Below, one piece after another: positions 1-64,000 of a stretch of DNA of 64,000 nucleotides. The notes beneath the pieces are model-generated. The model had not been told where the DNA came from. It did not search any database and saw nothing but the letters and a program-made list of their open reading frames with translations. How positions within the stretch are numbered: position 1 is the first letter of the stretch; the number at the start of each line of letters is the position of its first letter. The translations under genes were made by a program, and so were the position numbers. The DNA is from Microbacterium salsuginis (GTDB lineage: Bacteria > Actinomycetota > Actinomycetes > Actinomycetales > Microbacteriaceae). The stretch lies in assembly GCF_012524205.1 (NCBI RefSeq), contig NZ_JABACI010000001.1, positions 372,001 through 436,000 on the forward strand, in the 5' to 3' direction.

Positions 1-665
1 CCGACGGCGAGGCTCTGCCCGCGGCACCGATCGGCGTCGACGAGCCCGAAGTGAAGCGCCGCACCGGATCCACCTCGGCCATCGCCCGTGCCGGGGCGAC
101 CCTGTCGCTGCTTCGCCGCCGACCCAAGCCCCTTCCGGCTGCGGAGGCCAACGGAGTGAGCGCAGACACCCTGCCCACCGTGCTGCCGACGCTGCACGGC
201 GGACCGGCTGCGGCACCGCTGCAGCCCATCGTGCTGGGCGACGAGAACCGCATCCGTCAGATCGTCACGAATCTGCTCGGCAACGCCCGCCGGTTCACGG
301 CGGACGACTCGCCGATCGAGCTGCGGGTCGGCGTCGATCACACCTCCCGCATGGGATGGGTCGAAGTCGTCGACCACGGCGAGGGCGTGCCCGATCAGAT
401 CAAGGAGAAGATCTTCCAGCGCTTCTGGCGGGCCGACACATCACGCACGCGAGAGACCGGCGGATCCGGGCTCGGCCTGTCGATCGTCGCGTCCATCGTG
501 GAAGCGCTGCACGGCTCGGTCGACGTCGTCGACACGCCGGGGGGCGGCGCGACCTTCCGCGTGTCGTTCCCCCTGGCCGACCCTCGGGACGCTGCGGAGC
601 ACCTCGACATCCAGACGCAGCCACTCGCCCGTCCCCGGCCCGCAGATCCCGGCATCCCGGACTGA
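1..665 (+). CDS. Sensor histidine kinase, C-terminal part (5' truncated by window edge)
   Basis: The reading frame is open from the window edge (frame position 3), so only the end of the protein is present. It carries the HATPase_c catalytic domain: an N-box (DENRIRQIVTNLLGNARRF), a G1-type DHGEGVP segment, an F-box region (IFQRFWRAD) and a G2 box (GGSGLGLSIV), followed by the terminal GGGATFRVSFPL. This is the ATP-binding half of a two-component sensor kinase that phosphorylates a partner response regulator. The dimerisation domain, sensor region and regulator would lie upstream. About 45 residues after the domain look disordered. The stimulus cannot be inferred. Confidence 0.9.
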   Translation, partial: DGEALPAAPIGVDEPEVKRRTGSTSAIARAGATLSLLRRRPKPLPAAEANGVSADTLPTVLPTLHGGPAAAPLQPIVLGDENRIRQIVTNLLGNARRFTADDSPIELRVGVDHTSRMGWVEVVDHGEGVPDQIKEKIFQRFWRADTSRTRETGGSGLGLSIVASIVEALHGSVDVVDTPGGGATFRVSFPLADPRDAAEHLDIQTQPLARPRPADPGIPD

Positions 666-802
666 GACCGGCTCCTCCCCAAGCACCCGCTCCGCGGGCC
701 TCTCCACAGCTTCGCCGCACCGGCGACGATGCGCCGCTCGCGGCTCCTAGCGTGGCAGGCGAAGGAGGCGCGGCATCCGTCCCGCCCTTCGAAGGGAGCA
801 TC

Positions 803-1090
803 ATGGCCGTCTTCTCCGTCGACAGCGACGCCGTCCTCGCCGGCACCGCGACCGTGCGCGGCACGATCGAGCGGCTGCAGGCCGAGTCCAACGCGATGAT
901 GGCGCAACTCACCCAGCTGCAGTCGTCGTGGACGGGCTCGGCGTCGATCGCCTTCCACGGCGTCGTCGACCAGTGGCGCGCCACGCAGCGCCAGGTCGAG
1001 GAGTCGCTCACCGGCATCAGCGCCGCACTGGCGGCAGCAGGCCGTCAGTACGCCGACACCGAGCTGTCGACGACGAGCCTCTTCCGCTGA
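803..1090 (+). CDS. WXG100 family (ESAT-6-like) small protein
   Basis: A 95-residue protein, the usual WXG100 length. A central WTG motif (SSWTGSAS) sits in the turn between two predicted amphipathic helices. Family members form helical-hairpin dimers exported by type VII (ESX) secretion. The start is the ATG after a GAAGGGAG ribosome-binding site. No ESX ATPase or partner gene is visible here, so it is an orphan in this window. Its product may travel through a system encoded elsewhere. It faces groEL across a strong hairpin. Confidence 0.85.
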   Translation: MAVFSVDSDAVLAGTATVRGTIERLQAESNAMMAQLTQLQSSWTGSASIAFHGVVDQWRATQRQVEESLTGISAALAAAGRQYADTELSTTSLFR

Positions 1091-1102
1091 CATCGCGCAA
1101 CG

Positions 1103-1136
1103 ACGATGGGCCCCTCCCGAAGGAGGGGCCCATCGT
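1103..1136. terminator. Bidirectional intrinsic terminator
   Basis: A 15-bp perfect stem (acgatgggcccctcc paired with its complement) closes a CGAA tetraloop between two convergent genes, the WXG100 gene and groEL. The stem is very GC-rich and there is little T-tract, which is common in Actinobacteria. Confidence 0.8.
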
Positions 1137-1166
1137 TATGACGCTAGACGCGAGGCGGCTTCTGGA

Positions 1167-2825
<1,659 letters not shown>

Positions 2826-2852
2826 TTAGCACTCCACAATCACGAGTGCTAA
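2826..2852. promoter_or_regulatory. CIRCE operator (HrcA binding site), perfect copy
   Basis: TTAGCACTC, a 9-nt spacer, then GAGTGCTAA: an exact match to the CIRCE consensus, 37 bp upstream of the groEL start. HrcA is the known binder of this element. Confidence 0.97.
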
Positions 2853-2858
2853 ATCATT

Positions 2859-2885
2859 CTGGCACTCGCACCTATCGAGTGCAAG
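2859..2885. promoter_or_regulatory. Second, degenerate CIRCE element
   Basis: CTGGCACTC, a 9-nt spacer, then GAGTGCAAG. Each arm has two mismatches to CIRCE, and the spacer length is conserved. It starts 33 bp from the first copy, about three helical turns, so HrcA dimers on both would be near the same DNA face. Confidence 0.75.
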
Positions 2886-2911
2886 CTGCCGGACCGGTTC
2901 CGAAACGCGAA

Positions 2912-2941
2912 GAAACGGGATGCCTCGCGGCATCCCGTTTC
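2912..2941 (-). terminator. Intrinsic terminator downstream of the cold-shock gene
   Basis: A 13-bp perfect stem (gaaacgggatgcc and complement) with a 4-nt loop lies just after the cold-shock gene stop and upstream of the groEL promoter region. Confidence 0.8.
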
Positions 2942-2963
2942 GTGTGATCGAGGCTGGGCGGGG

Positions 2964-3167
2964 TCAGGCGACGACGCGGACCGCCTCGGCCTGGGGGCCC
3001 TTCTGACCGCTGCCGACGGTGAACTCGACCGTCTGACCCTCTTCGAGGACGCGGAATCCGGTCATGTCGATGTTCGAGTAGTGGACGAAGACGTCCTGGC
3101 CGTCGGCGACGGTGATGAAGCCGAATCCCTTCTCGGCGTTGAACCATTTGACGGTGCCCTGGGTCAT
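2964..3167 (-). CDS. cspA: Cold-shock domain protein (CspA family)
   Basis: A 67-residue CSD OB-fold protein. The RNP1 motif (KGFGFI) and RNP2-like motif (VFVHYSNI) bind single-stranded nucleic acid. The start was set at the ATG giving [10 protein letters not shown], preceded by AGGAGA at good spacing; a longer in-frame form starting at 3212 lacks support. It probably acts as an RNA chaperone. It is monocistronic, with its own terminator. Confidence 0.95.
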
Positions 3168-3316
3168 GCGAAATCTCCTGTTGCCGGCGGTACTGGGCTT
3201 CATCGTATGCATCCACGACAGCGCCGCCGCCCCGGATCGTCACTTGTTGACATGAGCGAACGCAACTGTTTACCGGCTCGAAACACACTCCGCCATGAGT
3301 GGCGCAGGCGAGGGGC

Positions 3317-3883
3317 TCAGGGGGTAGGCGTGGGCGCGCCGGCCGCGGTGCGGTCCAGGCCGATGACCACCGTGAGCTGCTTCATCGCGGGGTCGGCCGG
3401 CGGGTAGGCATCGCTCTGCTCGATGTTGGCCCCGCCGATGACATCGGCCAGTCCCGCGGCCGCGGCCTCGTCCTCGGGGTTGACGTAGAAGACGGTGGTC
3501 TCGGGGAAGTCCTCCGATCCCGCGCCGCCTGCCAGGACGTCGCCATCGGCCCATCCGGCGGTGACGATCACGTCCTTCATCTGCGTCGCGAGGCCCTGCT
3601 CGGGCGTCGCGTTGAGGATCTGCACCTTGTAGCTGACGTCGACGACCGGCGTGACCTCGGGCTCGGGCTGGACCGTCGGCGTCGGCTCGGGGAAGAGCTC
3701 GATGCGACCCGAGGCCAGCAGCGTGCCGAAGATCCCGACCGCGATGAGCACGACGGTCGCCAGTGCGGCCCAGAGCAGCACGACCCATCCGCGCATGCGA
3801 GGATTCTCGGCTCGATGGGCGCCGACCCGGTCCGTCTCGGGAAGATCGTCGAAGCGATCCCGGGGGAAGGTCGATCTCGGCAC
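3317..3883 (-). CDS. Membrane-anchored LytR_C domain protein
   Basis: A 188-residue protein: a short cytoplasmic N-terminus, one membrane segment at about residues 31-56 (GWVVLLWAALATVVLIAVGI), a Pro/Thr-rich linker, and a LytR C-terminal domain (VQILNATPEQGLA to VVIGLD). It lacks the LytR-CpsA-Psr catalytic domain. The pair LytR_C plus DUF3263 matches the M. tuberculosis neighbours Rv0431 (VirR) and Rv0430, which are also near groEL2. A cell-envelope role is inferred from that synteny. Confidence 0.85.
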   Translation of the reverse strand: MPRSTFPRDRFDDLPETDRVGAHRAENPRMRGWVVLLWAALATVVLIAVGIFGTLLASGRIELFPEPTPTVQPEPEVTPVVDVSYKVQILNATPEQGLATQMKDVIVTAGWADGDVLAGGAGSEDFPETTVFYVNPEDEAAAAGLADVIGGANIEQSDAYPPADPAMKQLTVVIGLDRTAAGAPTPTP

Positions 3884-3932
3884 CCGTCGATGCTACCCGC
3901 CGAACCGGTGAGGACCGTGCGCGACGGTCCGT

Positions 3933-4181
3933 TCAGCGCATGTCGGCTGCGCGCCCGATGTGCGCGGCCGTGCGCGCGTCGCGCAGTCTGCGCAGCCGCT
4001 TGACGAGCATCGGGTCATGCTCCTGCGCCTCGGCCGTGTCGATCAGGCGGCCCAGGAGCTGGTAATAGCGTGCCGGTGAGAGACCGAGCTCCGCCCGGAT
4101 CGCCTCTTCCTTCGCACCCGCATGACGGCGCCATTCGGCCTCGAAGTCGAGGATGGCGCGATCGCGATCGGTCAGGGGCAC
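3933..4181 (-). CDS. DUF3263 family small protein
   Basis: An 82-residue, highly charged protein with a predicted helix-turn-helix-like fold. The family signature is DFEAEWRRHAGAKEEAIR followed by LGLSPARYYQLL. It lies directly upstream of the LytR_C gene, as Rv0430 lies beside Rv0431. It starts with GTG. The function is unknown. A shorter, clearly related copy occurs inside the prophage at 8948-9145. Confidence 0.85.
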   Translation of the reverse strand: MPLTDRDRAILDFEAEWRRHAGAKEEAIRAELGLSPARYYQLLGRLIDTAEAQEHDPMLVKRLRRLRDARTAAHIGRAADMR

Positions 4182-4190
4182 GCTGCCACG

Positions 4191-5231
4191 CTAGCCCGCG
4201 GCATCCGTTCCTCCTGCGCGCCACTCCACGAAAGCGCCGAGAGGGTCCACCGCCGCGAGCGGCGCGCCGTCGCGACCGAGCACGAACCCGCCCCATGTCG
4301 CAGAATCCACCGGCGGTCGCCACGCGTCGTGCAGTCCCGGCGGGTCGATCGAGATCCAGACGGCGCCCATCGCCCGTACCGCCGCGATCAGCCGGTCGCG
4401 ACCTGCCCGCGGGATGTGCGGCAGCACGCCGGGTGTCGTGACGACCAGTGTGGCGTCGCCGGGCGCATCGGCCGCGAGCGCGGCGAGCGCAGCGGGTTCG
4501 GTCGCATCGGCGGCGACGAGCCGTGGCGGATCCGCGGCGGCGATGTCGAGCGCGGCGCGGATCCGATCGACGCGACCCTGCTCCCCCGGCCAGACGAGAC
4601 TCGTGAGGAATCGCCGATCGTCGACCGCGGCGGCGTCGAGAGGAGCCACGTCGATCCCGGCGCGCCAGACCACGTGCGGCATGTGCAACGGGGGTGTGCC
4701 GGCGAAGTCGCATTCGAGCACGACCGGTGCCGGCCCGTCATGCGGGTCGAGACTGACGACGCGCCCCGATCCGCGGTCACGGTAGCGGTACGAGTAGCGG
4801 TCGGGATACAGGCAGAGCCCCGCACTCGCACCGATCTCGAGCAGCGCGACCGGTCCCTCGACGCCGGCGAGAACCGGCAGCAGGGCGGCGCAGCGCTGCG
4901 GCTCGTTCGTCTGAAGTCGGCGGCGGGATGCCTCGGCCACCAGCTCGTCGGCATGCGCGGCGACCCACTGCGCCCACGCCGGGTAGCTCCGTTCGGGCGC
5001 ACCCAGCATGCGGCTCACCGCGAAGACGAGCGGAGGCTGGCGACTCGTGGCCGGGACCCTTGCCAGGATGGCGGCAGCGTCGGAGTCGGCGGCGACGCCG
5101 GCCGCCCACTCGGCGTACAGCTCCGAGCGCCCGGGAGCCTCATCCCGGGCGAACCGGGCGTACCGCTCCATGACCGCAGCCGTGACCGCAGCGGACTCGG
5201 CTGCGGCGGCGGCTGCGGCATCCGTTCCCAC
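4191..5231 (-). CDS. DUF2332 family protein
   Basis: A 346-residue protein whose length and motifs (ALLEIGASAGLCLYPD, ECDFAG, TLVVTTPGVL) fit DUF2332, a family with a Rossmann or methyltransferase-like core of unknown activity. The start is GTG at 5231, with AGAGGA about 8 nt upstream; longer frames run into the divergent msrB leader. An Ala-rich stretch follows the start. The motif near residue 145 resembles an SAM-binding loop, so a methyltransferase is possible but unproven. Confidence 0.75.
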   Translation of the reverse strand: MGTDAAAAAAAESAAVTAAVMERYARFARDEAPGRSELYAEWAAGVAADSDAAAILARVPATSRQPPLVFAVSRMLGAPERSYPAWAQWVAAHADELVAEASRRRLQTNEPQRCAALLPVLAGVEGPVALLEIGASAGLCLYPDRYSYRYRDRGSGRVVSLDPHDGPAPVVLECDFAGTPPLHMPHVVWRAGIDVAPLDAAAVDDRRFLTSLVWPGEQGRVDRIRAALDIAAADPPRLVAADATEPAALAALAADAPGDATLVVTTPGVLPHIPRAGRDRLIAAVRAMGAVWISIDPPGLHDAWRPPVDSATWGGFVLGRDGAPLAAVDPLGAFVEWRAGGTDAAG

Positions 5232-5341
5232 GCAGTCATCCTCTCTCACGGCCGGCTTCGCGGCGAACGCCCAGTCGCGACGGAGCGAGCCCGTCGCGGC
5301 TGAGGTTGAATGGAAGCATCCGGATGCACCGAGGAGGGCCC

Positions 5342-5749
5342 ATGACGTACGCCGTCGACAAGAGCGATGAGCAGTGGCGCAGCGAACTGACGCCCGAGCA
5401 GTACGCGGTGCTGCGAGAGGCGGGCACCGAGCGCCCATGGACGGGCGAGCTGCTCGATGAGGAACGCGCCGGCCTGTACACCTGCGCGGCGTGCGGCGCC
5501 GAACTGTTCCGCAGCGGCACGAAGTTCGACTCGCACTGCGGGTGGCCGAGCTTCTACGAGTCGATCCGGCCCGAGGCGGTAGAGCTCATCGAAGACAACA
5601 GCCACGGCATGGTGCGCACCGAGGTGCGGTGCGCGAACTGCGGCTCGCATCTGGGCCACGTGTTCCCGGACGGGTTCGGCACGCCGACCGGCGACCGGTA
5701 CTGCATGAACTCGATCTCGCTCAACTTCTCCCCCGGCGCCGCGGAGTGA
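5342..5749 (+). CDS. msrB: Peptide-methionine (R)-S-oxide reductase MsrB
   Basis: A 135-residue enzyme that reduces methionine-R-sulfoxide in proteins. The two zinc-binding CxxC pairs (TCAACG, RCANCG), the substrate motif CGWPSF and the catalytic cysteine in RYCMNS near the C-terminus are all present. The start ATG follows GAGGAGGG. It shares the divergent region with the DUF2332 gene and overlaps the next gene by GTGA, indicating translational coupling to the nitroreductase. Confidence 0.96.
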   Translation: MTYAVDKSDEQWRSELTPEQYAVLREAGTERPWTGELLDEERAGLYTCAACGAELFRSGTKFDSHCGWPSFYESIRPEAVELIEDNSHGMVRTEVRCANCGSHLGHVFPDGFGTPTGDRYCMNSISLNFSPGAAE

Positions 5750-6357
5750 CCGCCCCGTCGCCCCATCCGGGCTCCTCGGAGCCGTCGAACGGAGTCTCCG
5801 TGCGGGTTGCCCCCGCGCTCGAGGCGATGAGAGCGCGGCGCTCGTGGTCGAAGGTCACCGACGACGCACCCACCCACGCGGAGCTGCTGCGGCTCGTCTC
5901 GGTGGCCGGACGCGTCGCCGATCACTCGTCGCTGCAGCCCTGGCGCCTGATCGAGCTGCGCGGCACCGACCGCGAGCGGCTCGGCCGAGCGATCAGCAAG
6001 GCTGAGGGCGACAAGGGATCCTCGACCAAGCCGTTGCGCGCCCCTCTCCTGATCGCCATCGTCGCGAGCTACCGCAAGAGCGACAAGGTGCCGCGCTGGG
6101 AGCAGGAGGCCGTGGCCTCAGGCGTCGCACACGCACTGAGCCTGCTGCTGGACGAAGCCGGATGGGGCGTCATCTGGCGCACCGGCCACTACACCCGGTC
6201 CAAGGCCGTCGCGAAGGCGCACGGCCTGAAGAAGGACGAGGAGCTGCTGGGGTGGCTGTACGTGGGCGGCAAGCCCCCACGCAGCGGGGCGGGGCGACGC
6301 AAAGCCGTCGACGCCCGCAAACTGCTGACGCGGATGCCGAAACCCGCGAAGGACTGA
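5746..6357 (+). CDS. Nitroreductase family protein (YdjA-like)
   Basis: A 203-residue FMN-dependent nitroreductase-fold protein. The N-terminal RARRSWSKVTDD motif contacts FMN phosphate in the family; HSSLQPWRLIEL and the late LLGWLYVGG also match. The GTG start overlaps the msrB stop (GTGA), so the two are cotranslated. A redox role alongside MsrB is plausible, but the substrate is unknown. Confidence 0.85.
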   Translation: MTAPSPHPGSSEPSNGVSVRVAPALEAMRARRSWSKVTDDAPTHAELLRLVSVAGRVADHSSLQPWRLIELRGTDRERLGRAISKAEGDKGSSTKPLRAPLLIAIVASYRKSDKVPRWEQEAVASGVAHALSLLLDEAGWGVIWRTGHYTRSKAVAKAHGLKKDEELLGWLYVGGKPPRSGAGRRKAVDARKLLTRMPKPAKD

Positions 6358-6360
6358 GGC

Positions 6361-7317
6361 TCAGGGCCTGCGCCACCGCCGCCACGGAACGGCGGCGACC
6401 ACGACCGAAACGAGAGCCACGACGACCATCGCGAGCGCCTGCATGAGACCGGGACCCGCCGGAGCGGGCCAGACGACGTCGAGGACCAGCGAGGTCACGA
6501 GCTGCCCGACGACGGTGCCGAGTCCCAGCAGCAGCACGCCGGTGTGCTGCACCACGACCGCGCCCACCGCGATGTAGACCACGCCGATGACGCCGCCGGC
6601 GTACAGCCACGGGTCGGCCGGGAACGGGGCCGGTGGCCCGGTCACTGCGACGTGCACGACTGTCCCCAGTGCCAGCAGCAACGTGCCGCCGGTGAAGTTC
6701 ACGAGCGTCGCGATGAGCGGCGTGCCGACGCGCTGCCGCAGGCGCCCGTTCGTCGCCTGCTGCCACGCGATGCCGGCGCCGGCGAGCACGGGCAGCAGTG
6801 CCATCCAGATCGGGATGCCGGCCAGTCCGTCGCCGGCCAGCGCGATGCTGACCGCGATCAGCGCCAGCGCACCGCCGACGAGCCGCGGCACCGTCACCGC
6901 CACCACGCCGGCCGGGCCGAATCCGGCGCGGTCCAGCAGCAGCCCGCTGACGGTCTGCCCCGCCACCACTCCGACGGTGAACAGCGAGACGCCGATGATG
7001 CCCACCGCGAGACCCTGTGTCGCGACCGTGAGGGCCCCGGCCGCGCCGCCTGCCAGCATCCACCAGGGAATGCCGCGGGTGCGCACGCCTGCGATCAGTC
7101 TGCCGAATCCGGCCCTGCCCGACGGCAGCAGGCCCGACAGCGCGATCAGCACCACCAACCCGGACCCGAACGACACCAGCGCCGCCACGAAGCCGTCTTC
7201 GAGCCGCACCCCGAGCTGACCGTTGATGCGCGCCTGGACCGCCGTCATGACGCCGATGCCCGCGGCTGCGGCCAGCGCCAGCCAGGCGGGCATTCGGCGA
7301 GCGGTCACTCGTCCCAT
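6361..7317 (-). CDS. DMT-type transporter with two DUF606 (YdcZ) repeats
   Basis: A 318-residue integral membrane protein with about ten hydrophobic segments. Two homologous halves each start with a similar pattern (GVMTAVQARINGQLGVRLEDGF at about 22 and GIAWQQATNGRLRQRVG at about 185), which marks an internally duplicated DUF606 protein. Single-repeat YdcZ proteins usually work as pairs; here the pair is fused. The substrate is unknown. The stop lies 4 nt from the convergent nitroreductase stop. Confidence 0.85.
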   Translation of the reverse strand: MGRVTARRMPAWLALAAAAGIGVMTAVQARINGQLGVRLEDGFVAALVSFGSGLVVLIALSGLLPSGRAGFGRLIAGVRTRGIPWWMLAGGAAGALTVATQGLAVGIIGVSLFTVGVVAGQTVSGLLLDRAGFGPAGVVAVTVPRLVGGALALIAVSIALAGDGLAGIPIWMALLPVLAGAGIAWQQATNGRLRQRVGTPLIATLVNFTGGTLLLALGTVVHVAVTGPPAPFPADPWLYAGGVIGVVYIAVGAVVVQHTGVLLLGLGTVVGQLVTSLVLDVVWPAPAGPGLMQALAMVVVALVSVVVAAVPWRRWRRP

Positions 7318-7371
7318 CTTGCCCGCCTCCCTCGGCTCGGGCGAACCCGTGTGCCCCGGTTACGCTGGAGC

Positions 7372-8037
7372 GTGGCCCTCTCCGCTCGCACACGCACGCT
7401 GCTCACCTGGCTGCCGGCCGCGGTGCTGGTGCTGATCATCGGCGGCGTGGTCCTGGCATCCCTCGCCATCCAGGGCTCGTGGTGGACCGAGGAGCATCCC
7501 GCGGCGTCCGAGGACCAGAAGGCGTCGGACGGATCGAGCATGCTCACCGACGCGGGCTTCGACTACGTCAACGTCGAGGGGGTCGTGCGCGTGCGGGTCG
7601 GTGACGGCGGCCTGTCGGCGACCGAGCTGGGGCTTGCCGCCGACGGCGAGAAGTCGGCGGAGTTCCGTCGTCCGGTACGGGCGATCGTGGCGGCGGGCGA
7701 AGAGGTGCACATCCTGGACGACATCGCGGCGCTCAGCGCGAGCTCGCAGGGCGATCGCCTGGTCGCGGTGACGCTGACTCCCGATGTGGTGCGCGGCTGG
7801 GCCGGAGCAGTCGGCTACCTGCGGGCGCTCGGTGCCGAGTTCGGGTGGGATGCCGCCCAGCTGGACTCGCTCGAGGAGGACCTCGCCGAGTTCAACCGGT
7901 CCGGCGAGGGCGAGACCTTCACGGCGACGATCGGTCCGTCCTCGGGCGGCGCGGCCATCGCCTCTGCAACCCTCGAATTCGATCGGGCGACGGGCGCGAC
8001 GCCCCTCACGATCACGTTCGAGCCCGCGCCGGAGTGA
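7372..8037 (+). CDS. Membrane-anchored hypothetical protein
   Basis: A 221-residue protein with one N-terminal membrane segment (residues 9-32, LLTWLPAAVLVLIIGGVVLA) and an extracytoplasmic domain of about 185 residues. It belongs to no family I recognise. The start is GTG at 7372; an upstream in-frame GTG at 7351 is also possible because neither has a strong SD. It is the last host gene before the attachment-site repeats. Confidence 0.7.
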   Translation: MALSARTRTLLTWLPAAVLVLIIGGVVLASLAIQGSWWTEEHPAASEDQKASDGSSMLTDAGFDYVNVEGVVRVRVGDGGLSATELGLAADGEKSAEFRRPVRAIVAAGEEVHILDDIAALSASSQGDRLVAVTLTPDVVRGWAGAVGYLRALGAEFGWDAAQLDSLEEDLAEFNRSGEGETFTATIGPSSGGAAIASATLEFDRATGATPLTITFEPAPE

Positions 8038-8070
8038 ACTGGCCGGCCGGCGCCTGGCTGGAGCTGATCC

Positions 8071-8241
8071 TGCGTTGTGCCGGCTACAGGACTTGAACCT
8101 GCCAACCCCCGTGTGACAAGTTCGGGTCGACGCCCTGCGTTGTGCCGGCTACAGGACTTGAACCTGCCAACCCCCGTGTGACAAGTTCGGGTCGACGCCG
8201 TGCGTTGTGCCGGCTACAGGACTTGAACCTGCAACCCCCGT
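8071..8241. repeat. Tandem tRNA-Thr 3'-segment repeats at the left prophage end
   Basis: Two 65-bp units (8071-8135 and 8136-8200) differ only at their last base. A third, partial unit begins at 8201. Each contains the reverse complement of the tRNA-Thr 3' half (acceptor 3' strand, T arm and, in units 1-2, a degenerate anticodon arm that still reads TGT). Units 1-2 have an extra C in CCTGCCAACC where the intact tRNA has CCTGCAACC; the third matches the tRNA. The array looks like remnants of repeated integration or excision at this tRNA. Confidence 0.85.
8207..8241. other. attL: attL core (35 bp)
   Basis: A perfect 35-bp match to 52115-52149, covering the 3' end of tRNA-Thr on the minus strand. 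Identity stops right after the final T on one side and before the GTGCC on the other. This pair of direct repeats defines the prophage ends. Confidence 0.85.
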
Positions 8242-8372
8242 TTTCGGGATGCCGCTGCCCATCACTTCCCTATCGTGCCCGTGATCAGGCCTTATCGACT
8301 CGTCGAGGCGCTATCGAGTGCCCACCAGTTCCCGGCGTGTCCCGCCAAAAACAGCGAGTAAACCGCGGATAC

Positions 8373-8627
8373 CTACCGGGTTCCTCGGCGCGCTTGAGCG
8401 CCGGCCACCACAGCTGCGACGTCGAGTCCCAGCGCATCGCAGAGCGCGTCGAGCTTGTCGATGTCGGGGACCCGAGTGCCGCGTAGATACTTCGACACCT
8501 GCGACTGTGAGATGCCGGCCGCTGCGCCGAGTTGGCCTTGGGTGAGACCTGACTCAAGCCAGGCGTCGTCGAGGATCTTGGCGACGAGCTGAGAGAGCTC
8601 GGCCGTCTGGCTACCCCCGGCTGGCAC
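8373..8627 (-). CDS. XRE-family helix-turn-helix regulator
   Basis: An 84-residue protein with a Cro/C1-type HTH (residues about 24-80: SGLTQGQLGAAAGISQSQVS then YLRGTRVPDIDKL). It starts with GTG and has a weak SD. It is the first gene inside attL and faces left. An 18-bp perfect palindrome 50 bp upstream is a likely operator. It is separate from the main repressor at 38.5 kb, so the cargo arm may have its own control. Confidence 0.75.
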   Translation of the reverse strand: MPAGGSQTAELSQLVAKILDDAWLESGLTQGQLGAAAGISQSQVSKYLRGTRVPDIDKLDALCDALGLDVAAVVAGAQARRGTR

Positions 8628-8676
8628 GGTGCCGAAGGTATCGTTCCCGTCTCGGTTCGATCCCTCGACGCTCGGC

Positions 8677-8694
8677 CTAGTTCATTTGAACTAG
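8677..8694. promoter_or_regulatory. Perfect 18-bp palindrome, probable operator
   Basis: CTAGTTCATTTGAACTAG is a perfect inverted repeat (8+2+8) in the gap between the leftward XRE gene (start 8627) and the rightward small gene at 8771. It is AT-rich against a GC-rich background, which fits a regulator site within a promoter. Confidence 0.6.
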
Positions 8695-8770
8695 CATCCT
8701 CCAAGGAAAGCGCGATCCGACACGCGGAGCTGGGGGCGCTCAAGCAAATGAGTCGGGGGACTCGATCACA

Positions 8771-9013
8771 GTGCGCATCATCATCAACCAGGCCGTGCTC
8801 GACAAGCACCACGAGCAGCACGGCATTCTCCGGCTTACGGCACCGGCGGTCGACCGTGCCCATCCGACGATCGCGCACCTCGCCGCGCTCGCCGTGCGGC
8901 TCGGCCTTCCGCTCTCCCAGATCGCGACCGTCGAGCCGCTGCCGGCGTCACGCGGCGATACGGCGGATGATCCGGTGAGCGGTGAACGGGTCGTGGGCCT
9001 GGCCCTCGTGTGA
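8771..9013 (+). CDS. Small HTH-remnant-like protein, uncertain
   Basis: An 80-residue frame starting at GTG. Residues 1-60 (HPTIAHLAALAVRLGLPLSQIA) resemble the C-terminal half of an XRE domain. The last 22 residues overlap the oppositely oriented DUF3263 gene and look unlike protein. It may be a truncated regulator or a frame-shifted end. No clear SD is seen. Confidence 0.4.
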   Translation: MRIIINQAVLDKHHEQHGILRLTAPAVDRAHPTIAHLAALAVRLGLPLSQIATVEPLPASRGDTADDPVSGERVVGLALV

Positions 9014-9145
9014 CGCTGCAGCGCGCGCGAGCAGCTGGTAGTACCTCGCAGGCTTCAGGCCGAGATCGCGGATGATCGCCACTTCCTTGGCGCCGGTGTG
9101 GCGTGGGTGGGCGCGTTCAAAGTCGAGCAGTGCGTCGGGTCGCAT
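8948..9145 (-). CDS. DUF3263 family small protein, prophage copy
   Basis: A 65-residue protein with the family core (FERAHPRHTGAKEVAI, then LGLKPARYYQLLARA, then HDPFTAHRIIRRI). It is clearly related to the host gene at 3933-4181 but shorter at both ends. It lies about 700 bp inside attL. It could be captured host DNA or phage-borne cargo. The function is unknown. Confidence 0.7.
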   Translation of the reverse strand: MRPDALLDFERAHPRHTGAKEVAIIRDLGLKPARYYQLLARAAASHEGQAHDPFTAHRIIRRIAA

Positions 9146-9190
9146 CGAGAGACGATCCTGCTGGACGCCTCCGACATCGGCGCAGAAGGT

Positions 9191-9757
9191 TTACTCCCAC
9201 GCCGAGGCGTTCGGCGGCGCCGTCTCGGAGTCCCAGAGGATGACGCTGTAATCGCGGGTGCGGATGCTGTCGGCCGTCTCGACCGAACCCGCACCGTCCG
9301 GCACCCATGACGTGACGACGAGGACGCTGAGCGACTCGTGTGAAGGATCGCTGTAGATCGTCTTCGCAATGATGTTGCCGACCACGACGAGCTGCTCGCG
9401 GTCGATCGGCTCGGAGCAGATACGGACGACGGCTTCGTAGGTTCCCGGCTCATCTACGGACGCGATGATCTGTGGGGGCCCGAGCTGCACGACACCGGGT
9501 GGAAGGGGGGCGCCGTTGGCGGCCGCCTGGATCTGCGCCCCAGTCTCGTCCGGCGCCGGCGAGCTCACATCTGTAGTGCATTCGTCGGGCGCGTGGCCCG
9601 CCTCTTCAGCCGGCTCCGTGGTCGGGCTCGCCGTCGGAGATTGGCTCGGGGTGGCGTCCGCGCTCTCTGAGGCTTCAGGCTCTGCCTGCGGCGCCGCGCA
9701 GCTTGTGATCCCGAATGTCACCGCGAGGGCCAGAACCGTGAACAGGCTACGACGCAT
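9191..9757 (-). CDS. Putative lipoprotein
   Basis: A 188-residue protein with a signal peptide and lipobox (VTFGITSC, lipidated Cys at about residue 20), a Ser/Thr/Pro/Glu-rich linker, and a globular domain of about 110 residues from ECTTDVSS. Two Cys in the mature part may pair. It is on the prophage cargo arm and is exported, so it could alter the lysogen surface or block superinfection; that is inference. No family was recognised. Confidence 0.7.
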   Translation of the reverse strand: MRRSLFTVLALAVTFGITSCAAPQAEPEASESADATPSQSPTASPTTEPAEEAGHAPDECTTDVSSPAPDETGAQIQAAANGAPLPPGVVQLGPPQIIASVDEPGTYEAVVRICSEPIDREQLVVVGNIIAKTIYSDPSHESLSVLVVTSWVPDGAGSVETADSIRTRDYSVILWDSETAPPNASAWE

Positions 9758-9816
9758 GGACCTGATCCTATGACGAGCCCCTTCCGCGCTCCTCCGCTCC
9801 GCGTAGCCTGGCTGGC

Positions 9817-10014
9817 ATGGAACGAGCAGACTTGTTCACCGCTCAGTTTGATGAGGTGAGCGACAACGGCCGGCGCCGCTTCATGGTGGCCACGGAACTC
9901 CGCGAGCGGGAGGCGGACGGCTCGATCCCTGCACGCGCGTGGTTCAACGGCGAGGAGTTCGAACTCGACGCCGAGGATGACGATGGGATCACGATCTACG
10001 TGAGGCAGTTGTGA
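9817..10014 (+). CDS. Small acidic hypothetical protein
   Basis: A 65-residue acidic protein (AWFNGEEFELDAEDDDGITI). It overlaps the next small gene by GTGA, so the two are probably cotranslated. A family was not recognised. Confidence 0.6.
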   Translation: MERADLFTAQFDEVSDNGRRRFMVATELREREADGSIPARAWFNGEEFELDAEDDDGITIYVRQL

Positions 10015-10181
10015 GCGACGCGATCGACGACGGCGCGCAGCTGCGGTGCGCACGCTGCAGTGTCCTCATGCGTGACATCCCGGGCGGGTGGGAATGCCCC
10101 GCCTGCGGTCATACAGTGCTTCCCGCGATGCCCGTCGACGTGCCGCCACGGTTCCGGGGTCCGTCGATCCACGGCGGATGA
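10011..10181 (+). CDS. Small zinc-ribbon protein
   Basis: A 56-residue protein with two CxxC pairs (LRCARCS and ECPACG, 17 residues apart), the layout of a single zinc ribbon. The GTG start overlaps the preceding stop. It may bind nucleic acid or the product of the preceding gene. The stop is 8 nt from the convergent SRAP gene. Confidence 0.6.
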   Translation: MSDAIDDGAQLRCARCSVLMRDIPGGWECPACGHTVLPAMPVDVPPRFRGPSIHGG

Positions 10182-10188
10182 CCCAGGC

Positions 10189-10908
10189 CTAGGCGAGCGG
10201 CCTGATCAGGTCGGGGTCGGTGGGGTTTACGGTGCGTGAGTTGTTCACGCGGCGGTCCACCTCGTAGGTGCGGATGGTCCTGGCGATCGATTCGGAGCTC
10301 GCGGTGAGTGCGTCGAGCATCTCGAGTCGGTTGTGCTTCGAGGCGGCCGTGTCGCCTGCGACGGTGAGGGACTCGATGTTCAGCCAGTCCTGCCAGAGAT
10401 CCTCGGTCAGGAACGCTGGCATCCGGTCGTGGACCTCCCCGGACGCGTCGCGCGCCTCACGGGTGACGACCACGAACACCCGCTGCGGTTCCCCGTCGAC
10501 CTCGGCGGTCCAGGTGAGGCCGGCGGCGGCCAGGACGCCGTCGCCGTGGATGAAGTGTGGCTGCTTGTCACCCTTCGGACCGGTCCATTCGTAGTAGCCG
10601 ATCATCGGGACGATGCAGCGGGCGTTGGAGAACGCGCCGGTCCAGAAACCGGTGGCGAGCTTCTCGATCCGCGCGTTGATGATCGGTGCGCCCTTCGGCC
10701 GGTTCGGGGGCTTGGGCCAATCCCACCGTGCCAACGTGATCGACCGTTCGATGGTGCCCGCGTCGTCTGCGCGTTCCCGAACGATAGGTGCGTTCTGTGT
10801 CGGTGCGATCGAGTAGGAACCGGTCCAGTCCTCAGCGCGCCCGCCCTGGGCCACGAACTCGGTGATGAGGTCGTTGGTCTCCTTGTTCATCGCGAAACGT
10901 CCGCACAT
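10189..10908 (-). CDS. SRAP (YedK/HMCES) family protein
   Basis: A 239-residue SOS-response-associated peptidase fold. Cys2 (MCGRF), exposed by removal of Met1, forms the thiazolidine crosslink to abasic sites in ssDNA. The other family residues are visible: the Asn in INARIE, the Glu in YYEWTG and the His in HDRMP. It shields abasic sites in single-stranded DNA. Being inside a prophage, it could protect replicating phage or host DNA. Confidence 0.9.
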   Translation of the reverse strand: MCGRFAMNKETNDLITEFVAQGGRAEDWTGSYSIAPTQNAPIVRERADDAGTIERSITLARWDWPKPPNRPKGAPIINARIEKLATGFWTGAFSNARCIVPMIGYYEWTGPKGDKQPHFIHGDGVLAAAGLTWTAEVDGEPQRVFVVVTREARDASGEVHDRMPAFLTEDLWQDWLNIESLTVAGDTAASKHNRLEMLDALTASSESIARTIRTYEVDRRVNNSRTVNPTDPDLIRPLA

Positions 10909-10917
10909 GCTCGCAGG

Positions 10918-11178
10918 CTACGTGTACGCGTGGTGGACATGCCAGTCCTCGCCGGTGCGGAACACGTCGAAGACGAGCGACTCACCGTCAGTGTTGGTGG
11001 CTTGGAAGCGCCACCCGTAGAGGCCGTGATGGTTCTCAAGGGGCGCGGTTCAGATGGACTGGCGGAGGCGTGTGGGGGTGTCGGTGATGCGCCATCGGCG
11101 GCCGGCGTAGACCATCCGGGTGGGGACGTCGTTGACCATCCATAAGGTTGCTTTGTGTTCGAGATGTGTCACCGTCAT
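10918..11178 (-). pseudogene. DUF6504-like small gene split by one in-frame TGA
   Basis: Translation from ATG at 11178 gives 42 residues (ending PTRLRQSI), then TGA at 11052-11050, then 43 coherent residues in the same frame (starting TAPLENHHGLYGWRFQA, ending HVHHAYT) to a TAG at 10918. Content on both sides looks like one protein; TGG to TGA at this codon would explain it. Motifs such as MVYAGRRWRI and the closing Trp region resemble DUF6504-type proteins, which is tentative. It lies 10 bp upstream of the SRAP gene. Confidence 0.6.
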
Positions 11179-11255
11179 GGGTTAAGACAATAGAACACAC
11201 ATTCGATGATTGGTACCCTGTACCCTCTCGGCCGGAGGAAGGATTCCGGCTACCC

Positions 11256-11576
11256 GTGACCAAGAACCGCCGCTACGAAGCGCACTACGACGCGCTTAAT
11301 GACCAGCGCATCGCCGAGGCTGCCACCTCCGTGACGCTGCCCAATCTCGCCTACGGCCCCGAACCCATCCACTGGGCAACGCCGCGCGATCGGCCCGCGG
11401 TGTGGGCCTGGATCCAGTGGGAAGGGAAACCCGCTGAGCGTCTCGCCGCGGTCGCCACAGGCTGGAACGACCGCGTCGTCATCGTGGAGTGGTACAGCGC
11501 GGCCGGCGCGCGCAACACCGTCGTCTGGCGGAACGCAGTCACAAGGCGTGAGCAGCATGGCGAACCCCGGACATGA
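11256..11576 (+). CDS. Hypothetical protein (106 aa)
   Basis: A 106-residue protein from a GTG start with GGAGGAAGG upstream at long spacing. Trp-rich central part (WATPRDRPAVWAWIQWEG) and a C-terminal Trp/Val-rich strand pattern. An upstream in-frame start at 11148 is possible but runs through the divergent promoter region. It overlaps the next gene by ATGA. No family was recognised. Confidence 0.6.
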   Translation: MTKNRRYEAHYDALNDQRIAEAATSVTLPNLAYGPEPIHWATPRDRPAVWAWIQWEGKPAERLAAVATGWNDRVVIVEWYSAAGARNTVVWRNAVTRREQHGEPRT

Positions 11577-12592
11577 GCTCGCCTGCTACATCGGAAGTCA
11601 CCGGTATCGTGCGTGGCATGACCGAACCTCCACGCCGTCCCCCAGCAGCGGTACTCACGGAACTGCGCAGGGAGGTCCGCTTTCACTGTCCCGCCGCGAC
11701 CGCATCAGGCTCGTGTGGTAGCCCGTACCTCACCTGGCATCACTTCGATCCGCCGTGGCGAGTTGAGAAACATCATCGGCCAGAGGGAATGATCGCGCTT
11801 TGCCGGGAGCACGCCGACAAAGCGGACAACGGCTCGTACACGGACGACCAACTCCGCCGATTCAAGCGTTCGGGCGCATTGAACGAGACAGAGGTCAGAG
11901 GCCGATTCGAGTGGATGCGGCGAGATCTCGTAGCAATCCTCGGATCCAACGTCTTCGTTGACACGCCTGTGCTCCTTTCCTTCGACGGCATCCCAGTGAT
12001 CTGGTTTCGTCGAAACGAGAACGGCGAGGTGATGGTCAACTACCGGATGCCCTCTGTGTCGCCGCGGACGACGATTATCAACAACGTTTGGGATGTTGAT
12101 CAGGGCGATATTGACGAAGTCATCTGTCCACCAGGCGCCCGAACGCTCGAGGTCCGCTACACCAACGGGGACATCTTCAAGGTGGAGTTCTACGCAGCCG
12201 AGACTGCCGAAGATGCCATTCGGCGTTTCCCGCGCGTGGGTCCTCGGCACAAGCTGCGAGGCCTCTCCTACCCGTCAACCTTCGTCACGATCACCGACGT
12301 AGCTCAAGAAGGAAGGATCCGCTTCCACGAAGATCGTGTCTTCAAGCCGATCCAGGGCCACCAAATCGCGTCGTCATGGTTCGAGTCCTGCGTCGTCGGG
12401 ATAGCCGTCTCGGGTGAATCGCCGGAGGCGCTGGCGCGCGACGAGCGGCAGCATCGGGTGTGGAAAGAGGGCAGAACCCCTGCAGTACGTCAACGATTGA
12501 TCGAGGAATGGCTCGACGAGTTCGACGCGGAGCGCGCGGCAGCCGAGATCCAGCAGGCCGTCGCGGTGCGCAGGTCACGCTCGCGTCCGTGA
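11573..12592 (+). CDS. HNH-like endonuclease-domain protein with large C-terminal region
   Basis: A 339-residue protein. Residues about 34-85 hold a Cys/His cluster: a FHC, CGSP pair, then TWHHFDPPW, HHRPEGMIALCREHADK. This resembles HNH/zinc sites in which HH and C..H bind metal. Residues about 120-300 show beta-rich sequence (ITDVAQEGRIRFHEDRVFKP) of no known family. The start at 11573 overlaps the previous stop (ATGA); ATG at 11618 is an alternative. Codon use is less GC-biased than its neighbours, which suggests separate acquisition. A defence or anti-phage role is speculation. Confidence 0.6.
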   Translation: MSSPATSEVTGIVRGMTEPPRRPPAAVLTELRREVRFHCPAATASGSCGSPYLTWHHFDPPWRVEKHHRPEGMIALCREHADKADNGSYTDDQLRRFKRSGALNETEVRGRFEWMRRDLVAILGSNVFVDTPVLLSFDGIPVIWFRRNENGEVMVNYRMPSVSPRTTIINNVWDVDQGDIDEVICPPGARTLEVRYTNGDIFKVEFYAAETAEDAIRRFPRVGPRHKLRGLSYPSTFVTITDVAQEGRIRFHEDRVFKPIQGHQIASSWFESCVVGIAVSGESPEALARDERQHRVWKEGRTPAVRQRLIEEWLDEFDAERAAAEIQQAVAVRRSRSRP

Positions 12593-12632
12593 GAGAGGTC
12601 GAGGGCGCCCCAGACAGCGTCCGCGAACGAAA

Positions 12633-12678
12633 AGACGCCCCTCGATCAACGTCCGTGGACGTTGATCGAGGGGCGTCT
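12633..12678. terminator. 22-bp perfect-stem bidirectional terminator
   Basis: A 22-bp perfect inverted repeat (agacgcccctcgatcaacgt and complement) with almost no loop separates the rightward cargo genes from the end of the leftward late operon. Symmetry suggests it stops both. Confidence 0.85.
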
Positions 12679-12682
12679 ACGG

Positions 12683-13327
12683 CTACGCGCCATAGTTGTT
12701 CGGTGTCGAGCTGAGCCCGATGGGAAGGCCGTCGGCCAAACCCATCGCGCGGCGGATGGGGTTGATGAGTTCGCAGAGAAGCTCGTTTCCGACGAGCGTC
12801 GACCCGACTAGGGGATGCGACTCCAGCAAGGGGTCCGCGGGGGAACCGGGCTTCGGCAGCCCCTCGATCCCCGAGTCCATCCAGTCCTGGAATGCTGAGG
12901 CCGCCTCGCCGAGCTCGAGAGAGGACACGATATAGAGCTTGTTGGTCAGGCTCTGTACCGTTTCCTGTCTCGCTCGAAGCTCGGAGAGATGCTGCTGCGT
13001 AAGCTCGCCTTTGCCGACCGCGCGGAAGATCTCGTTGCCGAGAAACCGCATGAACTCGTTGGCGGCATCGAAGTACTCAGCAGCTCGAACGGTTCTCTGC
13101 TCTCGCAACCACGAGGCTGACTCGTGATCGTGGGCAAGGTTCGCCAGCTGCTCCTGGTGCTCGCGGTTGCCGCGATCCAGCTCCACCTGGTGTCGTCGGT
13201 TCTTCGCGTCGAGCTCCCGCTGCAGCTTCCGCCCCTGCGCAGAAACCACAAAGGTGACCACGATTGAGGCTCCGGCTGCTACAGCCGCAAGGCTCGCAGC
13301 CAGTGCCGACAGATGATCCGCTTCCAT
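12683..13327 (-). CDS. Membrane-anchored coiled-coil protein
   Basis: A 214-residue protein with an N-terminal membrane segment (residues 7-29, ALAASLAAVAAGASIVVTFV), a charged coiled coil (about 32-75, rich in RELDAKNRRHQ and REHQEQLA) and a helical C-terminal domain. It is the last gene of the leftward late transcript. The role is unknown; a lysis accessory or exclusion function would fit the position. Confidence 0.65.
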   Translation of the reverse strand: MEADHLSALAASLAAVAAGASIVVTFVVSAQGRKLQRELDAKNRRHQVELDRGNREHQEQLANLAHDHESASWLREQRTVRAAEYFDAANEFMRFLGNEIFRAVGKGELTQQHLSELRARQETVQSLTNKLYIVSSLELGEAASAFQDWMDSGIEGLPKPGSPADPLLESHPLVGSTLVGNELLCELINPIRRAMGLADGLPIGLSSTPNNYGA

Positions 13328-13433
13328 CGCCGGAGGATACCGCGCCGGCGATCGCTACGCCCAAGAGGGTGAGGACCATGCCGAGAATCATGCCCAGCCC
13401 GAAGATCCAGACGTAGGCGATCTCGGCGCTCAC
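13077..13433 (-). CDS. Small membrane ORF overlapping the next gene
   Basis: A 118-residue frame whose GTG start overlaps the upstream stop (GTGA). The first 32 residues make a clear membrane segment (YVWIFGLGMILGMVLTLLGV). From about residue 36 it overlaps the start of the 12683-13327 gene in another frame, and that part is low-complexity and arginine-rich. Either a true overlapping gene or a fusion with its neighbour by frameshift. Confidence 0.4.
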   Translation of the reverse strand: MSAEIAYVWIFGLGMILGMVLTLLGVAIAGAVSSGDGSGSSVGTGCEPCGCSSRSLNRGHLCGFCAGAEAAAGARREEPTTPGGAGSRQPRAPGAAGEPCPRSRVSLVVARAENRSSC

Positions 13434-14320
13434 GGGAGCACCGTCGCCGGGTTGCTCCAACTGTCGCCGTAGTAGACGCCACCGGGTGTGAGGATCTCGG
13501 CCACGTACTCGTCGTGATCCTCGGCGGCGACATCCGCGAATGACCTGCCCGACGCAGTCAGATCCTCGAGGTAGAGCCGGTAGACGACGATCGACGAGAG
13601 ACCGTTGACTTGCCCGATCGATGCGGCCCCGAGACGCACGAGCCTGTTGAGGGCGACGAACGATGCCGGCGCATCGGTGGTGCCGATGCCGGCGAAGAAC
13701 GTGTACGCGCCGCCACTTCCGTCGCGTCGTTCGACCGGGCCCAGCCGAAGGCCTGACGCCGAGGTCGGCGCGTACGCCTGGCTGCTCGTCGACGTGGGCC
13801 CAACTGTCAGCCAGCGGTCGCCGGCGGTGCCGACCGGGTTGCCCTTTTGCAGCCCCGCGAAGTGGTGTGGGTTCGACGCGTACGGGCCGATCCGGGTAAC
13901 GCGATACCAGGCGCCGAGGTAGTAGTCGTGCGTCGGGTTCGCGTTGATGAAGGCCAGCAGCTCCGCGCTGCCGAGACTGATGTCGACGGGCTCGTACGGC
14001 GACGCCTGCGCAGAGAGGGAGTTCATCACATGGATGCCACCCTTGGCCGTCAGCTCGGCCTTCATCTTGACCGATCCCGGCGCGATGGCGTTCGTGATTG
14101 TCGGCGACCCCGGGTCGCCCCCGATGGTTGCCGCCGCGAGCTCTGCGGCAAGGTTCGCCACCGGGCCGCTGACGGCAGGGAGCGACTCGAGCGGCGCGAA
14201 CGGACTGCCGGGGTAGATGAGCACCAGCGGACCGGCGCTCACGTCCTGAAGCAGCGTCGACGCCTTCGGGGTCGGCACGCCCTGGATCAGGGTGCCGGGG
14301 ATCCTCAGAACGGATGGCAT
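13430..14320 (-). CDS. Probable phage structural (distal tail/adsorption) protein
   Basis: A 296-residue protein starting at the ATG after GGAGGAACC. The N-terminus (MPSVLRIPGTLIQG) and following Gly/Pro/Ser-rich sequence are beta-like. It sits in the late operon after the lysis genes with three other beta-rich proteins. No family was recognised; the assignment rests on position and composition. Confidence 0.55.
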   Translation of the reverse strand: MPSVLRIPGTLIQGVPTPKASTLLQDVSAGPLVLIYPGSPFAPLESLPAVSGPVANLAAELAAATIGGDPGSPTITNAIAPGSVKMKAELTAKGGIHVMNSLSAQASPYEPVDISLGSAELLAFINANPTHDYYLGAWYRVTRIGPYASNPHHFAGLQKGNPVGTAGDRWLTVGPTSTSSQAYAPTSASGLRLGPVERRDGSGGAYTFFAGIGTTDAPASFVALNRLVRLGAASIGQVNGLSSIVVYRLYLEDLTASGRSFADVAAEDHDEYVAEILTPGGVYYGDSWSNPATVLP

Positions 14321-14328
14321 GGTTCCTC

Positions 14329-14778
14329 CTACTTCGTCTCGGCGATCAGTGCCACAAGCAGGCGCGGATCTGTGCCGCCCTCGAATGTGGGCTTGAGGAC
14401 GATCCGCATCCACTTGCCGTAGCCGACGAGGGAACGGGACTGCGCGGACGGTGCGGCCGACATCATGGCGAAGTCGGCACCCTCCCGTGTCAGCGCTTCG
14501 ACCTGATCGAGCGGCACGTCGTACCACCGCGGCTTCGTGAGCCGCTGACCAGTGGTGTGCATGACGGCGAACTGCAGAACGGGCTTGAGCTGCCACGACG
14601 TTGGGGCGCCGAGGACCTGCTCCACACCGACGGTCCACCTGCACTCGTCGGAGAATCCCCAGTCGAACTGTGAGACCGGGAACTCGTTCGCGACAACCGC
14701 CGACGTCGACGCGTCCGCGCGCAGTGCCATCGTCGAGTCGGCTGCGAGGAATACTTGCGTGCGACCAGCCATGCTCAC
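14329..14778 (-). CDS. Hypothetical late-operon protein (149 aa)
   Basis: A 149-residue protein. The GTG start overlaps the upstream stop by GTGA; the internal ATG at 14772 is a second option. The sequence (WTVGVEQVLGAPTSWQLKP, WYDVPLDQVEALTREG) is globular with no recognised family. It is a probable structural or receptor-binding accessory because of its tight coupling to both neighbours. Confidence 0.55.
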   Translation of the reverse strand: MSMAGRTQVFLAADSTMALRADASTSAVVANEFPVSQFDWGFSDECRWTVGVEQVLGAPTSWQLKPVLQFAVMHTTGQRLTKPRWYDVPLDQVEALTREGADFAMMSAAPSAQSRSLVGYGKWMRIVLKPTFEGGTDPRLLVALIAETK

Positions 14779-15704
14779 GCCGCCTTTCGGATCGAGACGA
14801 CCACGTCATCGAGGATCGCCCACACGTCGCCGGCCTCATACCCGGTGACCGTGGGGTCACCCGCGGTGATGTTGAAGCCGGGGTTCAGCCCGCCCCCGAA
14901 CGACCGCTGCGGGTCGGTTGCGCTGTACTGCGGCGGCTCCGCCCACGGGCGATACCCGAACGGGACGAGGTCGATGAGCTGGTCCGCGACCTGCAGCGAG
15001 TCGTACCTGCCCCATCCGTCGTTCGCCCACAGATCAAGCGTGAGACGGCAGTATGTCGCGTTGCGCTTGTCCTCGTTGAACCCGGGAGCAGCCGCCCCAC
15101 CGACGGTGCTGTCGAGCCACTGATGAACCGAGAGAGACTGATTCCCGATCCCCCACCGCTGGAACCCCGTCGCCGGGTCGATCCCGACACGGGCATTGAA
15201 GTACGAGCGGCCTTTGTAGTTCGGGTTCGTCTCCCAATCGCTCGGGAGTACCCACTCCTGCGTGTCGAGGTAGACGTTGAAGCTGCCGAACGCCCGCGCC
15301 GACGTACCACCGAGCGCCATGTGCCACGAGATATCGAGGTAGCGGAAGCCATCCTCGGTGATCGGAAAGTCACGGGAGAGCCGGTTGTACGACCCTGTGC
15401 CGCCGTGCCGCCAGTTCGACCGGACACCCGGGTCGGTGATGTGAGCGGGTACCGTCCTCGCCGACATGAGCAGCGACCGTGCGCCCGACAGCGCACGCTC
15501 CGACGTCAGCGACATCGGGTTCCGCACGGTCGAGGTGGTGTCGTTACCGGCGATGTGGTCGGCCCACCGGCCGAAGCCCTCCTCGAAGTTGTCGAACGCG
15601 AGGATCTTCCCGTCGAGCACCTGCTGGTCACGCTCGAGCGAGCGGGCGGTGCCGATGTCCAGCAGTGAGCCGGCGTTCTCCCTGACACGAGTCCATGTCG
15701 TCAT
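14775..15704 (-). CDS. Probable phage tail/adsorption protein with lectin-like features
   Basis: A 309-residue protein. The start is the ATG in a TGATG overlap with the upstream stop. It is aromatic and beta-rich (ILAFDNFEEGFGRWADHI, FGSFNVYLDTQEWVLP), reminiscent of jelly-roll or carbohydrate-binding domains. Position among late genes suggests host recognition. The domain call is inference from pattern only. Confidence 0.55.
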   Translation of the reverse strand: MTTWTRVRENAGSLLDIGTARSLERDQQVLDGKILAFDNFEEGFGRWADHIAGNDTTSTVRNPMSLTSERALSGARSLLMSARTVPAHITDPGVRSNWRHGGTGSYNRLSRDFPITEDGFRYLDISWHMALGGTSARAFGSFNVYLDTQEWVLPSDWETNPNYKGRSYFNARVGIDPATGFQRWGIGNQSLSVHQWLDSTVGGAAAPGFNEDKRNATYCRLTLDLWANDGWGRYDSLQVADQLIDLVPFGYRPWAEPPQYSATDPQRSFGGGLNPGFNITAGDPTVTGYEAGDVWAILDDVVVSIRKAA

Positions 15705-16525
15705 CAGTTCTCTCCCATCAGGGTCTCGATGTGACCGCTCGCCAGGTCGACGCGCTGCCAGAGGATGAAGTTGCCCGGCCAGACGAACGGCTGGTCGGGG
15801 CCGGTGTAGGAGTGCAGGAGATTCGCGAGCGCCCACTTCGTGGTGGTGTCGAACTGGCCGGTGCTGTCGAAGCCGAGCGCGTAGCGGTTGCCTTCCGCGT
15901 CGGCGAGGTAGAACCCGCCATCGCCGTCATCGATCACCGTCAGCCGCGGCATGCCCTTACCGTGCGCCGATCGCATAGTTGCTTCGGCGATCTCGCCGTC
16001 GACGTCGAACCCGACCTTCGACGGGCGACCGTCGGCGTCCCCGAGGAACCCTTCGTCGTCGGGAAACTCCGGCGCGACAGGCAGCGAGGTCGACACGTCG
16101 CGCGTCGCCAACATCTCGTCGACCGCGGCTGCAGCTGCAGCGGGAGCAGTCTGCTCCACGACGGTCTGTGCTTGGGACGCCGATGCCTGTGCGGCGGCGG
16201 CCGCGGCGATCGCGGCGGCGACCGTGTCGGGGTCAAGGCCCGCCGCGAGGACCGCGCCGAACTTCGACGTCAGGAGTGTGACGAACGCGCCGGACTTGAG
16301 GATGACCTGGGGCGGGTCGCCTGGGACACGGAAGTCGGGCAGCACGCCGATGCTGCTCGAGCGCAGGGTCGGGATGCCGGCGCCCGACGCCGGATCCGTG
16401 ATCGGAAGGGGTGTCGCGAACGCTGAATCGTCGCTCGCGAACACCTGGAACGTCGCACCGGTCACGAGTTCGTCGGCGTCCGGGTTGTATGCGATCTGCG
16501 AGTCGAACTGATCCTGGATGGGCAT
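15704..16525 (-). CDS. Probable tail-fibre-like structural protein
   Basis: A 273-residue protein with an N-terminal beta region, an Ala-rich helical stretch (residues about 100-135, AAAIAAAAAAQASASQAQ) that could form a trimeric coiled coil, and a C-terminal domain (GFYLADAEGNRYALGFDSTG). This head-stalk-tip order is common in tail fibres. SD GAGAGGAG lies within the preceding tiny ORF. Confidence 0.55.
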   Translation of the reverse strand: MPIQDQFDSQIAYNPDADELVTGATFQVFASDDSAFATPLPITDPASGAGIPTLRSSSIGVLPDFRVPGDPPQVILKSGAFVTLLTSKFGAVLAAGLDPDTVAAAIAAAAAAQASASQAQTVVEQTAPAAAAAAVDEMLATRDVSTSLPVAPEFPDDEGFLGDADGRPSKVGFDVDGEIAEATMRSAHGKGMPRLTVIDDGDGGFYLADAEGNRYALGFDSTGQFDTTTKWALANLLHSYTGPDQPFVWPGNFILWQRVDLASGHIETLMGEN

Positions 16526-16526
16526 C

Positions 16527-16607
16527 TCAGCGGCTCCTCTCGGAAGGGGCGAACGTGATCGTGAGGGCCGCGGCCAGCACGGCGGCGGCCGCGGCCCAGC
16601 TGGGCAT
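16527..16607 (-). CDS. 26-residue membrane micro-ORF
   Basis: MPSWAAAAAVLAAALTITF plus a polar tail. The ATG overlaps the holin stop (TGATG), and its stop is 1 nt before the next start. The SD for the next gene lies in its 3' end. It may be a real one-span microprotein or only a coupling leader. Confidence 0.4.
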   Translation of the reverse strand: MPSWAAAAAVLAAALTITFAPSERSR

Positions 16608-17008
16608 CAGGCGGCCAGGGCGTACTTCTGCTGCTGACCGTTCGCGAAGATCGCGATCGCGCTCGACAACGCAGTGAGCCCGATCGAGAGGCCCGTGACG
16701 ATCTGCGTGTTCACGTCCTCGCTGTAGAACCCGAGGATCACGAGCGCCGGCGAGACCACGGTGCCGAGCGAGTAGACCGCACCCCGCACGATCGCCCAGC
16801 CTTGTGTTGCCCAGTCCGCGATGCGGACGTTGACGAGGTTCAGCAGCGACGCGACTGCTCCGAGGATCGCGCCAGAGATAATGAGCACCTGCTCCCACGT
16901 GCCTTCGGTGCCGTAGCCGAACATGATGGCTAGCGGCGCGATCGTGACCAGGAACGCCTGGATCAACTGGCGACGCTCAGGGGTGAACCAAGTGGCGATG
17001 TTCTTCAT
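16607..17008 (-). CDS. Putative holin
   Basis: A 133-residue protein with three or four hydrophobic segments (about 17-33, 41-60, 72-93, 104-122) and a charged N-terminus (TPERRQLIQAFLVTIAPLA). Placement after an endolysin and small size fit actinophage holins, which open the membrane at lysis. A strong SD (GAGGAGG) precedes the ATG. The neighbouring 162-residue protein is a rival candidate. Confidence 0.65.
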   Translation of the reverse strand: MKNIATWFTPERRQLIQAFLVTIAPLAIMFGYGTEGTWEQVLIISGAILGAVASLLNLVNVRIADWATQGWAIVRGAVYSLGTVVSPALVILGFYSEDVNTQIVTGLSIGLTALSSAIAIFANGQQQKYALAA

Positions 17009-17018
17009 GATGACCTCC

Positions 17019-17363
17019 TCAGGTCAGAGGGTTTTCGGTGTCTTCGATGGACGGGTGGCGGCCAGGCTCGACGCCCAGCGAGCGCAGCTGATACCGCAGG
17101 TGCGCGGCGTGCTCCTGCCACGCGATGCGGCGGTCTCGTTCTCGGTCGGCGCGGGCATCCGCTGCCCGCTCCCCCGCCTCGGCTTCGGCCTGCAGGGCGA
17201 GGGCGTGGTCGCGCTGCGCGATGATGTCTTCGCGCCGCTTGTCTTCCTTGCCGGAGACGCCCTTGCGGGCGAGGGACACGACGGATGCGATCTCTCGGAT
17301 CGCGGCTCCGATGCCGCCAGCGCCGAGCACAGCGACGAGTACAGCGATCCAGTTGAGTTCCAC
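17019..17363 (-). CDS. Single-span membrane protein with coiled coil (lysis cassette)
   Basis: A 114-residue protein. One N-terminal membrane segment (residues 4-24), then a long charged helix (GKEDKRREDIIAQRDHALAL to RERDRRIAWQEHAAHL). It starts with GTG after GGGGAG. The topology recalls i-spanin-like lysis accessories, although Gram-positive phages do not need spanins. The function is unproven. Confidence 0.6.
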   Translation of the reverse strand: MELNWIAVLVAVLGAGGIGAAIREIASVVSLARKGVSGKEDKRREDIIAQRDHALALQAEAEAGERAADARADRERDRRIAWQEHAAHLRYQLRSLGVEPGRHPSIEDTENPLT

Positions 17364-17379
17364 TGTGTTGCTCCCCGGG

Positions 17380-17868
17380 TCACTCGTGACGTTGGACGAA
17401 GTTCGGCGTCTTCCTCCGTAGTGCTTCGGCCATGCGTGACCGGAAGTCGTTGTGGTCGGGGTCGGTGGCGAAGATCTGCAATTCAGCCCATCGGCGGATC
17501 ATCAGGCCCATCGCGACAAGGACGAGGGCGACTGCGACAGATGAAGTGATGCTGGCGAAAGCGAACCGGCCGAGGACGACGAAGTAGATCAGGATCCCGA
17601 ACGCGGCGAGCACGGTGGCGGGGACCTCGACCATCCATCGGCGGAGTAACCGACCTGTGAAGCCGACACCGCCCCCGGCGAGGAGCAGGAAGGCCCACAC
17701 GCCGACGAGCCACGGTGCGGAATCGAGTTCGTCAACGACGGTCGCTGGTGTGGCGGTGAGGGCGTACACGCCGCCCGCGAAGACCGCGGCGTACACAACG
17801 AGGTCGATGATTCGGATGATGGCCTCAAAACGCCGGCGGCGCGTCGTCGGCACGGGGTACTTGTCCAC
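17380..17868 (-). CDS. Four-span membrane protein (lysis cassette)
   Basis: A 162-residue protein with four hydrophobic segments (about 20-40, 51-70, 82-104, 108-124). Start GTG at 17868 with AGGAGAG at 7 nt. Residues at the C-terminus are charged (RSRMAEALRRKTPNFVQ). Possibly a second holin or antiholin; no family was recognised. Confidence 0.6.
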   Translation of the reverse strand: MDKYPVPTTRRRRFEAIIRIIDLVVYAAVFAGGVYALTATPATVVDELDSAPWLVGVWAFLLLAGGGVGFTGRLLRRWMVEVPATVLAAFGILIYFVVLGRFAFASITSSVAVALVLVAMGLMIRRWAELQIFATDPDHNDFRSRMAEALRRKTPNFVQRHE

Positions 17869-17870
17869 GA

Positions 17871-18017
17871 TCACTCTCCTGTCAGCAGCGGCCAGGCCCA
17901 CGTCAGCTCCCAGATCACGAGCGGCACGAGCAGGGCGAGCAGGATGGACGGCGGCCACGGTCCGCGCCACCACGACGTGCGGCGGCGCGGACCGGTGTGC
18001 TGGTAGTTCGGTCGCAT
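17871..18017 (-). CDS. 48-residue single-span membrane protein (lysis cassette)
   Basis: A short protein with a basic N-terminus (MRPNYQHTGPRRRTSWW) and one membrane span (PPSILLALLVPLVIWELTW). The ATG overlaps the endolysin stop (TGATG). It is a likely lysis regulator or small holin, by position and topology. Confidence 0.6.
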   Translation of the reverse strand: MRPNYQHTGPRRRTSWWRGPWPPSILLALLVPLVIWELTWAWPLLTGE

Positions 18018-18919
18018 CAGAGCGCTCGGTAGTTCTCGGCGTTCGCTCGCTGCAGCGCGGCCGTCATCACGGGCCCCTGCTGGTCGTTGCCGACGTAGCC
18101 CCAGCGCTTGCGCAGCCAGTTCCCGATCGACCCGTAGCCGGAGTTCGCGATCCACCGGGCGAAGCCGGCCTTGGAGCCGGGACCCCAGTCGTTGTCGATG
18201 CGGCCCTTGTATCCGCCGAGGCGTGCGATCTTCTGGAGCCCTCGGACGTCGCCGATCATGGCGATGGTGTCGACGGACACGCTCGGGTAGACGGACTGCG
18301 CAGCGGGCCGGTGGAGCTCGGCGTAGTACTTCTCGTGCCCTGCCTGCGTGCCGCCGCCCCAGATGCCGTCGATCTTCCCGGAGTACCAGCCACGCGACTG
18401 CAGGAATGCCTGGTAGCGCTTGTACGCCGCGATGGTGGCGGGGCCGCGGCGACCGTCGACGAGGAGGTGCTCGCCGCGGGTCGCGTTGAGGAACGCCTGT
18501 TCCTGCTCGACCGTCTTCGAGTAGGGCGGGAGGCCTGCCACGTTGCCGGGCTTGCCGATCCAGTTGCCTGGATCCATCCACTTCCACTCGTCTTGCGCGA
18601 CGCCGTTGAGCCAGAATTCGGTATGCAGGTGCGGCCCCGTCGACCGGCCGGTGCTGCCAACCGGGCCGATGTGTTGGCCGAGCGAGACGTGCGCACCCAG
18701 CCCAACGCCCGCGAGGCTGTCGAGGTGGCAGTTCATCACCTTCAATCCGTCGGCGCGGGTGATGGTCTTGGTGAGACCGCCGTTGCCCCAGGTGCCGACG
18801 AAGGTGATGACGCCTGGCGTGATCGCGGGCACCTGGACGCCGCGGGCTTTGCCGAAGTCGATGCCGGTGTGACCCGGGTACGTCGACGGGTTCGAGAACG
18901 GCATGGGCATGCGTGTCAT
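18017..18919 (-). CDS. Endolysin: M23 peptidase domain plus C-terminal repeat modules
   Basis: A 300-residue protein with no signal peptide. The M23 (LytM) zinc motifs are visible: HTGIDFG (H17, D21) and GPHLHTEFW (about 95-103). The family cleaves peptide cross-bridges. The C-terminal two-thirds carries peptidoglycan-binding-like repeats (YQAFLQSRGWYSGKIDGIWG, IARLGGYKGRIDNDWGPG). Lack of a signal implies release through a holin. Six downstream small membrane genes complete the lysis cassette. Confidence 0.9.
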   Translation of the reverse strand: MTRMPMPFSNPSTYPGHTGIDFGKARGVQVPAITPGVITFVGTWGNGGLTKTITRADGLKVMNCHLDSLAGVGLGAHVSLGQHIGPVGSTGRSTGPHLHTEFWLNGVAQDEWKWMDPGNWIGKPGNVAGLPPYSKTVEQEQAFLNATRGEHLLVDGRRGPATIAAYKRYQAFLQSRGWYSGKIDGIWGGGTQAGHEKYYAELHRPAAQSVYPSVSVDTIAMIGDVRGLQKIARLGGYKGRIDNDWGPGSKAGFARWIANSGYGSIGNWLRKRWGYVGNDQQGPVMTAALQRANAENYRAL

Positions 18920-18922
18920 GGC

Positions 18923-19045
18923 TCAGCCCTCCCTCTCGAAGTCCGCCGCGGTGGGCGTGTATTGGTCGGGTGTTTCGCCGTAGCCGGTCTCGCCGGCTTC
19001 GTCCATCGCGCCGAGGTCCGGCTGCGGGGTGCTGCTTTCGGCCAT
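18923..19045 (-). CDS. 40-residue acidic protein
   Basis: A 40-residue acidic, disordered-looking peptide (GETGYGETPDQYTPTAADFE). It starts with ATG after an AAAGGACA SD and ends 4 nt before the endolysin start. Probably a late gene of unknown role. Confidence 0.5.
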   Translation of the reverse strand: MAESSTPQPDLGAMDEAGETGYGETPDQYTPTAADFEREG

Positions 19046-19111
19046 GGCCGTGTCCTTTCATGACGAAGCCCCCGGCGGATGCCGAGGGCGGGGAGGTTGC
19101 GAGGGTGAGGG

Positions 19112-19930
19112 TCAGCTGCCGGGGGTGACGAAGGATCCGCCGCGCCCGACCCTCAGCTCGGCGATGGCGGGGAACGCCCCGGCCTTGCCGACGTTCACGG
19201 CTGCGGCCGCGGGGAAGGCACCACCCTTGCCGACGTACAGGCTCGCGAGCGTGCGCGCGCTTAGGCGGGCGGAGAGCGGGCCCCAGCCGTAGTCGTTGCG
19301 GCCCTGCGACCAGAAGAACCACTCGGTCGCGGGAGTCAGTCCGCCGACGACGCTCGTGCCGCTTGAGCCGACGTAGAACTGCGGGCCGGCCGGGCTCGTG
19401 CCGTACCCGATCCGCCATTCACGGATCGGAGAGCCACCGTCGGTTGTTCCGGAGAACATGTACCGCATCGAAGTCGGGCCGATCTGGTCTAGGCCGATCG
19501 GGACGGGCGCACCTGGAGGCTTCGGGATCCGGCCCGGCGCGCCGATGGAGCCACCGTGCCACTCGTCGATGGTCCCGTATGCAAGATGCATCGAGAGGCC
19601 TACGGACGGCCCGAAGCCGTTCGCGTCGTGGCCGTACCAGCGGTCCGCGACGTGGTCGTGCCACCGCTGCGCGTTCTGCCCATAGCCGCCCGGAAGGAAC
19701 GGGTTGCCCTCGTGCCAGCCGACACGGCCGTGCCCGTCGGCGTACGCCTCCTGGATGCCATAGCCGCCGAAGCTCGACCCGGTCGACCCCGCCGGACCGT
19801 TCGCCGCGCGGAGCCAGACGCGCATGAGAGAGCGATTGTTCCCGACCTCTTGCGCGACCCAGTCCGCCTCGAGCCAGAACTGCGTCGACGGAGAGGACTT
19901 CACAATGCCACCGATGCGTACGGTGCCCAT
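19112..19930 (-). CDS. Minor tail protein with FN3-like domain and terminal repeat
   Basis: A 272-residue protein. Residues about 1-140 form a beta-rich, Trp/Gly-rich N-terminal domain; about 150-230 look like a fibronectin III fold (SMRYMFSGTTDGGSPIREWR and GLTPATEWFFWSQ). The C-terminus carries three near-repeats: LYVGKGGAFPAAA, VNVGKAGAFPAIA and LRVGRGGSFVT. Such terminal repeats may bind sugars. Assignment is by domain and position. Confidence 0.65.
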   Translation of the reverse strand: MGTVRIGGIVKSSPSTQFWLEADWVAQEVGNNRSLMRVWLRAANGPAGSTGSSFGGYGIQEAYADGHGRVGWHEGNPFLPGGYGQNAQRWHDHVADRWYGHDANGFGPSVGLSMHLAYGTIDEWHGGSIGAPGRIPKPPGAPVPIGLDQIGPTSMRYMFSGTTDGGSPIREWRIGYGTSPAGPQFYVGSSGTSVVGGLTPATEWFFWSQGRNDYGWGPLSARLSARTLASLYVGKGGAFPAAAAVNVGKAGAFPAIAELRVGRGGSFVTPGS

Positions 19931-19943
19931 GCTCGCCTCCGTC

Positions 19944-20576
19944 CTACGGCTTCGCCCAGAGCAGGTTCTCGGAGTACGGAGGAGCGGTCGCCCCGACGTA
20001 CACCGAGTCCGGAACCCATGTCGGCAGCCCCAGGGCGTTGAAGCCGAGTACCCAGGTAATGCCTTGCACCCACACCCGGGTGCCGATGCGTGTCAGGTAG
20101 TCGCGAACGAGCAGGCTCTTCGCCGCCATCCCGCCGTCGCCGTGCCAACAGCGGAGGTCGATGACCTCCTGCGGCGCGGTCTGTCCAGCCGCGAACCTGA
20201 CGAGCGCGAGAGGCTGGTCGTCCTGCGACCCTGGCGAGTCCTCACGACCGGCAGGGATGGCAGCCGTCGACGCGCCCTGGACGAGGACGGGGATCGTCTC
20301 CGAGGTCGTCCAGTCGCGGCGCAGTGCGATTAAGTCCCAGCGGGAGCCAGACCCGACCGTCGCGCCGACGAGCGACACCGGAGCGTCGGAGTCGTCGAGG
20401 ATGCCCTGGCCGGCTGCGCGCCCGGGTGCGACGAGGACCTCGCGATCGCCGGAGCCGAACGACACGGCGTAGGCATCCGGTCCGAACACCGAGTACTGCG
20501 CGCCGAGGTGCGACGTCAGCACCGCCCAGTCGGCGTAGTTGACGGTCCCCTCGTACCCCTTCGAGATGATGGCCAC
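19944..20576 (-). CDS. Minor tail protein
   Basis: A 210-residue protein starting at GTG (VAIISKGYEGTVNYADW) after AGAGGT. The sequence (YSVFGPDAYAVSFGSGDREV, WDLIALRRDW, IDLRCWHGDGG) resembles actinophage minor tail proteins placed after the Gp37-like gene. A likely baseplate component. Confidence 0.65.
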   Translation of the reverse strand: MAIISKGYEGTVNYADWAVLTSHLGAQYSVFGPDAYAVSFGSGDREVLVAPGRAAGQGILDDSDAPVSLVGATVGSGSRWDLIALRRDWTTSETIPVLVQGASTAAIPAGREDSPGSQDDQPLALVRFAAGQTAPQEVIDLRCWHGDGGMAAKSLLVRDYLTRIGTRVWVQGITWVLGFNALGLPTWVPDSVYVGATAPPYSENLLWAKP

Positions 20577-20578
20577 AG

Positions 20579-21727
20579 TTACCTCTTCTCCAGACCGCGC
20601 ACGGCGGTCGCAACGTGCCTGACGAATCCGACGAGACGCTCCGTCGGGTCCTCGATCGCGAGGCCCACTTTCGGGACGGTGTCGAACCCGCCGTTGGTGT
20701 CGTGAGTGATGTCGACCTGGCTGATGACGTCCTCGACGTCGAGCGCGCCGACCTGCACGCGCACCTTGTCGCCGAGCTCGTAGCCGTCCGCGAACCGGAA
20801 CCATGACGTCTCCCGCAGCGTCGCCGTGAGGCCGGCCTTGCCGCGGTGCTTCGCGAGCTCCGCCCACCCGTACGGGGCGAGGTCGGCGCCGGCCTCCGCG
20901 TTGCGGGCGTCGACGTAGATCTCGAGCGCGACGCCGAGCTCCGCTTCGAGAGCCGTGTCGATGACGAGCGCGAACTCGCGTGCGGTGCCGTCGCCGCGGC
21001 CGCCGACGATGGCACGGGTTGCGGTCGGTGGCTGATGCACCCACGACCACCGTCCCAGCACCCCGGACTGAGGGGTGATCGGGCGCGGGAAGACCTCACC
21101 CTCGCGGACGTCGACGAGCCAGCGGCCCGTCGTGTCGTCGTACTCGTGGGTGAGCTGCAGTCGGTCGTTGATCAGCGGAGGCATGATCTTGTCGCCGAGC
21201 TCGTGCATGCGCAGCTCGAGCGGAGCCGTCGCCGGGTCGCCGCGGCCGAGCGACGGGGCGACGTCCCAGGGACGTCCGAGCCGGGTTGCGTTGGCGGCGA
21301 TCGCGGCCTTCGCGTTGTCCTCCGATGTGCCCGTGTACCGGGCGTACTCGGAGGCGTTCTGCCCGGTGATCGGCGCGCCCGGCACCTGCCAGCCGAGCAT
21401 GTTCGCGAGGTCCTGCCAGTCGTCCTGCACCGGCACGGTCACCGTCCCGAACGGGGCATCGTCCCCCGTAACCGACCCGACGCGACCGAGCACCAGTCGA
21501 CGCCGGCTGAGCACGAGGTTGTCGATGGTGACCATCCACACCGCGCACCGGATGCCGTCCTCGCCGACCAGCGTCGGCACGATGGCGTGATTGTCAGGCA
21601 ACGTCAGATACGCCGACGATGCCGCGTTCCACCGCAGCGTCGCCCTCGTCTTGGCGGGTGCGACCTGGCGGACGAACGCGTTCGATGAGTCGAGGAACTG
21701 CGCGACGATGAACCGGCGGCGTGCCAT
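20579..21727 (-). CDS. Minor tail protein (ReqiPepy6 Gp37-like)
   Basis: A 382-residue protein. The start is the ATG in a TGATG overlap. The N-terminal part (TRATLRWNAASSAYLTLPDN then VVTI-like dissection, VLGRVGSVTGDD) fits the siphovirus Gp37-like family found in tail tips after the distal tail protein. The C-terminal half includes GYELGDKVRVQVG and DTNGGFDTVPKVGLAIED, typical of the domain's end. Family call from pattern. Confidence 0.65.
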   Translation of the reverse strand: MARRRFIVAQFLDSSNAFVRQVAPAKTRATLRWNAASSAYLTLPDNHAIVPTLVGEDGIRCAVWMVTIDNLVLSRRRLVLGRVGSVTGDDAPFGTVTVPVQDDWQDLANMLGWQVPGAPITGQNASEYARYTGTSEDNAKAAIAANATRLGRPWDVAPSLGRGDPATAPLELRMHELGDKIMPPLINDRLQLTHEYDDTTGRWLVDVREGEVFPRPITPQSGVLGRWSWVHQPPTATRAIVGGRGDGTAREFALVIDTALEAELGVALEIYVDARNAEAGADLAPYGWAELAKHRGKAGLTATLRETSWFRFADGYELGDKVRVQVGALDVEDVISQVDITHDTNGGFDTVPKVGLAIEDPTERLVGFVRHVATAVRGLEKR

Positions 21728-22638
21728 CAGAACGCCCTCCAGTACAGCGGCACGAGCTCCGCCCGCACCCTGCCCGCGCCGGCCGCGGCAATCACCAGCG
21801 GTGACGTGCCACGAGCGGGGACCGGGGCGAACATCTGGAACCCGAGATCTCGGGTGACGTCGATCCCGTTGAGGGTCGCGTACTGCCCGGCCGGATCGGT
21901 GTCGATGATGAGCGTCGACCCGTCCGGGATCGGGAACGGTACCTCGATGATTGCCCCGCCGACACCGAGCTGCACCTCGGATGCTGGGCCCTGCACCGTC
22001 CACACCAGGTACGCTGGCTCGTTGCCGGGGTTCTGGATCGTCGCCTGCTGGAAGGTCGCCGACGGCGAGACGTAGAAGCTCGGTGCGCCCGCGGGCGGGA
22101 TGAAGTCCTGTCCTTCGTCTGCACCGAACTCCTGCGCGACTGGCCGTCCCCGCCACAGCGGCCGCGGTGCCTCGAGCTGGATCCCGATGACCGCGAACCC
22201 GGTGACGAACGGGTCTCGGTGGAACGAATACGACCCGTCGAACACACCCGTCAGCGGGAGCGTGCGCGTGTCCTTCCCTTCCCCGACCGTCCACGTGCCG
22301 GTCTCAACCGGGTGGAACGAGTCGAAGAACGCACCGTGCGCGGACTGCCAGTCGTCGATGCTCGACGCGCGGAACAGCAGTGGCCAGTACACCTCCCGTT
22401 CCGGCAGCGCGTAGCCGAGCAGCTCCACGCCGGCGACGAGCGGCGACGATGATTTCTGCACGTCCATGCGGGGCATGTGGAGGCCTTGCACACCCGGCGC
22501 CAGCCGAGGATTCTCGGCCAGCGGCCGGGTGAGCGGCCACACCGATCCGTCGAACCCCGTCCACGTCATGCGGCGAGGCCGGAAGTCCCCGAGGCTCTCG
22601 CCCGGCGACGCGGCCGGAGCTGCGAACACGATCGGCAT
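21727..22638 (-). CDS. Distal tail (Dit-like) protein
   Basis: A 303-residue protein directly after the tape measure gene, the usual place of the distal tail protein. N-terminal MTWTGFDGSVWPLT and central aromatic, beta-rich sequence (VYWPLLFRASSIDDWQSAHG, RPLWRGRPVAQEF) match actinophage Dit-type proteins. The C-terminal part (TVQGPASEVQLGVGG) is a galectin-like beta region. Confidence 0.7.
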   Translation of the reverse strand: MPIVFAAPAASPGESLGDFRPRRMTWTGFDGSVWPLTRPLAENPRLAPGVQGLHMPRMDVQKSSSPLVAGVELLGYALPEREVYWPLLFRASSIDDWQSAHGAFFDSFHPVETGTWTVGEGKDTRTLPLTGVFDGSYSFHRDPFVTGFAVIGIQLEAPRPLWRGRPVAQEFGADEGQDFIPPAGAPSFYVSPSATFQQATIQNPGNEPAYLVWTVQGPASEVQLGVGGAIIEVPFPIPDGSTLIIDTDPAGQYATLNGIDVTRDLGFQMFAPVPARGTSPLVIAAAGAGRVRAELVPLYWRAF

Positions 22639-22647
22639 ACGAACCCC

Positions 22648-25383
22648 CTATGTTGGCGGCAGCACGTCCAGCGCGCGGGTGAACTGGAGCTTCTGCTCGC
22701 GCGCCTGCTCCCGCGGGTCGAACGCGTAGTTGTTGCCGTTGTGGATGATCTGGACCGGCGGTGGACCTGGTCGCCGCCCTGTCGGCGGTGCCCCGCCTGT
22801 CCCTCCCGGGCCGTCGCTGACCGACAGCATCCGCTGCATGGTCTCCATGAGGATCGCCCAGGAGCGCGCGGATCCGTCGACGGGGATGAACGACTCATCG
22901 ACATCCCCGCGATCGCCAGTGACCCGCCAGGTGTTCGGCGGGACCATCTGCGCGATCGACTGCATCGGCGTCAGACCAGAGCGCAGCCCACCGCCCGCCA
23001 TGAACTCGACGAGGTTGCCTCGAGCGTTGGAGAGCGCACCGCGCCCACCCCCGCCACCCGCGTTGATCGCGTCGATGTACATGTTGAAGCGGCGACCCGC
23101 GTTCTTGCGGATGAACGCCTCAACGGAGTTCTGCGCCGGCGACGTGTCCGCCGTCATCACGGTCGACACCATGCCCGGCACCGCACCGTACGTCGCAATC
23201 AGGTCACGCGCCTGCTGCTCGGTGAGCCCCATCTGAGTGAGCTGCCCGACAAGCGCGCCCGTCGCCGCGTCGTACCGACCCTTCAGCGCGTCCTGCCCCT
23301 CACCGGCAGCCGCGGCCGCAGCGAGCTCCGCCTCCAACGCCGCCACCGAGTTCCGGATCTGGCCCTCGAGGATCGCGCCGGAGGACGACGCCGCGAGGTT
23401 GGCGAGGTCGACGCCCTCGAGGGAGAGCCTCGACCCGTCAGCCGCGTAGCCCACGGCCGAGAGGTTCTCGGCCAGGACGAGGGATGCGTCGTTCAGGTAG
23501 CCCATCGCGACGGCACCCTCGCCGAACTCGTTGAGTCGGTCGCGGGCGTCCTCGATGGTGCCGATCCAGTTCTCTCGCATGATGTCGGCGGCGGCCGTGG
23601 TCGCGTCCTCGAAGCCGCGCATCTCCTCGACAGCGGCCTTCAGCTCGCTCGTGTCCTGGTTGAACGGCCACGGCAGCTTGCCGAGCACGTCCGCGATCGA
23701 GTAGACGAAGTCCGCGAGCGGGCCCGACACGAAACCGCCGAGCGCTTCCGTGCCGGTGGCGACACCCTCGACGACGCCCACCCCGAAGTCGAGGCCGGCG
23801 TTCGCGAGGTCGAGGATGAACTGCATGACCGGGCCACGGTTCTGCGACACGAAGTTCGCGAGATCCCCGAGCGGCTCGGAGAACGCGGCCGCGAGCGCAC
23901 CCTGGATGCCCTGCGCGGCGACCTCGATGTTCCGCTGCGCCTGCTGGATGCGGGTCGCGTCGTTCGCGGCGAGGGTGTCGAACATGCGCTGCGCGGCGCC
24001 GTCGACGCCGTTGAGCTGGTCGACGGCGGTGGACAGGTCGAGGGCGAGGATGGAGTCGCCGAGGTCCTCCCACTGGGCGCCGATCAGCGCGACGCCGGCA
24101 GCGTTCCGAGCGACCGGGTCCTCGATGCCGCGGAGGCCGTCGAGGATCTGGTCCAGTCCCTCACGGGCGGATGATCCGCCGGCGGCCATCTTGGCTGTCA
24201 TCTCTTCGGCGTTCAGACCGATGAGGCGGTAGCCCTCGGCGCTGCTCTCCGACGCGTCGGTCGCGCGAATCTGCAGCTCCTTGAGCGCGTCGGCGACCTT
24301 GTCGCTGTTGAACGCGCCGGCGTCGAGGCCCTGGTTGATGAGACCGAGAGCTTCGTCGCCAGTGAGACCGAGCCGGGCGAACAGCGCCGGGTACTCGGTG
24401 AAGGTGTCGAGGAGGTCCTCGCTGCGGTTGACGCCTTCACGTGCGCCGGTGGCGAGGATGTCGAACGCGTGGTCTGCCGAGCGGGCGACGCCAGACGACA
24501 GCATGACGGTGACGGCCTGAGCGATCGGTCGGATGTCTTCGCCGAGAACGTCGGCGATCCCCGAGAGTCCCTGCACGACGCGCTGTGCGTCGCGGGTGCT
24601 GGCGTCGGCGTCGATGATGTTGAATTGCAGCGCGAGCCGCGCAGTGTCCATGTTCGCTTCGATCGACTCACCGAAGACGTTCGCGTAGGCCTCGCCGGCA
24701 GCGCGGCCCAGGCGCAGCGCGTCGGCTTCCTGCAGGCCGGTGAGCGCGGCGAGACGGTCGAAGCGCGCCTCGATCGCGAGGCCTTCCTCGAACCCCGAGC
24801 GCACGGCACTGCCGACGCCCTCAGCGAGCGGTGCGAGTGCACCGGCGATCGGGATGCTGGCGAGCGCGCCGAGGATGCCGCCGACGATCGCGGACCCGGC
24901 GTCGAGCCCACCCTTCTCGCCAGCCTGGCCGGCCTTGTCGGCGACGGCGTCGAGCGCTTCCTCGGCCGGGACCGTGTTGGCGTCGACCTCCATGACGGCC
25001 TTCGCGGCGCGCAGACCGTCGAGGCTGCGCTGCACCCTCGACAGGTTCGCCTCGGCACGGCTGATCTCGGCGGTGACCTCGACGTTCGGCGACACCGACT
25101 TGAGGTAGTCGAGCCGCTCGTAGACGCGCATGAACGACTTCTCGGCGCGCTCGATGTTCGCGTCGACGGTCGCCATGGTCTTGGCTGTGACGATCCGCTT
25201 CGCGGCGGTCTCGACCCGGTCCATGCCGGCGAGGGCATCCTTCTCGTCAGCGTTGACCTTCGCGACGATCGGCTTCTTCTCGATGCGTTCGCCGGAGGCC
25301 TTGACGTTCTTCTCGGCCCGGGCCACGTCCTTGTCGTCGGCGGTGATCAGCACCTCGACCTCTGCGGCACGGAGCGCAGCCAT
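22648..25383 (-). CDS. Tape measure protein
   Basis: A 911-residue, helix-rich protein with many coiled-coil stretches (N-terminal 140 residues) and hydrophobic segments (GSAIVGGILGALASIPIAGA), as in TMP families. It sets tail length; at about 0.15 nm per residue the tail would be near 135 nm. It lies directly after the frameshifting chaperone genes, as in most siphoviruses. A TMP core domain (about 230-480) is visible by pattern (LATGAREGVNRSEDLLDTF). Confidence 0.92.
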   Translation of the reverse strand: MAALRAAEVEVLITADDKDVARAEKNVKASGERIEKKPIVAKVNADEKDALAGMDRVETAAKRIVTAKTMATVDANIERAEKSFMRVYERLDYLKSVSPNVEVTAEISRAEANLSRVQRSLDGLRAAKAVMEVDANTVPAEEALDAVADKAGQAGEKGGLDAGSAIVGGILGALASIPIAGALAPLAEGVGSAVRSGFEEGLAIEARFDRLAALTGLQEADALRLGRAAGEAYANVFGESIEANMDTARLALQFNIIDADASTRDAQRVVQGLSGIADVLGEDIRPIAQAVTVMLSSGVARSADHAFDILATGAREGVNRSEDLLDTFTEYPALFARLGLTGDEALGLINQGLDAGAFNSDKVADALKELQIRATDASESSAEGYRLIGLNAEEMTAKMAAGGSSAREGLDQILDGLRGIEDPVARNAAGVALIGAQWEDLGDSILALDLSTAVDQLNGVDGAAQRMFDTLAANDATRIQQAQRNIEVAAQGIQGALAAAFSEPLGDLANFVSQNRGPVMQFILDLANAGLDFGVGVVEGVATGTEALGGFVSGPLADFVYSIADVLGKLPWPFNQDTSELKAAVEEMRGFEDATTAAADIMRENWIGTIEDARDRLNEFGEGAVAMGYLNDASLVLAENLSAVGYAADGSRLSLEGVDLANLAASSSGAILEGQIRNSVAALEAELAAAAAAGEGQDALKGRYDAATGALVGQLTQMGLTEQQARDLIATYGAVPGMVSTVMTADTSPAQNSVEAFIRKNAGRRFNMYIDAINAGGGGGRGALSNARGNLVEFMAGGGLRSGLTPMQSIAQMVPPNTWRVTGDRGDVDESFIPVDGSARSWAILMETMQRMLSVSDGPGGTGGAPPTGRRPGPPPVQIIHNGNNYAFDPREQAREQKLQFTRALDVLPPT

Positions 25384-25386
25384 GGA

Positions 25387-25737
25387 TCACCTCCTGGTGA
25401 GCGCGGCTCGGAGCCGAGAGTTGGAGTCGATGAGCGAGAAGATCGCGGCGCGGATGCTGAGCCACGGCCCGGCGAGAACGACCGGGTCGTACAGGTCGAT
25501 GCCGCGGTCCTTCAGGTCAGCGACGACGAGCCGCCAGTTCGACAGCAGCGCGTACCAGGACCCGTCGACCTCCACCGCCGGCTTGTCGCTCGACCCCGGG
25601 CGCACGGGCGCTGCGGGTGGCGACGGGCGCAGGTGTGGCGGCAGCGGCCGGTAGTCGGTGTACCAGCCCTCGGCGTCCGGCGCACCGATCCCGTACGGTG
25701 CGAGATCTTCCGGTGTGACGTCTTCCGGGGCCTTCAC
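25387..25737 (-). CDS. Tail assembly chaperone, frameshift-extension ORF
   Basis: A 116-codon frame in -1 register to the upstream chaperone gene. It can start at a GTG overlapping that gene's stop (GTGA), but its main expression is likely by a programmed -1 shift at 25746-25740, giving a fusion of about 252 residues. Sequence: Pro-rich N-terminus (YRPLPPHLRPSPPAAP) then a helical end (GPWLSIRAAIFSLIDSNSRL). It equals the T part of the G/GT system. Confidence 0.8.
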   Translation of the reverse strand: MKAPEDVTPEDLAPYGIGAPDAEGWYTDYRPLPPHLRPSPPAAPVRPGSSDKPAVEVDGSWYALLSNWRLVVADLKDRGIDLYDPVVLAGPWLSIRAAIFSLIDSNSRLRAALTRR

Positions 25738-26144
25738 GCTTTTGGGTCGGCATCACCGGCATCCGCGGGCTCGTCGACGTCGCGCTTGGCCCACAGGATC
25801 TTCGCCAGCGAGTCGGCGTAATCCTTGCCGCGCGCCCAGTAGAACACCGCGTAGTACGCCGCCCGGTCGATCGTGACGCGGTCGAGGCCAGCCTCGTGCA
25901 TCTGCGCCCACGTCTCGCCGAGCGCCGGATGCTCGTCGGCGCCGATGGTGTCCAGCACTCGCTGGATTTCCTCCGGCACCTCGGTGACGCCCTTGATCAT
26001 GCCGAGTCGGATCTCGCCGCGGACCGCGGCCGCGGCGATCTTCTTTCCCGCCTCCACGCTGGGCGGGCGCACCACGTAGGTGCACCCGCGCAGCGTGAGT
26101 TCGAGGCTCGGCGTGACCCATTCCTCGAAGTCGGTGAAGGACAT
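25734..26144 (-). CDS. Tail assembly chaperone (G-like)
   Basis: A 136-residue protein (MSFTDFEEWVTPSLELTLRG) preceding the tape measure gene. The pattern (YVVRPPSVEAGKKIAAAAVR) is the type seen in actinophage chaperones that act on the tape measure protein. The N-terminus was set at the second ATG (26144), because the longer frame overlaps the tail gene's C-terminus. Most ribosomes should stop here, giving the short form. Confidence 0.8.
   Translation of the reverse strand: MSFTDFEEWVTPSLELTLRGCTYVVRPPSVEAGKKIAAAAVRGEIRLGMIKGVTEVPEEIQRVLDTIGADEHPALGETWAQMHEAGLDRVTIDRAAYYAVFYWARGKDYADSLAKILWAKRDVDEPADAGDADPKA
25740..25746 (-). promoter_or_regulatory. Programmed -1 frameshift slippery site CCCAAAA
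   Basis: On the minus strand the codons GAC CCA AAA GCG TGA give a canonical X XXY YYZ heptamer (C CCA AAA) two codons before the stop. A -1 slip there continues as AGC GTG AAG into the second chaperone frame. Position just upstream of the tape measure gene is exactly where siphoviruses use this device. Confidence 0.85.
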
Positions 26145-26151
26145 CCGAGGA

Positions 26152-26910
26152 TCAGGCTCCGCGCACGAAGGTGTACGGCGCCGCCGAGCCACCCGGCGTG
26201 GTCACGACGACGGGCACCGCGCCGGCGTCACCGACGGGCAGCACCGCCACGAGCGAGCTCGCGTTGATGATGATGAACTCCGACACGGGAGCCCCGTCGA
26301 CGGTCACCGCGGTGGCGTCGAGGAAGCCGCTGCCGCTGATCGTGATCAGCTCGCCGTCGAGCGCACCCTCCGGCGACACGAACGACACGGTCGGCGCGGT
26401 CGAGCCCCAGCCGGTGAACGGGTTCGCGATCTTCTCGTACGCGCCCTTGCCGGTCAGGGTGACTGCCCACCGCTCGGCGCCGGTGTTGCCGGTGTTCTCA
26501 CGGTTCGCGTCGACGCGGGCGAGGAACCGGCCGGCGTCGTTCGGGTTCGCGACACCGACGTCGGGCTTGTGGTAGAACCGGCCGTCGATGACTGCGCCGT
26601 CGCGGGAGTCGCGGCTGGCGGCAACTATCCGCTCGAGCTCGGGCAGGTACAGCCCGGTTGCGAGAGAACGGTTGCCGAGCACGGTGAAGCTCGTTGCGAA
26701 GCCGCGGGAGTCGACGTCCTCGTTCGTTCCGCCGCGGTCGTCGTAGGTGCCGACGTCCGAGGTGATGGCGGGGAACGTGGGATTGAACCCGCTCATGCGG
26801 CGGACCGGCTGCCAGACGGGGTCGCCGTAGCTGCCGAGGTTCAGGTCGAGTCCGTACTCGAAGCTCTTGCCGAGCGTGGTGCCGGCGGGGAGCGGGACGT
26901 GGGTGCTCAT
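26152..26910 (-). CDS. Major tail protein with C-terminal Ig-like (IPT/TIG) domain
   Basis: A 252-residue protein. Residues 1-165 form the tail-tube domain (PLPAGTTLGKSFEYGLDLN, AERWAVTLTGKGAYEKI). From about 170 an Ig-like IPT/TIG domain follows (VSFVSPEGALDGELITISGS, VVVTTPGGSAAPYTF). Such domains decorate tail tubes and aid surface binding. Start ATG after GGAGG. Overlaps the upstream gene by ATGA. Confidence 0.85.
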   Translation of the reverse strand: MSTHVPLPAGTTLGKSFEYGLDLNLGSYGDPVWQPVRRMSGFNPTFPAITSDVGTYDDRGGTNEDVDSRGFATSFTVLGNRSLATGLYLPELERIVAASRDSRDGAVIDGRFYHKPDVGVANPNDAGRFLARVDANRENTGNTGAERWAVTLTGKGAYEKIANPFTGWGSTAPTVSFVSPEGALDGELITISGSGFLDATAVTVDGAPVSEFIIINASSLVAVLPVGDAGAVPVVVTTPGGSAAPYTFVRGA

Positions 26911-27317
26911 GATGAGGCCTCCGGGTTGTCGAGGATGATTTCGTAGTTCTCGGTGCGCTCTTCGCGACCGTTGTTGTCGGCCCCAAGCGGGGTCATGGAG
27001 ATACGACGGATGTCGTTGATCCCTCCCACCCGGGAGAGTCCGTGGAGCACCGTCTTCGCAAGATCCGCGAGGCGGTCTGCGCTGACGCGCTGGTACTTGG
27101 CGCCGCGGATGCGCAGCTGCGCGCGGCGGGTCGAGATGTCTTCGTCGGTGGTCCCGTAGACCCGGACGCCGATCGCACGGTCCGGGTCGGCGCCGATCGC
27201 GCCGTAGAAGATCCCGACCTCGTTGGCGGTGTAGTCGGTGCCGTCTTCGCGGAACGCCCAGCCGGGCAGCCGGGCGAGGAGGCGGCACAGGCGGAGAGTC
27301 AGGGTGGCGTCATCCAC
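26907..27317 (-). CDS. Tail terminator
   Basis: A 136-residue protein directly upstream of the major tail gene, the standard location of tail terminators. It starts with GTG. The pattern (LARLPGWAFREDGTDYTANE, IGVRVYGTTDEDISTRRAQL) fits the minor tail/terminator family that caps the tail and joins it to the head. Confidence 0.7.
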   Translation of the reverse strand: MDDATLTLRLCRLLARLPGWAFREDGTDYTANEVGIFYGAIGADPDRAIGVRVYGTTDEDISTRRAQLRIRGAKYQRVSADRLADLAKTVLHGLSRVGGINDIRRISMTPLGADNNGREERTENYEIILDNPEASS

Positions 27318-27320
27318 GGC

Positions 27321-27641
27321 TCACCCGCCGAACGCTTTCCGGATCCGCGCCGCGATGAACGGTTCGGGGTCGGTCTCGTCGACGGCGGTCTCGAGAAACT
27401 TCGCCTGCCCGCCGCCGGCGTGCACGTAGTCGAGGTTCTCGTGCTGCAGCTTCGACACGAGCGACGTGAACCCGACCTGGCCAGTGAGGTCGTCGACGAC
27501 GGAGAAGCCCGACTTGTCGGAGTCGCCGGTGTCGGTCGGGCTGAGCTCGCGGGCCCGCTTGAGGGTCGCCTTGTTCCAGTCCCGGATGCCCTCCTGCGTG
27601 GCCTTCTCGGTCGTCGTCAGGATCGGGAGGTGCATGCGCAT
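27321..27641 (-). CDS. HK97-gp10-like neck/tail completion protein
   Basis: A 106-residue protein with N-terminal helical region (EKATQEGIRDWNKATLKRAR) and the T-D-T-G motif (LSPTDTGDSDKSGF) seen in gp10-like proteins. SD AGAGGAG. It lies between the stopper and terminator genes, as expected for the neck. Confidence 0.7.
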   Translation of the reverse strand: MRMHLPILTTTEKATQEGIRDWNKATLKRARELSPTDTGDSDKSGFSVVDDLTGQVGFTSLVSKLQHENLDYVHAGGGQAKFLETAVDETDPEPFIAARIRKAFGG

Positions 27642-27666
27642 CGGATCGCTCCTCTCGGCTCGGGCG

Positions 27667-27990
27667 CTACTCGAGGGAGAGCACCAGGTGGGACGGCAGC
27701 GGCGGGTCGTTCTCGTCACGTCCGACGGCGAGCACCCTCGCGGTGCGCTCAGCGGTGGTGCCAAGCCACACGGTGACGAGCTCGCCCTCTCGGACGTTCG
27801 CGGCAAGCGGGACGGTGACGGTCGAGGACGAGACGACCTGGTCGCCATCCGTCGTGCGGACGAGGCGACGCTCGTCCTTTACCTCGGCGACGGAGCTGCG
27901 CGTTGCGCCGGGCGCCGGGCCGAGGCCGCCGCCACCGATCGACTGGATACGGACCGTGTGCGGCCACCAGAACGAGCTGTCCCAACTCAT
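27667..27990 (-). CDS. Head-tail stopper protein
   Basis: A 107-residue beta-rich protein (SWDSSFWWPHTVRIQSI, GELVTVWLGTTAERTARVLA). The order head-tail adaptor, stopper, gp10-like, terminator is typical. ATG overlaps the upstream stop (ATGA). Confidence 0.65.
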   Translation of the reverse strand: MSWDSSFWWPHTVRIQSIGGGGLGPAPGATRSSVAEVKDERRLVRTTDGDQVVSSSTVTVPLAANVREGELVTVWLGTTAERTARVLAVGRDENDPPLPSHLVLSLE

Positions 27991-28358
27991 GAGTACTCGC
28001 CCTCCGGCCAGACCTTCGCGAGCGGCCGGTCCTTCGGGAACGACCCGCGCGGGAGCCCCGGTGCCGCGGCCTCGTCGACGCCGCACAGCGAGCGGAGGCC
28101 AGTGAGGTCCTCCTGAGCGAATGAGGATCGGATGTCGCGGAACGAGATCGTGGTGCCGTTGCGACCCTGCGATGCGACCGCGCCTGTGCCGACGATCGTG
28201 GCGCGCGCGACGACGCCCTTGAGGATTGCGAGCGCATCCTTGCCCTCGTCGGAGTCGAGCTCGAACGTGGTGATGCACGGGGCGACTGCTCGAGCGCGGA
28301 CGAGGATGCGCCGCGCGAGGTCCTCGTCGCCACCGAGGTCGGCAGGAGTGATCGCCAT
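27987..28358 (-). CDS. Head-tail adaptor (gp6-like connector)
   Basis: A 123-residue helical protein (DEDLARRILVRARAVAPCIT, ATIVGTGAVASQ). It resembles DNA-packaging connector proteins that join portal and tail. First of the four neck genes. Confidence 0.65.
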   Translation of the reverse strand: MAITPADLGGDEDLARRILVRARAVAPCITTFELDSDEGKDALAILKGVVARATIVGTGAVASQGRNGTTISFRDIRSSFAQEDLTGLRSLCGVDEAAAPGLPRGSFPKDRPLAKVWPEGEYS

Positions 28359-28484
28359 GAAAGTTCCCTTCGACGGCCTGCGCTCCGTAGAGCGGTCGAG
28401 AAACCCGAGATCGAGTGCTCGGGCGAGTTCGCGCTTCTACGCCGCGATTCGGGCGCACAGCACCAGCGCGAGGTGCAAGAGAGG

Positions 28485-28519
28485 ACCGGCCCCCGGCGAG
28501 AAGCACCGGGGACCGGTCA
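28485..28519. terminator. Hairpin between capsid-proximal and neck genes
   Basis: A 13-bp stem with one mismatch (gaccggcccccgg against ccggggaccggtc) and a 9-nt loop sits in the 181-bp gap (28359-28539). There is no T-tract. It may attenuate or protect mRNA rather than terminate. The rest of the gap shows no gene or clear motif. Confidence 0.4.
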
Positions 28520-28539
28520 AGCACACCGACCCGTAGCGG

Positions 28540-28893
28540 TCAGGGCTGCTTCGCGGCGGGAGCCTTCGCTGCCGGCGCGTTCTTCTTCTCGATCTCCGCC
28601 TTCGCGGCGTCGAGGTCTGCCTGAGCCTGCTTCAGCTCGGCCGCCTGCGCGTCGGTCGCGGCCTTCACCGCTGCGTCGACATCGGCCTGAGAGAAGACGG
28701 TCGGCTCCGGCTCCGGGTCGGGCTCCTCGAGCACGGCGATGAAGCCCTGCTTGGTGAGCCGCTTGATCTGCTCCTTGTCGACGCCCTCGGGGAGGATGTC
28801 GCCGCGGCGCACGAACTGGGCAACGCTGTTGCCCGACGGCGAGCCGATCGACACCTTCACGACGGCGGCGGTTGCGACGTGACGGTTGCTCAT
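28540..28893 (-). CDS. Hypothetical late protein next to the capsid gene
   Basis: A 117-residue protein: an N-terminal small domain (NRHVATAAVVKVSIGSPSGN), a possible rho-type helix (DKEQIKRLTKQGFIAVLEEP), an acidic Pro/Glu linker and an Ala/Lys-rich coiled coil to the end. ATG in a TGATG overlap with the capsid stop. It may be a head accessory. Confidence 0.6.
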   Translation of the reverse strand: MSNRHVATAAVVKVSIGSPSGNSVAQFVRRGDILPEGVDKEQIKRLTKQGFIAVLEEPDPEPEPTVFSQADVDAAVKAATDAQAAELKQAQADLDAAKAEIEKKNAPAAKAPAAKQP

Positions 28894-29807
28894 CACGGGG
28901 CCTCCGTTCCGGTGAGGTAGAACGCGGCGAGCGGATCGGTGACGATCGGCACGTGCACGTTGCGGGCCTGCAGCCGCGTCTTGTCGGCCTTCGGCTCGCG
29001 GATGGGGGCGATCTCGACGCCGGTGTCGCCGCCGATGTGGCGGTATTCGGGCGACGGGATCTGTTCCCGGGCGATGCCGCCGAGGCGGCGACGGTCCAGG
29101 AACAGCGGGTCGGGCAGGTCGTCGCCGTCGTCCGAGATCCAGGTGATGCCGGCCACGGTCGGGAATCCGTCCGTGAGCGCCTGGCCGCTGTCCTTCGGCA
29201 GGATGTCGAGCAGCTCGGGGATGACTTCGGCGTACTGCTCGCCGGGCAGCACGACGGTGTCGATGTTGTACCCGAGCTTCTGCTTGCGGACCGCGGCCTT
29301 GATGCGGAGCGCGTCCTTGTACACCTGCTTGCCGGTGGTCCAGGTCGCGCCGGCTGCCATCGTGTTCGTGACGGACGACATCACGGCGCCGAGCGCTGCG
29401 TCGTTTGCCGAGAACACGAGTTCCGTCTGCAGGAAGGTGAAGGCGTCGTCGACGATCGCGCCGAGGAGTCGGCCGATCTGCTCGTCGGTGACCTCGGTGC
29501 CGAGGCCCTCCTTCATCGCCTGATAGAACTCGTACTCCTCGGCCGACATGGGCGTGAGCTTGTACTCGGCGCCGGGCGCGACGATCTCGGCACCGCGCAC
29601 GGCACGAATGACCTCGTTCTTCGGGACGCCGATCGCGCCGCCCGTGATCGTGAAGCGCTTCTGCAGCAGGAACAGTCCGAGGAACTGCTGTGCTGAGAGG
29701 ATCTCCGCGAGTCGACGAGCGACGAGCGTGGGCGACTTGAGGAACGCGACGAGGTCAGCGGCCGAGACGTTGGCGAACTGGCTCGGAGTGAGCGGGTAGG
29801 TCTGCAT
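28893..29807 (-). CDS. Major capsid protein
   Basis: A 304-residue protein lying between the decoration and head-tail genes. Features such as ADLVAFLKSPTLVARRLAEI, the hydrophobic centre and the C-terminal beta region (VPIVTDPLAAFYLTGTEAP) fit actinophage HK97-fold capsid proteins. It lacks the delta domain, which is consistent with a separate scaffold fused to the protease upstream. AGGAGA SD precedes the ATG. Confidence 0.8.
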   Translation of the reverse strand: MQTYPLTPSQFANVSAADLVAFLKSPTLVARRLAEILSAQQFLGLFLLQKRFTITGGAIGVPKNEVIRAVRGAEIVAPGAEYKLTPMSAEEYEFYQAMKEGLGTEVTDEQIGRLLGAIVDDAFTFLQTELVFSANDAALGAVMSSVTNTMAAGATWTTGKQVYKDALRIKAAVRKQKLGYNIDTVVLPGEQYAEVIPELLDILPKDSGQALTDGFPTVAGITWISDDGDDLPDPLFLDRRRLGGIAREQIPSPEYRHIGGDTGVEIAPIREPKADKTRLQARNVHVPIVTDPLAAFYLTGTEAP

Positions 29808-29821
29808 GTTCGTCTCCTTTC

Positions 29822-30184
29822 TCAGAGCTGGATGGCGCGGACGGTGGCGCCGTCGACGGCCGACGTGAGCGCGACGTAGACCGCGGTACCTGCCGCGAGC
29901 GTGCGCACGGCACCCGCAGCAGCGGTCTCGAGCCGCTGGCCGCGGGTGATGGCACCCGACGCCTTGAGCTCGTGGATGGGCTTGCCGACCTCGACGGTGG
30001 CCTTGTCACCGACGGCAGCGTCGTGCCCGGCGACGCCGACGACCTTGGCGGACGCGGCGGCGGCCGGCGCGACCGTCATGTCAGCGGTGCCGACCTCGAC
30101 GACCTGGCCAGCCGTGACGGCGGTCGTGACGCCGAAGGTGACGGTGTCACCCGGGCGGAACAGCGGGAGGTAGGAGTTGGCCAT
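29822..30184 (-). CDS. Head decoration protein (DUF2190-like)
   Basis: A 120-residue protein rich in Ala, Val and Thr with beta pattern (YLPLFRPGDTVTFGVTTAVT, AGQVVEVGTADMTVAP). It fits the DUF2190 decoration family, which stabilises capsids. It is next to the capsid gene. Confidence 0.7.
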   Translation of the reverse strand: MANSYLPLFRPGDTVTFGVTTAVTAGQVVEVGTADMTVAPAAAASAKVVGVAGHDAAVGDKATVEVGKPIHELKASGAITRGQRLETAAAGAVRTLAAGTAVYVALTSAVDGATVRAIQL

Positions 30185-30186
30185 GA

Positions 30187-31452
30187 TCAGGCACCTTCCT
30201 TCGCGGCGCCGCCGTAGACGCGGGCGTAGAGCGCGGACTCCGAGTCGGTGACCTCATCGGAGTGCCCCAGCTCGGCCACCGGCAGCGCGGTGTTCTTGGG
30301 GAACTTCTCGAGCAGGGCGGTGATGCCCTCCTCGTCCTTGTCGAGCTGCTCGCGCCACGAGTCCTTCGACTCGGCCGTGATGCGGCCCTCCTTGAGGGCG
30401 CTCGCCACGATCGCATCGCGGCGAGCGCTGATCTGCTCCTCGCGTGCCTGAGCACCGAGGGCGGCCTGCGCCTTCAGATCCTCGAGCGCGGCGCCGTCCA
30501 TGACGACCGCACCCTTCGGCAGCGGCGGGGTTGCGGCGTTCGCCGCGGGGTTGTCGGCCTTGCCCGCGAGCGCCTCGTCGAGAGCCGCGAACACGCTCTC
30601 GTCCGAAGCTTCGGCGTCGGTCACACCGAGCCGCTTCACGATGCCAGCCTTGAAGTCGTCGTGTGCCACGACGCTCTCCTTTCGGTTGGGGTCACCCGAC
30701 TCGGTCGAGACCGGGAGTTTGGGGGCCGAGGCTCGGACCTCGGACGCGAAGACGACGAGGCGGGCGGCGGAGTCTTCCGGCTCGTCCTCGTCAGGAATCA
30801 GGAGCGCCTCGTCGTCGGCGCCAACCGTCTCGGCCTCGCCGGCATCCGGCACGACGGCCACCCGATCGGCGAGCCCTTCCTCGACCGCTTCGCTCGCGGT
30901 CATCCAGGTCTCGTCAGCGAGCAGCGTCGCCCAGTCCTTCTCGCCGGCCTTCGCCGTGTAGATCTCGACGATGGACTTCTCGATCCCGTCGAGGATCTCT
31001 GCCTGCTTGCGCAGCACGGTCGCGTTGCCCCACGCGATGACCGACGGTGAGTGGATCATCATCTGCGTCCCGGGCGACATCACGCACTCGTTGCAGCCAG
31101 CGGCGACGACCGAAGCGGCGGATGCCGCGCGACCGTCGACGACTGCGGTCACGGTCGCCTTGTGGGCGCGCAGCATGTTGAGGATCGACACGCCCTCGAA
31201 CACCTCGCCACCGGGCGAGTTGATGCGCAGCACGATCTGGTCGACGGACTTCGGAAGCGCATCGAGCACGGCGCTGACGTCCTTGGCCGAGACACCCCAG
31301 AACCCGCCCCACGAGTCGATCGGACCGTAGAGCCGGATCGTCGCGACGGTGCCATCCCCCGAGGGGGCCGGCGTGGTGACGGCGTTGAAGAACTCGGCCT
31401 TCGACTGCGGGAGCGGCTCCTTGCCCCAGTAGCGGTTGTCGCGGCGGGTCAT
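30187..31452 (-). CDS. Capsid maturation protease (ClpP/S14-like) fused to scaffold
   Basis: A 421-residue protein. Residues about 35-200 are a ClpP-type domain: the Ser in GRAASAAS (about S111) and the His in MMIHSPS (about H134) form the active site. An acidic linker (DEALLIPDEDEPEDSAA) leads to a helical C-terminal region (LEDLKAQAALGAQAREEQ) typical of an internal scaffold. The protease likely cleaves the scaffold during procapsid maturation. It overlaps the portal gene by 4 nt. Confidence 0.88.
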   Translation of the reverse strand: MTRRDNRYWGKEPLPQSKAEFFNAVTTPAPSGDGTVATIRLYGPIDSWGGFWGVSAKDVSAVLDALPKSVDQIVLRINSPGGEVFEGVSILNMLRAHKATVTAVVDGRAASAASVVAAGCNECVMSPGTQMMIHSPSVIAWGNATVLRKQAEILDGIEKSIVEIYTAKAGEKDWATLLADETWMTASEAVEEGLADRVAVVPDAGEAETVGADDEALLIPDEDEPEDSAARLVVFASEVRASAPKLPVSTESGDPNRKESVVAHDDFKAGIVKRLGVTDAEASDESVFAALDEALAGKADNPAANAATPPLPKGAVVMDGAALEDLKAQAALGAQAREEQISARRDAIVASALKEGRITAESKDSWREQLDKDEEGITALLEKFPKNTALPVAELGHSDEVTDSESALYARVYGGAAKEGA

Positions 31453-32915
31453 GCTGCCTCCTCAGGCTGCTCGGGTTCGTTGTCCGGGCCGAGATCGGCG
31501 CCGGCCTGGCGCACGATGTCGCGCGCTTCCTTCTTCGTCAGGACCGGGCCCACTCCGAGGTAGACCTTCTGCACGGTCTCGGCCACGTCCCGCGCCTTGT
31601 CAGCGTCGGTCTGCTCAGGGTCGGCCGCCGAGTCGTCGACCGCGTCCATGACCGGCAGCCCGTAGAGGGCGCGGAGGTGTGCCTCGAGCGCGGGGTTCCA
31701 GCGGATCGCGCCCGAGTCCAGGAGGGCTCGGATTGCTTCGGCGGTGGCCGGGTGCTCGGCGCCGATCTTCGGCGGTACGAGTCGCGGCGCCGGCTCGTTC
31801 GGTCCCCAGTTCGCGTCGACGAGATCCTCGATCACGTGCTGCTGCACGGTCGTGGCGATGTGTCGGGCCAGCGAGTTGAGCGACTTCGTGAAGAAGTTCT
31901 CGAAGGTGTCGCCGAGCGCGTAGGAACCGGTCGAGTTGTCGCCGCCGAGGTTGAGGAAGTTCGCGAGCACGGCGCGCGCGATCTGCTCGTCGTAGTACCG
32001 GATCTGCTTGTCGAGATCGGGCACCTTGCCGGTGACGCCCTTGAAGTCGAACGACGCACCGTGCGGCATCGACACGCCTGCAGCGTCTCCGGCCCGGGCG
32101 TTCTTCGCGATGTCGAGGCCACGTGCGATCTCGGCGTCGAGCCATTCCTTCACGAGCACGTCGTCGTCGAAGTCCGGCGGCGGTGCGCTCGTGTAGCTCG
32201 GCAGCCCGAGCCCGTTGCGCTCGGCGGCGAGCGCCTGCACCCGCAGCGTGCGGTCCTTCAGGAGCCACATCTTGTACGCCGCGCGGAGCAGCGAGACACC
32301 GATCCAGTTCGCGCCCTCGCGTTCGTTCACGAACACCACGAGACGGTCGATCGGGATCGTCACGCCACCGGCGACGCCGGGCTGGATTCGCACGCCCACG
32401 TTGGACGGGGCCATGGTTCCGACGCCGTGCTGCACGATCGCGGTGAGCCCGCCGTCGCGTTCGGTCTTGAATTCAGCGATCGTGCGCGGCGGCCGCCATG
32501 CCAGCTTCTGCAGGTGCGCGAGGCCGAACGCGTCGACCGAATACACCTGCTCGAACACCGAGTGACCGAACACCAGCTCGAGTAGCGCGAGCCGCAGGAA
32601 CTCGTCCCACGAGAACCGGCCCTTCGTGCGCAGCGGCGCCTTCCGCTCTACCCCGACGATCCCGAGGTCGAGGTCGTTCGCGATGTGCTCGGCAACCTCG
32701 TCGCGGACGCCGACCGAATCGAGCCGCCACTCCGACTCGAGGAGCGGGAGGATCACGGCGCGCAGCACCGACATGACCTGCGGGTCCTCGCGGCGCATCC
32801 GATCGAACACGTCGAGCGAGAGCGGCCAGACGAGCTCCGGGTTCGTCTCGTTGACCTCGGCGAGCATCCCCGCCCAGCCCGCGAGAGCTCCCGTCTGGTA
32901 TCCGATCTCGGTCAA
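31449..32915 (-). CDS. Portal protein (DUF935-type)
   Basis: A 488-residue protein forming the DNA-entry vertex. The pattern (VMSVLRAVILPLLESEWRLD, LLELVFGHSVFEQVYSV, YYDEQIARAVLANFLNLGGD) fits DUF935 portals. The start is TTG at 32915 with a strong AGGAGG SD 6 nt upstream, rather than a further-upstream ATG that would overlap the terminase. The Glu/Asp-rich C-terminus is disordered. Confidence 0.85.
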   Translation of the reverse strand: MTEIGYQTGALAGWAGMLAEVNETNPELVWPLSLDVFDRMRREDPQVMSVLRAVILPLLESEWRLDSVGVRDEVAEHIANDLDLGIVGVERKAPLRTKGRFSWDEFLRLALLELVFGHSVFEQVYSVDAFGLAHLQKLAWRPPRTIAEFKTERDGGLTAIVQHGVGTMAPSNVGVRIQPGVAGGVTIPIDRLVVFVNEREGANWIGVSLLRAAYKMWLLKDRTLRVQALAAERNGLGLPSYTSAPPPDFDDDVLVKEWLDAEIARGLDIAKNARAGDAAGVSMPHGASFDFKGVTGKVPDLDKQIRYYDEQIARAVLANFLNLGGDNSTGSYALGDTFENFFTKSLNSLARHIATTVQQHVIEDLVDANWGPNEPAPRLVPPKIGAEHPATAEAIRALLDSGAIRWNPALEAHLRALYGLPVMDAVDDSAADPEQTDADKARDVAETVQKVYLGVGPVLTKKEARDIVRQAGADLGPDNEPEQPEEAA

Positions 32916-32928
32916 GGCGGGCCTCCTG

Positions 32929-34677
32929 TCAGAACGCGGCGACAGCGAGGCTCGCTTCCGCGGTGCTCTCGACGTCGTCACGGGTGAGAATCTGTGCCGC
33001 GGGCGGCGGCGGTGGGGGCGGCTTCTTCGGCGGCGGCACGAATGCCTCGAGCGCGACGAGCGCGTTCGTGGCTGCCACGGCCGGCGACGTGTCGACCGGT
33101 GATCCGTAGCGGTCCCACACCGGCATCCCGGAGAGGTCCTTCGTGGTGCCGTTCGCGATCGCCAGATCCAGCGGGCCCTGCGACCGGTGCCGGACCTTGT
33201 CGGCCTGGATGCGCTTGTTCAGCCGGTCCGCCGACGTCAGCAGTGTCGAACCCGAGATCGACACGACGTCGAAGCCGGCCTCCTTGAGGTCCTCGACAAG
33301 ATCGGCCGCCGGGCATCCCCGCGTCTGCAGCGCCACCTGGTTGATACCGGTCTTGGCGCGGACCGCCTTCGCGTGCTTCACAACCCACGACATACCGGTC
33401 CGCTGCGCGATCAGCTCGAGGTGAACCCGACCGTCAGTCCGGTAGCCGGCTACGCAGATCACGCTCGACGTGCTGCGCGCCGACGACATCACGTCGATGC
33501 CCATCGTCATCCGAGAGCCGTCGGCGATCTGCGAGCCGAGCTCGATCACGTTGTCGTCGTCGTCGAGCACCGGGCCATCGGCGGATGACGACCACCCGTC
33601 GCCCTTGATGAACGGTTCGACGCGAGACGTCACCCAGTCGCACAGGATCTCGGTGCGCTTCGTTGCCTCGGGCTCGTCGCCGAGAAGGTCCGACCAGATC
33701 GACTCGAAGAACATCGGCTTGTAGCCAACGGACGGGTTCGCCTGCAGGATGCCGGGAATGTCGAGCAGCGGCTTCCCCGGCTCCGCCGACCACTCGAACA
33801 GAGCGGTCGCGACGTCGTGGGTATTCGCGAACTCCTCGAGCGTCTGGATGCCGGACTCGACGTACTGCTCGTACTCGCGGATGGTCTTGATCGCACCGTC
33901 GCGGAGCGTCCGCAACACCACCGACTTGATGTCGCCGGCCGAGGAGATGCCCCACAGCTGCGAGTTGAAGATCGCGTTCTTCGTCTTCGACACCGAGCCC
34001 CAGACGTCCCACGTCTGCTGCTCCCGCATCTCGTCCATGATCACGCGCGCCGCGGACTTGCCGCGGCCGCCCATGCGCGACGCCGCGCGCGGCTCATACT
34101 TCGCGTTGTTCCGCAGCCGCAGCGACTTCTTGCCGTTCGTCTTGACCGGCTTCCGGGTCTCCGTCGCCAGCCACTCGACGACGTACTCCTCATCGTCCTC
34201 ATCGGGCGTCGGGTCGCACCGCTTCAGCGCGGCATCCCACGCCTCTTCGGCGATGTCGAGGTTCTGCGCCGTGCCGAGGATCAGGAAGTCACGCGCCGGC
34301 AGATGCTCCGGGAAGCTGTCCGCGTCGACGAACAACCACCACAGCGCGAGCACCGTCAGCAGCGTCGTCTTCCCGTTCTGCCGGCCGACGAGAACGAACA
34401 CCTTCCGGAACCGGTAGGTCCCGTCCTCGTTCAGCTCGAGCGCCCGGATCAGCAGCGCCTTCTGCCACGGGTACAGCGTCACACCGAGCACGTCGCGGGC
34501 GAAGTCGATGACCGAGAACCCGTGGGACGTCTCCGGCGTCAGGTCCCGTAGCGGCTTCGTGCACAGCCGCGGCTCCGTTGCCCCGACGTGCTGCCCGTAC
34601 TGCTTCGCGTCGGCGTACACCGCACGCTCGTACGCGTCAGCCTGCGGCGCGAGCCTTGTCCCTCCGGATGCGATCAA
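32929..34677 (-). CDS. terL: Terminase large subunit
   Basis: A 582-residue packaging motor and nuclease. Walker A VGRQNGKTT and Walker B ARVIMDEM are visible in the ATPase half, and GIDVMSSARS begins the RNase H-like nuclease half (Asp metal site). The C-terminus has a poly-Pro run (PPPKKPPPPPPP). It starts with TTG at 34677, with AGGAG 8 nt upstream, overlapping the small subunit by 41 nt. Confidence 0.94.
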   Translation of the reverse strand: MIASGGTRLAPQADAYERAVYADAKQYGQHVGATEPRLCTKPLRDLTPETSHGFSVIDFARDVLGVTLYPWQKALLIRALELNEDGTYRFRKVFVLVGRQNGKTTLLTVLALWWLFVDADSFPEHLPARDFLILGTAQNLDIAEEAWDAALKRCDPTPDEDDEEYVVEWLATETRKPVKTNGKKSLRLRNNAKYEPRAASRMGGRGKSAARVIMDEMREQQTWDVWGSVSKTKNAIFNSQLWGISSAGDIKSVVLRTLRDGAIKTIREYEQYVESGIQTLEEFANTHDVATALFEWSAEPGKPLLDIPGILQANPSVGYKPMFFESIWSDLLGDEPEATKRTEILCDWVTSRVEPFIKGDGWSSSADGPVLDDDDNVIELGSQIADGSRMTMGIDVMSSARSTSSVICVAGYRTDGRVHLELIAQRTGMSWVVKHAKAVRAKTGINQVALQTRGCPAADLVEDLKEAGFDVVSISGSTLLTSADRLNKRIQADKVRHRSQGPLDLAIANGTTKDLSGMPVWDRYGSPVDTSPAVAATNALVALEAFVPPPKKPPPPPPPAAQILTRDDVESTAEASLAVAAF

Positions 34678-34984
34678 GGGGCGACTCCTCCACGATCTCG
34701 AGCTTCGGCGGCGACGTCGGTCCGACGGGATCCGTCGCCTCCGTCTCGCCTGCAGCTCGCACCGGTTTCGGTGCCGGCCTCGGCGCGGCCGCGCGCTCGA
34801 GCTTCGTCACCGCCGAGTCGTATAGCCGCAGCAGATTCAGCGGCGCCTCTTCGGGGCCGGCCTTGTCCATGCGCCGCGCAAGATTCCGCGCCATGTCGAT
34901 AAGCGCGGCGTGCACACCGTCCTCCGCCAGCCCGCCCGCCCGAATGGTCCGATTCACCGCCACCAGGCACGCACGAGACGCCAT
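34637..34984 (-). CDS. terS: Terminase small subunit
   Basis: A 115-residue protein. The N-terminal helical part (CLVAVNRTIRAGGLAEDGVH) and central helix are followed by a Pro-rich linker and basic tail (PLDRIRRDKARAA). Position immediately before terL and a strong GAGGAGG SD support the call. It would recognise the packaging site, probably nearby. Confidence 0.75.
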   Translation of the reverse strand: MASRACLVAVNRTIRAGGLAEDGVHAALIDMARNLARRMDKAGPEEAPLNLLRLYDSAVTKLERAAAPRPAPKPVRAAGETEATDPVGPTSPPKLEIVEESPLDRIRRDKARAAG

Positions 34985-35091
34985 CAGACCTCCTCGGAGG
35001 GGGTGGAATCCGCCGATCAGACGCGGGGGGAGAGGATCACTCCCCCGGTGAGTGGTCCGCCCCCAGGGTCGATGTCTGAATTTTCTGCGGG
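34985..35091. other. Candidate cos/packaging region
   Basis: This 107-bp gap holds G-runs (GCGGGGGG), C-runs and a CACTC-N7-GAGTG inverted repeat at 35038-35054, upstream of the terminase pair. Cos sites lie beside terS in many such phages. I cannot place a cut site. Confidence 0.3.
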
Positions 35092-35622
35092 CTACGCGAA
35101 TGGGTTCGTGAGGGCGAGGCGGAGGCGCCGCACGCGGTGCCTCTGGGGTGGCTGCTGCCACGTGATGAGGGCATCGGCGTGAGCCGGCCAGGTGACGCTT
35201 CGAGTGTCGTTGTAATGACCGGTTAGAGGATTGGACTCAAGCTCGCCGTGTCCGGGGACCGTGATGGAGCTCCTGAGGGACTCGCCCGGCTCGAGCTTCG
35301 CAGTCACGATCTCGCGTGAGGCGTTCGGGGCTCCTGTAATGGTGAGACGTACGTTGTACGCAGGGCCATCTCCGATGTTCCAGAGCTCGACGGGCAGCCC
35401 AACCTCACCATCGCGGTTCGTCCACCAGTTGCCGCTGGGCTGTGACGCCTCCACCCTGAAGAACGGCTGCGGACGTTCTGCCCGGGCGACGGCGAGCCCG
35501 ATCAGAGACGCGACGAGCGCGCCGATGATCGTTGCAATGAGGGTTGCCCAGAACGCGTTCCAGTCGAACCCTGACATGGCGTCGGCAATGCGGTCGAGCT
35601 GGCAGGCGATCGTACAATCCAC
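35092..35622 (-). CDS. Membrane-anchored protein with extracytoplasmic Ig-like domain
   Basis: A 176-residue protein. One membrane segment (residues about 25-47, ATLIATIIGALVASLIGLAV) and a following beta-rich region (GLPVELWNIGDGPAYNVRLT) resembling an NEAT- or Ig-like fold. It lies between HNH and terS, where no structural gene is expected. It could be a lysogenic conversion or exclusion protein. Not recognised as a known family. Confidence 0.55.
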   Translation of the reverse strand: MDCTIACQLDRIADAMSGFDWNAFWATLIATIIGALVASLIGLAVARAERPQPFFRVEASQPSGNWWTNRDGEVGLPVELWNIGDGPAYNVRLTITGAPNASREIVTAKLEPGESLRSSITVPGHGELESNPLTGHYNDTRSVTWPAHADALITWQQPPQRHRVRRLRLALTNPFA

Positions 35623-35647
35623 AGCGGCACTCTATGACCTCCCCCGG

Positions 35648-35947
35648 TCATGCCCACTGGCGGGACGGGATGCCGAGGTCGACGACGGGTGATCCGTTGC
35701 CGCGTTCGCGGTTGCATCCGGCGTGCGATGGTCGCTTGTTCTCCGGGTCTTCCTGCAGGTGGGGGTGTGTGGAGACGGGCCAGAAGTGGTCTTCCTGGAA
35801 GCGGTCGTCGTTGCCGTAGTCGTCCCATGCGGCCGCGTAGTCGATCGGGAGGTCGCAGATCCAGCAGGGCTCGTCGTTCGCCTCGCACTGGGCGCGGAAG
35901 TCGACACGCTGCTTGTGCTGCCGGCGGGTGTTGGTTCTGGCTCCCAT
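35648..35947 (-). CDS. HNH endonuclease (packaging-associated)
   Basis: A 99-residue HNH nuclease. The Cys pair CWIC, the HNH motif DHFWPVS and the following SHAGCNRERGNG with Cys and Asn are clear. HNH genes next to terminase are needed for cos cleavage and packaging in many cos-type siphoviruses. Start ATG follows a GGAG SD. Confidence 0.88.
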   Translation of the reverse strand: MGARTNTRRQHKQRVDFRAQCEANDEPCWICDLPIDYAAAWDDYGNDDRFQEDHFWPVSTHPHLQEDPENKRPSHAGCNRERGNGSPVVDLGIPSRQWA

Positions 35948-35968
35948 GGGGTCTCCGTCGGGGCTGGC

Positions 35969-36219
35969 AGGGCGCAGTTTGCGGCGATTTCAGGTTGTGC
36001 GTGCCCTGCGCGCGTATAACTCGGTCCCTTAGTAACTAATCAAAGAGCTGTGACGATTGAGAAAACTGCGCCCTACGGCGCCCTGTAGGGGTGAAACCCG
36101 CGGAATTACGCGGGAATCAGAGGGTCAGGTTGCTGTTTTGAACTGCGCCCTAACTGCGCCCTGTCGTTGAAACTGCGCCCTGGCTGATCGGGGGCAGGGC
36201 GCAGTTTCAGGGCGCAGTT
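35969..36219. repeat. Cluster of seven perfect AACTGCGCCCT 11-mers
   Basis: Forward copies start at 36064, 36141, 36152 and 36171. Reverse copies (AGGGCGCAGTT) start at 35969, 36196 and 36209. Six fall in 156 bp. Neighbouring forward and reverse copies at 36171 and 36196 make a hairpin with a 13-bp stem, and a CCCGCG-N6-CGCGGG inverted repeat lies at 36097-36114. The region between 35948 and 36250 has no gene. It is likely a protein-binding array: packaging, replication or repressor sites. Confidence 0.85.
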
Positions 36220-36250
36220 TGCGGACGGCTCGTGCGAGCGGTTCCGGTGG

Positions 36251-36463
36251 CTATACCTGGCTGCTCTGTTCTGCTGTGCGTAGGGCGTCGATGCCTTCGG
36301 TGAGCTGCGCGATCTTGGCCTGAAGGAAGGCGCGGCGCTCCTGCAGGAGTTGTCGTTGGGCGTCGGCGGTGGCGATGTCGGTGTCGAGCTGGGTGACGTC
36401 GGCGATGGCTTTCTTGCGTTCGCTTTCCAGCGACATGCGGGATGCGCTCAGTCCGTCGCTCAT
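36251..36463 (-). CDS. Small coiled-coil protein
   Basis: A 70-residue protein, nearly all coiled coil (ESERKKAIADVTQLDTDI then QLLQERRAFLQAKIAQL). ATG after GAGGAG. It sits beside the 11-mer array; it could be a binding partner or regulator, but nothing proves this. Confidence 0.6.
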   Translation of the reverse strand: MSDGLSASRMSLESERKKAIADVTQLDTDIATADAQRQLLQERRAFLQAKIAQLTEGIDALRTAEQSSQV

Positions 36464-36823
36464 TCGTCTCCTCGGTCGCGGTGGGCTGTGTGCGGGGCGC
36501 CGGCGGTGTTGGCCGGTCGGCGCCCCGCGGGGCGGTGCAGGTGCTCCTCGCCCGAGGAATCGGCGGGCGTCGTGGGAGTCCTTCGCGGCGTGCATCGTGC
36601 CCGCGTTGACACCGGCTGGCGTCCCGGCCGGGAGGAGCCTGCGGGGTGCTGCTCGTACTCCCGGCCGGGGTTGCTGTGGGGAATGACGAGAGCCCCGGGA
36701 GCGGTGGTCGCTCGGTCAGGGCTCTCGTGCTTGGTGTTGTTGCCGACACCTGTACAACCATGACGTTAGGGGCGGCAAGTACTCCTGCGTCAACTGCGAC
36801 GCGCTGATTCGTTTCGGCGTGTC
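36464..36823. other. Non-coding gap with inverted repeats
   Basis: No convincing gene in 360 bp. A 10-bp inverted repeat (acgagagccc at 36686-36695, gggctctcgt at 36719-36728) may be a terminator after the integrase. Two CCCGGCCGGG-like palindromes lie at about 36625 and 36660. Confidence 0.5.
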
Positions 36824-37987
36824 TTAACTGAGGAGCTTCGCGAGTACTGGGCCGGCTGCGGGGCCACGGTGCACTTCGTCGGCGTAGTGCGCCTTGGTGG
36901 TCTTCTCGTCTTCGTGTCCGAGTTGGTCTTTGGCTGCTGCGATGCCGAGCTCGTTGCGGATGACGGTGGCGACGGTCTTGCGGAAGCTCTTCGGCGTCAC
37001 GCCCGCGAATGGGGTGTCTCGGAGGGCGGCGCGCCAGACGGTGCGGTAGTTGTTCGGGTGGCGGAAGGTGCCGACGGCGGAGGGGAACACGAATTCGGAG
37101 AAGGATGCGACGCGGCGACGGAGGAGCATCTCGACGATGGGGTCTGGGAGCTCGAGCTCGCGGTAGCCGGCGTCTGACTTGGTGAACTCCTGGACGAAGA
37201 ACTTCTCGTCGCGGTCTTGTGCGATGGTGCGGCGGATGGTGACGACCTGGGCGGTGAGGTCGAGGACGTCCCACTGCAGTGCGAGGAGCTCGCCGGTACG
37301 GACGCCGGATCCGATGATCATGTCGGTGCTGTCGAGGAGGTCGCTGGCGCGCGGTTGTCGGCGGCGGCGGTCGCCTTCCTCGCGCGGTTCGGTGCCGGCG
37401 TCCCACATCTCGAAGCGGGTACGGATGCCGCGGATCACGTCGGCGTCGGGGGCTGCTGCGCGGCCGCGTCGCTTCGGCTTCTCCGGCGCGGGCACGTCGA
37501 CCATGGGGTTCGGTTTGACGGCGCCGTGTCGTGAGGCGAGGGCGAACATGCCGCGCAGGACGACGTGAGCGGTGGTGGCGGTGCCTGGCCCGGATGCCTT
37601 GGTGACGGCGGTGATGAACCGGTCGAGGCGTGGGACGGTGACTTCCTTGAGTCGCACGGAGCCGAGGCCGGGTTTGATGTGGTTCTGGATCGCCTTGCCG
37701 TAGATGCGCAGGGACCCCTCGGCGAGCTTGCCCTTCGAGTCGATCCACTTCTCTGCGAGCTGCTCGACGGTGGAGTCGGGTGAGAGGTCGTCGCTGGCTG
37801 GCGCGAGCTGCTGCTTCAGCGCCTTGATGAGGTTGCGTTCGGCTTCGGCGGGCGTCTTGCCTTGCCGCTGCATCGGACGGGTGCGGCCGTCGGAGCCGCG
37901 GTAGTTGGCGATCGCGGTGGGCTTCCCGTCGACGGTGGTGCGGCGGATCTTGCCCCACGTCTCGAGCTCGAGTGGCGGCCTAGGCAT
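36824..37987 (-). CDS. int: Tyrosine recombinase (integrase)
   Basis: A 387-residue phage integrase. An N-terminal arm-type DNA-binding part (about 1-55), a SAM-like core-binding domain (about 60-170) and the catalytic domain are seen. Catalytic residues: the Arg in GSGVRTGELL, the late pattern SFRKTVATVI, GHEDEKTTKAHY with the His and nucleophilic Tyr. The position usually His in HxxR is Lys here (PKSFRKT). It overlaps the ImmA-like gene by 8 nt. It would integrate into tRNA-Thr. Confidence 0.92.
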   Translation of the reverse strand: MPRPPLELETWGKIRRTTVDGKPTAIANYRGSDGRTRPMQRQGKTPAEAERNLIKALKQQLAPASDDLSPDSTVEQLAEKWIDSKGKLAEGSLRIYGKAIQNHIKPGLGSVRLKEVTVPRLDRFITAVTKASGPGTATTAHVVLRGMFALASRHGAVKPNPMVDVPAPEKPKRRGRAAAPDADVIRGIRTRFEMWDAGTEPREEGDRRRRQPRASDLLDSTDMIIGSGVRTGELLALQWDVLDLTAQVVTIRRTIAQDRDEKFFVQEFTKSDAGYRELELPDPIVEMLLRRRVASFSEFVFPSAVGTFRHPNNYRTVWRAALRDTPFAGVTPKSFRKTVATVIRNELGIAAAKDQLGHEDEKTTKAHYADEVHRGPAAGPVLAKLLS

Positions 37988-38414
37988 AGGAGCTCCTGTA
38001 GTGCCATTGGTTGATGCCCATGCGGGGGCGGACGTAAGTGACGCCGCGGAGCCGGGTGAGGCAGTGCTCCTGGTAGACGACGACCAGGTCGGGGGTGACG
38101 CGCAGCTCCTCGGCGATCGACGCGACGTCGTGCGTGATTCGCTCGAGCTCGGCGTACCGGGCGGGGTCGATCAGGAGGCGGGCTGCGAAGGCGTCGGCTG
38201 CGCGCTCGCTGCGCGGGTCTTCCTCGCAGTTGTGGCCGTGGTGGTCGTGGCCGAGCTCGTGGGCGAGGACGACGCGACGCTCGATCGGGGTGAGGTTGAA
38301 GTCATAGACCACCTGGCGGCGTTCGGCGTCGTAGTAGCCGCGGTACGGAGCCGGCAGATGTGCGACGTGCACGGTCACCCCCTGCCGCGCGGCGTACGCA
38401 ATCAGCTCACGCAA
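37980..38414 (-). CDS. ImmA/IrrE-type metallopeptidase
   Basis: A 144-residue protein with the zinc motif HELGHDHHGH and a downstream Glu-rich pair (ERAADAFAARLLI), characteristic of the ImmA/IrrE (M78) family. Such proteins cleave or inactivate phage repressors in response to signals. It lies beside the repressor and integrase, so it probably controls induction. Confidence 0.85.
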   Translation of the reverse strand: MRELIAYAARQGVTVHVAHLPAPYRGYYDAERRQVVYDFNLTPIERRVVLAHELGHDHHGHNCEEDPRSERAADAFAARLLIDPARYAELERITHDVASIAEELRVTPDLVVVYQEHCLTRLRGVTYVRPRMGINQWHYRSSYA

Positions 38415-38467
38415 TCGATCCCCCTCGAATGTGCAACGCGCACCAGCCTCCGCGAGACCGCCGACAT

Positions 38468-38971
38468 TCAGTCGGCAGGGTCCCCGCCGACGCGCGGCTT
38501 CTTGTCTGCGGCACGCTTCTCCGGCAGGTCTTTCTTGGCGATGCGACCGATGTAGGGGATCTCGTCCTCGGGCTTCGGGGCGGCCTTCTCGTCGAGCACC
38601 TCCTGGATCAGCTCGGAACTGATCGGCTCGGTGAGCGCCTCGGTGGCGCTGCCTGCTTCGATACGCCGGACGATCTCCTTGGAGAGCTCGAGGTCGGTGT
38701 ACTCATCCAACCCGTACGCCTTGGGCACGCTCGTGCTGGCGAGGTCGTCGGTGGTGAGGTAGCCCGTCGCGATGAGAGCGAATACCGGGCTCTGCCCCAG
38801 CTTCCGAGCGACGGCCACGATCGTGTCCGCGTCGGGGCGCTGAGTTTTCCCGCTGAGCCACCTGCTCACAGTGGCATCGTTCTGGCCGAGTGCGACGGCG
38901 AGGTCTGCCTGTGAGAGGTCCGGCGCTGCGCGCTTCAGGTACTCACTCCATGGTGTCGGTGATGTAGCCAC
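38468..38971 (-). CDS. Phage immunity repressor (HTH)
   Basis: A 167-residue protein. HTH XRE at residues about 15-65 (DLSQADLAVALGQNDATVS then RWLSGKTQRP). The C-terminal half (VFALIATGYLTTDDLAST) to an acidic-basic tail is probably the dimer part. Start GTG at 38971; the other frame starts overlap operators. It is divergent from a Cro-like gene, with palindromic operators between them. Confidence 0.82.
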   Translation of the reverse strand: MATSPTPWSEYLKRAAPDLSQADLAVALGQNDATVSRWLSGKTQRPDADTIVAVARKLGQSPVFALIATGYLTTDDLASTSVPKAYGLDEYTDLELSKEIVRRIEAGSATEALTEPISSELIQEVLDEKAAPKPEDEIPYIGRIAKKDLPEKRAADKKPRVGGDPAD

Positions 38972-38981
38972 ACCCCCGAGT

Positions 38982-38997
38982 ATTGCATGTCTGCAAT
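38982..38997. promoter_or_regulatory. Operator candidate ATTGCA-N4-TGCAAT
   Basis: An inverted repeat ATTGCATGTCTGCAAT right before the repressor start (11 bp upstream). A second copy of the half-sites is at 39049-39067. Both lie in the switch gap and fit repressor/Cro operators. Confidence 0.6.
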
Positions 38998-39048
38998 GAC
39001 TTTGCATCCGCGTTGCCGCAAGATTCCGCGGATTCCCGGTTAGACACG

Positions 39049-39067
39049 ATTGCAGGAGAGTTGCAAT
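39049..39067. promoter_or_regulatory. Operator candidate ATTGCA-N7-TGCAAT overlapping cro start
   Basis: Half-sites ATTGCA and TGCAAT flank the AGGAGAG SD of the rightward gene and reach into its ATG. A repressor bound here would block rightward initiation directly. Confidence 0.55.
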
Positions 39068-39365
39068 GCCGCAGGTTCTGCGTATGGTTACTCGCATGCA
39101 GGAACTTGACACCAATGCAGGAGAGCCCAAGACCTGGCTGCGCCGCGACAAGCTGAACGACCTCCGGAAGGCCAATGGCATCCAGACCGAGGCCGAGCTT
39201 GCGCGGATTATCGGCGTCTCTCCTGAGACGCTCTGGCGCGTCTCGACGCGTAAGCAGCCGGCCTCGGGCGACTTCATCGCTCGTGCCCTGATCGCGTTTC
39301 CTCACGCGTCGTTCGAGGTGCTGTTCGAGGTCACCGCCAACAAGCCGGTCGCGGCGGTGGCGTGA
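39066..39365 (+). CDS. Cro-like HTH regulator
   Basis: A 99-residue protein. HTH core at about 45-80 (TEAELARIIGVSPETLWRVS). ATG at 39066 has the SD GGAGAG; ATG at 39096 is an alternative with no SD. It is the first gene of the rightward early transcript, opposite the repressor, the usual cro position. Confidence 0.75.
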   Translation: MPQVLRMVTRMQELDTNAGEPKTWLRRDKLNDLRKANGIQTEAELARIIGVSPETLWRVSTRKQPASGDFIARALIAFPHASFEVLFEVTANKPVAAVA

Positions 39366-39559
39366 TGTCCGGTCGGTGGCTGACGCCTGTTCAGGTGTCG
39401 GAGCGGACCGGGTTCTCGGTCAAGACGCTCGCGAACTGGCGGTCGAAGACTCGGGCGGGTGAGCCGACCGGTCCCGCGTTCGTGAAGGCCGGTGCACTCA
39501 TCCGCTACGACTCGGACGCCGTCGCCGAGTGGCAGCAGACGTTCGAGGCGGTGGCCTGA
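39365..39559 (+). CDS. xis: Excisionase-like MerR/HTH protein
   Basis: A 64-residue protein (MSGRWLTPVQVSERTGFSVK) with a winged helix typical of excisionase-family HTH_17 domains. ATG overlaps the previous stop. It may act with the integrase in excision or as a DNA-binding early regulator. Confidence 0.7.
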   Translation: MSGRWLTPVQVSERTGFSVKTLANWRSKTRAGEPTGPAFVKAGALIRYDSDAVAEWQQTFEAVA

Positions 39560-39843
39560 TGCGCGCGCTGCTCGCCTGGATCGCGTTCGTCGCCGGCGTC
39601 CTGTTCATCGTCGTCGACGTCGTCCGCCTCAGCATCACGGGCCTGTTCCTGCTCGGCGTCGTGCTGCTAGTCGTCTGGGCCTGGGGCATCGACGCCTTCC
39701 GGGCCAGCTTCTGGATCGCCCCGATCGACGGATCGCACCCCGACGCGCTCGGGTCCCTCGACTTACTCGAGCGTCACGGCGTCCGCCGTCCCGACGTATC
39801 CGCTCCCGCCGGGGACGCCAACTCCCCCGACACCGCGACGTAA
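39559..39843 (+). CDS. Two-span membrane protein
   Basis: A 94-residue protein with two hydrophobic segments (about 2-22 and 29-47, LLAWIAFVAGVLFIVVDVVR and LFLLGVVLLVVWAWGI) and a soluble tail. ATG overlaps the previous stop (TGATG). Early membrane proteins in this position often exclude superinfecting phage; here that is a guess. Confidence 0.6.
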   Translation: MRALLAWIAFVAGVLFIVVDVVRLSITGLFLLGVVLLVVWAWGIDAFRASFWIAPIDGSHPDALGSLDLLERHGVRRPDVSAPAGDANSPDTAT

Positions 39844-39930
39844 TCCCGACCGTCGCCGCGTCTCCGGCGGGCCTCACCCAGACCCCATCCCCCACCACCT
39901 CACCGAATCACCGATCTAACAGGAGTCAGC

Positions 39931-41271
39931 ATGTCCACCACCGCCATCGTGCGCGTCGATCCGAAGACACTGCTCATCGGTCCCAACGTTCGCAAGGAGG
40001 TCACGCTCCGCAAGGAGTTCGTGGCATCCGTCCAGCAGCACGGCATCCTCGTGCCGATCATCGCCCAGCAGACCGCTGACGGTCTTGAGGTTGTCGACGG
40101 GCAGATGCGCACTCTCGCTGCCGTCGACGCTGACCTCACCGAAGTCCCGGTGTTCGTGCAGCCGGCGATCGTCGACGAGGCGTCCCGCATTGTCGAGCAG
40201 ATCGTCGTCAACGAGGACCGGGCGGGCCTGACCACGACCGATCACGTTGCGGCGATCGCGCAGCTCGCTCTCGACTTCAAGCTGCCTGCTGCCGAGATCG
40301 CGAAGCGCACGGGTGCGACGAAGACTCAGGTGGCCGCGGTCGTCACGGCCTCGAAGTCCCCGCACGCTACCGCCGCGATCGGCCAGGAAGGCGTGACGCT
40401 TGAGCTCGCCGCCAAGATCGCCGAGGCGGGGCTCAGCAAAGCCGACACGAAGCGGGTCATCGAGGCGCGGTGGAACAAGGACCACGCGTTGCAGCAGATC
40501 CTGGACGAGCGCGCGGCCGCGGCACGTACGAAGGAGCTCGAGAAGGAGACGAAGGCCGCCGGTGTCGCAATCGCGGCAAAGCCGTCGACGGGCGACTACT
40601 ACGCCAAGGAGAAGAACAAGCACCTGTTCCTCGACCAGCTCGTTGACAGGGCCACCGACAAACCGATCGCCCTCGCGGAGCACGCCGACTGCCCTGGCCA
40701 CGCTGCCTACGTCGGCGTGCGCGGCTACAACGGAAAGGTCGAGGTCCACTACCTCTGCACCGACCCTGCCAAGAACGGCCACCGCGATAAGAACCGCGCC
40801 GCCCCGACGAAGCTCACTCCGGCCGAGCGTGAGCAGAAGCAGCTCGAGAAGGCCCGTGCCGAGCAGTGGCTCTCAGTCACGACGGTGCGCACGACGTGGG
40901 TCCGCGAGCAGCTCCTCACCCGCCGCACGATGCCGACCGGGTGGGACCTGTTCCTGCTACACGACCTCACCGAGACGCACGCACGAGCCTGGGGGCAGTG
41001 GCAGAAGCTGGCGCTCGAGCTGTTGCAGCGCCCCGCAGCCGAGGACGACTGGTATCCCGCGCGCACCCTCGCGGCGTGGGCGGCCGAGAAGCCAATCAAC
41101 GCGGCCCGCGCCGCTCTGGCTTCGGTAATCGCTCGTCACGAGGCGGAGCTCGGTGTGAAGGGCGGCTGGTCGAAGGTCTCGCCCGTCTATCTGCGGCTGC
41201 TCGCCGAGTGGGGCTACGGCCTTAGCGAGATCGAGCAGGCGATCGTCGACGCCGCGGGAGCGGACGCGTGA
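39931..41271 (+). CDS. ParB/Srx-domain protein (early)
   Basis: A 446-residue protein. N-terminal ParB-like nuclease domain (about 8-95; VVDGQMRTLAAV carries the family's Gly/Arg site), then an HTH stretch (LPAAEIAKRTGATKTQ). The rest is charged and helical, with a Cys/His part (HADCPGHA, YLCTDPAKNGH). SD ACAGGAG. In actinophages such proteins are probable nucleases or partition factors. Confidence 0.82.
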   Translation: MSTTAIVRVDPKTLLIGPNVRKEVTLRKEFVASVQQHGILVPIIAQQTADGLEVVDGQMRTLAAVDADLTEVPVFVQPAIVDEASRIVEQIVVNEDRAGLTTTDHVAAIAQLALDFKLPAAEIAKRTGATKTQVAAVVTASKSPHATAAIGQEGVTLELAAKIAEAGLSKADTKRVIEARWNKDHALQQILDERAAAARTKELEKETKAAGVAIAAKPSTGDYYAKEKNKHLFLDQLVDRATDKPIALAEHADCPGHAAYVGVRGYNGKVEVHYLCTDPAKNGHRDKNRAAPTKLTPAEREQKQLEKARAEQWLSVTTVRTTWVREQLLTRRTMPTGWDLFLLHDLTETHARAWGQWQKLALELLQRPAAEDDWYPARTLAAWAAEKPINAARAALASVIARHEAELGVKGGWSKVSPVYLRLLAEWGYGLSEIEQAIVDAAGADA

Positions 41272-41462
41272 GCCGGCTGCAGCTGCGCACACCGGCGGTG
41301 CTCCGCCGCCGCCCGTTCCACGCACGGCGCGCCGTCGCTCACGACGCACCCATGGAGTACTCGACGAAGCCGGTCGCGCCCCGCTGGCTCGTGATCGGTA
41401 CCGGCATCCTCGGCGCCGGCGTCCTCGTCGAGATCCTCATCGGTCTGGCGGTGCTCGCATGA
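41268..41462 (+). CDS. Small single-span membrane protein
   Basis: A 64-residue protein with a basic N-terminus and one hydrophobic C-terminal segment (LVIGTGILGAGVLVEILIGL). GTG overlaps the ParB-like stop, while an internal ATG at MEYSTKP is an alternative. Overlap with both neighbours suggests real translation. Confidence 0.5.
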   Translation: MSRLQLRTPAVLRRRPFHARRAVAHDAPMEYSTKPVAPRWLVIGTGILGAGVLVEILIGLAVLA

Positions 41463-41995
41463 TCGCGGTGGGCCTGGACCCGTCGCTGACCTGCACCGGC
41501 GTCGCGGTGATCGACACCGAGGGCGGCGCTCTCACTCGGCGCATCGTGTCGCCAAACCTCGGGACCACGCTGCTCGCTCGCCGTGAGCGTCTCCGCCGCG
41601 CGATCGCCGGCGTCCTCAACTCGGTGCCCGCTCGCGTCGACGTGACGCTCATCGAGGTCCCGAACTCGACAAAGCAGCACGGCGCGCACGGCGAGCGGAT
41701 GGCCCTCTACTGGTGGCTCGTCGACCAGATGTTCGCCCGCGGCCCCGTCGTCGAGGTTGCCCCTCCGAGCCGCGCGAAGCTCTCGACCGGCAACGGCCGC
41801 GCGAAGAAGGGCGACGTCGTCGCGTCCCTCCGCGCCGCATTCCCGAATGCCCACATCCCCGACGACAACGTCGCGGACGCTCTCGGCCTCGCGTGGGCCG
41901 GCGCCCGCTGGGCCGGCATCCCCACACCCGCCTATCTCCCCGGCCAAGAGGAGGCGCACGCGCGCCTCGCCTGGCCCGCCGGAACCACCCACTGA
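41459..41995 (+). CDS. RuvC-like Holliday junction resolvase
   Basis: A 178-residue RNase H-fold nuclease. The acidic site residues are visible: Asp in GLDPSLTCTG, Glu in TLIEVPNS, and the DD-type DDNVADALGLA near the end. It resolves branched DNA during replication and packaging. Overlaps the preceding gene by 4 nt. Confidence 0.85.
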   Translation: MIAVGLDPSLTCTGVAVIDTEGGALTRRIVSPNLGTTLLARRERLRRAIAGVLNSVPARVDVTLIEVPNSTKQHGAHGERMALYWWLVDQMFARGPVVEVAPPSRAKLSTGNGRAKKGDVVASLRAAFPNAHIPDDNVADALGLAWAGARWAGIPTPAYLPGQEEAHARLAWPAGTTH

Positions 41996-42009
41996 GAGGA
42001 ATCACCCAC

Positions 42010-42627
42010 ATGGTCAAGCTCGCCCCGTCGCTCCCGAAGGAGTACGACGACAACGGCCTCGAGTCCAACACTCGTCACCTGCTCAACATCTATCCGAAGC
42101 AGGAGTACGTGCCCGTCGTCGCGCTCGTGCGCACGAAGGAAATCACGCAGACCGAGAACTTCGAGCGCGTCCCGAAGGTGGAGATCGTCCACATCGAGAT
42201 CGCGGTCGACGCCGACGACCAAGAGGACGTGCGCGACCTCATCCAGCGACTCCACGACGGTCGTGTGCAGCACATCAAGCAACCCCTGGATCTGCCCGAC
42301 ACCGACCCGGAGCCCGCGACACCGCTCGAACTGGAGGCGAGCGTCGGCGAGTACTCGATCGAGATCTCCGACGAAGCGCCCGGGGTGTTCGGCCTCTCGC
42401 TCGTTGCGGCGTCAGGCGCCCACGTGCTCGACCGTCACGCCCTACCTCGTGCCGAGTACGGGGAGATCCTGCCCGGTGCGCACACCCTGCATCTGCTCGA
42501 GCCTGCGCTCGGGGAGCTAGTGCGGCAGCTGATTGGCGAGTACGAGCAGGGCTTCGCCGTCAGCGAGGACGACGTCGTTGTGGACGCCGAGCTCGTCGAC
42601 GAGACCACCACCACTGAGGAGGACTGA
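42010..42627 (+). CDS. Early hypothetical protein
   Basis: A 205-residue protein (MVKLAPSLPKEYDDNGLESN). Mixed alpha/beta sequence with acidic Thr/Glu tail. SD AGAGGAAT. No recognised family; it precedes recombination genes. Confidence 0.65.
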   Translation: MVKLAPSLPKEYDDNGLESNTRHLLNIYPKQEYVPVVALVRTKEITQTENFERVPKVEIVHIEIAVDADDQEDVRDLIQRLHDGRVQHIKQPLDLPDTDPEPATPLELEASVGEYSIEISDEAPGVFGLSLVAASGAHVLDRHALPRAEYGEILPGAHTLHLLEPALGELVRQLIGEYEQGFAVSEDDVVVDAELVDETTTTEED

Positions 42628-42630
42628 CCC

Positions 42631-43020
42631 ATGAGCACGCCCGCACCCATCACGCCCATTCGCCCCGACCAGCCCGCGCGTCAGTCCGACGCGATCATGC
42701 AGCGTCTGATCGAACGGCGCGCGACGATCAAGGCCGATCAGGAGATCCTCGCCGGCGAGCTCGAGGCGATCGACGGGCAGCTGATCGAGCTGCTCGGCGG
42801 CGAAGTCGGCACCCATGAGATCGCCGGCACGAAGGTCGAGATCCGCGAGTACTCGCGCACCGACTACGCCGCGCTCGAGAAGAAGTACCCCGCCGCTGAG
42901 TACCCGCAGCTGTACACCACCAAGGCGTCGCTCAACCAGGACGTCGTGAAGAGGCAGTTCGCACCGGCCGCGCTCGACGCGTTCAAGGTGCGCGGCAAGA
43001 AGTCGGTGGTGGTGAAGTGA
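42631..43020 (+). CDS. Early hypothetical protein with coiled coil
   Basis: A 129-residue protein. A helical segment (about 25-60, MQRLIERRATIKADQEILAG) is followed by a small globular domain (GTHEIAGTKVEIREYSRTDY). It is probably related to Gam-like or DUF-type phage helpers, unproven. Overlaps the next gene by GTGA. Confidence 0.55.
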   Translation: MSTPAPITPIRPDQPARQSDAIMQRLIERRATIKADQEILAGELEAIDGQLIELLGGEVGTHEIAGTKVEIREYSRTDYAALEKKYPAAEYPQLYTTKASLNQDVVKRQFAPAALDAFKVRGKKSVVVK

Positions 43021-43328
43021 GCAGCGGCCAGGACACGGTCCGCGCGACCGTCTACCTGCAAGTGCAGCCCGAGTACTCGTGGCAGGCCAAGCAGTACCGA
43101 CAGTTCGATACGCCGAGCGCCATCCAGGGCGCGAAGGTAGTCGGCTCGACGCAGGGCAAGTCGCAGAAGCCGAAGCCGGGAACGGTTGAGGTGAAGATCA
43201 TGGTCGAGCTGCCCAAGGGCGCGTTCCTGCCGCTGCGCCCGGAGGCGATCGTCGTGATCCCCGAGTCGCTCACCCAGCCCCACCCGGTCACCGTGGAGGC
43301 CGAAGACGCGAACGAGTCGCAGGCATGA
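43017..43328 (+). CDS. Early hypothetical protein (103 aa)
   Basis: A 103-residue protein, beta-rich (VRATVYLQVQPEYSW, GTVEVKIMVELPKGAF). GTG start overlapping previous stop; ends overlapping the Cas4-like gene. Likely partner of one of the two neighbours. Confidence 0.55.
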   Translation: MSSGQDTVRATVYLQVQPEYSWQAKQYRQFDTPSAIQGAKVVGSTQGKSQKPKPGTVEVKIMVELPKGAFLPLRPEAIVVIPESLTQPHPVTVEAEDANESQA

Positions 43329-44287
43329 GCTCGGTGGAGGACCTCTACCTCGGGGTCATCAAGGACGGCATCGCACGGCATCCGCGGTCGCTGCAGAAGC
43401 GCATCGGTCCCAGCGAGATCGGCCGACCCTGCGACAGGTGGATCCTCCACAAGCTCAACGGCGACGGCGAGCCCGACCGCGGTCCCGCCTGGAAGCCGGC
43501 GGTCGGCACCGCGGTCCACGACCAGCTCGAGCAGTGGTTCGACGCCGCGAACCGTGGCGGCGGCGAGGTCGACCGCACCGAGTGGGTGACCGAGTGGCAG
43601 GTGACAGTCGGGCAGATCGGCGGCCAGGACATCGACGGCCACTCTGACCTGTTCCACGTTCCGACCGGGACCGTCATCGACCACAAGATCGTCGGCCCGA
43701 AGCAGCTCTCCAAGTACCGGCTCCACGGACCCAGCCAGCAGTACCGGGTACAGGCACACCTCTACGGCAAGGGGTTCACCGCCGACGGCGGATGGGGCCC
43801 GTGCCGCAACGTGGCGATCGCGTTCCTCCCCCGCGACGGCGAGCTCCACAACACCTACTTCTGGTCGGAGCCGTACGACGCGCACCTCGCGGCCGAGGCG
43901 ATGCTCCGCGCGAACCGACTGTGGACGATGCTCACCGTTGTCGGCATCGAGGCGGCGCTCGCCGCGTCGCCGCTGTGCGATGACGAGTGGTGCACCTGGT
44001 GCAAGACGGAGAAACGCGCCCAGCAGCGGGCGGCCGGCGGGTCGCTGTTCGACATCGGCGAGCTCCGCGTCGTGCCCGAGCCCGAGGTTGCGCCGCGGCC
44101 GCTCGCCGCGCTCCCCACGGCCCCTGCGCGGTGCACCGCCTGCGGTGAGCCGCTCTCCCCGATCGCCGCGATGGGCGGCTTCACCACCCACCCGACGTGC
44201 GACCCCGAGACCCCGGCCCCGACGCCGGTTCCCGCGACACCGCAGCCAGCGGTGCTCGCACCCGTCACCAACCTGTTCGACCGCTGA
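43325..44287 (+). CDS. Cas4-like/RecB-family exonuclease
   Basis: A 320-residue PD-(D/E)XK nuclease. The motif DIDGHSDLF, VIDHKIVGP gives Asp, Asp-His-Lys metal residues. Cys36 (GRPCDRW) and the C-terminal CDDEWCTWC provide four Cys expected for an iron-sulfur cluster. It would process DNA ends in recombination. A Pro-rich tail with CTACGE forms a small extra module. Confidence 0.85.
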   Translation: MSSVEDLYLGVIKDGIARHPRSLQKRIGPSEIGRPCDRWILHKLNGDGEPDRGPAWKPAVGTAVHDQLEQWFDAANRGGGEVDRTEWVTEWQVTVGQIGGQDIDGHSDLFHVPTGTVIDHKIVGPKQLSKYRLHGPSQQYRVQAHLYGKGFTADGGWGPCRNVAIAFLPRDGELHNTYFWSEPYDAHLAAEAMLRANRLWTMLTVVGIEAALAASPLCDDEWCTWCKTEKRAQQRAAGGSLFDIGELRVVPEPEVAPRPLAALPTAPARCTACGEPLSPIAAMGGFTTHPTCDPETPAPTPVPATPQPAVLAPVTNLFDR

Positions 44288-44309
44288 CAAGACCAACCAA
44301 GGAGAAGAC

Positions 44310-45002
44310 ATGTCCCTTTTCGATTCCAGCAACAAGGGCCTCAAGTTCGACCAGATCGGGGTGTCGCATAGCGGCACCGTGAAGTCGGCGCCGCGCGAGC
44401 GGCAGCAGACGAAGTTCGGTAGCCAGGAGCCGGACTTCTGGCCCAACGGTGACCCGAAGATGCAGATCCTCGTCGACCTGCAGACGAACGAGCGCGAGGA
44501 CCCGAACGACGACGGCACCCGCACCCTCTACGTCGCCTCGAAGAACATGAAGCGCGCGATCAGCGACGCGATCCGCGCTGCGGGCGCGTCCGACATCCTG
44601 CCTGGCGGGGTGCTGACCGTGCAGTACGTGGGCAACGACCCGGCGTCGGCGAACCCGGCGAACCCGGCGAAGCTGTACGCCGTCCAGTACACGGCTCCAA
44701 CGTCGGCGTTCGTGCAGCCTGCGGCCGCGGCACCCGCGGCTCAGCCGGTGCAGCAGTCGCCGACGTTCGTGCCCACGACGGCGAATGTCGCGCCGCAGCA
44801 GGCCGTGCAGCAGCCGGTCCCCCAACAGCAGGCGCCGTTCGCGGCTCCGGCTCAGCAGCCGCCCCACCCGAGCGGGCTCACTCAGGACCAGATCGCGCAA
44901 CTGCAGCAGCTGCGTGCCGCACAGATCCCGGAGGCGACGATCGCCACCGCAATCGGTGCGACCGCGCAACAGATCGCGGTCCTCGACGCCACCCCGTTCT
45001 GA
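44310..45002 (+). CDS. Probable phage ssDNA-binding protein
   Basis: A 230-residue protein. The N-terminal 125 residues (LKFDQIGVSHSGTVKSAPRE, MQILVDLQTNER) fit the ssDNA-binding-like proteins often found after Cas4 in actinophages, and the C-terminal part is Pro/Gln/Ala-rich with a terminal acidic-hydrophobic tip. SD GGAGAAG. Identification rests on pattern and location. Confidence 0.6.
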   Translation: MSLFDSSNKGLKFDQIGVSHSGTVKSAPRERQQTKFGSQEPDFWPNGDPKMQILVDLQTNEREDPNDDGTRTLYVASKNMKRAISDAIRAAGASDILPGGVLTVQYVGNDPASANPANPAKLYAVQYTAPTSAFVQPAAAAPAAQPVQQSPTFVPTTANVAPQQAVQQPVPQQQAPFAAPAQQPPHPSGLTQDQIAQLQQLRAAQIPEATIATAIGATAQQIAVLDATPF

Positions 45003-45105
45003 CCCGACCAGCCGCGCCGCCACCGCCGCGCGGCCTGCAGGGGCCTCCCGAGCCCCACCAGCCCTGCCACGCGGTGTGCAGCCTGTTCGAGCCAGGCCAG
45101 GGCAC

Positions 45106-45330
45106 ATGACACAACACACCTTCGAACCGAGCATCGCCACACACCCTGCCCGCTGCCCAGACTGCTTCAGCTTCATCCAGCCGGGCGACCAGATCACCCG
45201 CGGCAACGCCTTCAGCGAATGGCGGCATCTCCGATGCCCTCTCACGAAGTTCGACTTCGACGCCGCGGCTGTGTGCCCCTCGTGCTTCACGGTCCGCGCC
45301 AGCAGCGGAGCGTGCGCGTGCGCAGAGTGA
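45106..45330 (+). CDS. Cys-rich small protein
   Basis: A 74-residue protein with CPDC, a lone Cys, then CPSC and a CACAE end. Probably zinc-binding. The ATG is preceded by a weak SD. Confidence 0.6.
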   Translation: MTQHTFEPSIATHPARCPDCFSFIQPGDQITRGNAFSEWRHLRCPLTKFDFDAAAVCPSCFTVRASSGACACAE

Positions 45331-45335
45331 TGGGA

Positions 45336-45560
45336 TCAGTCAGGCAGTTCCACCCAGCTGACTGTCGAGGCGTGAGTGATCAGGAAGGTCACGGTGCCCC
45401 CGGTGCCAGCGCGCTCGAGCCGCAGCGGAGCGGGCAGCTTGCCCGTCGCGATGTTCTCCAGCTGACTCCTCACGGCCTCCCACTTGTGCGGATCCGAGAA
45501 GTCGAACCGGGACTGCGATTCGCCCTCGCCGATGTAGAGGTGCGCCACGTTCTTCGCCAT
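45336..45560 (-). CDS. Lone minus-strand small protein in the early operon
   Basis: A 74-residue protein (MAKNVAHLYIGEGESQSRFD) on the opposite strand to all neighbours. The stop is 5 nt from the end of the plus-strand gene. Sequence is plausible globular alpha/beta (FDFSDPHKWEAVRSQLENI). SD is weak. No family was recognised. Confidence 0.6.
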   Translation of the reverse strand: MAKNVAHLYIGEGESQSRFDFSDPHKWEAVRSQLENIATGKLPAPLRLERAGTGGTVTFLITHASTVSWVELPD

Positions 45561-45619
45561 GCCTCGAAGTGTAAGCGGCGCGATCGAGCGCGGACCATCC
45601 ATCACCAGAAAGTCTCAGC

Positions 45620-48061
45620 ATGACTGCCCTCCTCGCTACGGCACACGAGCTCCACGCCGCAGGGCTGTCTGTTGTTCCCGTCGCTGCCGACGGGACGAAG
45701 CGGCCGCGTGTCTCGTGGAAGAACTACACCTCGAAGCCGGCCGACACAGACCAGCTGCAGTCCTGGTTCGGCGACGTCGTCGAGCAGGGCATCGGCCTCG
45801 TCACCGGGTACGGCGACGTCGAGATGCTCGAGGTCGAAGGCAAGGCGATGGGGTCGATGGGCGACGTCGTCGAGCTGCTCGACGGGACAGGCCTCCGCCC
45901 CGTCTATGACCGGCTCGTCTCCGGCTGGTCCGAGCAGTCACCGTCCGGCGGGCTGCACCTGTTCTACCGGCTCGACGGCGGCGAGGTCCCCGGGAACACG
46001 AAGGTCGCGCAGCAGCCGAAAGACGAACCGCCCTACCGTGACACGCTCGCCGAGACGCGCGGCACAGGCGGGTTCGTCGTGCTCGCCCCGTCGGCCGGGA
46101 AGGTGCACCCGACTGGCCGCGCCTGGATCCGCCTCGCAGGTGGCCCAGCGTCGCTGCCGACGATCACCCGCGAGGAACGGGACCAGCTGCACGCCGTCGT
46201 GCACGCCGCGCTCGACACCATGCCGCCCGAGGAAGCCGCGGCCGGCCCGGTCGACGCGAAGTGGTCGACGACGTACCACGCGGCCGCTGGCGACATCACA
46301 CCCGGTGATGACTTCGAGGCGAAGACGGACTGGTCGGAGATCCTCGTCGGCTGGACCCTCGTCATGACCCGCGGCACGACGAAGTACTGGCGGCGCCCGG
46401 GCAAGAACGACGGGTTCAGCGCGACCACCGGGCACGCTTCGGACCGCGATCGCCTGTACGTGTTCACGTCGTCGACGGCGTTCGAGCCGGAGATCCCGTA
46501 CACGAAGTTCGGGGCGTACGCGCTGCTCAACCACCGTGGCGATCACGCGGCCGCGGCCAAGGCCCTCGTCGACGCCGGCCACGGGTACCGGGCGCCGCGG
46601 GAACTGGCGCCCGGGTCTCGGACGACGTCCACGGGCACGCAGATCTCCGCGCTCGGCAACCCGGTGGCCGCGACAGCACCGGCCGTGTCGATCGGCTCCG
46701 ACAGTGCAGACCTCACCGACGACGGGAACGCACGCCTCCTGGTCGCCGAGTACTCCGGCGAGCTCCGCTACGTCCCGGATGCCGGGAAGTGGGTCACGTG
46801 GGACGGCACCCGCTGGGCGTGGCATCCGGACGACGGACCCGCGATCGAGGCGGCGCGTGACGTGATCCGCCGCATCCCGACCGACAACGTCCAGTTGAAG
46901 GCGTGGCGGCTGAAGTCGATGCGGGCACGGGCGATCGCCGATGCCGTGCGCCTGGCGCGTGCGACGCCGGCGATGCGGGTCCCGGCCTCGCAGTTCGACC
47001 GGCACCCGTGGCAGCTGAACACCCCTGGTGGGGTGGTCGACCTCCGCACGGGGGCGATCGCCGCGGCGACGCCGGCACTGTTCCACTCGAAGCAGACATC
47101 CGTCGCCCCGGATGCGTCGATGCCGACGCCGCTGTGGAACAAGTTCCTGCAGACCACGTTCCAGTCGAACGCGCCGCTCGAGCGGTACATGCAGCGCCTC
47201 GCCGGGCTGATGTTCATCGGCGAAGTGATCGAGCATGTTCTCCCGTTCGCGCATGGCGCCGGGGGCAACGGCAAGGGCGTGTTCGCCGAGGTGATGCTCG
47301 GTGTCGCGGGCGACTACGGCACGTCGGCACCGCAGGGGTTTCTCGTCGTGGGCCCCACCAAGCACCCAACCGAGCTCGCGATGTTGCAGGGTCGACGTCT
47401 CGTCGTCACGTCCGAGATCAACGAGGACACGAAGTTCGACGAGGCGAAGATGAAGGCCCTCACCGGTGGTGACACGATCACTGCCCGCTTCATGGGGAAG
47501 GACTTCTTCGACTTCAACCCGTCGCACACGTTCCTCCTCCTCGGCAACAGCCAGCCGAAGGTCGAGACGGGCGGCGACTCGGTGTGGCGCCGCCTCCGTC
47601 TGATCCCTTTCACGCACTCGGTGCCCGAGGCCGACAAGATCGAGAACCTGCAGCAGCGGCTCGTCGACGAGGAAGGGCCGGGGATCCTCGCGTGGATCAT
47701 CCAGGGCGCCGTCGACTACGCCACAGACGGCCTCCGCACGCCTGACGTGGTCCTCGCCGCGACCGACACGTACCGGGCCGAAGAGGACCACCTCGGCCGG
47801 TTCGTGGAGGACCGGTGCCGCGTCGGCGGCGGCGACATGGTGCGGGTGGAGATGAGCGAGCTGCGCCGCGCGTACGACGCGTGGTGCAAGGAGCAGCACG
47901 AGGACGCCGTGACGACCACCGCATTCGGCCGGCAGCTGAAGCAGCGGTTCGACATCGGCACAGCGAAGTCCAACGGTCGCCGGTTCTACACGAACGTCAG
48001 CCTCTACGCGCCCGAGACAGTCGACGACGGCGACGCCGAGCTCCGGTGGGATCAGCGATGA
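45620..48061 (+). CDS. Primase-polymerase/SF3 helicase (replication protein)
   Basis: An 813-residue protein. N-terminal prim-pol domain (about 1-200: ELHAAGLSVVPVAADGTKRP, SGGLHLFYR). The usual acidic DxD appears as EVE (MLEVEGKAMG). C-terminal D5/P4-type SF3 ATPase: Walker A GAGGNGKG (about 548), Walker B-like VTSEINED (about 595), sensor HTFLLLGNSQP. It starts replication by priming and unwinding. It replaces a separate helicase and primase pair. Confidence 0.9.
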   Translation: MTALLATAHELHAAGLSVVPVAADGTKRPRVSWKNYTSKPADTDQLQSWFGDVVEQGIGLVTGYGDVEMLEVEGKAMGSMGDVVELLDGTGLRPVYDRLVSGWSEQSPSGGLHLFYRLDGGEVPGNTKVAQQPKDEPPYRDTLAETRGTGGFVVLAPSAGKVHPTGRAWIRLAGGPASLPTITREERDQLHAVVHAALDTMPPEEAAAGPVDAKWSTTYHAAAGDITPGDDFEAKTDWSEILVGWTLVMTRGTTKYWRRPGKNDGFSATTGHASDRDRLYVFTSSTAFEPEIPYTKFGAYALLNHRGDHAAAAKALVDAGHGYRAPRELAPGSRTTSTGTQISALGNPVAATAPAVSIGSDSADLTDDGNARLLVAEYSGELRYVPDAGKWVTWDGTRWAWHPDDGPAIEAARDVIRRIPTDNVQLKAWRLKSMRARAIADAVRLARATPAMRVPASQFDRHPWQLNTPGGVVDLRTGAIAAATPALFHSKQTSVAPDASMPTPLWNKFLQTTFQSNAPLERYMQRLAGLMFIGEVIEHVLPFAHGAGGNGKGVFAEVMLGVAGDYGTSAPQGFLVVGPTKHPTELAMLQGRRLVVTSEINEDTKFDEAKMKALTGGDTITARFMGKDFFDFNPSHTFLLLGNSQPKVETGGDSVWRRLRLIPFTHSVPEADKIENLQQRLVDEEGPGILAWIIQGAVDYATDGLRTPDVVLAATDTYRAEEDHLGRFVEDRCRVGGGDMVRVEMSELRRAYDAWCKEQHEDAVTTTAFGRQLKQRFDIGTAKSNGRRFYTNVSLYAPETVDDGDAELRWDQR

Positions 48062-48402
48062 CCGCCACCACGCCTCTCTACGCCGCCTGCACGCGCTGCG
48101 GCGGCCGCGTCCTCGAGGTGCGCTGGGACTGGCACCAGGACGTGCTGATCGGCGACCCGCAGCTCGAGCCGGTGTCGCTCGACTACCAGCAGATCACCGC
48201 TTGCGTGATCGCCGGCATCCCGCTGTGGCAGGTCCACGAGCACGCCGGCCGCACCGTCACGAGCCACCGAACCGCCTACTGGCCCAAGCGCAAGGTCCCC
48301 GGCCACGTCGCCCCTGAGCACGGGTGCGGCCGCGTGTGGGATGCGTTCCCGCTCGAGCTCGCACCTGACCCCGCATCCATCCCCGACACCTGCCCCTTCT
48401 GA
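48058..48402 (+). CDS. Small protein with zinc-binding motifs
   Basis: A 114-residue protein. CTRCG near the N-terminus and CGRV/CPF at the C-terminus make a split zinc site, with an HTH-like middle (DYQQITACVIAGIPLW). ATG overlaps the replication gene (ATGA). Confidence 0.6.
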   Translation: MTATTPLYAACTRCGGRVLEVRWDWHQDVLIGDPQLEPVSLDYQQITACVIAGIPLWQVHEHAGRTVTSHRTAYWPKRKVPGHVAPEHGCGRVWDAFPLELAPDPASIPDTCPF

Positions 48403-48413
48403 AGGAGATCACA

Positions 48414-48776
48414 ATGAGCACCAGCATCACGCGCGTCACCGAGCGCACGATCGTCGCCGTCGACCTCGAGGACGACGGGTCGATCGAGATCCGCACCGGC
48501 GGCAGCTCGGGCTACCGCGAGACGCTCACCGCCGAGCAGGCGCGTCAGCTCGCGGCCGGGCTGCTCGAGCTCGCCGACGAGTCCGAGAAGTACTTCGCCG
48601 AGACCGCGGCCGCGGCGATCGCCGTCACGGTGCACGCGGCGCCCATCGGCACCGCAGACGTCACCGCCTGCTGTGGCGTCCTCCCGTGGCACCTTCCCTC
48701 GATCGACCGCATCACCAGCACGGATTCCGAGGTCACGTGCACATGGGCCGCGACCGCGCGAGCAGAATGCGCATGA
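48414..48776 (+). CDS. Hypothetical protein (120 aa)
   Basis: A 120-residue protein with beta start (RVTERTIVAVDLEDDGSIEI) and helical middle (LTAEQARQLAAGLLELADES). Preceded by AAGGAGA. It overlaps the next gene by ATGA. Unknown role. Confidence 0.55.
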   Translation: MSTSITRVTERTIVAVDLEDDGSIEIRTGGSSGYRETLTAEQARQLAAGLLELADESEKYFAETAAAAIAVTVHAAPIGTADVTACCGVLPWHLPSIDRITSTDSEVTCTWAATARAECA

Positions 48777-49864
48777 GCACGACACCCGGCATCAAGCTCG
48801 TCTGCACGCACGACGGCTGCGAGAAGCGGTCCGTCGCACGGCGCCTCTGCCACGCGCACTACCAGGCCGCGTGGAAGGCCGGCGAGCTCGGGCAGCACGT
48901 GAAGCTCCCGCCTCGCGAGAAGAAGAACGACCACGTGTGCCCCGACGACCACAAGCACGCGGCCGCGTCAACCTGCTTCATCCAGCACCAGTGCCGGTGC
49001 ACGCCATGCGTCGAGGCGCACAACGCGCGTGAGCGGAACCGGAGCAAGCAGAAGGCGTATGGCCGGTTCGACACCGGTCTCGTCGACGCCGGCCCGGTCC
49101 GAGAGCACATCCTGAAGCTCGGTGAGTTCGGCATCGGGTACAAGCGGGTCGCCGAGCTCGCTGGCGTCGGCACTACCGGTGTGCGCACGCTGATCTGGGG
49201 TCGCCAGGACCCCGGCGATCGGTACGGCGAGATCCCGAAGCGGGTTGCCCGCGAGAAGGCGGAGAAGATCCTCGCCGTGCAGGCGACCATCGAGAACCTC
49301 GGCGCCCGCCAGTCCGTCCCTGCACGTGCCACGCACCGGCGCGTGCAGGCGCTCGTCGCCCGCGGTTGGTCGCTCTCCAAGGTCGCGCGTCTCCTCGGGT
49401 GGACGGTCGAGAACTTCCACACGATGATGCGCCGCGACATGGTCGGCGCCGCCACCCACCGCGAGGTCGCTGCGCTCTACGAGGAGCTCTGGGACGTCGC
49501 CCCTCCGCGCGAGACGCACCGCGACAAGATCGCCTACACCCGGTCGCTGAACTTCGCGAAGCAGCGTCGCTGGCTGCCCCCGCTCGCCTGGGACGACATC
49601 GACACCGACGAGGAACCACCTGTCCCCGACGAGGAAGGTGCCGTCGACGAGGTCGCGATCGAGCTGGCGATCGCCGGCGAAGGCGTCCGACTCCGGCCCG
49701 CAGAGCGCCGCGAGTGCGTGCGCCGCCTCCACGCCGAGCGATGGAGCGACGGCCGGATCGCCGAGGCAATCCGCTGCACCTCCAAGACGGTGATGCGCAT
49801 CCGCGAGGAGCTCGGCCTTGGGGCGTTCGACCAGACCGAGCTGCGCGCGAGAGGGGCAGCATGA
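48773..49864 (+). CDS. HTH DNA-binding protein with N-terminal zinc finger
   Basis: A 363-residue protein. Residues about 9-30 hold CTHDGCEKRSVARRLCHAHY (C..C..C..H type zinc site), a further CRCTPC follows, then HTH-type sections (VAELAGVGTTGVRTLI, WSLSKVARLLGWTVENF, RIAEAIRCTSKTVMRI). A multi-HTH architecture suggests an early or late-gene regulator. Confidence 0.7.
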   Translation: MSTTPGIKLVCTHDGCEKRSVARRLCHAHYQAAWKAGELGQHVKLPPREKKNDHVCPDDHKHAAASTCFIQHQCRCTPCVEAHNARERNRSKQKAYGRFDTGLVDAGPVREHILKLGEFGIGYKRVAELAGVGTTGVRTLIWGRQDPGDRYGEIPKRVAREKAEKILAVQATIENLGARQSVPARATHRRVQALVARGWSLSKVARLLGWTVENFHTMMRRDMVGAATHREVAALYEELWDVAPPRETHRDKIAYTRSLNFAKQRRWLPPLAWDDIDTDEEPPVPDEEGAVDEVAIELAIAGEGVRLRPAERRECVRRLHAERWSDGRIAEAIRCTSKTVMRIREELGLGAFDQTELRARGAA

Positions 49865-50013
49865 GCCCGAAGCCGTTCCGGCCCGCCTTCTCCCCTGAAC
49901 CGCGGCCCCGCCCAGCGCCCACCACCCGGTGCAAGCGGTCGTGCTGCTGGTCTCCCTACGGCCACATCCCCCGGCCGGAGTGCACCTGTCACCCGCGAGG
50001 CGGCGTGTCGTGA
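49861..50013 (+). CDS. Cys-rich microprotein (50 aa)
   Basis: A 50-residue Pro/Arg-rich peptide with CKRSCCW and CTCH. Start overlaps the previous stop (ATGA). Confidence 0.5.
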   Translation: MSPKPFRPAFSPEPRPRPAPTTRCKRSCCWSPYGHIPRPECTCHPRGGVS

Positions 50014-50633
50014 ACGTCGAACTCGCTCCGGTCGACGCGATCGACCCGGATGCCGCGTACCGGGAGTGGGTCGACCAGTACCTGTGGCACGTCGACCAGC
50101 TGCCGAACGTGGTCCAGGCGACCGGGACCGTCGCTATGGCCCCGCGCCGCCTCCGCGCCGCGCAGCTCCGCGAGCGGGTCTCGGGCGGCGGGTACATCGA
50201 CAACATGCCCGTCGTCGACGGACCCGAGTCCCGCAACGCGGCCGCCGTCTGGCAGGTTCTCCGCTCCTACCTCACGGTCGCGTCCTCCCGGGTCGGCGTG
50301 GAGGCACCTATCCTCCCGCCCGGGCTGCCCGACGACATCGAGCTCGCACGCCTGTGGGCCTACTCGGCGAACGAGTGGCTCGCCGCGGCCGTGTACGACA
50401 TTCGGGACTGGCCGGACCTCACCGCGCTCGAGGCGGAGCTGTTCCGCCTCATCCGCAGAGCACGTACCCGCCTCGACACCGGCACCGTGCGCCGCGCCCG
50501 CCCCGAGTGGTGCACCACCTGTGGCGAGGAAGGCGTGCTCGTCGACTGGATCGACGGCCCCGACGGCGAACCGATCCTCACGAAGGGCTGCAAAGTCTGC
50601 GGCCAGACCTACACCGAAGGAGCCTTGCCATGA
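50010..50633 (+). CDS. Early hypothetical protein with C-terminal zinc ribbon
   Basis: A 207-residue protein. Helical N-terminal 150 residues (YREWVDQYLWHVDQLPNVVQ) and a C-terminal zinc ribbon (WCTTCGEEG ... GCKVCGQ). Starts with GTG, overlapping the previous stop. It may be a nucleic-acid-binding early protein. Confidence 0.65.
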   Translation: MNVELAPVDAIDPDAAYREWVDQYLWHVDQLPNVVQATGTVAMAPRRLRAAQLRERVSGGGYIDNMPVVDGPESRNAAAVWQVLRSYLTVASSRVGVEAPILPPGLPDDIELARLWAYSANEWLAAAVYDIRDWPDLTALEAELFRLIRRARTRLDTGTVRRARPEWCTTCGEEGVLVDWIDGPDGEPILTKGCKVCGQTYTEGALP

Positions 50634-50848
50634 ACGAGCCGCTGATCTGTCCGGCGTGCGAGAAGCCGATCGGACCGGGCGAGCGCCGAGTGTCCTGGTT
50701 CACCCGCAACGCCGACTTGAAGACGACAGAGCGGGGCGCGGTGCACCTGGCCTGCATCCTGCCCAGCCACACGGATCGGAGCACGCCGCGCGACCTCTGC
50801 GGGCGGCGGCATCCAGGACCTGGCACGCCGGGCGTGTGCGACCGATGA
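50630..50848 (+). CDS. Zinc-finger-like small protein
   Basis: A 72-residue protein with CPACEKPIGPGE and HLACILPSH, and a later Cys pair. ATGA overlap at both ends. Looks like a small zinc finger. Confidence 0.55.
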   Translation: MNEPLICPACEKPIGPGERRVSWFTRNADLKTTERGAVHLACILPSHTDRSTPRDLCGRRHPGPGTPGVCDR

Positions 50849-51015
50849 GCATCCTCTACGTCACCCACCGCGACGAAGAGACAGGCATCGTCGCCGCGAT
50901 CACCGACGACCCCTGCCCCTGCGGCTGGCCGGAGACCGTGCTGCACATCGTGCCTGACGGCACGATGAAGCGCGGGTGCCCGTCCTGCGAGACCGAGACC
51001 GAGGTGGCGACGTGA
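50845..51015 (+). CDS. Cys-rich microprotein (56 aa)
   Basis: A 56-residue protein: MSILYVTHRDEETGIVAAI then CPCG and CPSC. A probable zinc site. It overlaps both neighbours. Confidence 0.55.
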   Translation: MSILYVTHRDEETGIVAAITDDPCPCGWPETVLHIVPDGTMKRGCPSCETETEVAT

Positions 51016-51185
51016 GCGCGTCAGAGCGGGCGGCCCGTCAGCGGGCGGCGGATGCCGCGAGCAAGCAGGCGCGGCTCATCGACCTGCAGGCGCTGCTCGC
51101 GATCCCACCGGTGCGAAACGACGGCCGCGGGATCGACACCCTCATCCCGACACAGCGGGCCGCTGCCCGCCGCGACGACGCATGA
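51012..51185 (+). CDS. Small basic protein (57 aa)
   Basis: A 57-residue helical Ala/Arg-rich protein (SERAARQRAADAASKQARLI). GTG start overlapping previous stop. No known family. Confidence 0.5.
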   Translation: MSASERAARQRAADAASKQARLIDLQALLAIPPVRNDGRGIDTLIPTQRAAARRDDA

Positions 51186-51427
51186 GCGACCTTCTCACCT
51201 ATCGGCAGGCCGCGGCCCTCGTGAAGCGGTCTCCGCGCACGATCCGGCATTGGCGGCAGCAGGGCATGCCGATGGGCTGGGAAGAGCGCGACGGGCAGCG
51301 TGTGCGCGTCGTCGAGCAGGAGGTGCTGCAGGCCTGGTTCCGAGCCCGCCTCCTCGCCTGGCCCACCCATCGATGGCGGATGCGGAAGAAGCTCACCCAG
51401 CTTGATTCCACAGCGGCAACGGACTGA
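51182..51427 (+). CDS. MerR/HTH_17-type DNA-binding protein
   Basis: An 81-residue protein, HTH at about 5-45 (TYRQAAALVKRSPRTIRHWR). Resembles excisionase or terminase-type HTH. It could be the true directionality factor, given its place near attR. ATGA overlap. Confidence 0.65.
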   Translation: MSDLLTYRQAAALVKRSPRTIRHWRQQGMPMGWEERDGQRVRVVEQEVLQAWFRARLLAWPTHRWRMRKKLTQLDSTAATD

Positions 51428-51510
51428 TGCCCTCGCCCCGGTCTGCTCTGAGCTACTGATGTCGGGCGCGGGCGATAACCTCGCAGGGACCGTCTCGAGA
51501 GGAACCGCCC

Positions 51511-52017
51511 TTGCTCTATTTCGTCAAGCCGTTCGGCCAGCTCAGCTGGACTGAAAACGTCGATCAGACGCTAATCGACCTCGCCCGCGCCCACAACAAG
51601 GACCTCGCGCAGGTAAGCGAGTGGTGGAAGCCATCCGAACGAGCGGCCAATGACGACGACGTCCGTGTCGCGCTTCGCTATGGCATCGCCGCGACGGGCG
51701 GCATCGTGGTCGACGCCGGTCACGTCGTCACCGTCCAGCGCCCGGGCTCGCTACGGGTGCTTGCCGCCGAGAACTCGGTACGCACCGCTGCCTACAACGC
51801 CAGCCCGCAGGTCAAGATGGTGGACGAGTACCTCGAGCAGATGATGCCCGGATGGAAGGCGCAGGGCCGAACCACCGATGCGGGAGTCGAGGCATCACTG
51901 CGGGACTCGATCCGCGAGGCCGAGCGGGACGCCGCCCAAGAGCTCGCCGGTGAGGTCAAGCCCGAGCTCACCAGCCACTGGCAGCTGCTCGGCGGCAGCC
52001 TTCCCGTACCCCTCTAG
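51511..52017 (+). CDS. Terminal early-arm hypothetical protein
   Basis: A 168-residue protein starting at TTG with AGAGGA at 7 nt. N-terminal part (YFVKPFGQLSWTENVDQTLI) and helical C-terminal half (YLEQMMPGWKAQGRTTDAGV). It is the last gene before attR and may be separately transcribed (83-nt gap). Not recognised. Confidence 0.6.
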   Translation: MLYFVKPFGQLSWTENVDQTLIDLARAHNKDLAQVSEWWKPSERAANDDDVRVALRYGIAATGGIVVDAGHVVTVQRPGSLRVLAAENSVRTAAYNASPQVKMVDEYLEQMMPGWKAQGRTTDAGVEASLRDSIREAERDAAQELAGEVKPELTSHWQLLGGSLPVPL

Positions 52018-52053
52018 TGCTTAGGCGGATACGAAAACCCCGAGTAAACAGCG

Positions 52054-52090
52054 AAAGGCCCCGGTCCTCACGTGGAGCGCCGGGGCCTTT
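52054..52090. terminator. Intrinsic terminator before attR
   Basis: An 11-bp stem (aaaggccccgg and complement), 15-nt loop, followed by TCT. It ends the early arm and may also protect the tRNA region from read-through. Confidence 0.85.
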
Positions 52091-52112
52091 TCTGCTGCTG
52101 ACCTGGTATTGC

Positions 52113-52188
52113 TGGTGCCGGCTACAGGACTTGAACCTGCAACCCCCGTATTACAAGTACGGTGCGCTACCAATTGCGCCAAGCCGGC
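52113..52188 (-). tRNA. tRNA-Thr (anticodon UGU)
   Basis: 76 nt including an encoded CCA. Acceptor stem GCCGGCT pairs with AGCCGGC, the anticodon stem CCGTA/TACGG holds the loop CTTGTAA (anticodon TGT), and the T arm has GGTTCAAGTCC. Its 3' end is formed by the attR repeat, so integration kept it functional. Confidence 0.97.
52115..52149. other. attR: attR core (35 bp)
   Basis: A perfect copy of 8207-8241. It spans the acceptor 3' strand and T arm of tRNA-Thr, which is a usual tRNA integration target for tyrosine recombinases. Confidence 0.85.
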
Positions 52189-52226
52189 AGAGCGCCCAGT
52201 CTACCGACGTGAGGCGCGGCTCCCGA

Positions 52227-53192
52227 TCAGGGGGTGGGCGTCACCGTCGGGGTCGGGGTGGGCGTCTCTTCGTAATAGGTGTCGCTCGCGACCGTCAGCA
52301 CGAACTGCGCGAACTCCTTGGGGTCGTCGAGGGCGCCCACGTACTGGGTGCCGTTGACGAGCACCATCGGAGTGCCGGTCAGCGCGACGCCGTCCGTGCC
52401 GGGAAGCTCCTTGAGCGCCCGCTCGGTCGCCGTCTTGGCCCACGACGCGTAGGACTGCTTCTCGATGCAGGAGCGCACCACCTTGGGTCCGTCCAGGCCG
52501 GTCGCGATCGCGAGGTCGGCGAGCTCGGTGTCGGTGAAGCCGTCGGAGTCGACGTCCGGCTGCTCCTTGAGCAGTGCGTTGTTGAACGCGAAGAAGTAAT
52601 CCGGGGAGTGCTGGGCGACGCATGCCGCGGCAGCCGCCGCGCGCAGGGAGTACTTGGTGCCGTTGGACTTCGCGGTCAGCATCGCGACCGGGTAGTAGGT
52701 CAGCGTCGCGGCACCCTCGTCGACCCAGTCCGACAGCTGCTGCACGTTGGACACCTGGAAGTCGCGCGAGCCCGTCGACAGGTAGTCGACGTACACACGG
52801 ATGTCGACCGAAGCGGTCTCGGCGGGAGTCGCGGTCGGTGTCGGCTCGGTCTCGGCCGGCGGCTCAGGGGTGGGGGTGGGCGTCTGCGCGTCCTGCACGG
52901 CGCCGTTCGCGCCGGGGTCATCCGTGGTGAGGCCGACACCGGTGACACCGGTGACCATGAAGCCGTCGTCGACCACGTTGGCCGGGCTCATGGTGGGCCG
53001 CGACGCGCTCGACGAGACCGTCCAGGTCACGACGAGCGCGGTGACGGCGACGACCGCGAGGATGCCTGCAGCCAGCGACGTGCGGCGGAGCACACGCAGA
53101 CGGGACTGACGCGCCTGCACCTGCTGCGCCTTTTCGCGCACTGCGTCGCGGCGCTCGCTGGTCGCGGCGTTCGATGACTCGTCGCTCGACAT
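52227..53192 (-). CDS. Membrane-anchored thioredoxin-fold (DsbA-like) protein
   Basis: A 321-residue protein: cytoplasmic N-terminus, membrane segment (about residues 40-63, TSLAAGILAVVAVTALVV), Thr/Pro linker, DsbA-like domain from about 127. The cis-Pro motif (GTPMVLVNG) is present, but the site that should be CxxC reads VDYLSTGSRDF; two other Cys remain. Start ATG at 53192 with GAGAGG. It may be a non-redox family member. The C-terminus has TPTPT repeats. Confidence 0.85.
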   Translation of the reverse strand: MSSDESSNAATSERRDAVREKAQQVQARQSRLRVLRRTSLAAGILAVVAVTALVVTWTVSSSASRPTMSPANVVDDGFMVTGVTGVGLTTDDPGANGAVQDAQTPTPTPEPPAETEPTPTATPAETASVDIRVYVDYLSTGSRDFQVSNVQQLSDWVDEGAATLTYYPVAMLTAKSNGTKYSLRAAAAAACVAQHSPDYFFAFNNALLKEQPDVDSDGFTDTELADLAIATGLDGPKVVRSCIEKQSYASWAKTATERALKELPGTDGVALTGTPMVLVNGTQYVGALDDPKEFAQFVLTVASDTYYEETPTPTPTVTPTP

Positions 53193-53415
53193 GGAACCTC
53201 TCGGAACGGACGGGGCCGTGAATTCGGCCAGGGTCGCAGGGGAAGGCGACCGAGATCGATGGTAGTCAGCCACCCTGGGAAATGCCCAGACGCAACCTCC
53301 GCGGAGCCCATGTCATACTGTTCCATGCGCCCGATGGCGGGCGCGCGGGATAGCTCCCGCTCATCCATCACAACGGATCGTCCGGCACGTACCTGCCGGT
53401 GAAGGAGAAGAAAGC

Positions 53416-54519
53416 ATGGCGTCCGTCACGTTCGACAACGCAACCCGCCTGTACCCCGGGGGCACCCGTCCCGCCGTGGACAAGCTCAACCTCGAAGTCG
53501 CAGATGGCGAGTTCCTGGTTCTCGTCGGCCCCTCGGGCTGCGGTAAGTCCACCTCGCTGCGAATGCTGGCCGGCCTCGAAGAGGTCAACTCGGGCCGCAT
53601 CCTCATCGGCGACCGCGACGTCACCGACGTCCCGCCGAAGGACCGCGACATCGCGATGGTGTTCCAGAACTACGCGCTGTACCCCCACATGACGGTCGCC
53701 GAGAACATGGGCTTCGCGCTCAAGATCGCCGGCGTCGGCAAGGAGGAGCGCGCCGCTCGCGTGCTCGAGGCCGCGAAGCTGCTCGACCTCGAGGAGTACC
53801 TGACGCGCAAGCCGAAGGCGCTCTCGGGTGGTCAGCGTCAGCGCGTCGCGATGGGCCGCGCGATCGTCCGCCAGCCGCAGGTGTTCCTCATGGACGAGCC
53901 GCTGTCGAACCTCGACGCCAAGCTCCGCGTCCAGACCCGCACCCAGATCGCGTCGCTGCAGCGCCGCCTGGGCGTCACCACCGTCTACGTCACGCACGAC
54001 CAGACCGAGGCCCTCACCATGGGTGACCGCATCGCGGTGCTCAAGGACGGTCTGCTCCAGCAGGTCGGCACGCCGCGCGACCTGTACGAGAAGCCGAACA
54101 ACGTCTTCGTCGCCGGCTTCATCGGCTCGCCGGCGATGAACCTGTTCCCGGCGGACCTCGCCGAGGGCGGCGTCCGCTTCGGTTCCGAGGTCGTCCCGCT
54201 CGAGCGCGACACCGTCGGCCGTGCACACGGCAGCCAGGTCACCGTCGGCGTGCGTCCCGAGGACATCGTGGTCGGCCCCGCCGACGGCAAGGGCCTCTCG
54301 GTGGTCGTCGACCTCGTCGAGGAGCTCGGCGCGGACGGCTACCTCTACGGGCACACCGACATCGCGGGCAAGCGCACCGACATCGTCGCGCGCGTCGACG
54401 GCCGCAGCCACCCGATCGCCGGTGACACCGTCACGCTGGCGGCGTCGGCCGGTCACGTGCACGCCTTCGACATCGAGTCGGGCGAGCGCCTCAGCGACAA
54501 GCCGGTCGTCTCGGCCTGA
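53416..54519 (+). CDS. msiK: ABC transporter ATP-binding protein, MsiK/UgpC type
   Basis: A 367-residue sugar/glycerol-phosphate transporter ATPase. Walker A GPSGCGKST (about 38), Q-loop FQNYALYPHM, signature LSGGQRQRVAMGRA, Walker B VFLMDEPLSNLDAK and H-loop VTHDQ are complete. The C-terminal TOBE region follows. Stand-alone ATPases of this type serve many sugar ABC transporters in Actinobacteria. SD GAAGGAGAAG. A terminator follows. Confidence 0.93.
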   Translation: MASVTFDNATRLYPGGTRPAVDKLNLEVADGEFLVLVGPSGCGKSTSLRMLAGLEEVNSGRILIGDRDVTDVPPKDRDIAMVFQNYALYPHMTVAENMGFALKIAGVGKEERAARVLEAAKLLDLEEYLTRKPKALSGGQRQRVAMGRAIVRQPQVFLMDEPLSNLDAKLRVQTRTQIASLQRRLGVTTVYVTHDQTEALTMGDRIAVLKDGLLQQVGTPRDLYEKPNNVFVAGFIGSPAMNLFPADLAEGGVRFGSEVVPLERDTVGRAHGSQVTVGVRPEDIVVGPADGKGLSVVVDLVEELGADGYLYGHTDIAGKRTDIVARVDGRSHPIAGDTVTLAASAGHVHAFDIESGERLSDKPVVSA

Positions 54520-54529
54520 CAGCAACGTC

Positions 54530-54567
54530 GCAACGGCGCGGGTGGATTCACTCCCCCGCGCCGTTGC
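54530..54567 (+). terminator. Intrinsic terminator
   Basis: A 13-bp perfect stem (gcaacggcgcggg and complement) with a 12-nt loop directly after the ABC ATPase. The next gene starts just 20 nt later. Confidence 0.8.
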
Positions 54568-54586
54568 GCATTCTCCAGGGGGTGAC

Positions 54587-55888
54587 GTGCCCGACGCATT
54601 GAGCATCACGGCCAGCAGCGTCGATCCCGGGCTGCTGACGCTGCCGTGGTCGACCCCGCTCGCCGACTGGCCATCGAGCAACATCGTCTACCTGCCCAAG
54701 GGCATCTCGCGGCACCTGGTGCGCTTCGCCAATCTCTCCGGCCGTGTGGTGGCCGTCAAAGAGACGACCGAGGCGATGGCGCGCCGCGAGTACGACATGC
54801 TCGGGAACCTCACGCGCCTCGATGTCCCGTGCGTTGACCGCGTCGCCGTGATCGCGGGACGGACGGATGCCTCGGGCGATCCGCTCCCGGCGGTGCTGGT
54901 GACGGCGCATCTGAAGTTCTCGCTCCCCTACCGTGCGCTGTTCACGCAGGTCCTGCGACCCGACACCGCGAACCGCCTGGTCGACGCGCTCGCCGTGCTC
55001 CTGGTGCGCCTGCACAACGTGGGGTTCTTCTGGGGCGACGTCTCGCTGTCGAACACACTCTTCCGACGGGACGCGGGCGCGTTCGCGGCCTACCTCGTCG
55101 ACGCCGAGACCGGTGAGCTGCATGAGAGCGGACTGACGCCTGGCCAGCGAGCGCACGACCTCGACGTGGCGCGCACCAACATCGCCGGCGAGATCATGGA
55201 CCTCGAGGCCGGCGGCAGGCTCGAGGGCGGCGTCGATGCCGTCGCGATCGCCGACGGCATCGTCTCGTCGTACCACTCGCTGTGGGCCGCGCTCACCGAC
55301 ACCGAGACCTTCCGCGCCGACGAGGCGTGGCGGCTGACCGAGCGCGTGCAGCGACTGAACGACCTCGGCTTCGATATCGGTGAGATGTCGATTCAGACCA
55401 CCACCGACGGCGCGAAGGTGTCGATCCAGCCCAAGGTCGTCGACGCCGGGCATCATCAGCGCCGTCTGCTGCGCCTGACCGGCCTGGACGTCGAAGAGAA
55501 CCAGGCTCGTCGGCTGCTCAATGACCTGGATGAGTTCCGTGCGCGGATCTCGCGGCTCGGCGACGACGAGGAGATGGTCGCGCACGAGTGGCTGACGCGC
55601 GTGTTCGAGCCGGTCGTGAAGGCCATCCCGTGGGATCTGCGCGCCAAGCTCGAGCCCGCCGAGGTGTTCCATCAGCTGCTCGAGCACCGCTGGTACCTGT
55701 CACAGGCGAAGGGCAAGTCCGTGCCTCTCGCAGAAGCGCTGTCGAGCTACATCGACGACGTGCTTCGGCATCGCCGGGACGAAGCCACGCTCATGGGTCC
55801 GCCGACCGAGACGATGTCTCTCTCGGTCATCACGTCCGCCAATCCCGTCGTCGACGACGACGAGGTCGACTGGCGCGACCTGGTCTAG
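54587..55888 (+). CDS. DUF4032 protein with kinase-like core
   Basis: A 433-residue protein. The pattern AVKETTEAMARREYDML (Lys/Glu), RLHNVGFFWGDVSLSNTLF (catalytic-loop-like) and YLVDAETGEL (DFG-like) resembles a lipopolysaccharide-kinase fold, followed by the DUF4032 region. GTG start with AGGGGGGTGAC. Function unknown. A phosphotransferase is inferred. Confidence 0.8.
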   Translation: MPDALSITASSVDPGLLTLPWSTPLADWPSSNIVYLPKGISRHLVRFANLSGRVVAVKETTEAMARREYDMLGNLTRLDVPCVDRVAVIAGRTDASGDPLPAVLVTAHLKFSLPYRALFTQVLRPDTANRLVDALAVLLVRLHNVGFFWGDVSLSNTLFRRDAGAFAAYLVDAETGELHESGLTPGQRAHDLDVARTNIAGEIMDLEAGGRLEGGVDAVAIADGIVSSYHSLWAALTDTETFRADEAWRLTERVQRLNDLGFDIGEMSIQTTTDGAKVSIQPKVVDAGHHQRRLLRLTGLDVEENQARRLLNDLDEFRARISRLGDDEEMVAHEWLTRVFEPVVKAIPWDLRAKLEPAEVFHQLLEHRWYLSQAKGKSVPLAEALSSYIDDVLRHRRDEATLMGPPTETMSLSVITSANPVVDDDEVDWRDLV

Positions 55889-55912
55889 CAGCCGCCCGCC
55901 CCGAGGAGACCG

Positions 55913-56233
55913 ATGATCCTGCACCTGGCCGTGTTCACCTGGAACGACTCCGTCACCGACGCCGACGTCGAGCAGCTCACCGACGCGCTCACCACGATGG
56001 CCCGCGGCATCCCGGAGCTGCACTCCTACACCGCGGGGCCGAACCTGCAGTTGCGTCCTGGAGGCGATTACGCCGTGGCGGCGATCGTCGAGGACGAGGA
56101 GGGGCTGGCCGCGTATCTCGACTCACCCGGCCACCAATCCGTCTACGAGCGCTACCTGGGCCGCATGATCGCCCAGCGCAGCGCCGCCCAGCTGCCGCTC
56201 GACGCCGGGTCGTTCCGGGCGCCGCAGGGGTAG
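55913..56233 (+). CDS. Dabb (stress-responsive A/B barrel) protein
   Basis: A 106-residue dimeric alpha+beta-barrel domain. Family pattern: ILHLAVFTWNDSVTDADVEQ, LTTMARGIPELHSYTAGPNL, YLDSPGHQSVYERYL. It follows the DUF4032 gene by 24 nt with a CGAGGAGA SD, so it is probably cotranscribed. Substrate unknown. Confidence 0.88.
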   Translation: MILHLAVFTWNDSVTDADVEQLTDALTTMARGIPELHSYTAGPNLQLRPGGDYAVAAIVEDEEGLAAYLDSPGHQSVYERYLGRMIAQRSAAQLPLDAGSFRAPQG

Positions 56234-56276
56234 AGCCGGCCGGCGCTTCGAGCGGACCCGCCCCCTCCCGCGGGCG

Positions 56277-56918
56277 TCAGTATCCGACGGTGAAGCGCGC
56301 GCGCGAGTGCTTCGGCGTCTCGATCTCGTCGATGACGGCGACACCGAGGTCCGGGCCTGAGATGTACGAGTCGCCCTTCTCGTCGGTGACCAGCACCTCG
56401 CCGCCGTCGCGGTACCGACCCGTCCGCTCGCCGGGAGCCCATACCCCGAAGCCGCCGGCCGGGTGGATGTAGAACCAGTCGTGACCCTTGTCGTCCGCCT
56501 GCAGGTCCTCGAGGATTCCGATGGCCTCGAGCGCCTCCGGCTTGTACTCCTCCGTGAACGACGGCTGGTCGATGAGACGCCCGCCGCCGGGTGCGACGAG
56601 GCTCCCGCCCGCGCCGCCGATGATGCCGATCCGGACGGTCGCCGGCAGCTCCGATACGAGCTCGGCGACGTTGTTGCGCACGTTGCCGAGCATGTCGCCA
56701 CGAGCCGGTACCGTGCACACGACGACGTCGACGCCCTCGAGCTCGGTGACGAGGCTCGGGACGTCGAGGAGGCTCCCCTCGATGTACGTGGCACCCTCGA
56801 CGCGCTCGTCCGCGACCTTGCGCGCGACGGACACGACGGTGTGACCGCGACGCACCGCCTCGGCGACGATGTTGCTGCCGGCGTAGCCGGTTCCTCCGAT
56901 GACGGCGATACGGGCCAT
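56277..56918 (-). CDS. NAD(P)-binding oxidoreductase (NmrA/YhfK-like)
   Basis: A 213-residue Rossmann protein. Dinucleotide motif GGTGYAGSNI at residues 8-17, then a middle YKPEALEAI and FYIHPAGGFGVWAPGERTG. Compact SDR-extended relatives include NmrA-like proteins. SD AAGGA precedes the ATG. Single gene; substrate unknown. Confidence 0.85.
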   Translation of the reverse strand: MARIAVIGGTGYAGSNIVAEAVRRGHTVVSVARKVADERVEGATYIEGSLLDVPSLVTELEGVDVVVCTVPARGDMLGNVRNNVAELVSELPATVRIGIIGGAGGSLVAPGGGRLIDQPSFTEEYKPEALEAIGILEDLQADDKGHDWFYIHPAGGFGVWAPGERTGRYRDGGEVLVTDEKGDSYISGPDLGVAVIDEIETPKHSRARFTVGY

Positions 56919-57042
56919 GACGTTCCTTCCGGTGGGGTACGGGTTCCTGTGGTGCAAGGCCGGGCCGGTACAGCGCATTCCCGGCGTGCGGCACTTCGCC
57001 AGACGGCGTTCATGCACGCACCGAGCCTGCCAGCCGCCGGCG

Positions 57043-58152
57043 TCAGCCGGACGGAGGCAGCACGAGTGTCTTGATGGCCGGTGGACGGCCCTCCGCCATC
57101 GGACGCAGCGCGTCATCGACGATCCGCTCGGCCGCGATGGGCGCCGGTGCCACCAGCCCCCACCTTCCGGCCCGGGCGGCCACCAGGCGCGCGGCGTCGG
57201 ACAGATCGGTCTCTCGCACCATGGCGTTCGTGCCGATGAGCGACAGCTCGCGCACGGTCACGCGTGCGAGGTCGAGGGGGAACGGGGCCTTCGCGATGCC
57301 GACCTGCACGATCGTCGTGCCCATCGGCACGACGTCGAGCGCGAGCGCGACACCGCGCGGGGTGCCCGTGACCTCGAAGAAGACCGGGATCCGGTCCGCC
57401 CACGTCGCCGCCAGGACCGCGGCGGTGTCGTCCGTCCCCCCGACGACGGTGGTCGCGGCGCCGAGTTCGCGGGCGACCCGCAGCCGATCGGCGGCGAGAT
57501 CCACGGCCACGACGCGCACGCCCTGTGACGCGAGCACATGGATCAGGAAGGCGCCGACGCCTCCCACGCCCTGCACGATCGCGATGTCGCCCGCGGCGAC
57601 GCCGGATCGGCGGGCGGCGTGGACGGCGATCGACATCGGCTGCACGAGTGCGGCGTCGACGTCGTCGATGCCGAGGGCGCCGACATCCACGCAGCTCGCG
57701 GCGGGCACCGTCACGTAGCGTGCGAGCGCACCGTCGCGGTGCAGGCCCACGGCGGCATAGCGGCGGCAGACGTTGGATCTTCCGCCCGCGCATTCGGCGC
57801 AGTCCCCGCACGGCGCTGCGCCGCATGATGCCACAAGCGTGCCGAGGATGGTCTCGTCGACGCCTTCGCCGACCGCGACCACGCGCCCGGCGAACTCGTG
57901 CCCCATCACGAGCGGGCCGAGGTGACCCGTGACGGGATGCCGCGACTCGAGCGGCATGAGCTTCGGACCGTGCTCCCACTCGGCGGCATCCGTCCCGCAT
58001 ACGCCGACGGTCGTCACCTCGACCAGCAGCTCGCCGCGCGACGCGCGGGGCACCGGCACGCGCTCGAAGCGGAGGTCATGCCGCCCGTGGAGCACCGCCG
58101 CGGCCATCGTGGCCGCGTCCGCCTCGGGCGACGGCATCCCGTTCAGGCTCAT
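57043..58152 (-). CDS. Zinc-dependent alcohol dehydrogenase (MDR family)
   Basis: A 369-residue enzyme. Catalytic zinc: VGVCGTD and GHEFAG; structural zinc: CGDCAECAGGRSNVC. NAD motif GVGGVGAFLI. It oxidises an alcohol or polyol. The ATG overlaps the upstream amidohydrolase stop (ATGA), so the two act in one operon. Close to 2,3-butanediol/sorbitol dehydrogenase-like types. Given E1/E2 genes nearby, a link to acetoin metabolism is possible but unproven. Confidence 0.9.
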   Translation of the reverse strand: MSLNGMPSPEADAATMAAAVLHGRHDLRFERVPVPRASRGELLVEVTTVGVCGTDAAEWEHGPKLMPLESRHPVTGHLGPLVMGHEFAGRVVAVGEGVDETILGTLVASCGAAPCGDCAECAGGRSNVCRRYAAVGLHRDGALARYVTVPAASCVDVGALGIDDVDAALVQPMSIAVHAARRSGVAAGDIAIVQGVGGVGAFLIHVLASQGVRVVAVDLAADRLRVARELGAATTVVGGTDDTAAVLAATWADRIPVFFEVTGTPRGVALALDVVPMGTTIVQVGIAKAPFPLDLARVTVRELSLIGTNAMVRETDLSDAARLVAARAGRWGLVAPAPIAAERIVDDALRPMAEGRPPAIKTLVLPPSG

Positions 58153-59915
58153 GCCTCGGCGTAGCGGTGGCCGGTTCCCGGCGCGGGAGCGCCCGCGACG
58201 TCCCCTGTGGTGTGGACCACGTCGCCGCCGACCATCGTCAGGACGGACCGGGTGGCGGCGATCTGCTCCTCGGGCACCGAGAAGAAGTCGCGGTCGAGCA
58301 CCACCAGATCGGCGTGGTTGCCCGGCTGGATGCCCCCGAGGTCGTCCTCGCGGATGAACCACCTGTTGTCCTTGGTCGCGAGCCGGATGGCCTCTTCACG
58401 CGTCACCTGCTGGCCGGGCTCCCATACGAAGTTCCCGCGCAGGTTCTTGCCCGTGATCATCGTGTAGAAGTTCAGCCAGGGATTGATCGCGGTGATGTCA
58501 CCCCCGTCCGAGTGATAGCCGACCGGTATGCCGCTGTCGATGATCATGCGGTGCCGGGGTCCGAGGTTCGTCCCGTTGCGGGTGGGGCCCCAGCCGACCT
58601 TCAGACCGACGCCCATCGCCTTGAGGCGGCCGACCTGGTCGGCGGTGATATTCGGTACGTGCGACACGACCCAGCGCAGGTCGCTGATCGGCACCTCGGC
58701 GTGCACCGCCTCCCAGCCGGCGACGATCTGCGCGATGTCCCCAGCGGAGAGCGAATGGTTCTCGTTGCGCCATCCGGCGCGGGCGACCGCCTTCGCGCCG
58801 GCGATCCAGATCTCTCCGCCGATCGCGACGGCACCGCCGCCGAACCCGTTGACGGTGAACTCGCCGATGCCGCCCGAACGCATCATGTCGCTGCCGTAGA
58901 AAGGGAAGGAGTTCTTCAGGCGCGCCGTCAGTCGCGGCAGCTCCGCCGTCGAGTCCTCTTCGAGATAGTCGAACCGGATGCGGGCGGGCAGCCTCTCCGC
59001 ACGGTTCAGTGCGAGAAAGCCGTTGTGAAGCGTGTAGGCGTTCTCGTTCCAGATCGCCGTTCCAGGGGTGTCGACGTGGAACGCGCCCTCATCCAGGTGC
59101 GTCGTGATTCCGAGGCCGGCGTAGTACTCGAGCGCGGCGAGCGCGTTGCGCTCGCGTTCCTCGGGTGTCATCTCCTGACGAAGTCGCTGCAGCGCCAGTC
59201 CGACGCCCGCTCCTGTCGGGTAGCCGGCGGCATTGATCGTGATCGTGATGCCCTTCGCGGCGAAGTAGTCCACGGCGGCCTGGTTCACCGCGTTCCCACC
59301 CTGCTCGGCCATGATCATGACCGGCCGCGGCACCGCGTTCAGCATCGTCAGATTCGGCAGCGTGTTGCTCGGGAACTGCATCGCCACGATGGGGCCGAGC
59401 GATGTCACGAGCTCGCCTGCCGGCACCGCGACCGCCTTCGCCGTGAGTCGCGCGACGGCGTCCTCGTGCGTGAAGACGTCCTCCAGCCCCACCCAGTGGC
59501 CGGGGCGGTTGGCGACGAGGGCGATGTGGTTGTGCGAGTCGATGATGCCCGGGATCACGGTGCGACCGCCCAGGTCGATCCGGTTCCGCGCGTTGCCCTC
59601 ACGGATCGCGTCCTGGCCGACGGCGACGAAGCGTCCACCACGGACGCGCACGGCTTCGGCCACCGAGTCGTTGTCGTCGAAGGTGTGGATCCTGCCGTTG
59701 ACGAAGAGGATGTCCTCGCCGGCGCCTCCGGGCTGCGCGGATCGTGCGGCCGTGTGGCCGCGGCCGGCGGCGGCGCGCGGCGTGGCCGCGGACGCGGCTC
59801 CTCCACCGCTCAGGACGGCGGCGACGGCCGCGGTCCCGCTCCCGACGATGAGGCCGCGGCGCGAGATCCCGCTCTTCTCGCCCGGGTCGGGGACGTGCTC
59901 TGACTTCTTTCCCAT
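58149..59915 (-). CDS. Tat-exported amidohydrolase (YtcJ-like)
   Basis: A 588-residue protein. Twin-arginine signal: SRRGLIVGSGTAAVAAVLSG. Amidohydrolase motif: IDSHNHIAL and later RTVIPG, DLVVLDRDFF. It is a composite-domain metal-dependent hydrolase of the YtcJ group, whose substrates are rarely known. SD AGGAG. A paralogue is divergent across a 329-bp gap. Coupled to the ADH gene. Confidence 0.85.
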   Translation of the reverse strand: MGKKSEHVPDPGEKSGISRRGLIVGSGTAAVAAVLSGGGAASAATPRAAAGRGHTAARSAQPGGAGEDILFVNGRIHTFDDNDSVAEAVRVRGGRFVAVGQDAIREGNARNRIDLGGRTVIPGIIDSHNHIALVANRPGHWVGLEDVFTHEDAVARLTAKAVAVPAGELVTSLGPIVAMQFPSNTLPNLTMLNAVPRPVMIMAEQGGNAVNQAAVDYFAAKGITITINAAGYPTGAGVGLALQRLRQEMTPEERERNALAALEYYAGLGITTHLDEGAFHVDTPGTAIWNENAYTLHNGFLALNRAERLPARIRFDYLEEDSTAELPRLTARLKNSFPFYGSDMMRSGGIGEFTVNGFGGGAVAIGGEIWIAGAKAVARAGWRNENHSLSAGDIAQIVAGWEAVHAEVPISDLRWVVSHVPNITADQVGRLKAMGVGLKVGWGPTRNGTNLGPRHRMIIDSGIPVGYHSDGGDITAINPWLNFYTMITGKNLRGNFVWEPGQQVTREEAIRLATKDNRWFIREDDLGGIQPGNHADLVVLDRDFFSVPEEQIAATRSVLTMVGGDVVHTTGDVAGAPAPGTGHRYAEA

Positions 59916-60244
59916 GAGTGCTCCTGCTGATGGTCGACGTTGACGATCTCGGCCCCCGGGCGGCAGTGTCCAGCCAGACTGCACACCTGTTCAGCCGGAC
60001 GATAGCAGGTTCGCGCCGCGAGCGACAGGGAAACTCGGAAAGCCTTCGGATTCGCGCCAGAAGTCACTCTTCCGCACGCGACTGCATACTGCTACTGTCC
60101 GAGCCTGAACACTCTGTCCAGCAGCACTGGACGCAAATCCGTCACCCGTGGTCAGAGTATCCGTCTCACCTGCCAGGGCGAGGCGTCGCGCGCATGCACC
60201 GATGCTTGCGCGCTGTCACCGTCGACACCGAGTGGGAGCACTCC
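59916..60244. promoter_or_regulatory. Divergent promoter region with inverted repeats
   Basis: Between two divergent amidohydrolase genes. GTCCAG-N5-CTGGAC (60116-60132) and GCAGT-N10-ACTGC (59963-59982, with a GTCCAG inside) are operator-like. No other gene is seen in the gap. Confidence 0.55.
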
Positions 60245-62131
60245 ATGGGCAAGAAGTCGTCGCAGGATCCACAGAACGAAGATCGGGGCGGGATATCCCG
60301 GCGGGGCCTTCTCATCGGCAGCGGTACCGCCGCTGCTGCCGCCGTCCTCAGCGGCGGACAGGCTGCCGCCGCTCCCGGAGCGGGTGCCGTCGTCGCGGGG
60401 GCGGGACCGGCGTACACGAACGCTCGCGCCGCCCGGGCGGGTGGCGATCAAGACATCCTGCTCGTGAACGGTCGGATTCACACGATGGACGACGCGGGCA
60501 CCGTCGTCGACGCCGTGCGCATCGCGGGCGGACGCATCACGGCGGTCGGCAAGGAGGCGCAGCGTGCCGGGAACTCCTCGAACCGCGTCGACCTGGGAGG
60601 GCGCACCGTCATCCCGGGCCTCATCGAGAGCCATACCCACTTCGTGAGTCTTGCCAACCGCCCCGGCTACCATGTCGCCGAGTGGGAGCTCGCCAAAGAC
60701 ATCGCCGGGGTGCTCGCGGCACTCGTCGCGCGACGGCCCGAAGTGCCCGAGGGCGAGTTCCTCACCGCGATGGGAGCCGGGACGCCGCGCATGTTCGCGG
60801 AGGGCCGGCTGCCCACGCTGGCAGAGATCGACGCGGCGGTCCCGGACCGACCGGTGTTCCTGTACCAGAACTTCAACGGTCCGGCACGGGTGAACACCCT
60901 CGGCAGGCAGTTCTTCCAGTCGGTCGCGGATCCCTCCGTCGCGGTCGCCGATGACGGCTCGATCACCGGAGACGCCGCGAACTTCGCCCTCTACCACCTG
61001 CGCATCCGACAGACCGAGCAGGACAAGCGCCGCAGCGCGCTGGACGCCATGGCGTTCTCGGCGAAGATCGGGATCACCCTCAACTACGACCAGGTCCTCT
61101 TCGCGACGCCGAACGGCACGCTGGACCCCTCCGCGTACGAGACGCAGCCGAACGACGGCCTGCGCAAGCTGAACCATTACCGCATGTACGACCCGTACCT
61201 GTCGCTCAACCGCGACGGTGCGGCCTACGTGCGACTGTGGATCAACTATCTGCACCAGCAGGGCCATATCGCGGCGCTGGGCCCGCTCGACAAGCAGCTG
61301 CCCGAACTGCGGGAACGTCTGAAGAACGCCTTCCCGGAGTTCGGCGACGACATGGTGCACGTCCGCGGTATCGGGGAGTGGGCCGCGCCGTTCGCCGCCC
61401 CGTCCAACCCCAACGGCTACGCCGTGTGGCTCGAGGCGCAGCGCCTGGTCGCGGAGGCGGGCTGGCACAACGAGAACGCCATCCCCGGCACGGCGACCGA
61501 CCAGAGCCAGATCGAGCAGGTCGTCTCCACGTGGGAGTCGCTCGACGCCCAGTACGGCATCCAGCATCTTCGATGGGGACTCCAGCACGCCGACCACGCC
61601 ACCGCCGACCAGCTCGCACGACTCAAGGCGCTCGGCTCGGGAGTCTCGCTGTCGGGTTTCCGCTGGCTCAGCGGCACACCGCGCGCCGACGGCCTGCCGT
61701 TCGGCCCTGCGTTCAAGCGGACGCAGGACAGCGGCATCCCGTTCGCCATCCACGAAGACGGGGTCCATATCGCGCCGCACAACCCGTGGTTCGCGTTGCA
61801 CTATGCGACCACCGGCCTGAACGTGCTCGGGCAGCAGATCAACCCGGGCCAGCAGATCACCCGCCACGAGGCGCTGCGGGCGTACACCCGTGGTGCCGCG
61901 TGGTTCACCGGCGTCGACGATCGGCTTGGCTCGATCGAGGCCGGCAAGCACGCGGACCTCGTGGTGCTCGACAAGGACTACTTCACGGTGAGCGATGCCG
62001 AGATGCGGGACATCCGTCCGGTGATGACCCTCATCGACGGCTCGATCGTGCACGACACCGGAGTCGTCCGCGGCCGGCGCGACTGGCAGCACGACAGCGA
62101 CCATGTGTTCGATGAGAGCTGGTGGCAGTAG
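60245..62131 (+). CDS. Tat-exported amidohydrolase (YtcJ-like), paralogue
   Basis: A 628-residue paralogue of the gene at 58149-59915; both start MGKKS and share a Tat motif (SRRGLLIGSGTAAAAAVLSG) and a similar mature start (ILLVNGRIHTMDD). Active-site pattern: ESHTHFVSL with HxH. C-terminal ADLVVLDKDYFTVSDAEM. SD is GGAG upstream of ATG. It may hydrolyse a related extracytoplasmic substrate. Confidence 0.85.
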   Translation: MGKKSSQDPQNEDRGGISRRGLLIGSGTAAAAAVLSGGQAAAAPGAGAVVAGAGPAYTNARAARAGGDQDILLVNGRIHTMDDAGTVVDAVRIAGGRITAVGKEAQRAGNSSNRVDLGGRTVIPGLIESHTHFVSLANRPGYHVAEWELAKDIAGVLAALVARRPEVPEGEFLTAMGAGTPRMFAEGRLPTLAEIDAAVPDRPVFLYQNFNGPARVNTLGRQFFQSVADPSVAVADDGSITGDAANFALYHLRIRQTEQDKRRSALDAMAFSAKIGITLNYDQVLFATPNGTLDPSAYETQPNDGLRKLNHYRMYDPYLSLNRDGAAYVRLWINYLHQQGHIAALGPLDKQLPELRERLKNAFPEFGDDMVHVRGIGEWAAPFAAPSNPNGYAVWLEAQRLVAEAGWHNENAIPGTATDQSQIEQVVSTWESLDAQYGIQHLRWGLQHADHATADQLARLKALGSGVSLSGFRWLSGTPRADGLPFGPAFKRTQDSGIPFAIHEDGVHIAPHNPWFALHYATTGLNVLGQQINPGQQITRHEALRAYTRGAAWFTGVDDRLGSIEAGKHADLVVLDKDYFTVSDAEMRDIRPVMTLIDGSIVHDTGVVRGRRDWQHDSDHVFDESWWQ

Positions 62132-62155
62132 CCGGACGCCGCCGGACGCGAACGA

Positions 62156-62186
62156 GGGCCGGGGACCCGAAGGGAACCCCCGGCCC
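62156..62186. terminator. Bidirectional terminator
   Basis: A 9-bp stem (gggccgggg and complement) with a 13-nt loop between convergent amidohydrolase and E2 genes. Confidence 0.7.
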
Positions 62187-62197
62187 GTGGTGCGTGG

Positions 62198-63628
62198 TCA
62201 GACGAGCAGGCTCAGCGGATTCTCGATACGGCGCACGAATGCGGCGAGCCACTGCGCGGCGAGTGCGCCGTCGAGCACCCGATGGTCGGCCGAGAGCGTG
62301 ACCGTCATGACGTTCGCCACCGTCAGCTCGCCGTCCGCACCGACCACGGGGCGAGGGGAAGCGGCGCCGACGGCCAGGATTCCGGAGTGCGGCGGGTTGA
62401 TGATGGCCGAGAACTCCTTCGTGCCGTACATGCCGAGGTTCGACACCGAGAAGGAGCCGCCTTCGAGTTCGTGCTGCTTGATGCGGCCCTCCCTCGCCCT
62501 CTGGGCCAGTTCGCGCGAGGCGCCGCTCAGCTCGCCGAGCGTCATGCGCTCGACTCCCCGCAGGACGGGCGTCACGAGTCCGGCGGGGACGGCCACGGCG
62601 ATCGCGATGTCGACGCCCGTGAAGCGCCGGGTGGCCGCGTCGGTCCAGATCGCGTTGGCCTCGGGCACGTCGCGCATCGCCCACGCGACCGCCTTCAGCA
62701 CGAAATCGTTGACCGACACCTTGAGCTCGAGCTGCTCGTTGATCCGCGCCCGCAGCGAGAGCAACTCGTCGACCCGGCAATCGGCCACGACGAAGAAGTG
62801 GGGCACGGTCGTCACGCTCTCGGTGAGCCGCCGGGCGATGGCTCGCCGCATGCCGGTATGCGGGACGTCTTCGTGGGCGGGGGGTTCCGGGGCCGGCGAC
62901 GACGGAACGGATGCCGGAGCCCCCTCCGCTGCGACCGGCACGCCGCCGCTGATCGGAGCCGCAACGTGTTCGGCCGAGGGCCGCGCGAGGTCGTCGAGGT
63001 CCCGCCGGACGATGCGTCCCTGCGGACCTGAGCCTCGAATCGTGTCCAGGTCGATCCCGCGCTCGCGCGCGAGGCGCCGGACGAGCGGACTCGCGAACAG
63101 CCGTCGCGCCGAGGGAGCACGCGCCGTGTCACCGGCCGACGGCTCGCCGGCATCGACCGGGGCGGGTGCAGGAAGCAGGCCGTCTTCGGACGACTCGGTC
63201 GGCGACGCCGGCGCGGGCGTCGCGGGCACTGGGCTCGCGAGCTCTGGGCTCGCGAGCTCCGGGCTCGCGGGCGCTGGGGTCGTGGGCTCTGTGCTCGTGG
63301 GCTCGACGGCTCCCGGCGCGGCCGCCGTCACCGCGGCCGGTCGTGCTCCTTCCGCGGCAGCCGCGGCGAGCGCCTGCTCCGACGACTCTCCCGCCTCGGC
63401 CAGAACGGCGATCGGCGATCCGACGGCAGCCGAGTCGCCGTCGGGGACGAGGATTCCCGCGAGCACGCCGTCCTGCTCGGCCTCGTACTCGACCACCGCC
63501 TTCTCGGTCTCGATCTCGACGATCGCCTGACCCTGCGCGACAGGCTCGCCGACACCGACGAGCCAGGACTGGATGGCAGCCTCCGCGGCGCCGGCGGCGA
63601 GCGCGGGCATCCGGACGACGGCGGCCAT
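62198..63628 (-). CDS. Dihydrolipoamide acyltransferase (E2) of a 2-oxoacid dehydrogenase
   Basis: A 476-residue protein. Lipoyl domain at residues 1-75 with lipoyl Lys in ETEKA, a Pro/Ala/Thr linker with a five-residue repeat, peripheral subunit-binding domain (SPLVRRLARERGIDLD), catalytic domain with the HRVLDG motif. ATG in a TGATG overlap with E1-beta. It transfers the acyl group to CoA. The specific substrate (pyruvate, acetoin or branched-chain) is not decided. Confidence 0.92.
   Translation of the reverse strand: MAAVVRMPALAAGAAEAAIQSWLVGVGEPVAQGQAIVEIETEKAVVEYEAEQDGVLAGILVPDGDSAAVGSPIAVLAEAGESSEQALAAAAAEGARPAAVTAAAPGAVEPTSTEPTTPAPASPELASPELASPVPATPAPASPTESSEDGLLPAPAPVDAGEPSAGDTARAPSARRLFASPLVRRLARERGIDLDTIRGSGPQGRIVRRDLDDLARPSAEHVAAPISGGVPVAAEGAPASVPSSPAPEPPAHEDVPHTGMRRAIARRLTESVTTVPHFFVVADCRVDELLSLRARINEQLELKVSVNDFVLKAVAWAMRDVPEANAIWTDAATRRFTGVDIAIAVAVPAGLVTPVLRGVERMTLGELSGASRELAQRAREGRIKQHELEGGSFSVSNLGMYGTKEFSAIINPPHSGILAVGAASPRPVVGADGELTVANVMTVTLSADHRVLDGALAAQWLAAFVRRIENPLSLLV
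63233..63307. repeat. 15-bp tandem repeat in the E2 linker
   Basis: About five 15-bp units (gctcgcgagctctgg and variants) encode an ELASP-type five-residue repeat in the flexible linker. The repeat likely varies in copy number. Confidence 0.75.
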
Positions 63629-64000
63629 CAGCGTCCTCCCCACGCGGCGCGCACCCGTTCGAGGCCTGCGACGACCTCCTCGGTGCGGGCGATGGCGGCG
63701 CGCTCGAGCACCTTCGAGATGCTGGGGCTGGCCTCGCCGCCCGTCACGCGCTCGATCGGCTGGTCGAGCCAGTCGAAGTACCGGCGTTGGATCTCGTCGG
63801 ACAGCCACGCTCCATAGGACGTCCCGCGCGCGCCCTGCTCGACGATCAGCACGTTGTTCGTCTTCTTGATGCTCTCGCCGATCGTCTCCCAGTCGATCGA
63901 GGCGCGATCGAGCCAGCGCAGATCGATGACCTCGGCGTCGACGTCCGTCTGCTCGACGGCCTCGAGCGCGTGACCGACCATGGACAGATAGGCGAGCACG
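63628..64000 (-). CDS. 2-oxoacid dehydrogenase E1 beta subunit, C-terminal part
   Basis: The frame is open to the right edge, so the N-terminal part lies outside. The C-terminal transketolase fold is visible (DAEVIDLRWLDRASIDWETI, VLIVEQGARGTSYGAWLSDE). Coupled to E2 (TGATG). E1 alpha is expected upstream. Confidence 0.9.
   Translation of the reverse strand, partial: VLAYLSMVGHALEAVEQTDVDAEVIDLRWLDRASIDWETIGESIKKTNNVLIVEQGARGTSYGAWLSDEIQRRYFDWLDQPIERVTGGEASPSISKVLERAAIARTEEVVAGLERVRAAWGGR

What the first reader, a model, noticed from the sequence alone, without database searches (positions are those of the whole stretch)
35948..36250. Seven perfect 11-bp repeats in both orientations beside the packaging genes
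AACTGCGCCCT occurs exactly seven times within 251 bp (four forward, three reverse), with hairpins formed by opposed copies and a separate CCCGCG-N6-CGCGGG palindrome, in a gene-free region between the HNH and a small coiled-coil gene. A random 11-mer would not recur like this. It is not explained by any gene, promoter or known cos motif that I can name. It may be a packaging, origin, or repressor-binding (stoperator-like) array.
Basis: seen in the sequence. Interest (0 to 1): 0.8.

Follow-up and report, generated by a model that had tools for sequence, protein, structure and literature searches.

The report
Prophage replication origin with iteron array
The repeated 11-letter DNA words in this bacterial prophage are most likely the place where the virus starts copying its DNA, recognised by its own primase-helicase; related phages keep the same layout but swap the word, apparently together with that enzyme.

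Summary
In detail: AACTGCGCCCT occurs exactly seven times in 35969-36219, four forward and three reverse, with two other exact copies in the 4.33-Mb genome. Relatives show an eighth position, degenerate here.

The array is not at cos: the cos-like motif lies 0.9 kb away, beyond the HNH gene. It is not attP: the prophage is bounded by tRNA-Thr repeats. It does not follow terminase, HNH, integrase or repressor. It follows a Prim-Pol/D5 (SF3) primase-helicase at 45620-48061: all ten non-identical stretches with at least 75% identity, the window included, carry an array. In many more distant homologues the array sits just 3' of the primase gene.

The layout is largely kept while the repeats switch together: AACTGCGCCCT, ATATCGCGCCCC, CGCGCCCTG, AACGGTCACCC. 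The protein's C-terminal domain is predicted to fold like the phage P4 origin-binding domain (1ka8, Z 8.9). In all ten stretches the weakest 50-bp duplex lies inside the array.

Best reading: an iteron-type replication origin that works like P4 or SaPI origins. Binding and origin activity were not tested.

The parts
36209..36219 (-). Iteron 1 (numbered in the direction of HNH transcription), exact AACTGCGCCCT
   Evidence: aligned position conserved
36196..36206 (-). Iteron 2, exact
36171..36181 (+). Iteron 3, exact
36152..36162 (+). Iteron 4, exact
36141..36151 (+). Iteron 5, exact
36097..36114 (.). Palindrome CCCGCG-N6-CGCGGG between iterons 5 and 6, kept in some relatives only; role unknown
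   Evidence: compared
36075..36084 (+). Iteron 6, degenerate here (ACGGCGCCCT), better kept in class A relatives
36064..36074 (+). Iteron 7, exact
36015..36067 (.). Putative DNA-unwinding element: weakest 50-bp duplex (from 36015) and lowest-GC 40-mer (36028-36067, 35% GC) of the 44-kb prophage; contains the conserved block 36023-36050
   Evidence: conservation
35969..35979 (-). Iteron 8, exact
45620..48061 (+). Prim-Pol / D5_N / DUF5906 primase-helicase (813 aa), proposed initiator
   Evidence: Pfam; co-occurrence
47675..48058 (+). C-terminal region of the primase-helicase (residues 686-813) with predicted P4-origin-binding-domain-like winged helix; proposed iteron reader
   Evidence: model; fold comparison
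35648..35947 (-). HNH endonuclease gene next to the array; neighbour, not judged part of the origin
   Evidence: PHROGs; 3' side carries the cos-like motif

Best explanation
The array is the lytic replication origin of this Microbacterium prophage. Eight 11-bp iterons, in both orientations at conserved spacing, are bound by the C-terminal winged helix of the phage's own primase-helicase (Prim-Pol + SF3/D5 helicase). Binding assembles helicase rings around the A+T-rich block (36015-36067), which melts. The helicase then unwinds and the Prim-Pol domain primes. Shown: the array, its conserved layout, the concerted motif switch, its association with this primase family, and the computed weakness of the A+T block. 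Predicted: the winged-helix fold. Inferred: binding, melting and origin activity.
For: (1) Co-occurrence: of 17 records searched, the primase is found in 8 of 9 array carriers (the ninth is a 16-kb fragment; G369 and G374 are duplicates) and in 0 of 8 others. A primase-only search of viral contigs gave 18 loci; the 10 at 78-100% identity, which include the window's own record and one duplicate, all have arrays. By one criterion (at least 7 copies of a 9-mer, up to 1 mismatch, within 300 bp, both orientations), 22 of 28 primase-bearing stretches pass and 0 of 56 control loci, 443,556 bases. (2) Prediction test: four further chromosomal homologues (G190, G700, G444, G566) each have an array; G190 duplicates L133, so three are new. 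(3) In distant homologues the array starts near the 3' end of the primase gene: 60, 495 and 107 nt beyond the end of the protein match in L156, L157 and L160; -4 to 13 nt from the stop codon in L137-L140, L143, L144 and L152; -26 to 46 nt in 4 of 10 further phages. (4) Motif switch on a largely unchanged backbone. (5) Predicted fold: 1ka8, Phage P4 Origin-Binding Domain, Z 8.9, rmsd 2.8, 79 residues; profile match to the 7ola 'DNA primase' over 458-795, E 2.3e-13. (6) Residue 767, in the predicted recognition helix, is T in 5 of 5 class A and Q in 5 of 5 other proteins. (7) The weakest 50-bp duplex lies in the array in the window prophage and in 9 of 9 relatives tested.
Against: No binding or replication experiment. 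In the window the array lies 9.4 kb from the primase gene. Eileen, Bridgette and Shambre1 (43-46% identity) give no array above shuffle level; 6 of 10 more distant phages have none beside the primase. The array criterion is not specific by itself: four carrier stretches also have a second, simple-sequence region with 7 or 8 copies (L126, L136, L142, L152). Many carriers were first found through the array or the A+T block and not through the primase. GC skew shows no sign change at the array in three relatives. Six other window genes are also matched in all seven carrier stretches compared (37980-38414, 41713-42627, 42631-43020, 43325-44287, 44785-45330, 49929-50633), so co-occurrence alone does not single out the primase. 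Class A is one clade, and residue 767 is only one of 11 class-separating positions.
Confidence: 0.85

Rival explanations
1. The array is part of the packaging site (cosB/pac-like), bound by terminase or HNH.
For: It lies directly upstream of HNH in several relatives, and HNH is next to the genome end in related virions.
Against: The annotated cos of BFK20 lies 3' of HNH, and a similar motif lies at about 35020-35062 in the window and in L047-L049 (by eye). G028 has TerL 81% and HNH 87% identical but no array upstream of HNH. HNH is 80% identical between window and L126 although the motif differs, and 47% between window and L122 although it is the same. L127 carries the array with a terminase only 25% identical over part of its length.
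Confidence: 0.03
2. It is an operator or enhancer array that controls the late (HNH-terminase) transcript or the replication module, bound by a regulator of that module and not an origin.
For: It lies upstream of HNH; the conserved block could hold promoter elements; several other genes of the module co-occur with it.
Against: No sigma-70-like promoter was found at 35900-36500 (other promoter types are not covered). In distant relatives the array is 3' of the primase gene, beside different genes. The predicted reader domain is of the origin-binding type.
Confidence: 0.08
3. attP arm-type sites of the nearby tyrosine integrase.
For: The integrase gene is 0.6 kb away; arm-site arrays of about 250 bp are known for other tyrosine integrases (recalled).
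Against: The prophage is bounded by a 38-nt tRNA-Thr repeat at 8207-8244 and 52115-52152 and the array is unsplit. Two records with integrases 74-75% identical (L030, L031) show no array in the loci held and no primase in the record.
Confidence: 0.02
4. Repressor (stoperator-like) sites.
For: Short asymmetric repeated sites in a temperate phage.
Against: All seven sites sit in one cluster and not across the prophage; the window repressor was detected in 1 of 7 carrier stretches compared.
Confidence: 0.02

Closest known systems
Phage P4 origin (ori) and alpha protein
   Same: One polypeptide with primase, helicase and a C-terminal winged helix; origin made of repeats (PMC4234260, part 1 of section 18 read); the predicted C-terminal fold matches 1ka8.
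   Different: P4 alpha has a TOPRIM primase (PMC4234260, section 18); here it is Prim-Pol (PF09250). P4's second element crr (recalled) has no counterpart found. The repeat sequence differs (recalled).
SaPI origin and Rep helicase; SCCmec Cch2
   Same: The C-terminal domain recognises an iteron origin directly downstream of the helicase gene (passages of PMC7581432, citing Ubeda 2007); the window primase matches PDB 7ola, called 'DNA primase', which I recall as SaPI5 Rep.
   Different: In the window group the array is not beside the initiator gene (9.4 kb away in the window). The element is an actinobacterial prophage. The site geometry is its own.
pRN1 ORF904 replicon
   Same: Prim-Pol + SF3 helicase + winged helix, with the proposed origin 3' of the gene (abstract and part 1 of section 18 of PMC4234260).
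   Different: pRN1 is proposed to use a stem-loop and not iterons, and that paper suggests the same for related phage proteins (BIP-1).

Membership tests
Iteron-type origin with a self-encoded primase-helicase initiator | Several copies of a short sequence in a compact non-coding region | tested here: met
   Seven exact plus one degenerate copy in 251 bp
Iteron-type origin with a self-encoded primase-helicase initiator | Adjacent A+T-rich, easily melted stretch | tested here: met
   Weakest 50-bp duplex of the prophage, and likewise in 9 of 9 relatives; core CAGCTCTTTGA and AGTNACTA in all 11 aligned arrays. With 60-bp windows a G+C-poorer stretch exists at 11152
Iteron-type origin with a self-encoded primase-helicase initiator | Initiator encoded by the same element | tested here: met
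   Prim-Pol/D5_N protein at 45620-48061; co-occurrence. That it is the initiator is inferred
Iteron-type origin with a self-encoded primase-helicase initiator | Initiator binds the iterons | not testable with these tools
   Inferred from motif switching and predicted fold
Iteron-type origin with a self-encoded primase-helicase initiator | Replication starts there | not testable with these tools
   GC skew was inconclusive
P4 alpha/ori replicon | C-terminal P4-type origin-binding winged helix | tested here: met
   Model matches 1ka8_A, Z 8.9, rmsd 2.8, 79 aligned; Foldseek alone had no match at E 0.001 or less; a shared fold does not prove function
P4 alpha/ori replicon | TOPRIM-type primase domain | tested here: not met
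   The N-terminus is Prim-Pol PF09250, E 3e-15
P4 alpha/ori replicon | Second repeat region crr elsewhere in the genome (recalled) | tested here: not met
   No copy of the 11-mer with up to one mismatch elsewhere in the prophage; best other region 6 copies of an unrelated word
SaPI-type Rep/ori | Origin directly downstream of the rep gene | tested here: not met
   9.4 kb away in the window; met in many distant homologues
cos/cosB site | Contains or abuts the virion end | tested here: not met
   cos-like motif at about 35020-35062, 3' of HNH; virion ends themselves not mapped
attP arm sites | Array split between attL and attR in the prophage | tested here: not met
   Array intact; att repeats at tRNA-Thr
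Stoperators | Sites scattered through the phage genome | tested here: not met
   7 of 9 genomic copies lie in one 251-bp cluster, the other 2 on other contigs

The most novel reading that the evidence does not exclude
A widespread family of actinophage origins in which one Prim-Pol/SF3 initiator reads about eight iterons in conserved geometry, and in which the iteron sequence and the recognition helix switch together while the scaffold (spacing, melting block) stays. In the window group the origin has been uncoupled from its initiator gene, and the early module occurs on either side of the fixed origin-HNH-cos block. This would allow origins to be read from sequence for many phages and a recognition code to be worked out.
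Probability: 0.6. Interest if true: 0.7.

Novelty: new variant of a known kind. Interest (0 to 1): 0.6.

Why it matters
As far as I know, origins of most actinobacterial phages are unmapped, and origins for Prim-Pol/SF3 initiators have been argued to be stem-loops (PMC4234260). A natural series of four motif classes on one largely unchanged scaffold, each paired with its own C-terminal domain, makes origin recognition by this enzyme family directly testable. It also suggests a simple way to predict origins: look for an inverted-and-direct iteron array just 3' of the primase gene or beside the terminal HNH gene. The array could serve as a minimal replicon or origin marker for Microbacterium genetics.

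Tried and rejected
Packaging site, attP and repressor array: see the rivals. HNH as reader: rejected because its similarity does not follow the motif. ParB-like protein (39931-41271) as reader: not detected in L126 or L127, which carry the array. RuvC: not detected in L127. Repressor: detected only in L126. The 70-aa ORF: found only in the window's own viral record (close relatives only) and in none of 7 carrier stretches. The 507-aa HTH gene (48341-49864): matched in 3 of 7 stretches. Not excluded by co-occurrence: six other genes listed in the Against line.

GC skew at the array in G369, G370 and G371: rightward genes have a 4-fold-site skew of -0.23 to -0.26 left of it and -0.05 to -0.12 right of it; there is no sign change and the phages are related, so inconclusive. 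Terminator-like site at 36068-36081: one found against 0.7 expected. Array sequence against the phage collection: no meaningful match. Pattern GGGCGCAGTNNGGGCGCAGT in 366 congeneric genomes: 2 hits, the window and G124. Three further viral contigs hit by the same pattern (L071-L073) show no HNH match and no eight-site array by eye. Of 45 contigs hit by the A+T-block pattern, seven are array carriers (L058, L060, L061, L062, L063, L082, L105); an eighth, L106, lies on the same contig as L133. The rest were not examined singly, except 18 used as controls.

Control set: 56 loci, top counts 3 (2 loci), 4 (24), 5 (29), 6 (1). They are not all independent (several pairs come from one genome or record), average 7.9 kb, 18 are unrelated viral contigs, L015 comes from a carrier genome (its array lies outside the locus), and some are fragments. 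Left out of controls and carriers: terminase loci L019, L020, L022-L028, L046 (starts inside what looks like a class A array) and L054. Left out as duplicates or other flanks: L128, L145, L154, L155, L158, L159; L153 was kept although it duplicates L133, and L139/L140 have identical spacing. Exact A+T test: 30-bp and 60-bp windows have G+C-poorer places outside the array (near 11152-11182), 40-bp windows and 50-bp duplex energy do not.

Absence from print rests only on searches of an open-access library, seen as listings. Papers seen: PMC7581432, PMC7157519, PMC5862659 and PMC8628076 (passages), PMC4234260 (abstract and part 1 of section 18).

Full report
WHAT IS THERE. The seven exact copies of AACTGCGCCCT are real and clustered; no 11-mer recurs more than three times within 260 bp in 20 shuffled windows. 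Only two more exact copies exist in the 4.33-Mb genome. The window is a stretch of a bacterial chromosome (G000). Its genus includes G124, whose contig 11 has the length and array of NZ_CDWI01000011.1, Microbacterium sp. 3J1. It holds a prophage of about 44 kb bounded by a 38-nt, 97% identical repeat of the tRNA-Thr 3' end at 8207-8244 and 52115-52152. The array lies between HNH and a 70-aa ORF without family.

ARCHITECTURE. Relatives show that the feature is larger than the seven repeats. In the direction of HNH transcription it is: two iterons pointing one way, three pointing the other way (starts 19 and 11 bp apart), a palindrome, a pair 67 and 10 bp further on, an A+T-rich block, and a last inverted iteron about 97 bp on. 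In the window the sixth iteron is degenerate (36075-36084). The outer copies vary in relatives (for example AACCGCGCCCT), and L133 departs from the spacing. The block's core, CAGCTCTTTGA and AGTNACTA, is in all 11 aligned arrays, with a few extra bases in between in L047, L136 and L146.

UNSTABLE DUPLEX. The weakest 50-bp duplex of the 44-kb prophage starts at 36015, inside the array; the next weakest place is near 11174. In 9 of 9 relatives tested (L122-L127, L133, L136, L146) the weakest 50-bp duplex of the whole stretch held (15.8 to 22.5 kb) is also inside the array. By G+C alone the array is lowest for 40-bp windows but not for 30- or 60-bp windows.

NOT COS. In Corynebacterium phage BFK20 the 13-nt 3' protruding cos is annotated 80 bp beyond the HNH gene, and in two further phages the record ends shortly after HNH. 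A similar motif (GGGGGCGGACCAC...CCGGGGGAGTGGTCCTCTC) lies 3' of HNH at about 35020-35062 in the window and in L047, L048 and L049; the comparison was by eye. The array is thus about 0.9 kb from the presumed cos, on the other side of HNH.

THE MOTIF SWITCHES, THE SCAFFOLD STAYS. L126/L082 and L127/L105 have the same layout and the same A+T block, but their repeats read ATATCGCGCCCC(C) or close to it. L133 and L136 have CGCGCCCTG and L146 has (AA)CGGTCACCC. Such concerted change of about eight sites points to one sequence-specific protein in trans. HNH does not fit: it is 80% identical between window and L126 (different motif) and 47% between window and L122 (same motif). G028 shares TerL (81%) and HNH (87%) and has no array upstream of HNH.

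THE PARTNER. The primase-helicase at 45620-48061 (Prim-Pol, D5_N, DUF5906) was found in 8 of 9 array carriers, the ninth being a 16-kb fragment, and in 0 of 8 other records. Absence of the array in those eight was checked only in the loci held, and two of them are short fragments (24 and 10 kb). Three pairs are duplicates: G369/G374, L133/L153 and L136/L145. Several carriers had been found through the array or the A+T block; the unbiased search is, by protein alone, in which all 10 loci at 78-100% (window's own record and one duplicate included) have arrays. Ten non-identical stretches at 75% identity or more, the window included, have 7 to 10 copies. Six other genes of the window are also matched in all seven carrier stretches compared. 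Of these the exonuclease is as similar to the window's in L127 (80%, class B) as in class A (78-79%), whereas the primase separates the classes (83-85% to class A, 77-79% to class B); this is weak evidence on seven stretches, two of them duplicates.

PREDICTION TEST. Four chromosomal homologues found afterwards by protein search alone (E 1e-100 or less; 3 of 361 genus and 4 of 398 family genomes, the window's own in both and G124 in the first; identities 78, 60, 57 and 56%) each had an array. The 78% one duplicates L133, and the 56% one is split into two matches. G566 keeps nearly the window's spacing (13, 20, 31, 20, 11, 66, 10) with motif AACTGGGCA.

GENERALITY AND MISSES. By the criterion, 22 of 28 primase-bearing stretches pass (some duplicates included). 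Of the six others, RootBeer (L148) and Karkharias (L151) have six copies at 336 and 75 nt beyond the primase gene; L141 has six exact copies directly 3' of the gene, although its top score lies elsewhere; Eileen, Bridgette and Shambre1 have none above shuffle level. L142's array is 1.65 kb beyond the gene. I then took 10 of 40 records listed from down a ranking of 760. Arrays start within -26 to 46 nt of the primase 3' end in SgtBeansprout, LeMond, Patt and Lactobacillus phage JNU_P9. There are none beside the primase in Sycamore, Lilbooboo, VroomVroom, Albright, Brahms and OscarSo, which are 27-33% identical (JNU_P9 is 30%); the first five carry a phage DNA polymerase I gene. OscarSo passes the count with repeats within the primase coding sequence and about 1 kb beyond it, which I did not accept. 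Control: 0 of 56 loci (443,556 bases) reach 7 copies, but four carriers have a second region of simple G+C-rich words with 7 or 8 copies, so the count alone is not proof.

THE READING DOMAIN. A model of residues 686-813 (pLDDT above 90 over the winged helix) matches 1ka8, the Phage P4 Origin-Binding Domain (Z 8.9, rmsd 2.8, 79 residues), below two RFX DNA-binding domains (Z 10.4 and 10.3); Foldseek alone gave no match with E of 0.001 or less. Pox_D5 matches below its cut-off. The protein profile matches viral primase C962R entries (E 1.3e-14 at best, positions 444-761) and PDB 7ola (E 2.3e-13, positions 458-795); I recall 7ola as the SaPI5 primase-helicase. Across ten carriers the recognition-helix stretch (761-778) drops from 92% identity within class A to 69% between class A and the others; the C-terminal tail drops as far. 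Residue 767 is T in all 5 class A and Q in all 5 other proteins; ten other positions separate the classes too, so this is suggestive only.

MECHANISM. I infer that the protein binds the iterons through this domain, loads as rings on the array, melts 36015-36067 and primes. This is how P4 alpha and the SaPI Rep proteins are described in outline (PMC4234260, part 1 of section 18; PMC7581432, passages). PMC4234260 argued for stem-loops with Prim-Pol/SF3/winged-helix proteins, so the iteron arrays found here are a departure from that proposal. I did not find these actinophage arrays described in searches; most subscription papers are not held.

REARRANGEMENT. The array lies 3.8 to 5.4 kb beyond the 3' end of the primase gene in L122-L125, but on its 5' side in the window, L126, L127, L133, L136 and L146. 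In the window, L126 and L127 the ImmA-like gene lies between array and primase. The array is next to HNH in the array-bearing records where HNH was matched; in L127 the next ORF looks HNH-like only by eye. The window's array is therefore 9.4 kb from its initiator gene, unlike most distant homologues.

Noticed in passing
8069-8263: Two perfect 65-bp tandem copies and a third partial one, each containing the tRNA-Thr 3' end, lie at the left prophage border, possibly traces of repeated integration or of stacked att sites.
   Followed up: no
36097-36114: The palindrome between iterons 5 and 6 changes on both arms in some relatives (CCGCGTGATCACGCGG, CCCCGTAATTCCGGGG) but is broken or absent in L049, L133 and L146; role unexplained.
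   Followed up: partly
36824-52017: The early module lies in the opposite orientation to the array-HNH block compared with L122-L125, so the integrase sits mid-prophage, far from the tRNA-Thr att sites.
   Followed up: partly
35020-35062: Conserved GC-rich motif 3' of HNH that resembles the annotated cos region of BFK20.
   Followed up: partly
36251-36463: 70-aa ORF without close relatives in viral contigs other than the window's own record.
   Followed up: yes
L047:1405-2766; L048:3006-4352; L049:3084-4379: A gene that looks like a ParB-domain DNA methyltransferase (by eye from the translation) lies between the cos-like motif and the terminase genes in class A relatives.
   Followed up: no
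11152-11230: Second weakest, A+T-rich stretch of the prophage, without an iteron array.
   Followed up: no
L137:6521-6865 and L138:5464-5808: Long tandem repeats (24-bp unit about 15 times; 12-bp unit about 29 times) in phage contigs that carry a distant primase.
   Followed up: no
53356-53414: msiK RNA motif (RF01747, 63.6 bits) in chromosomal DNA just outside the prophage.
   Followed up: no
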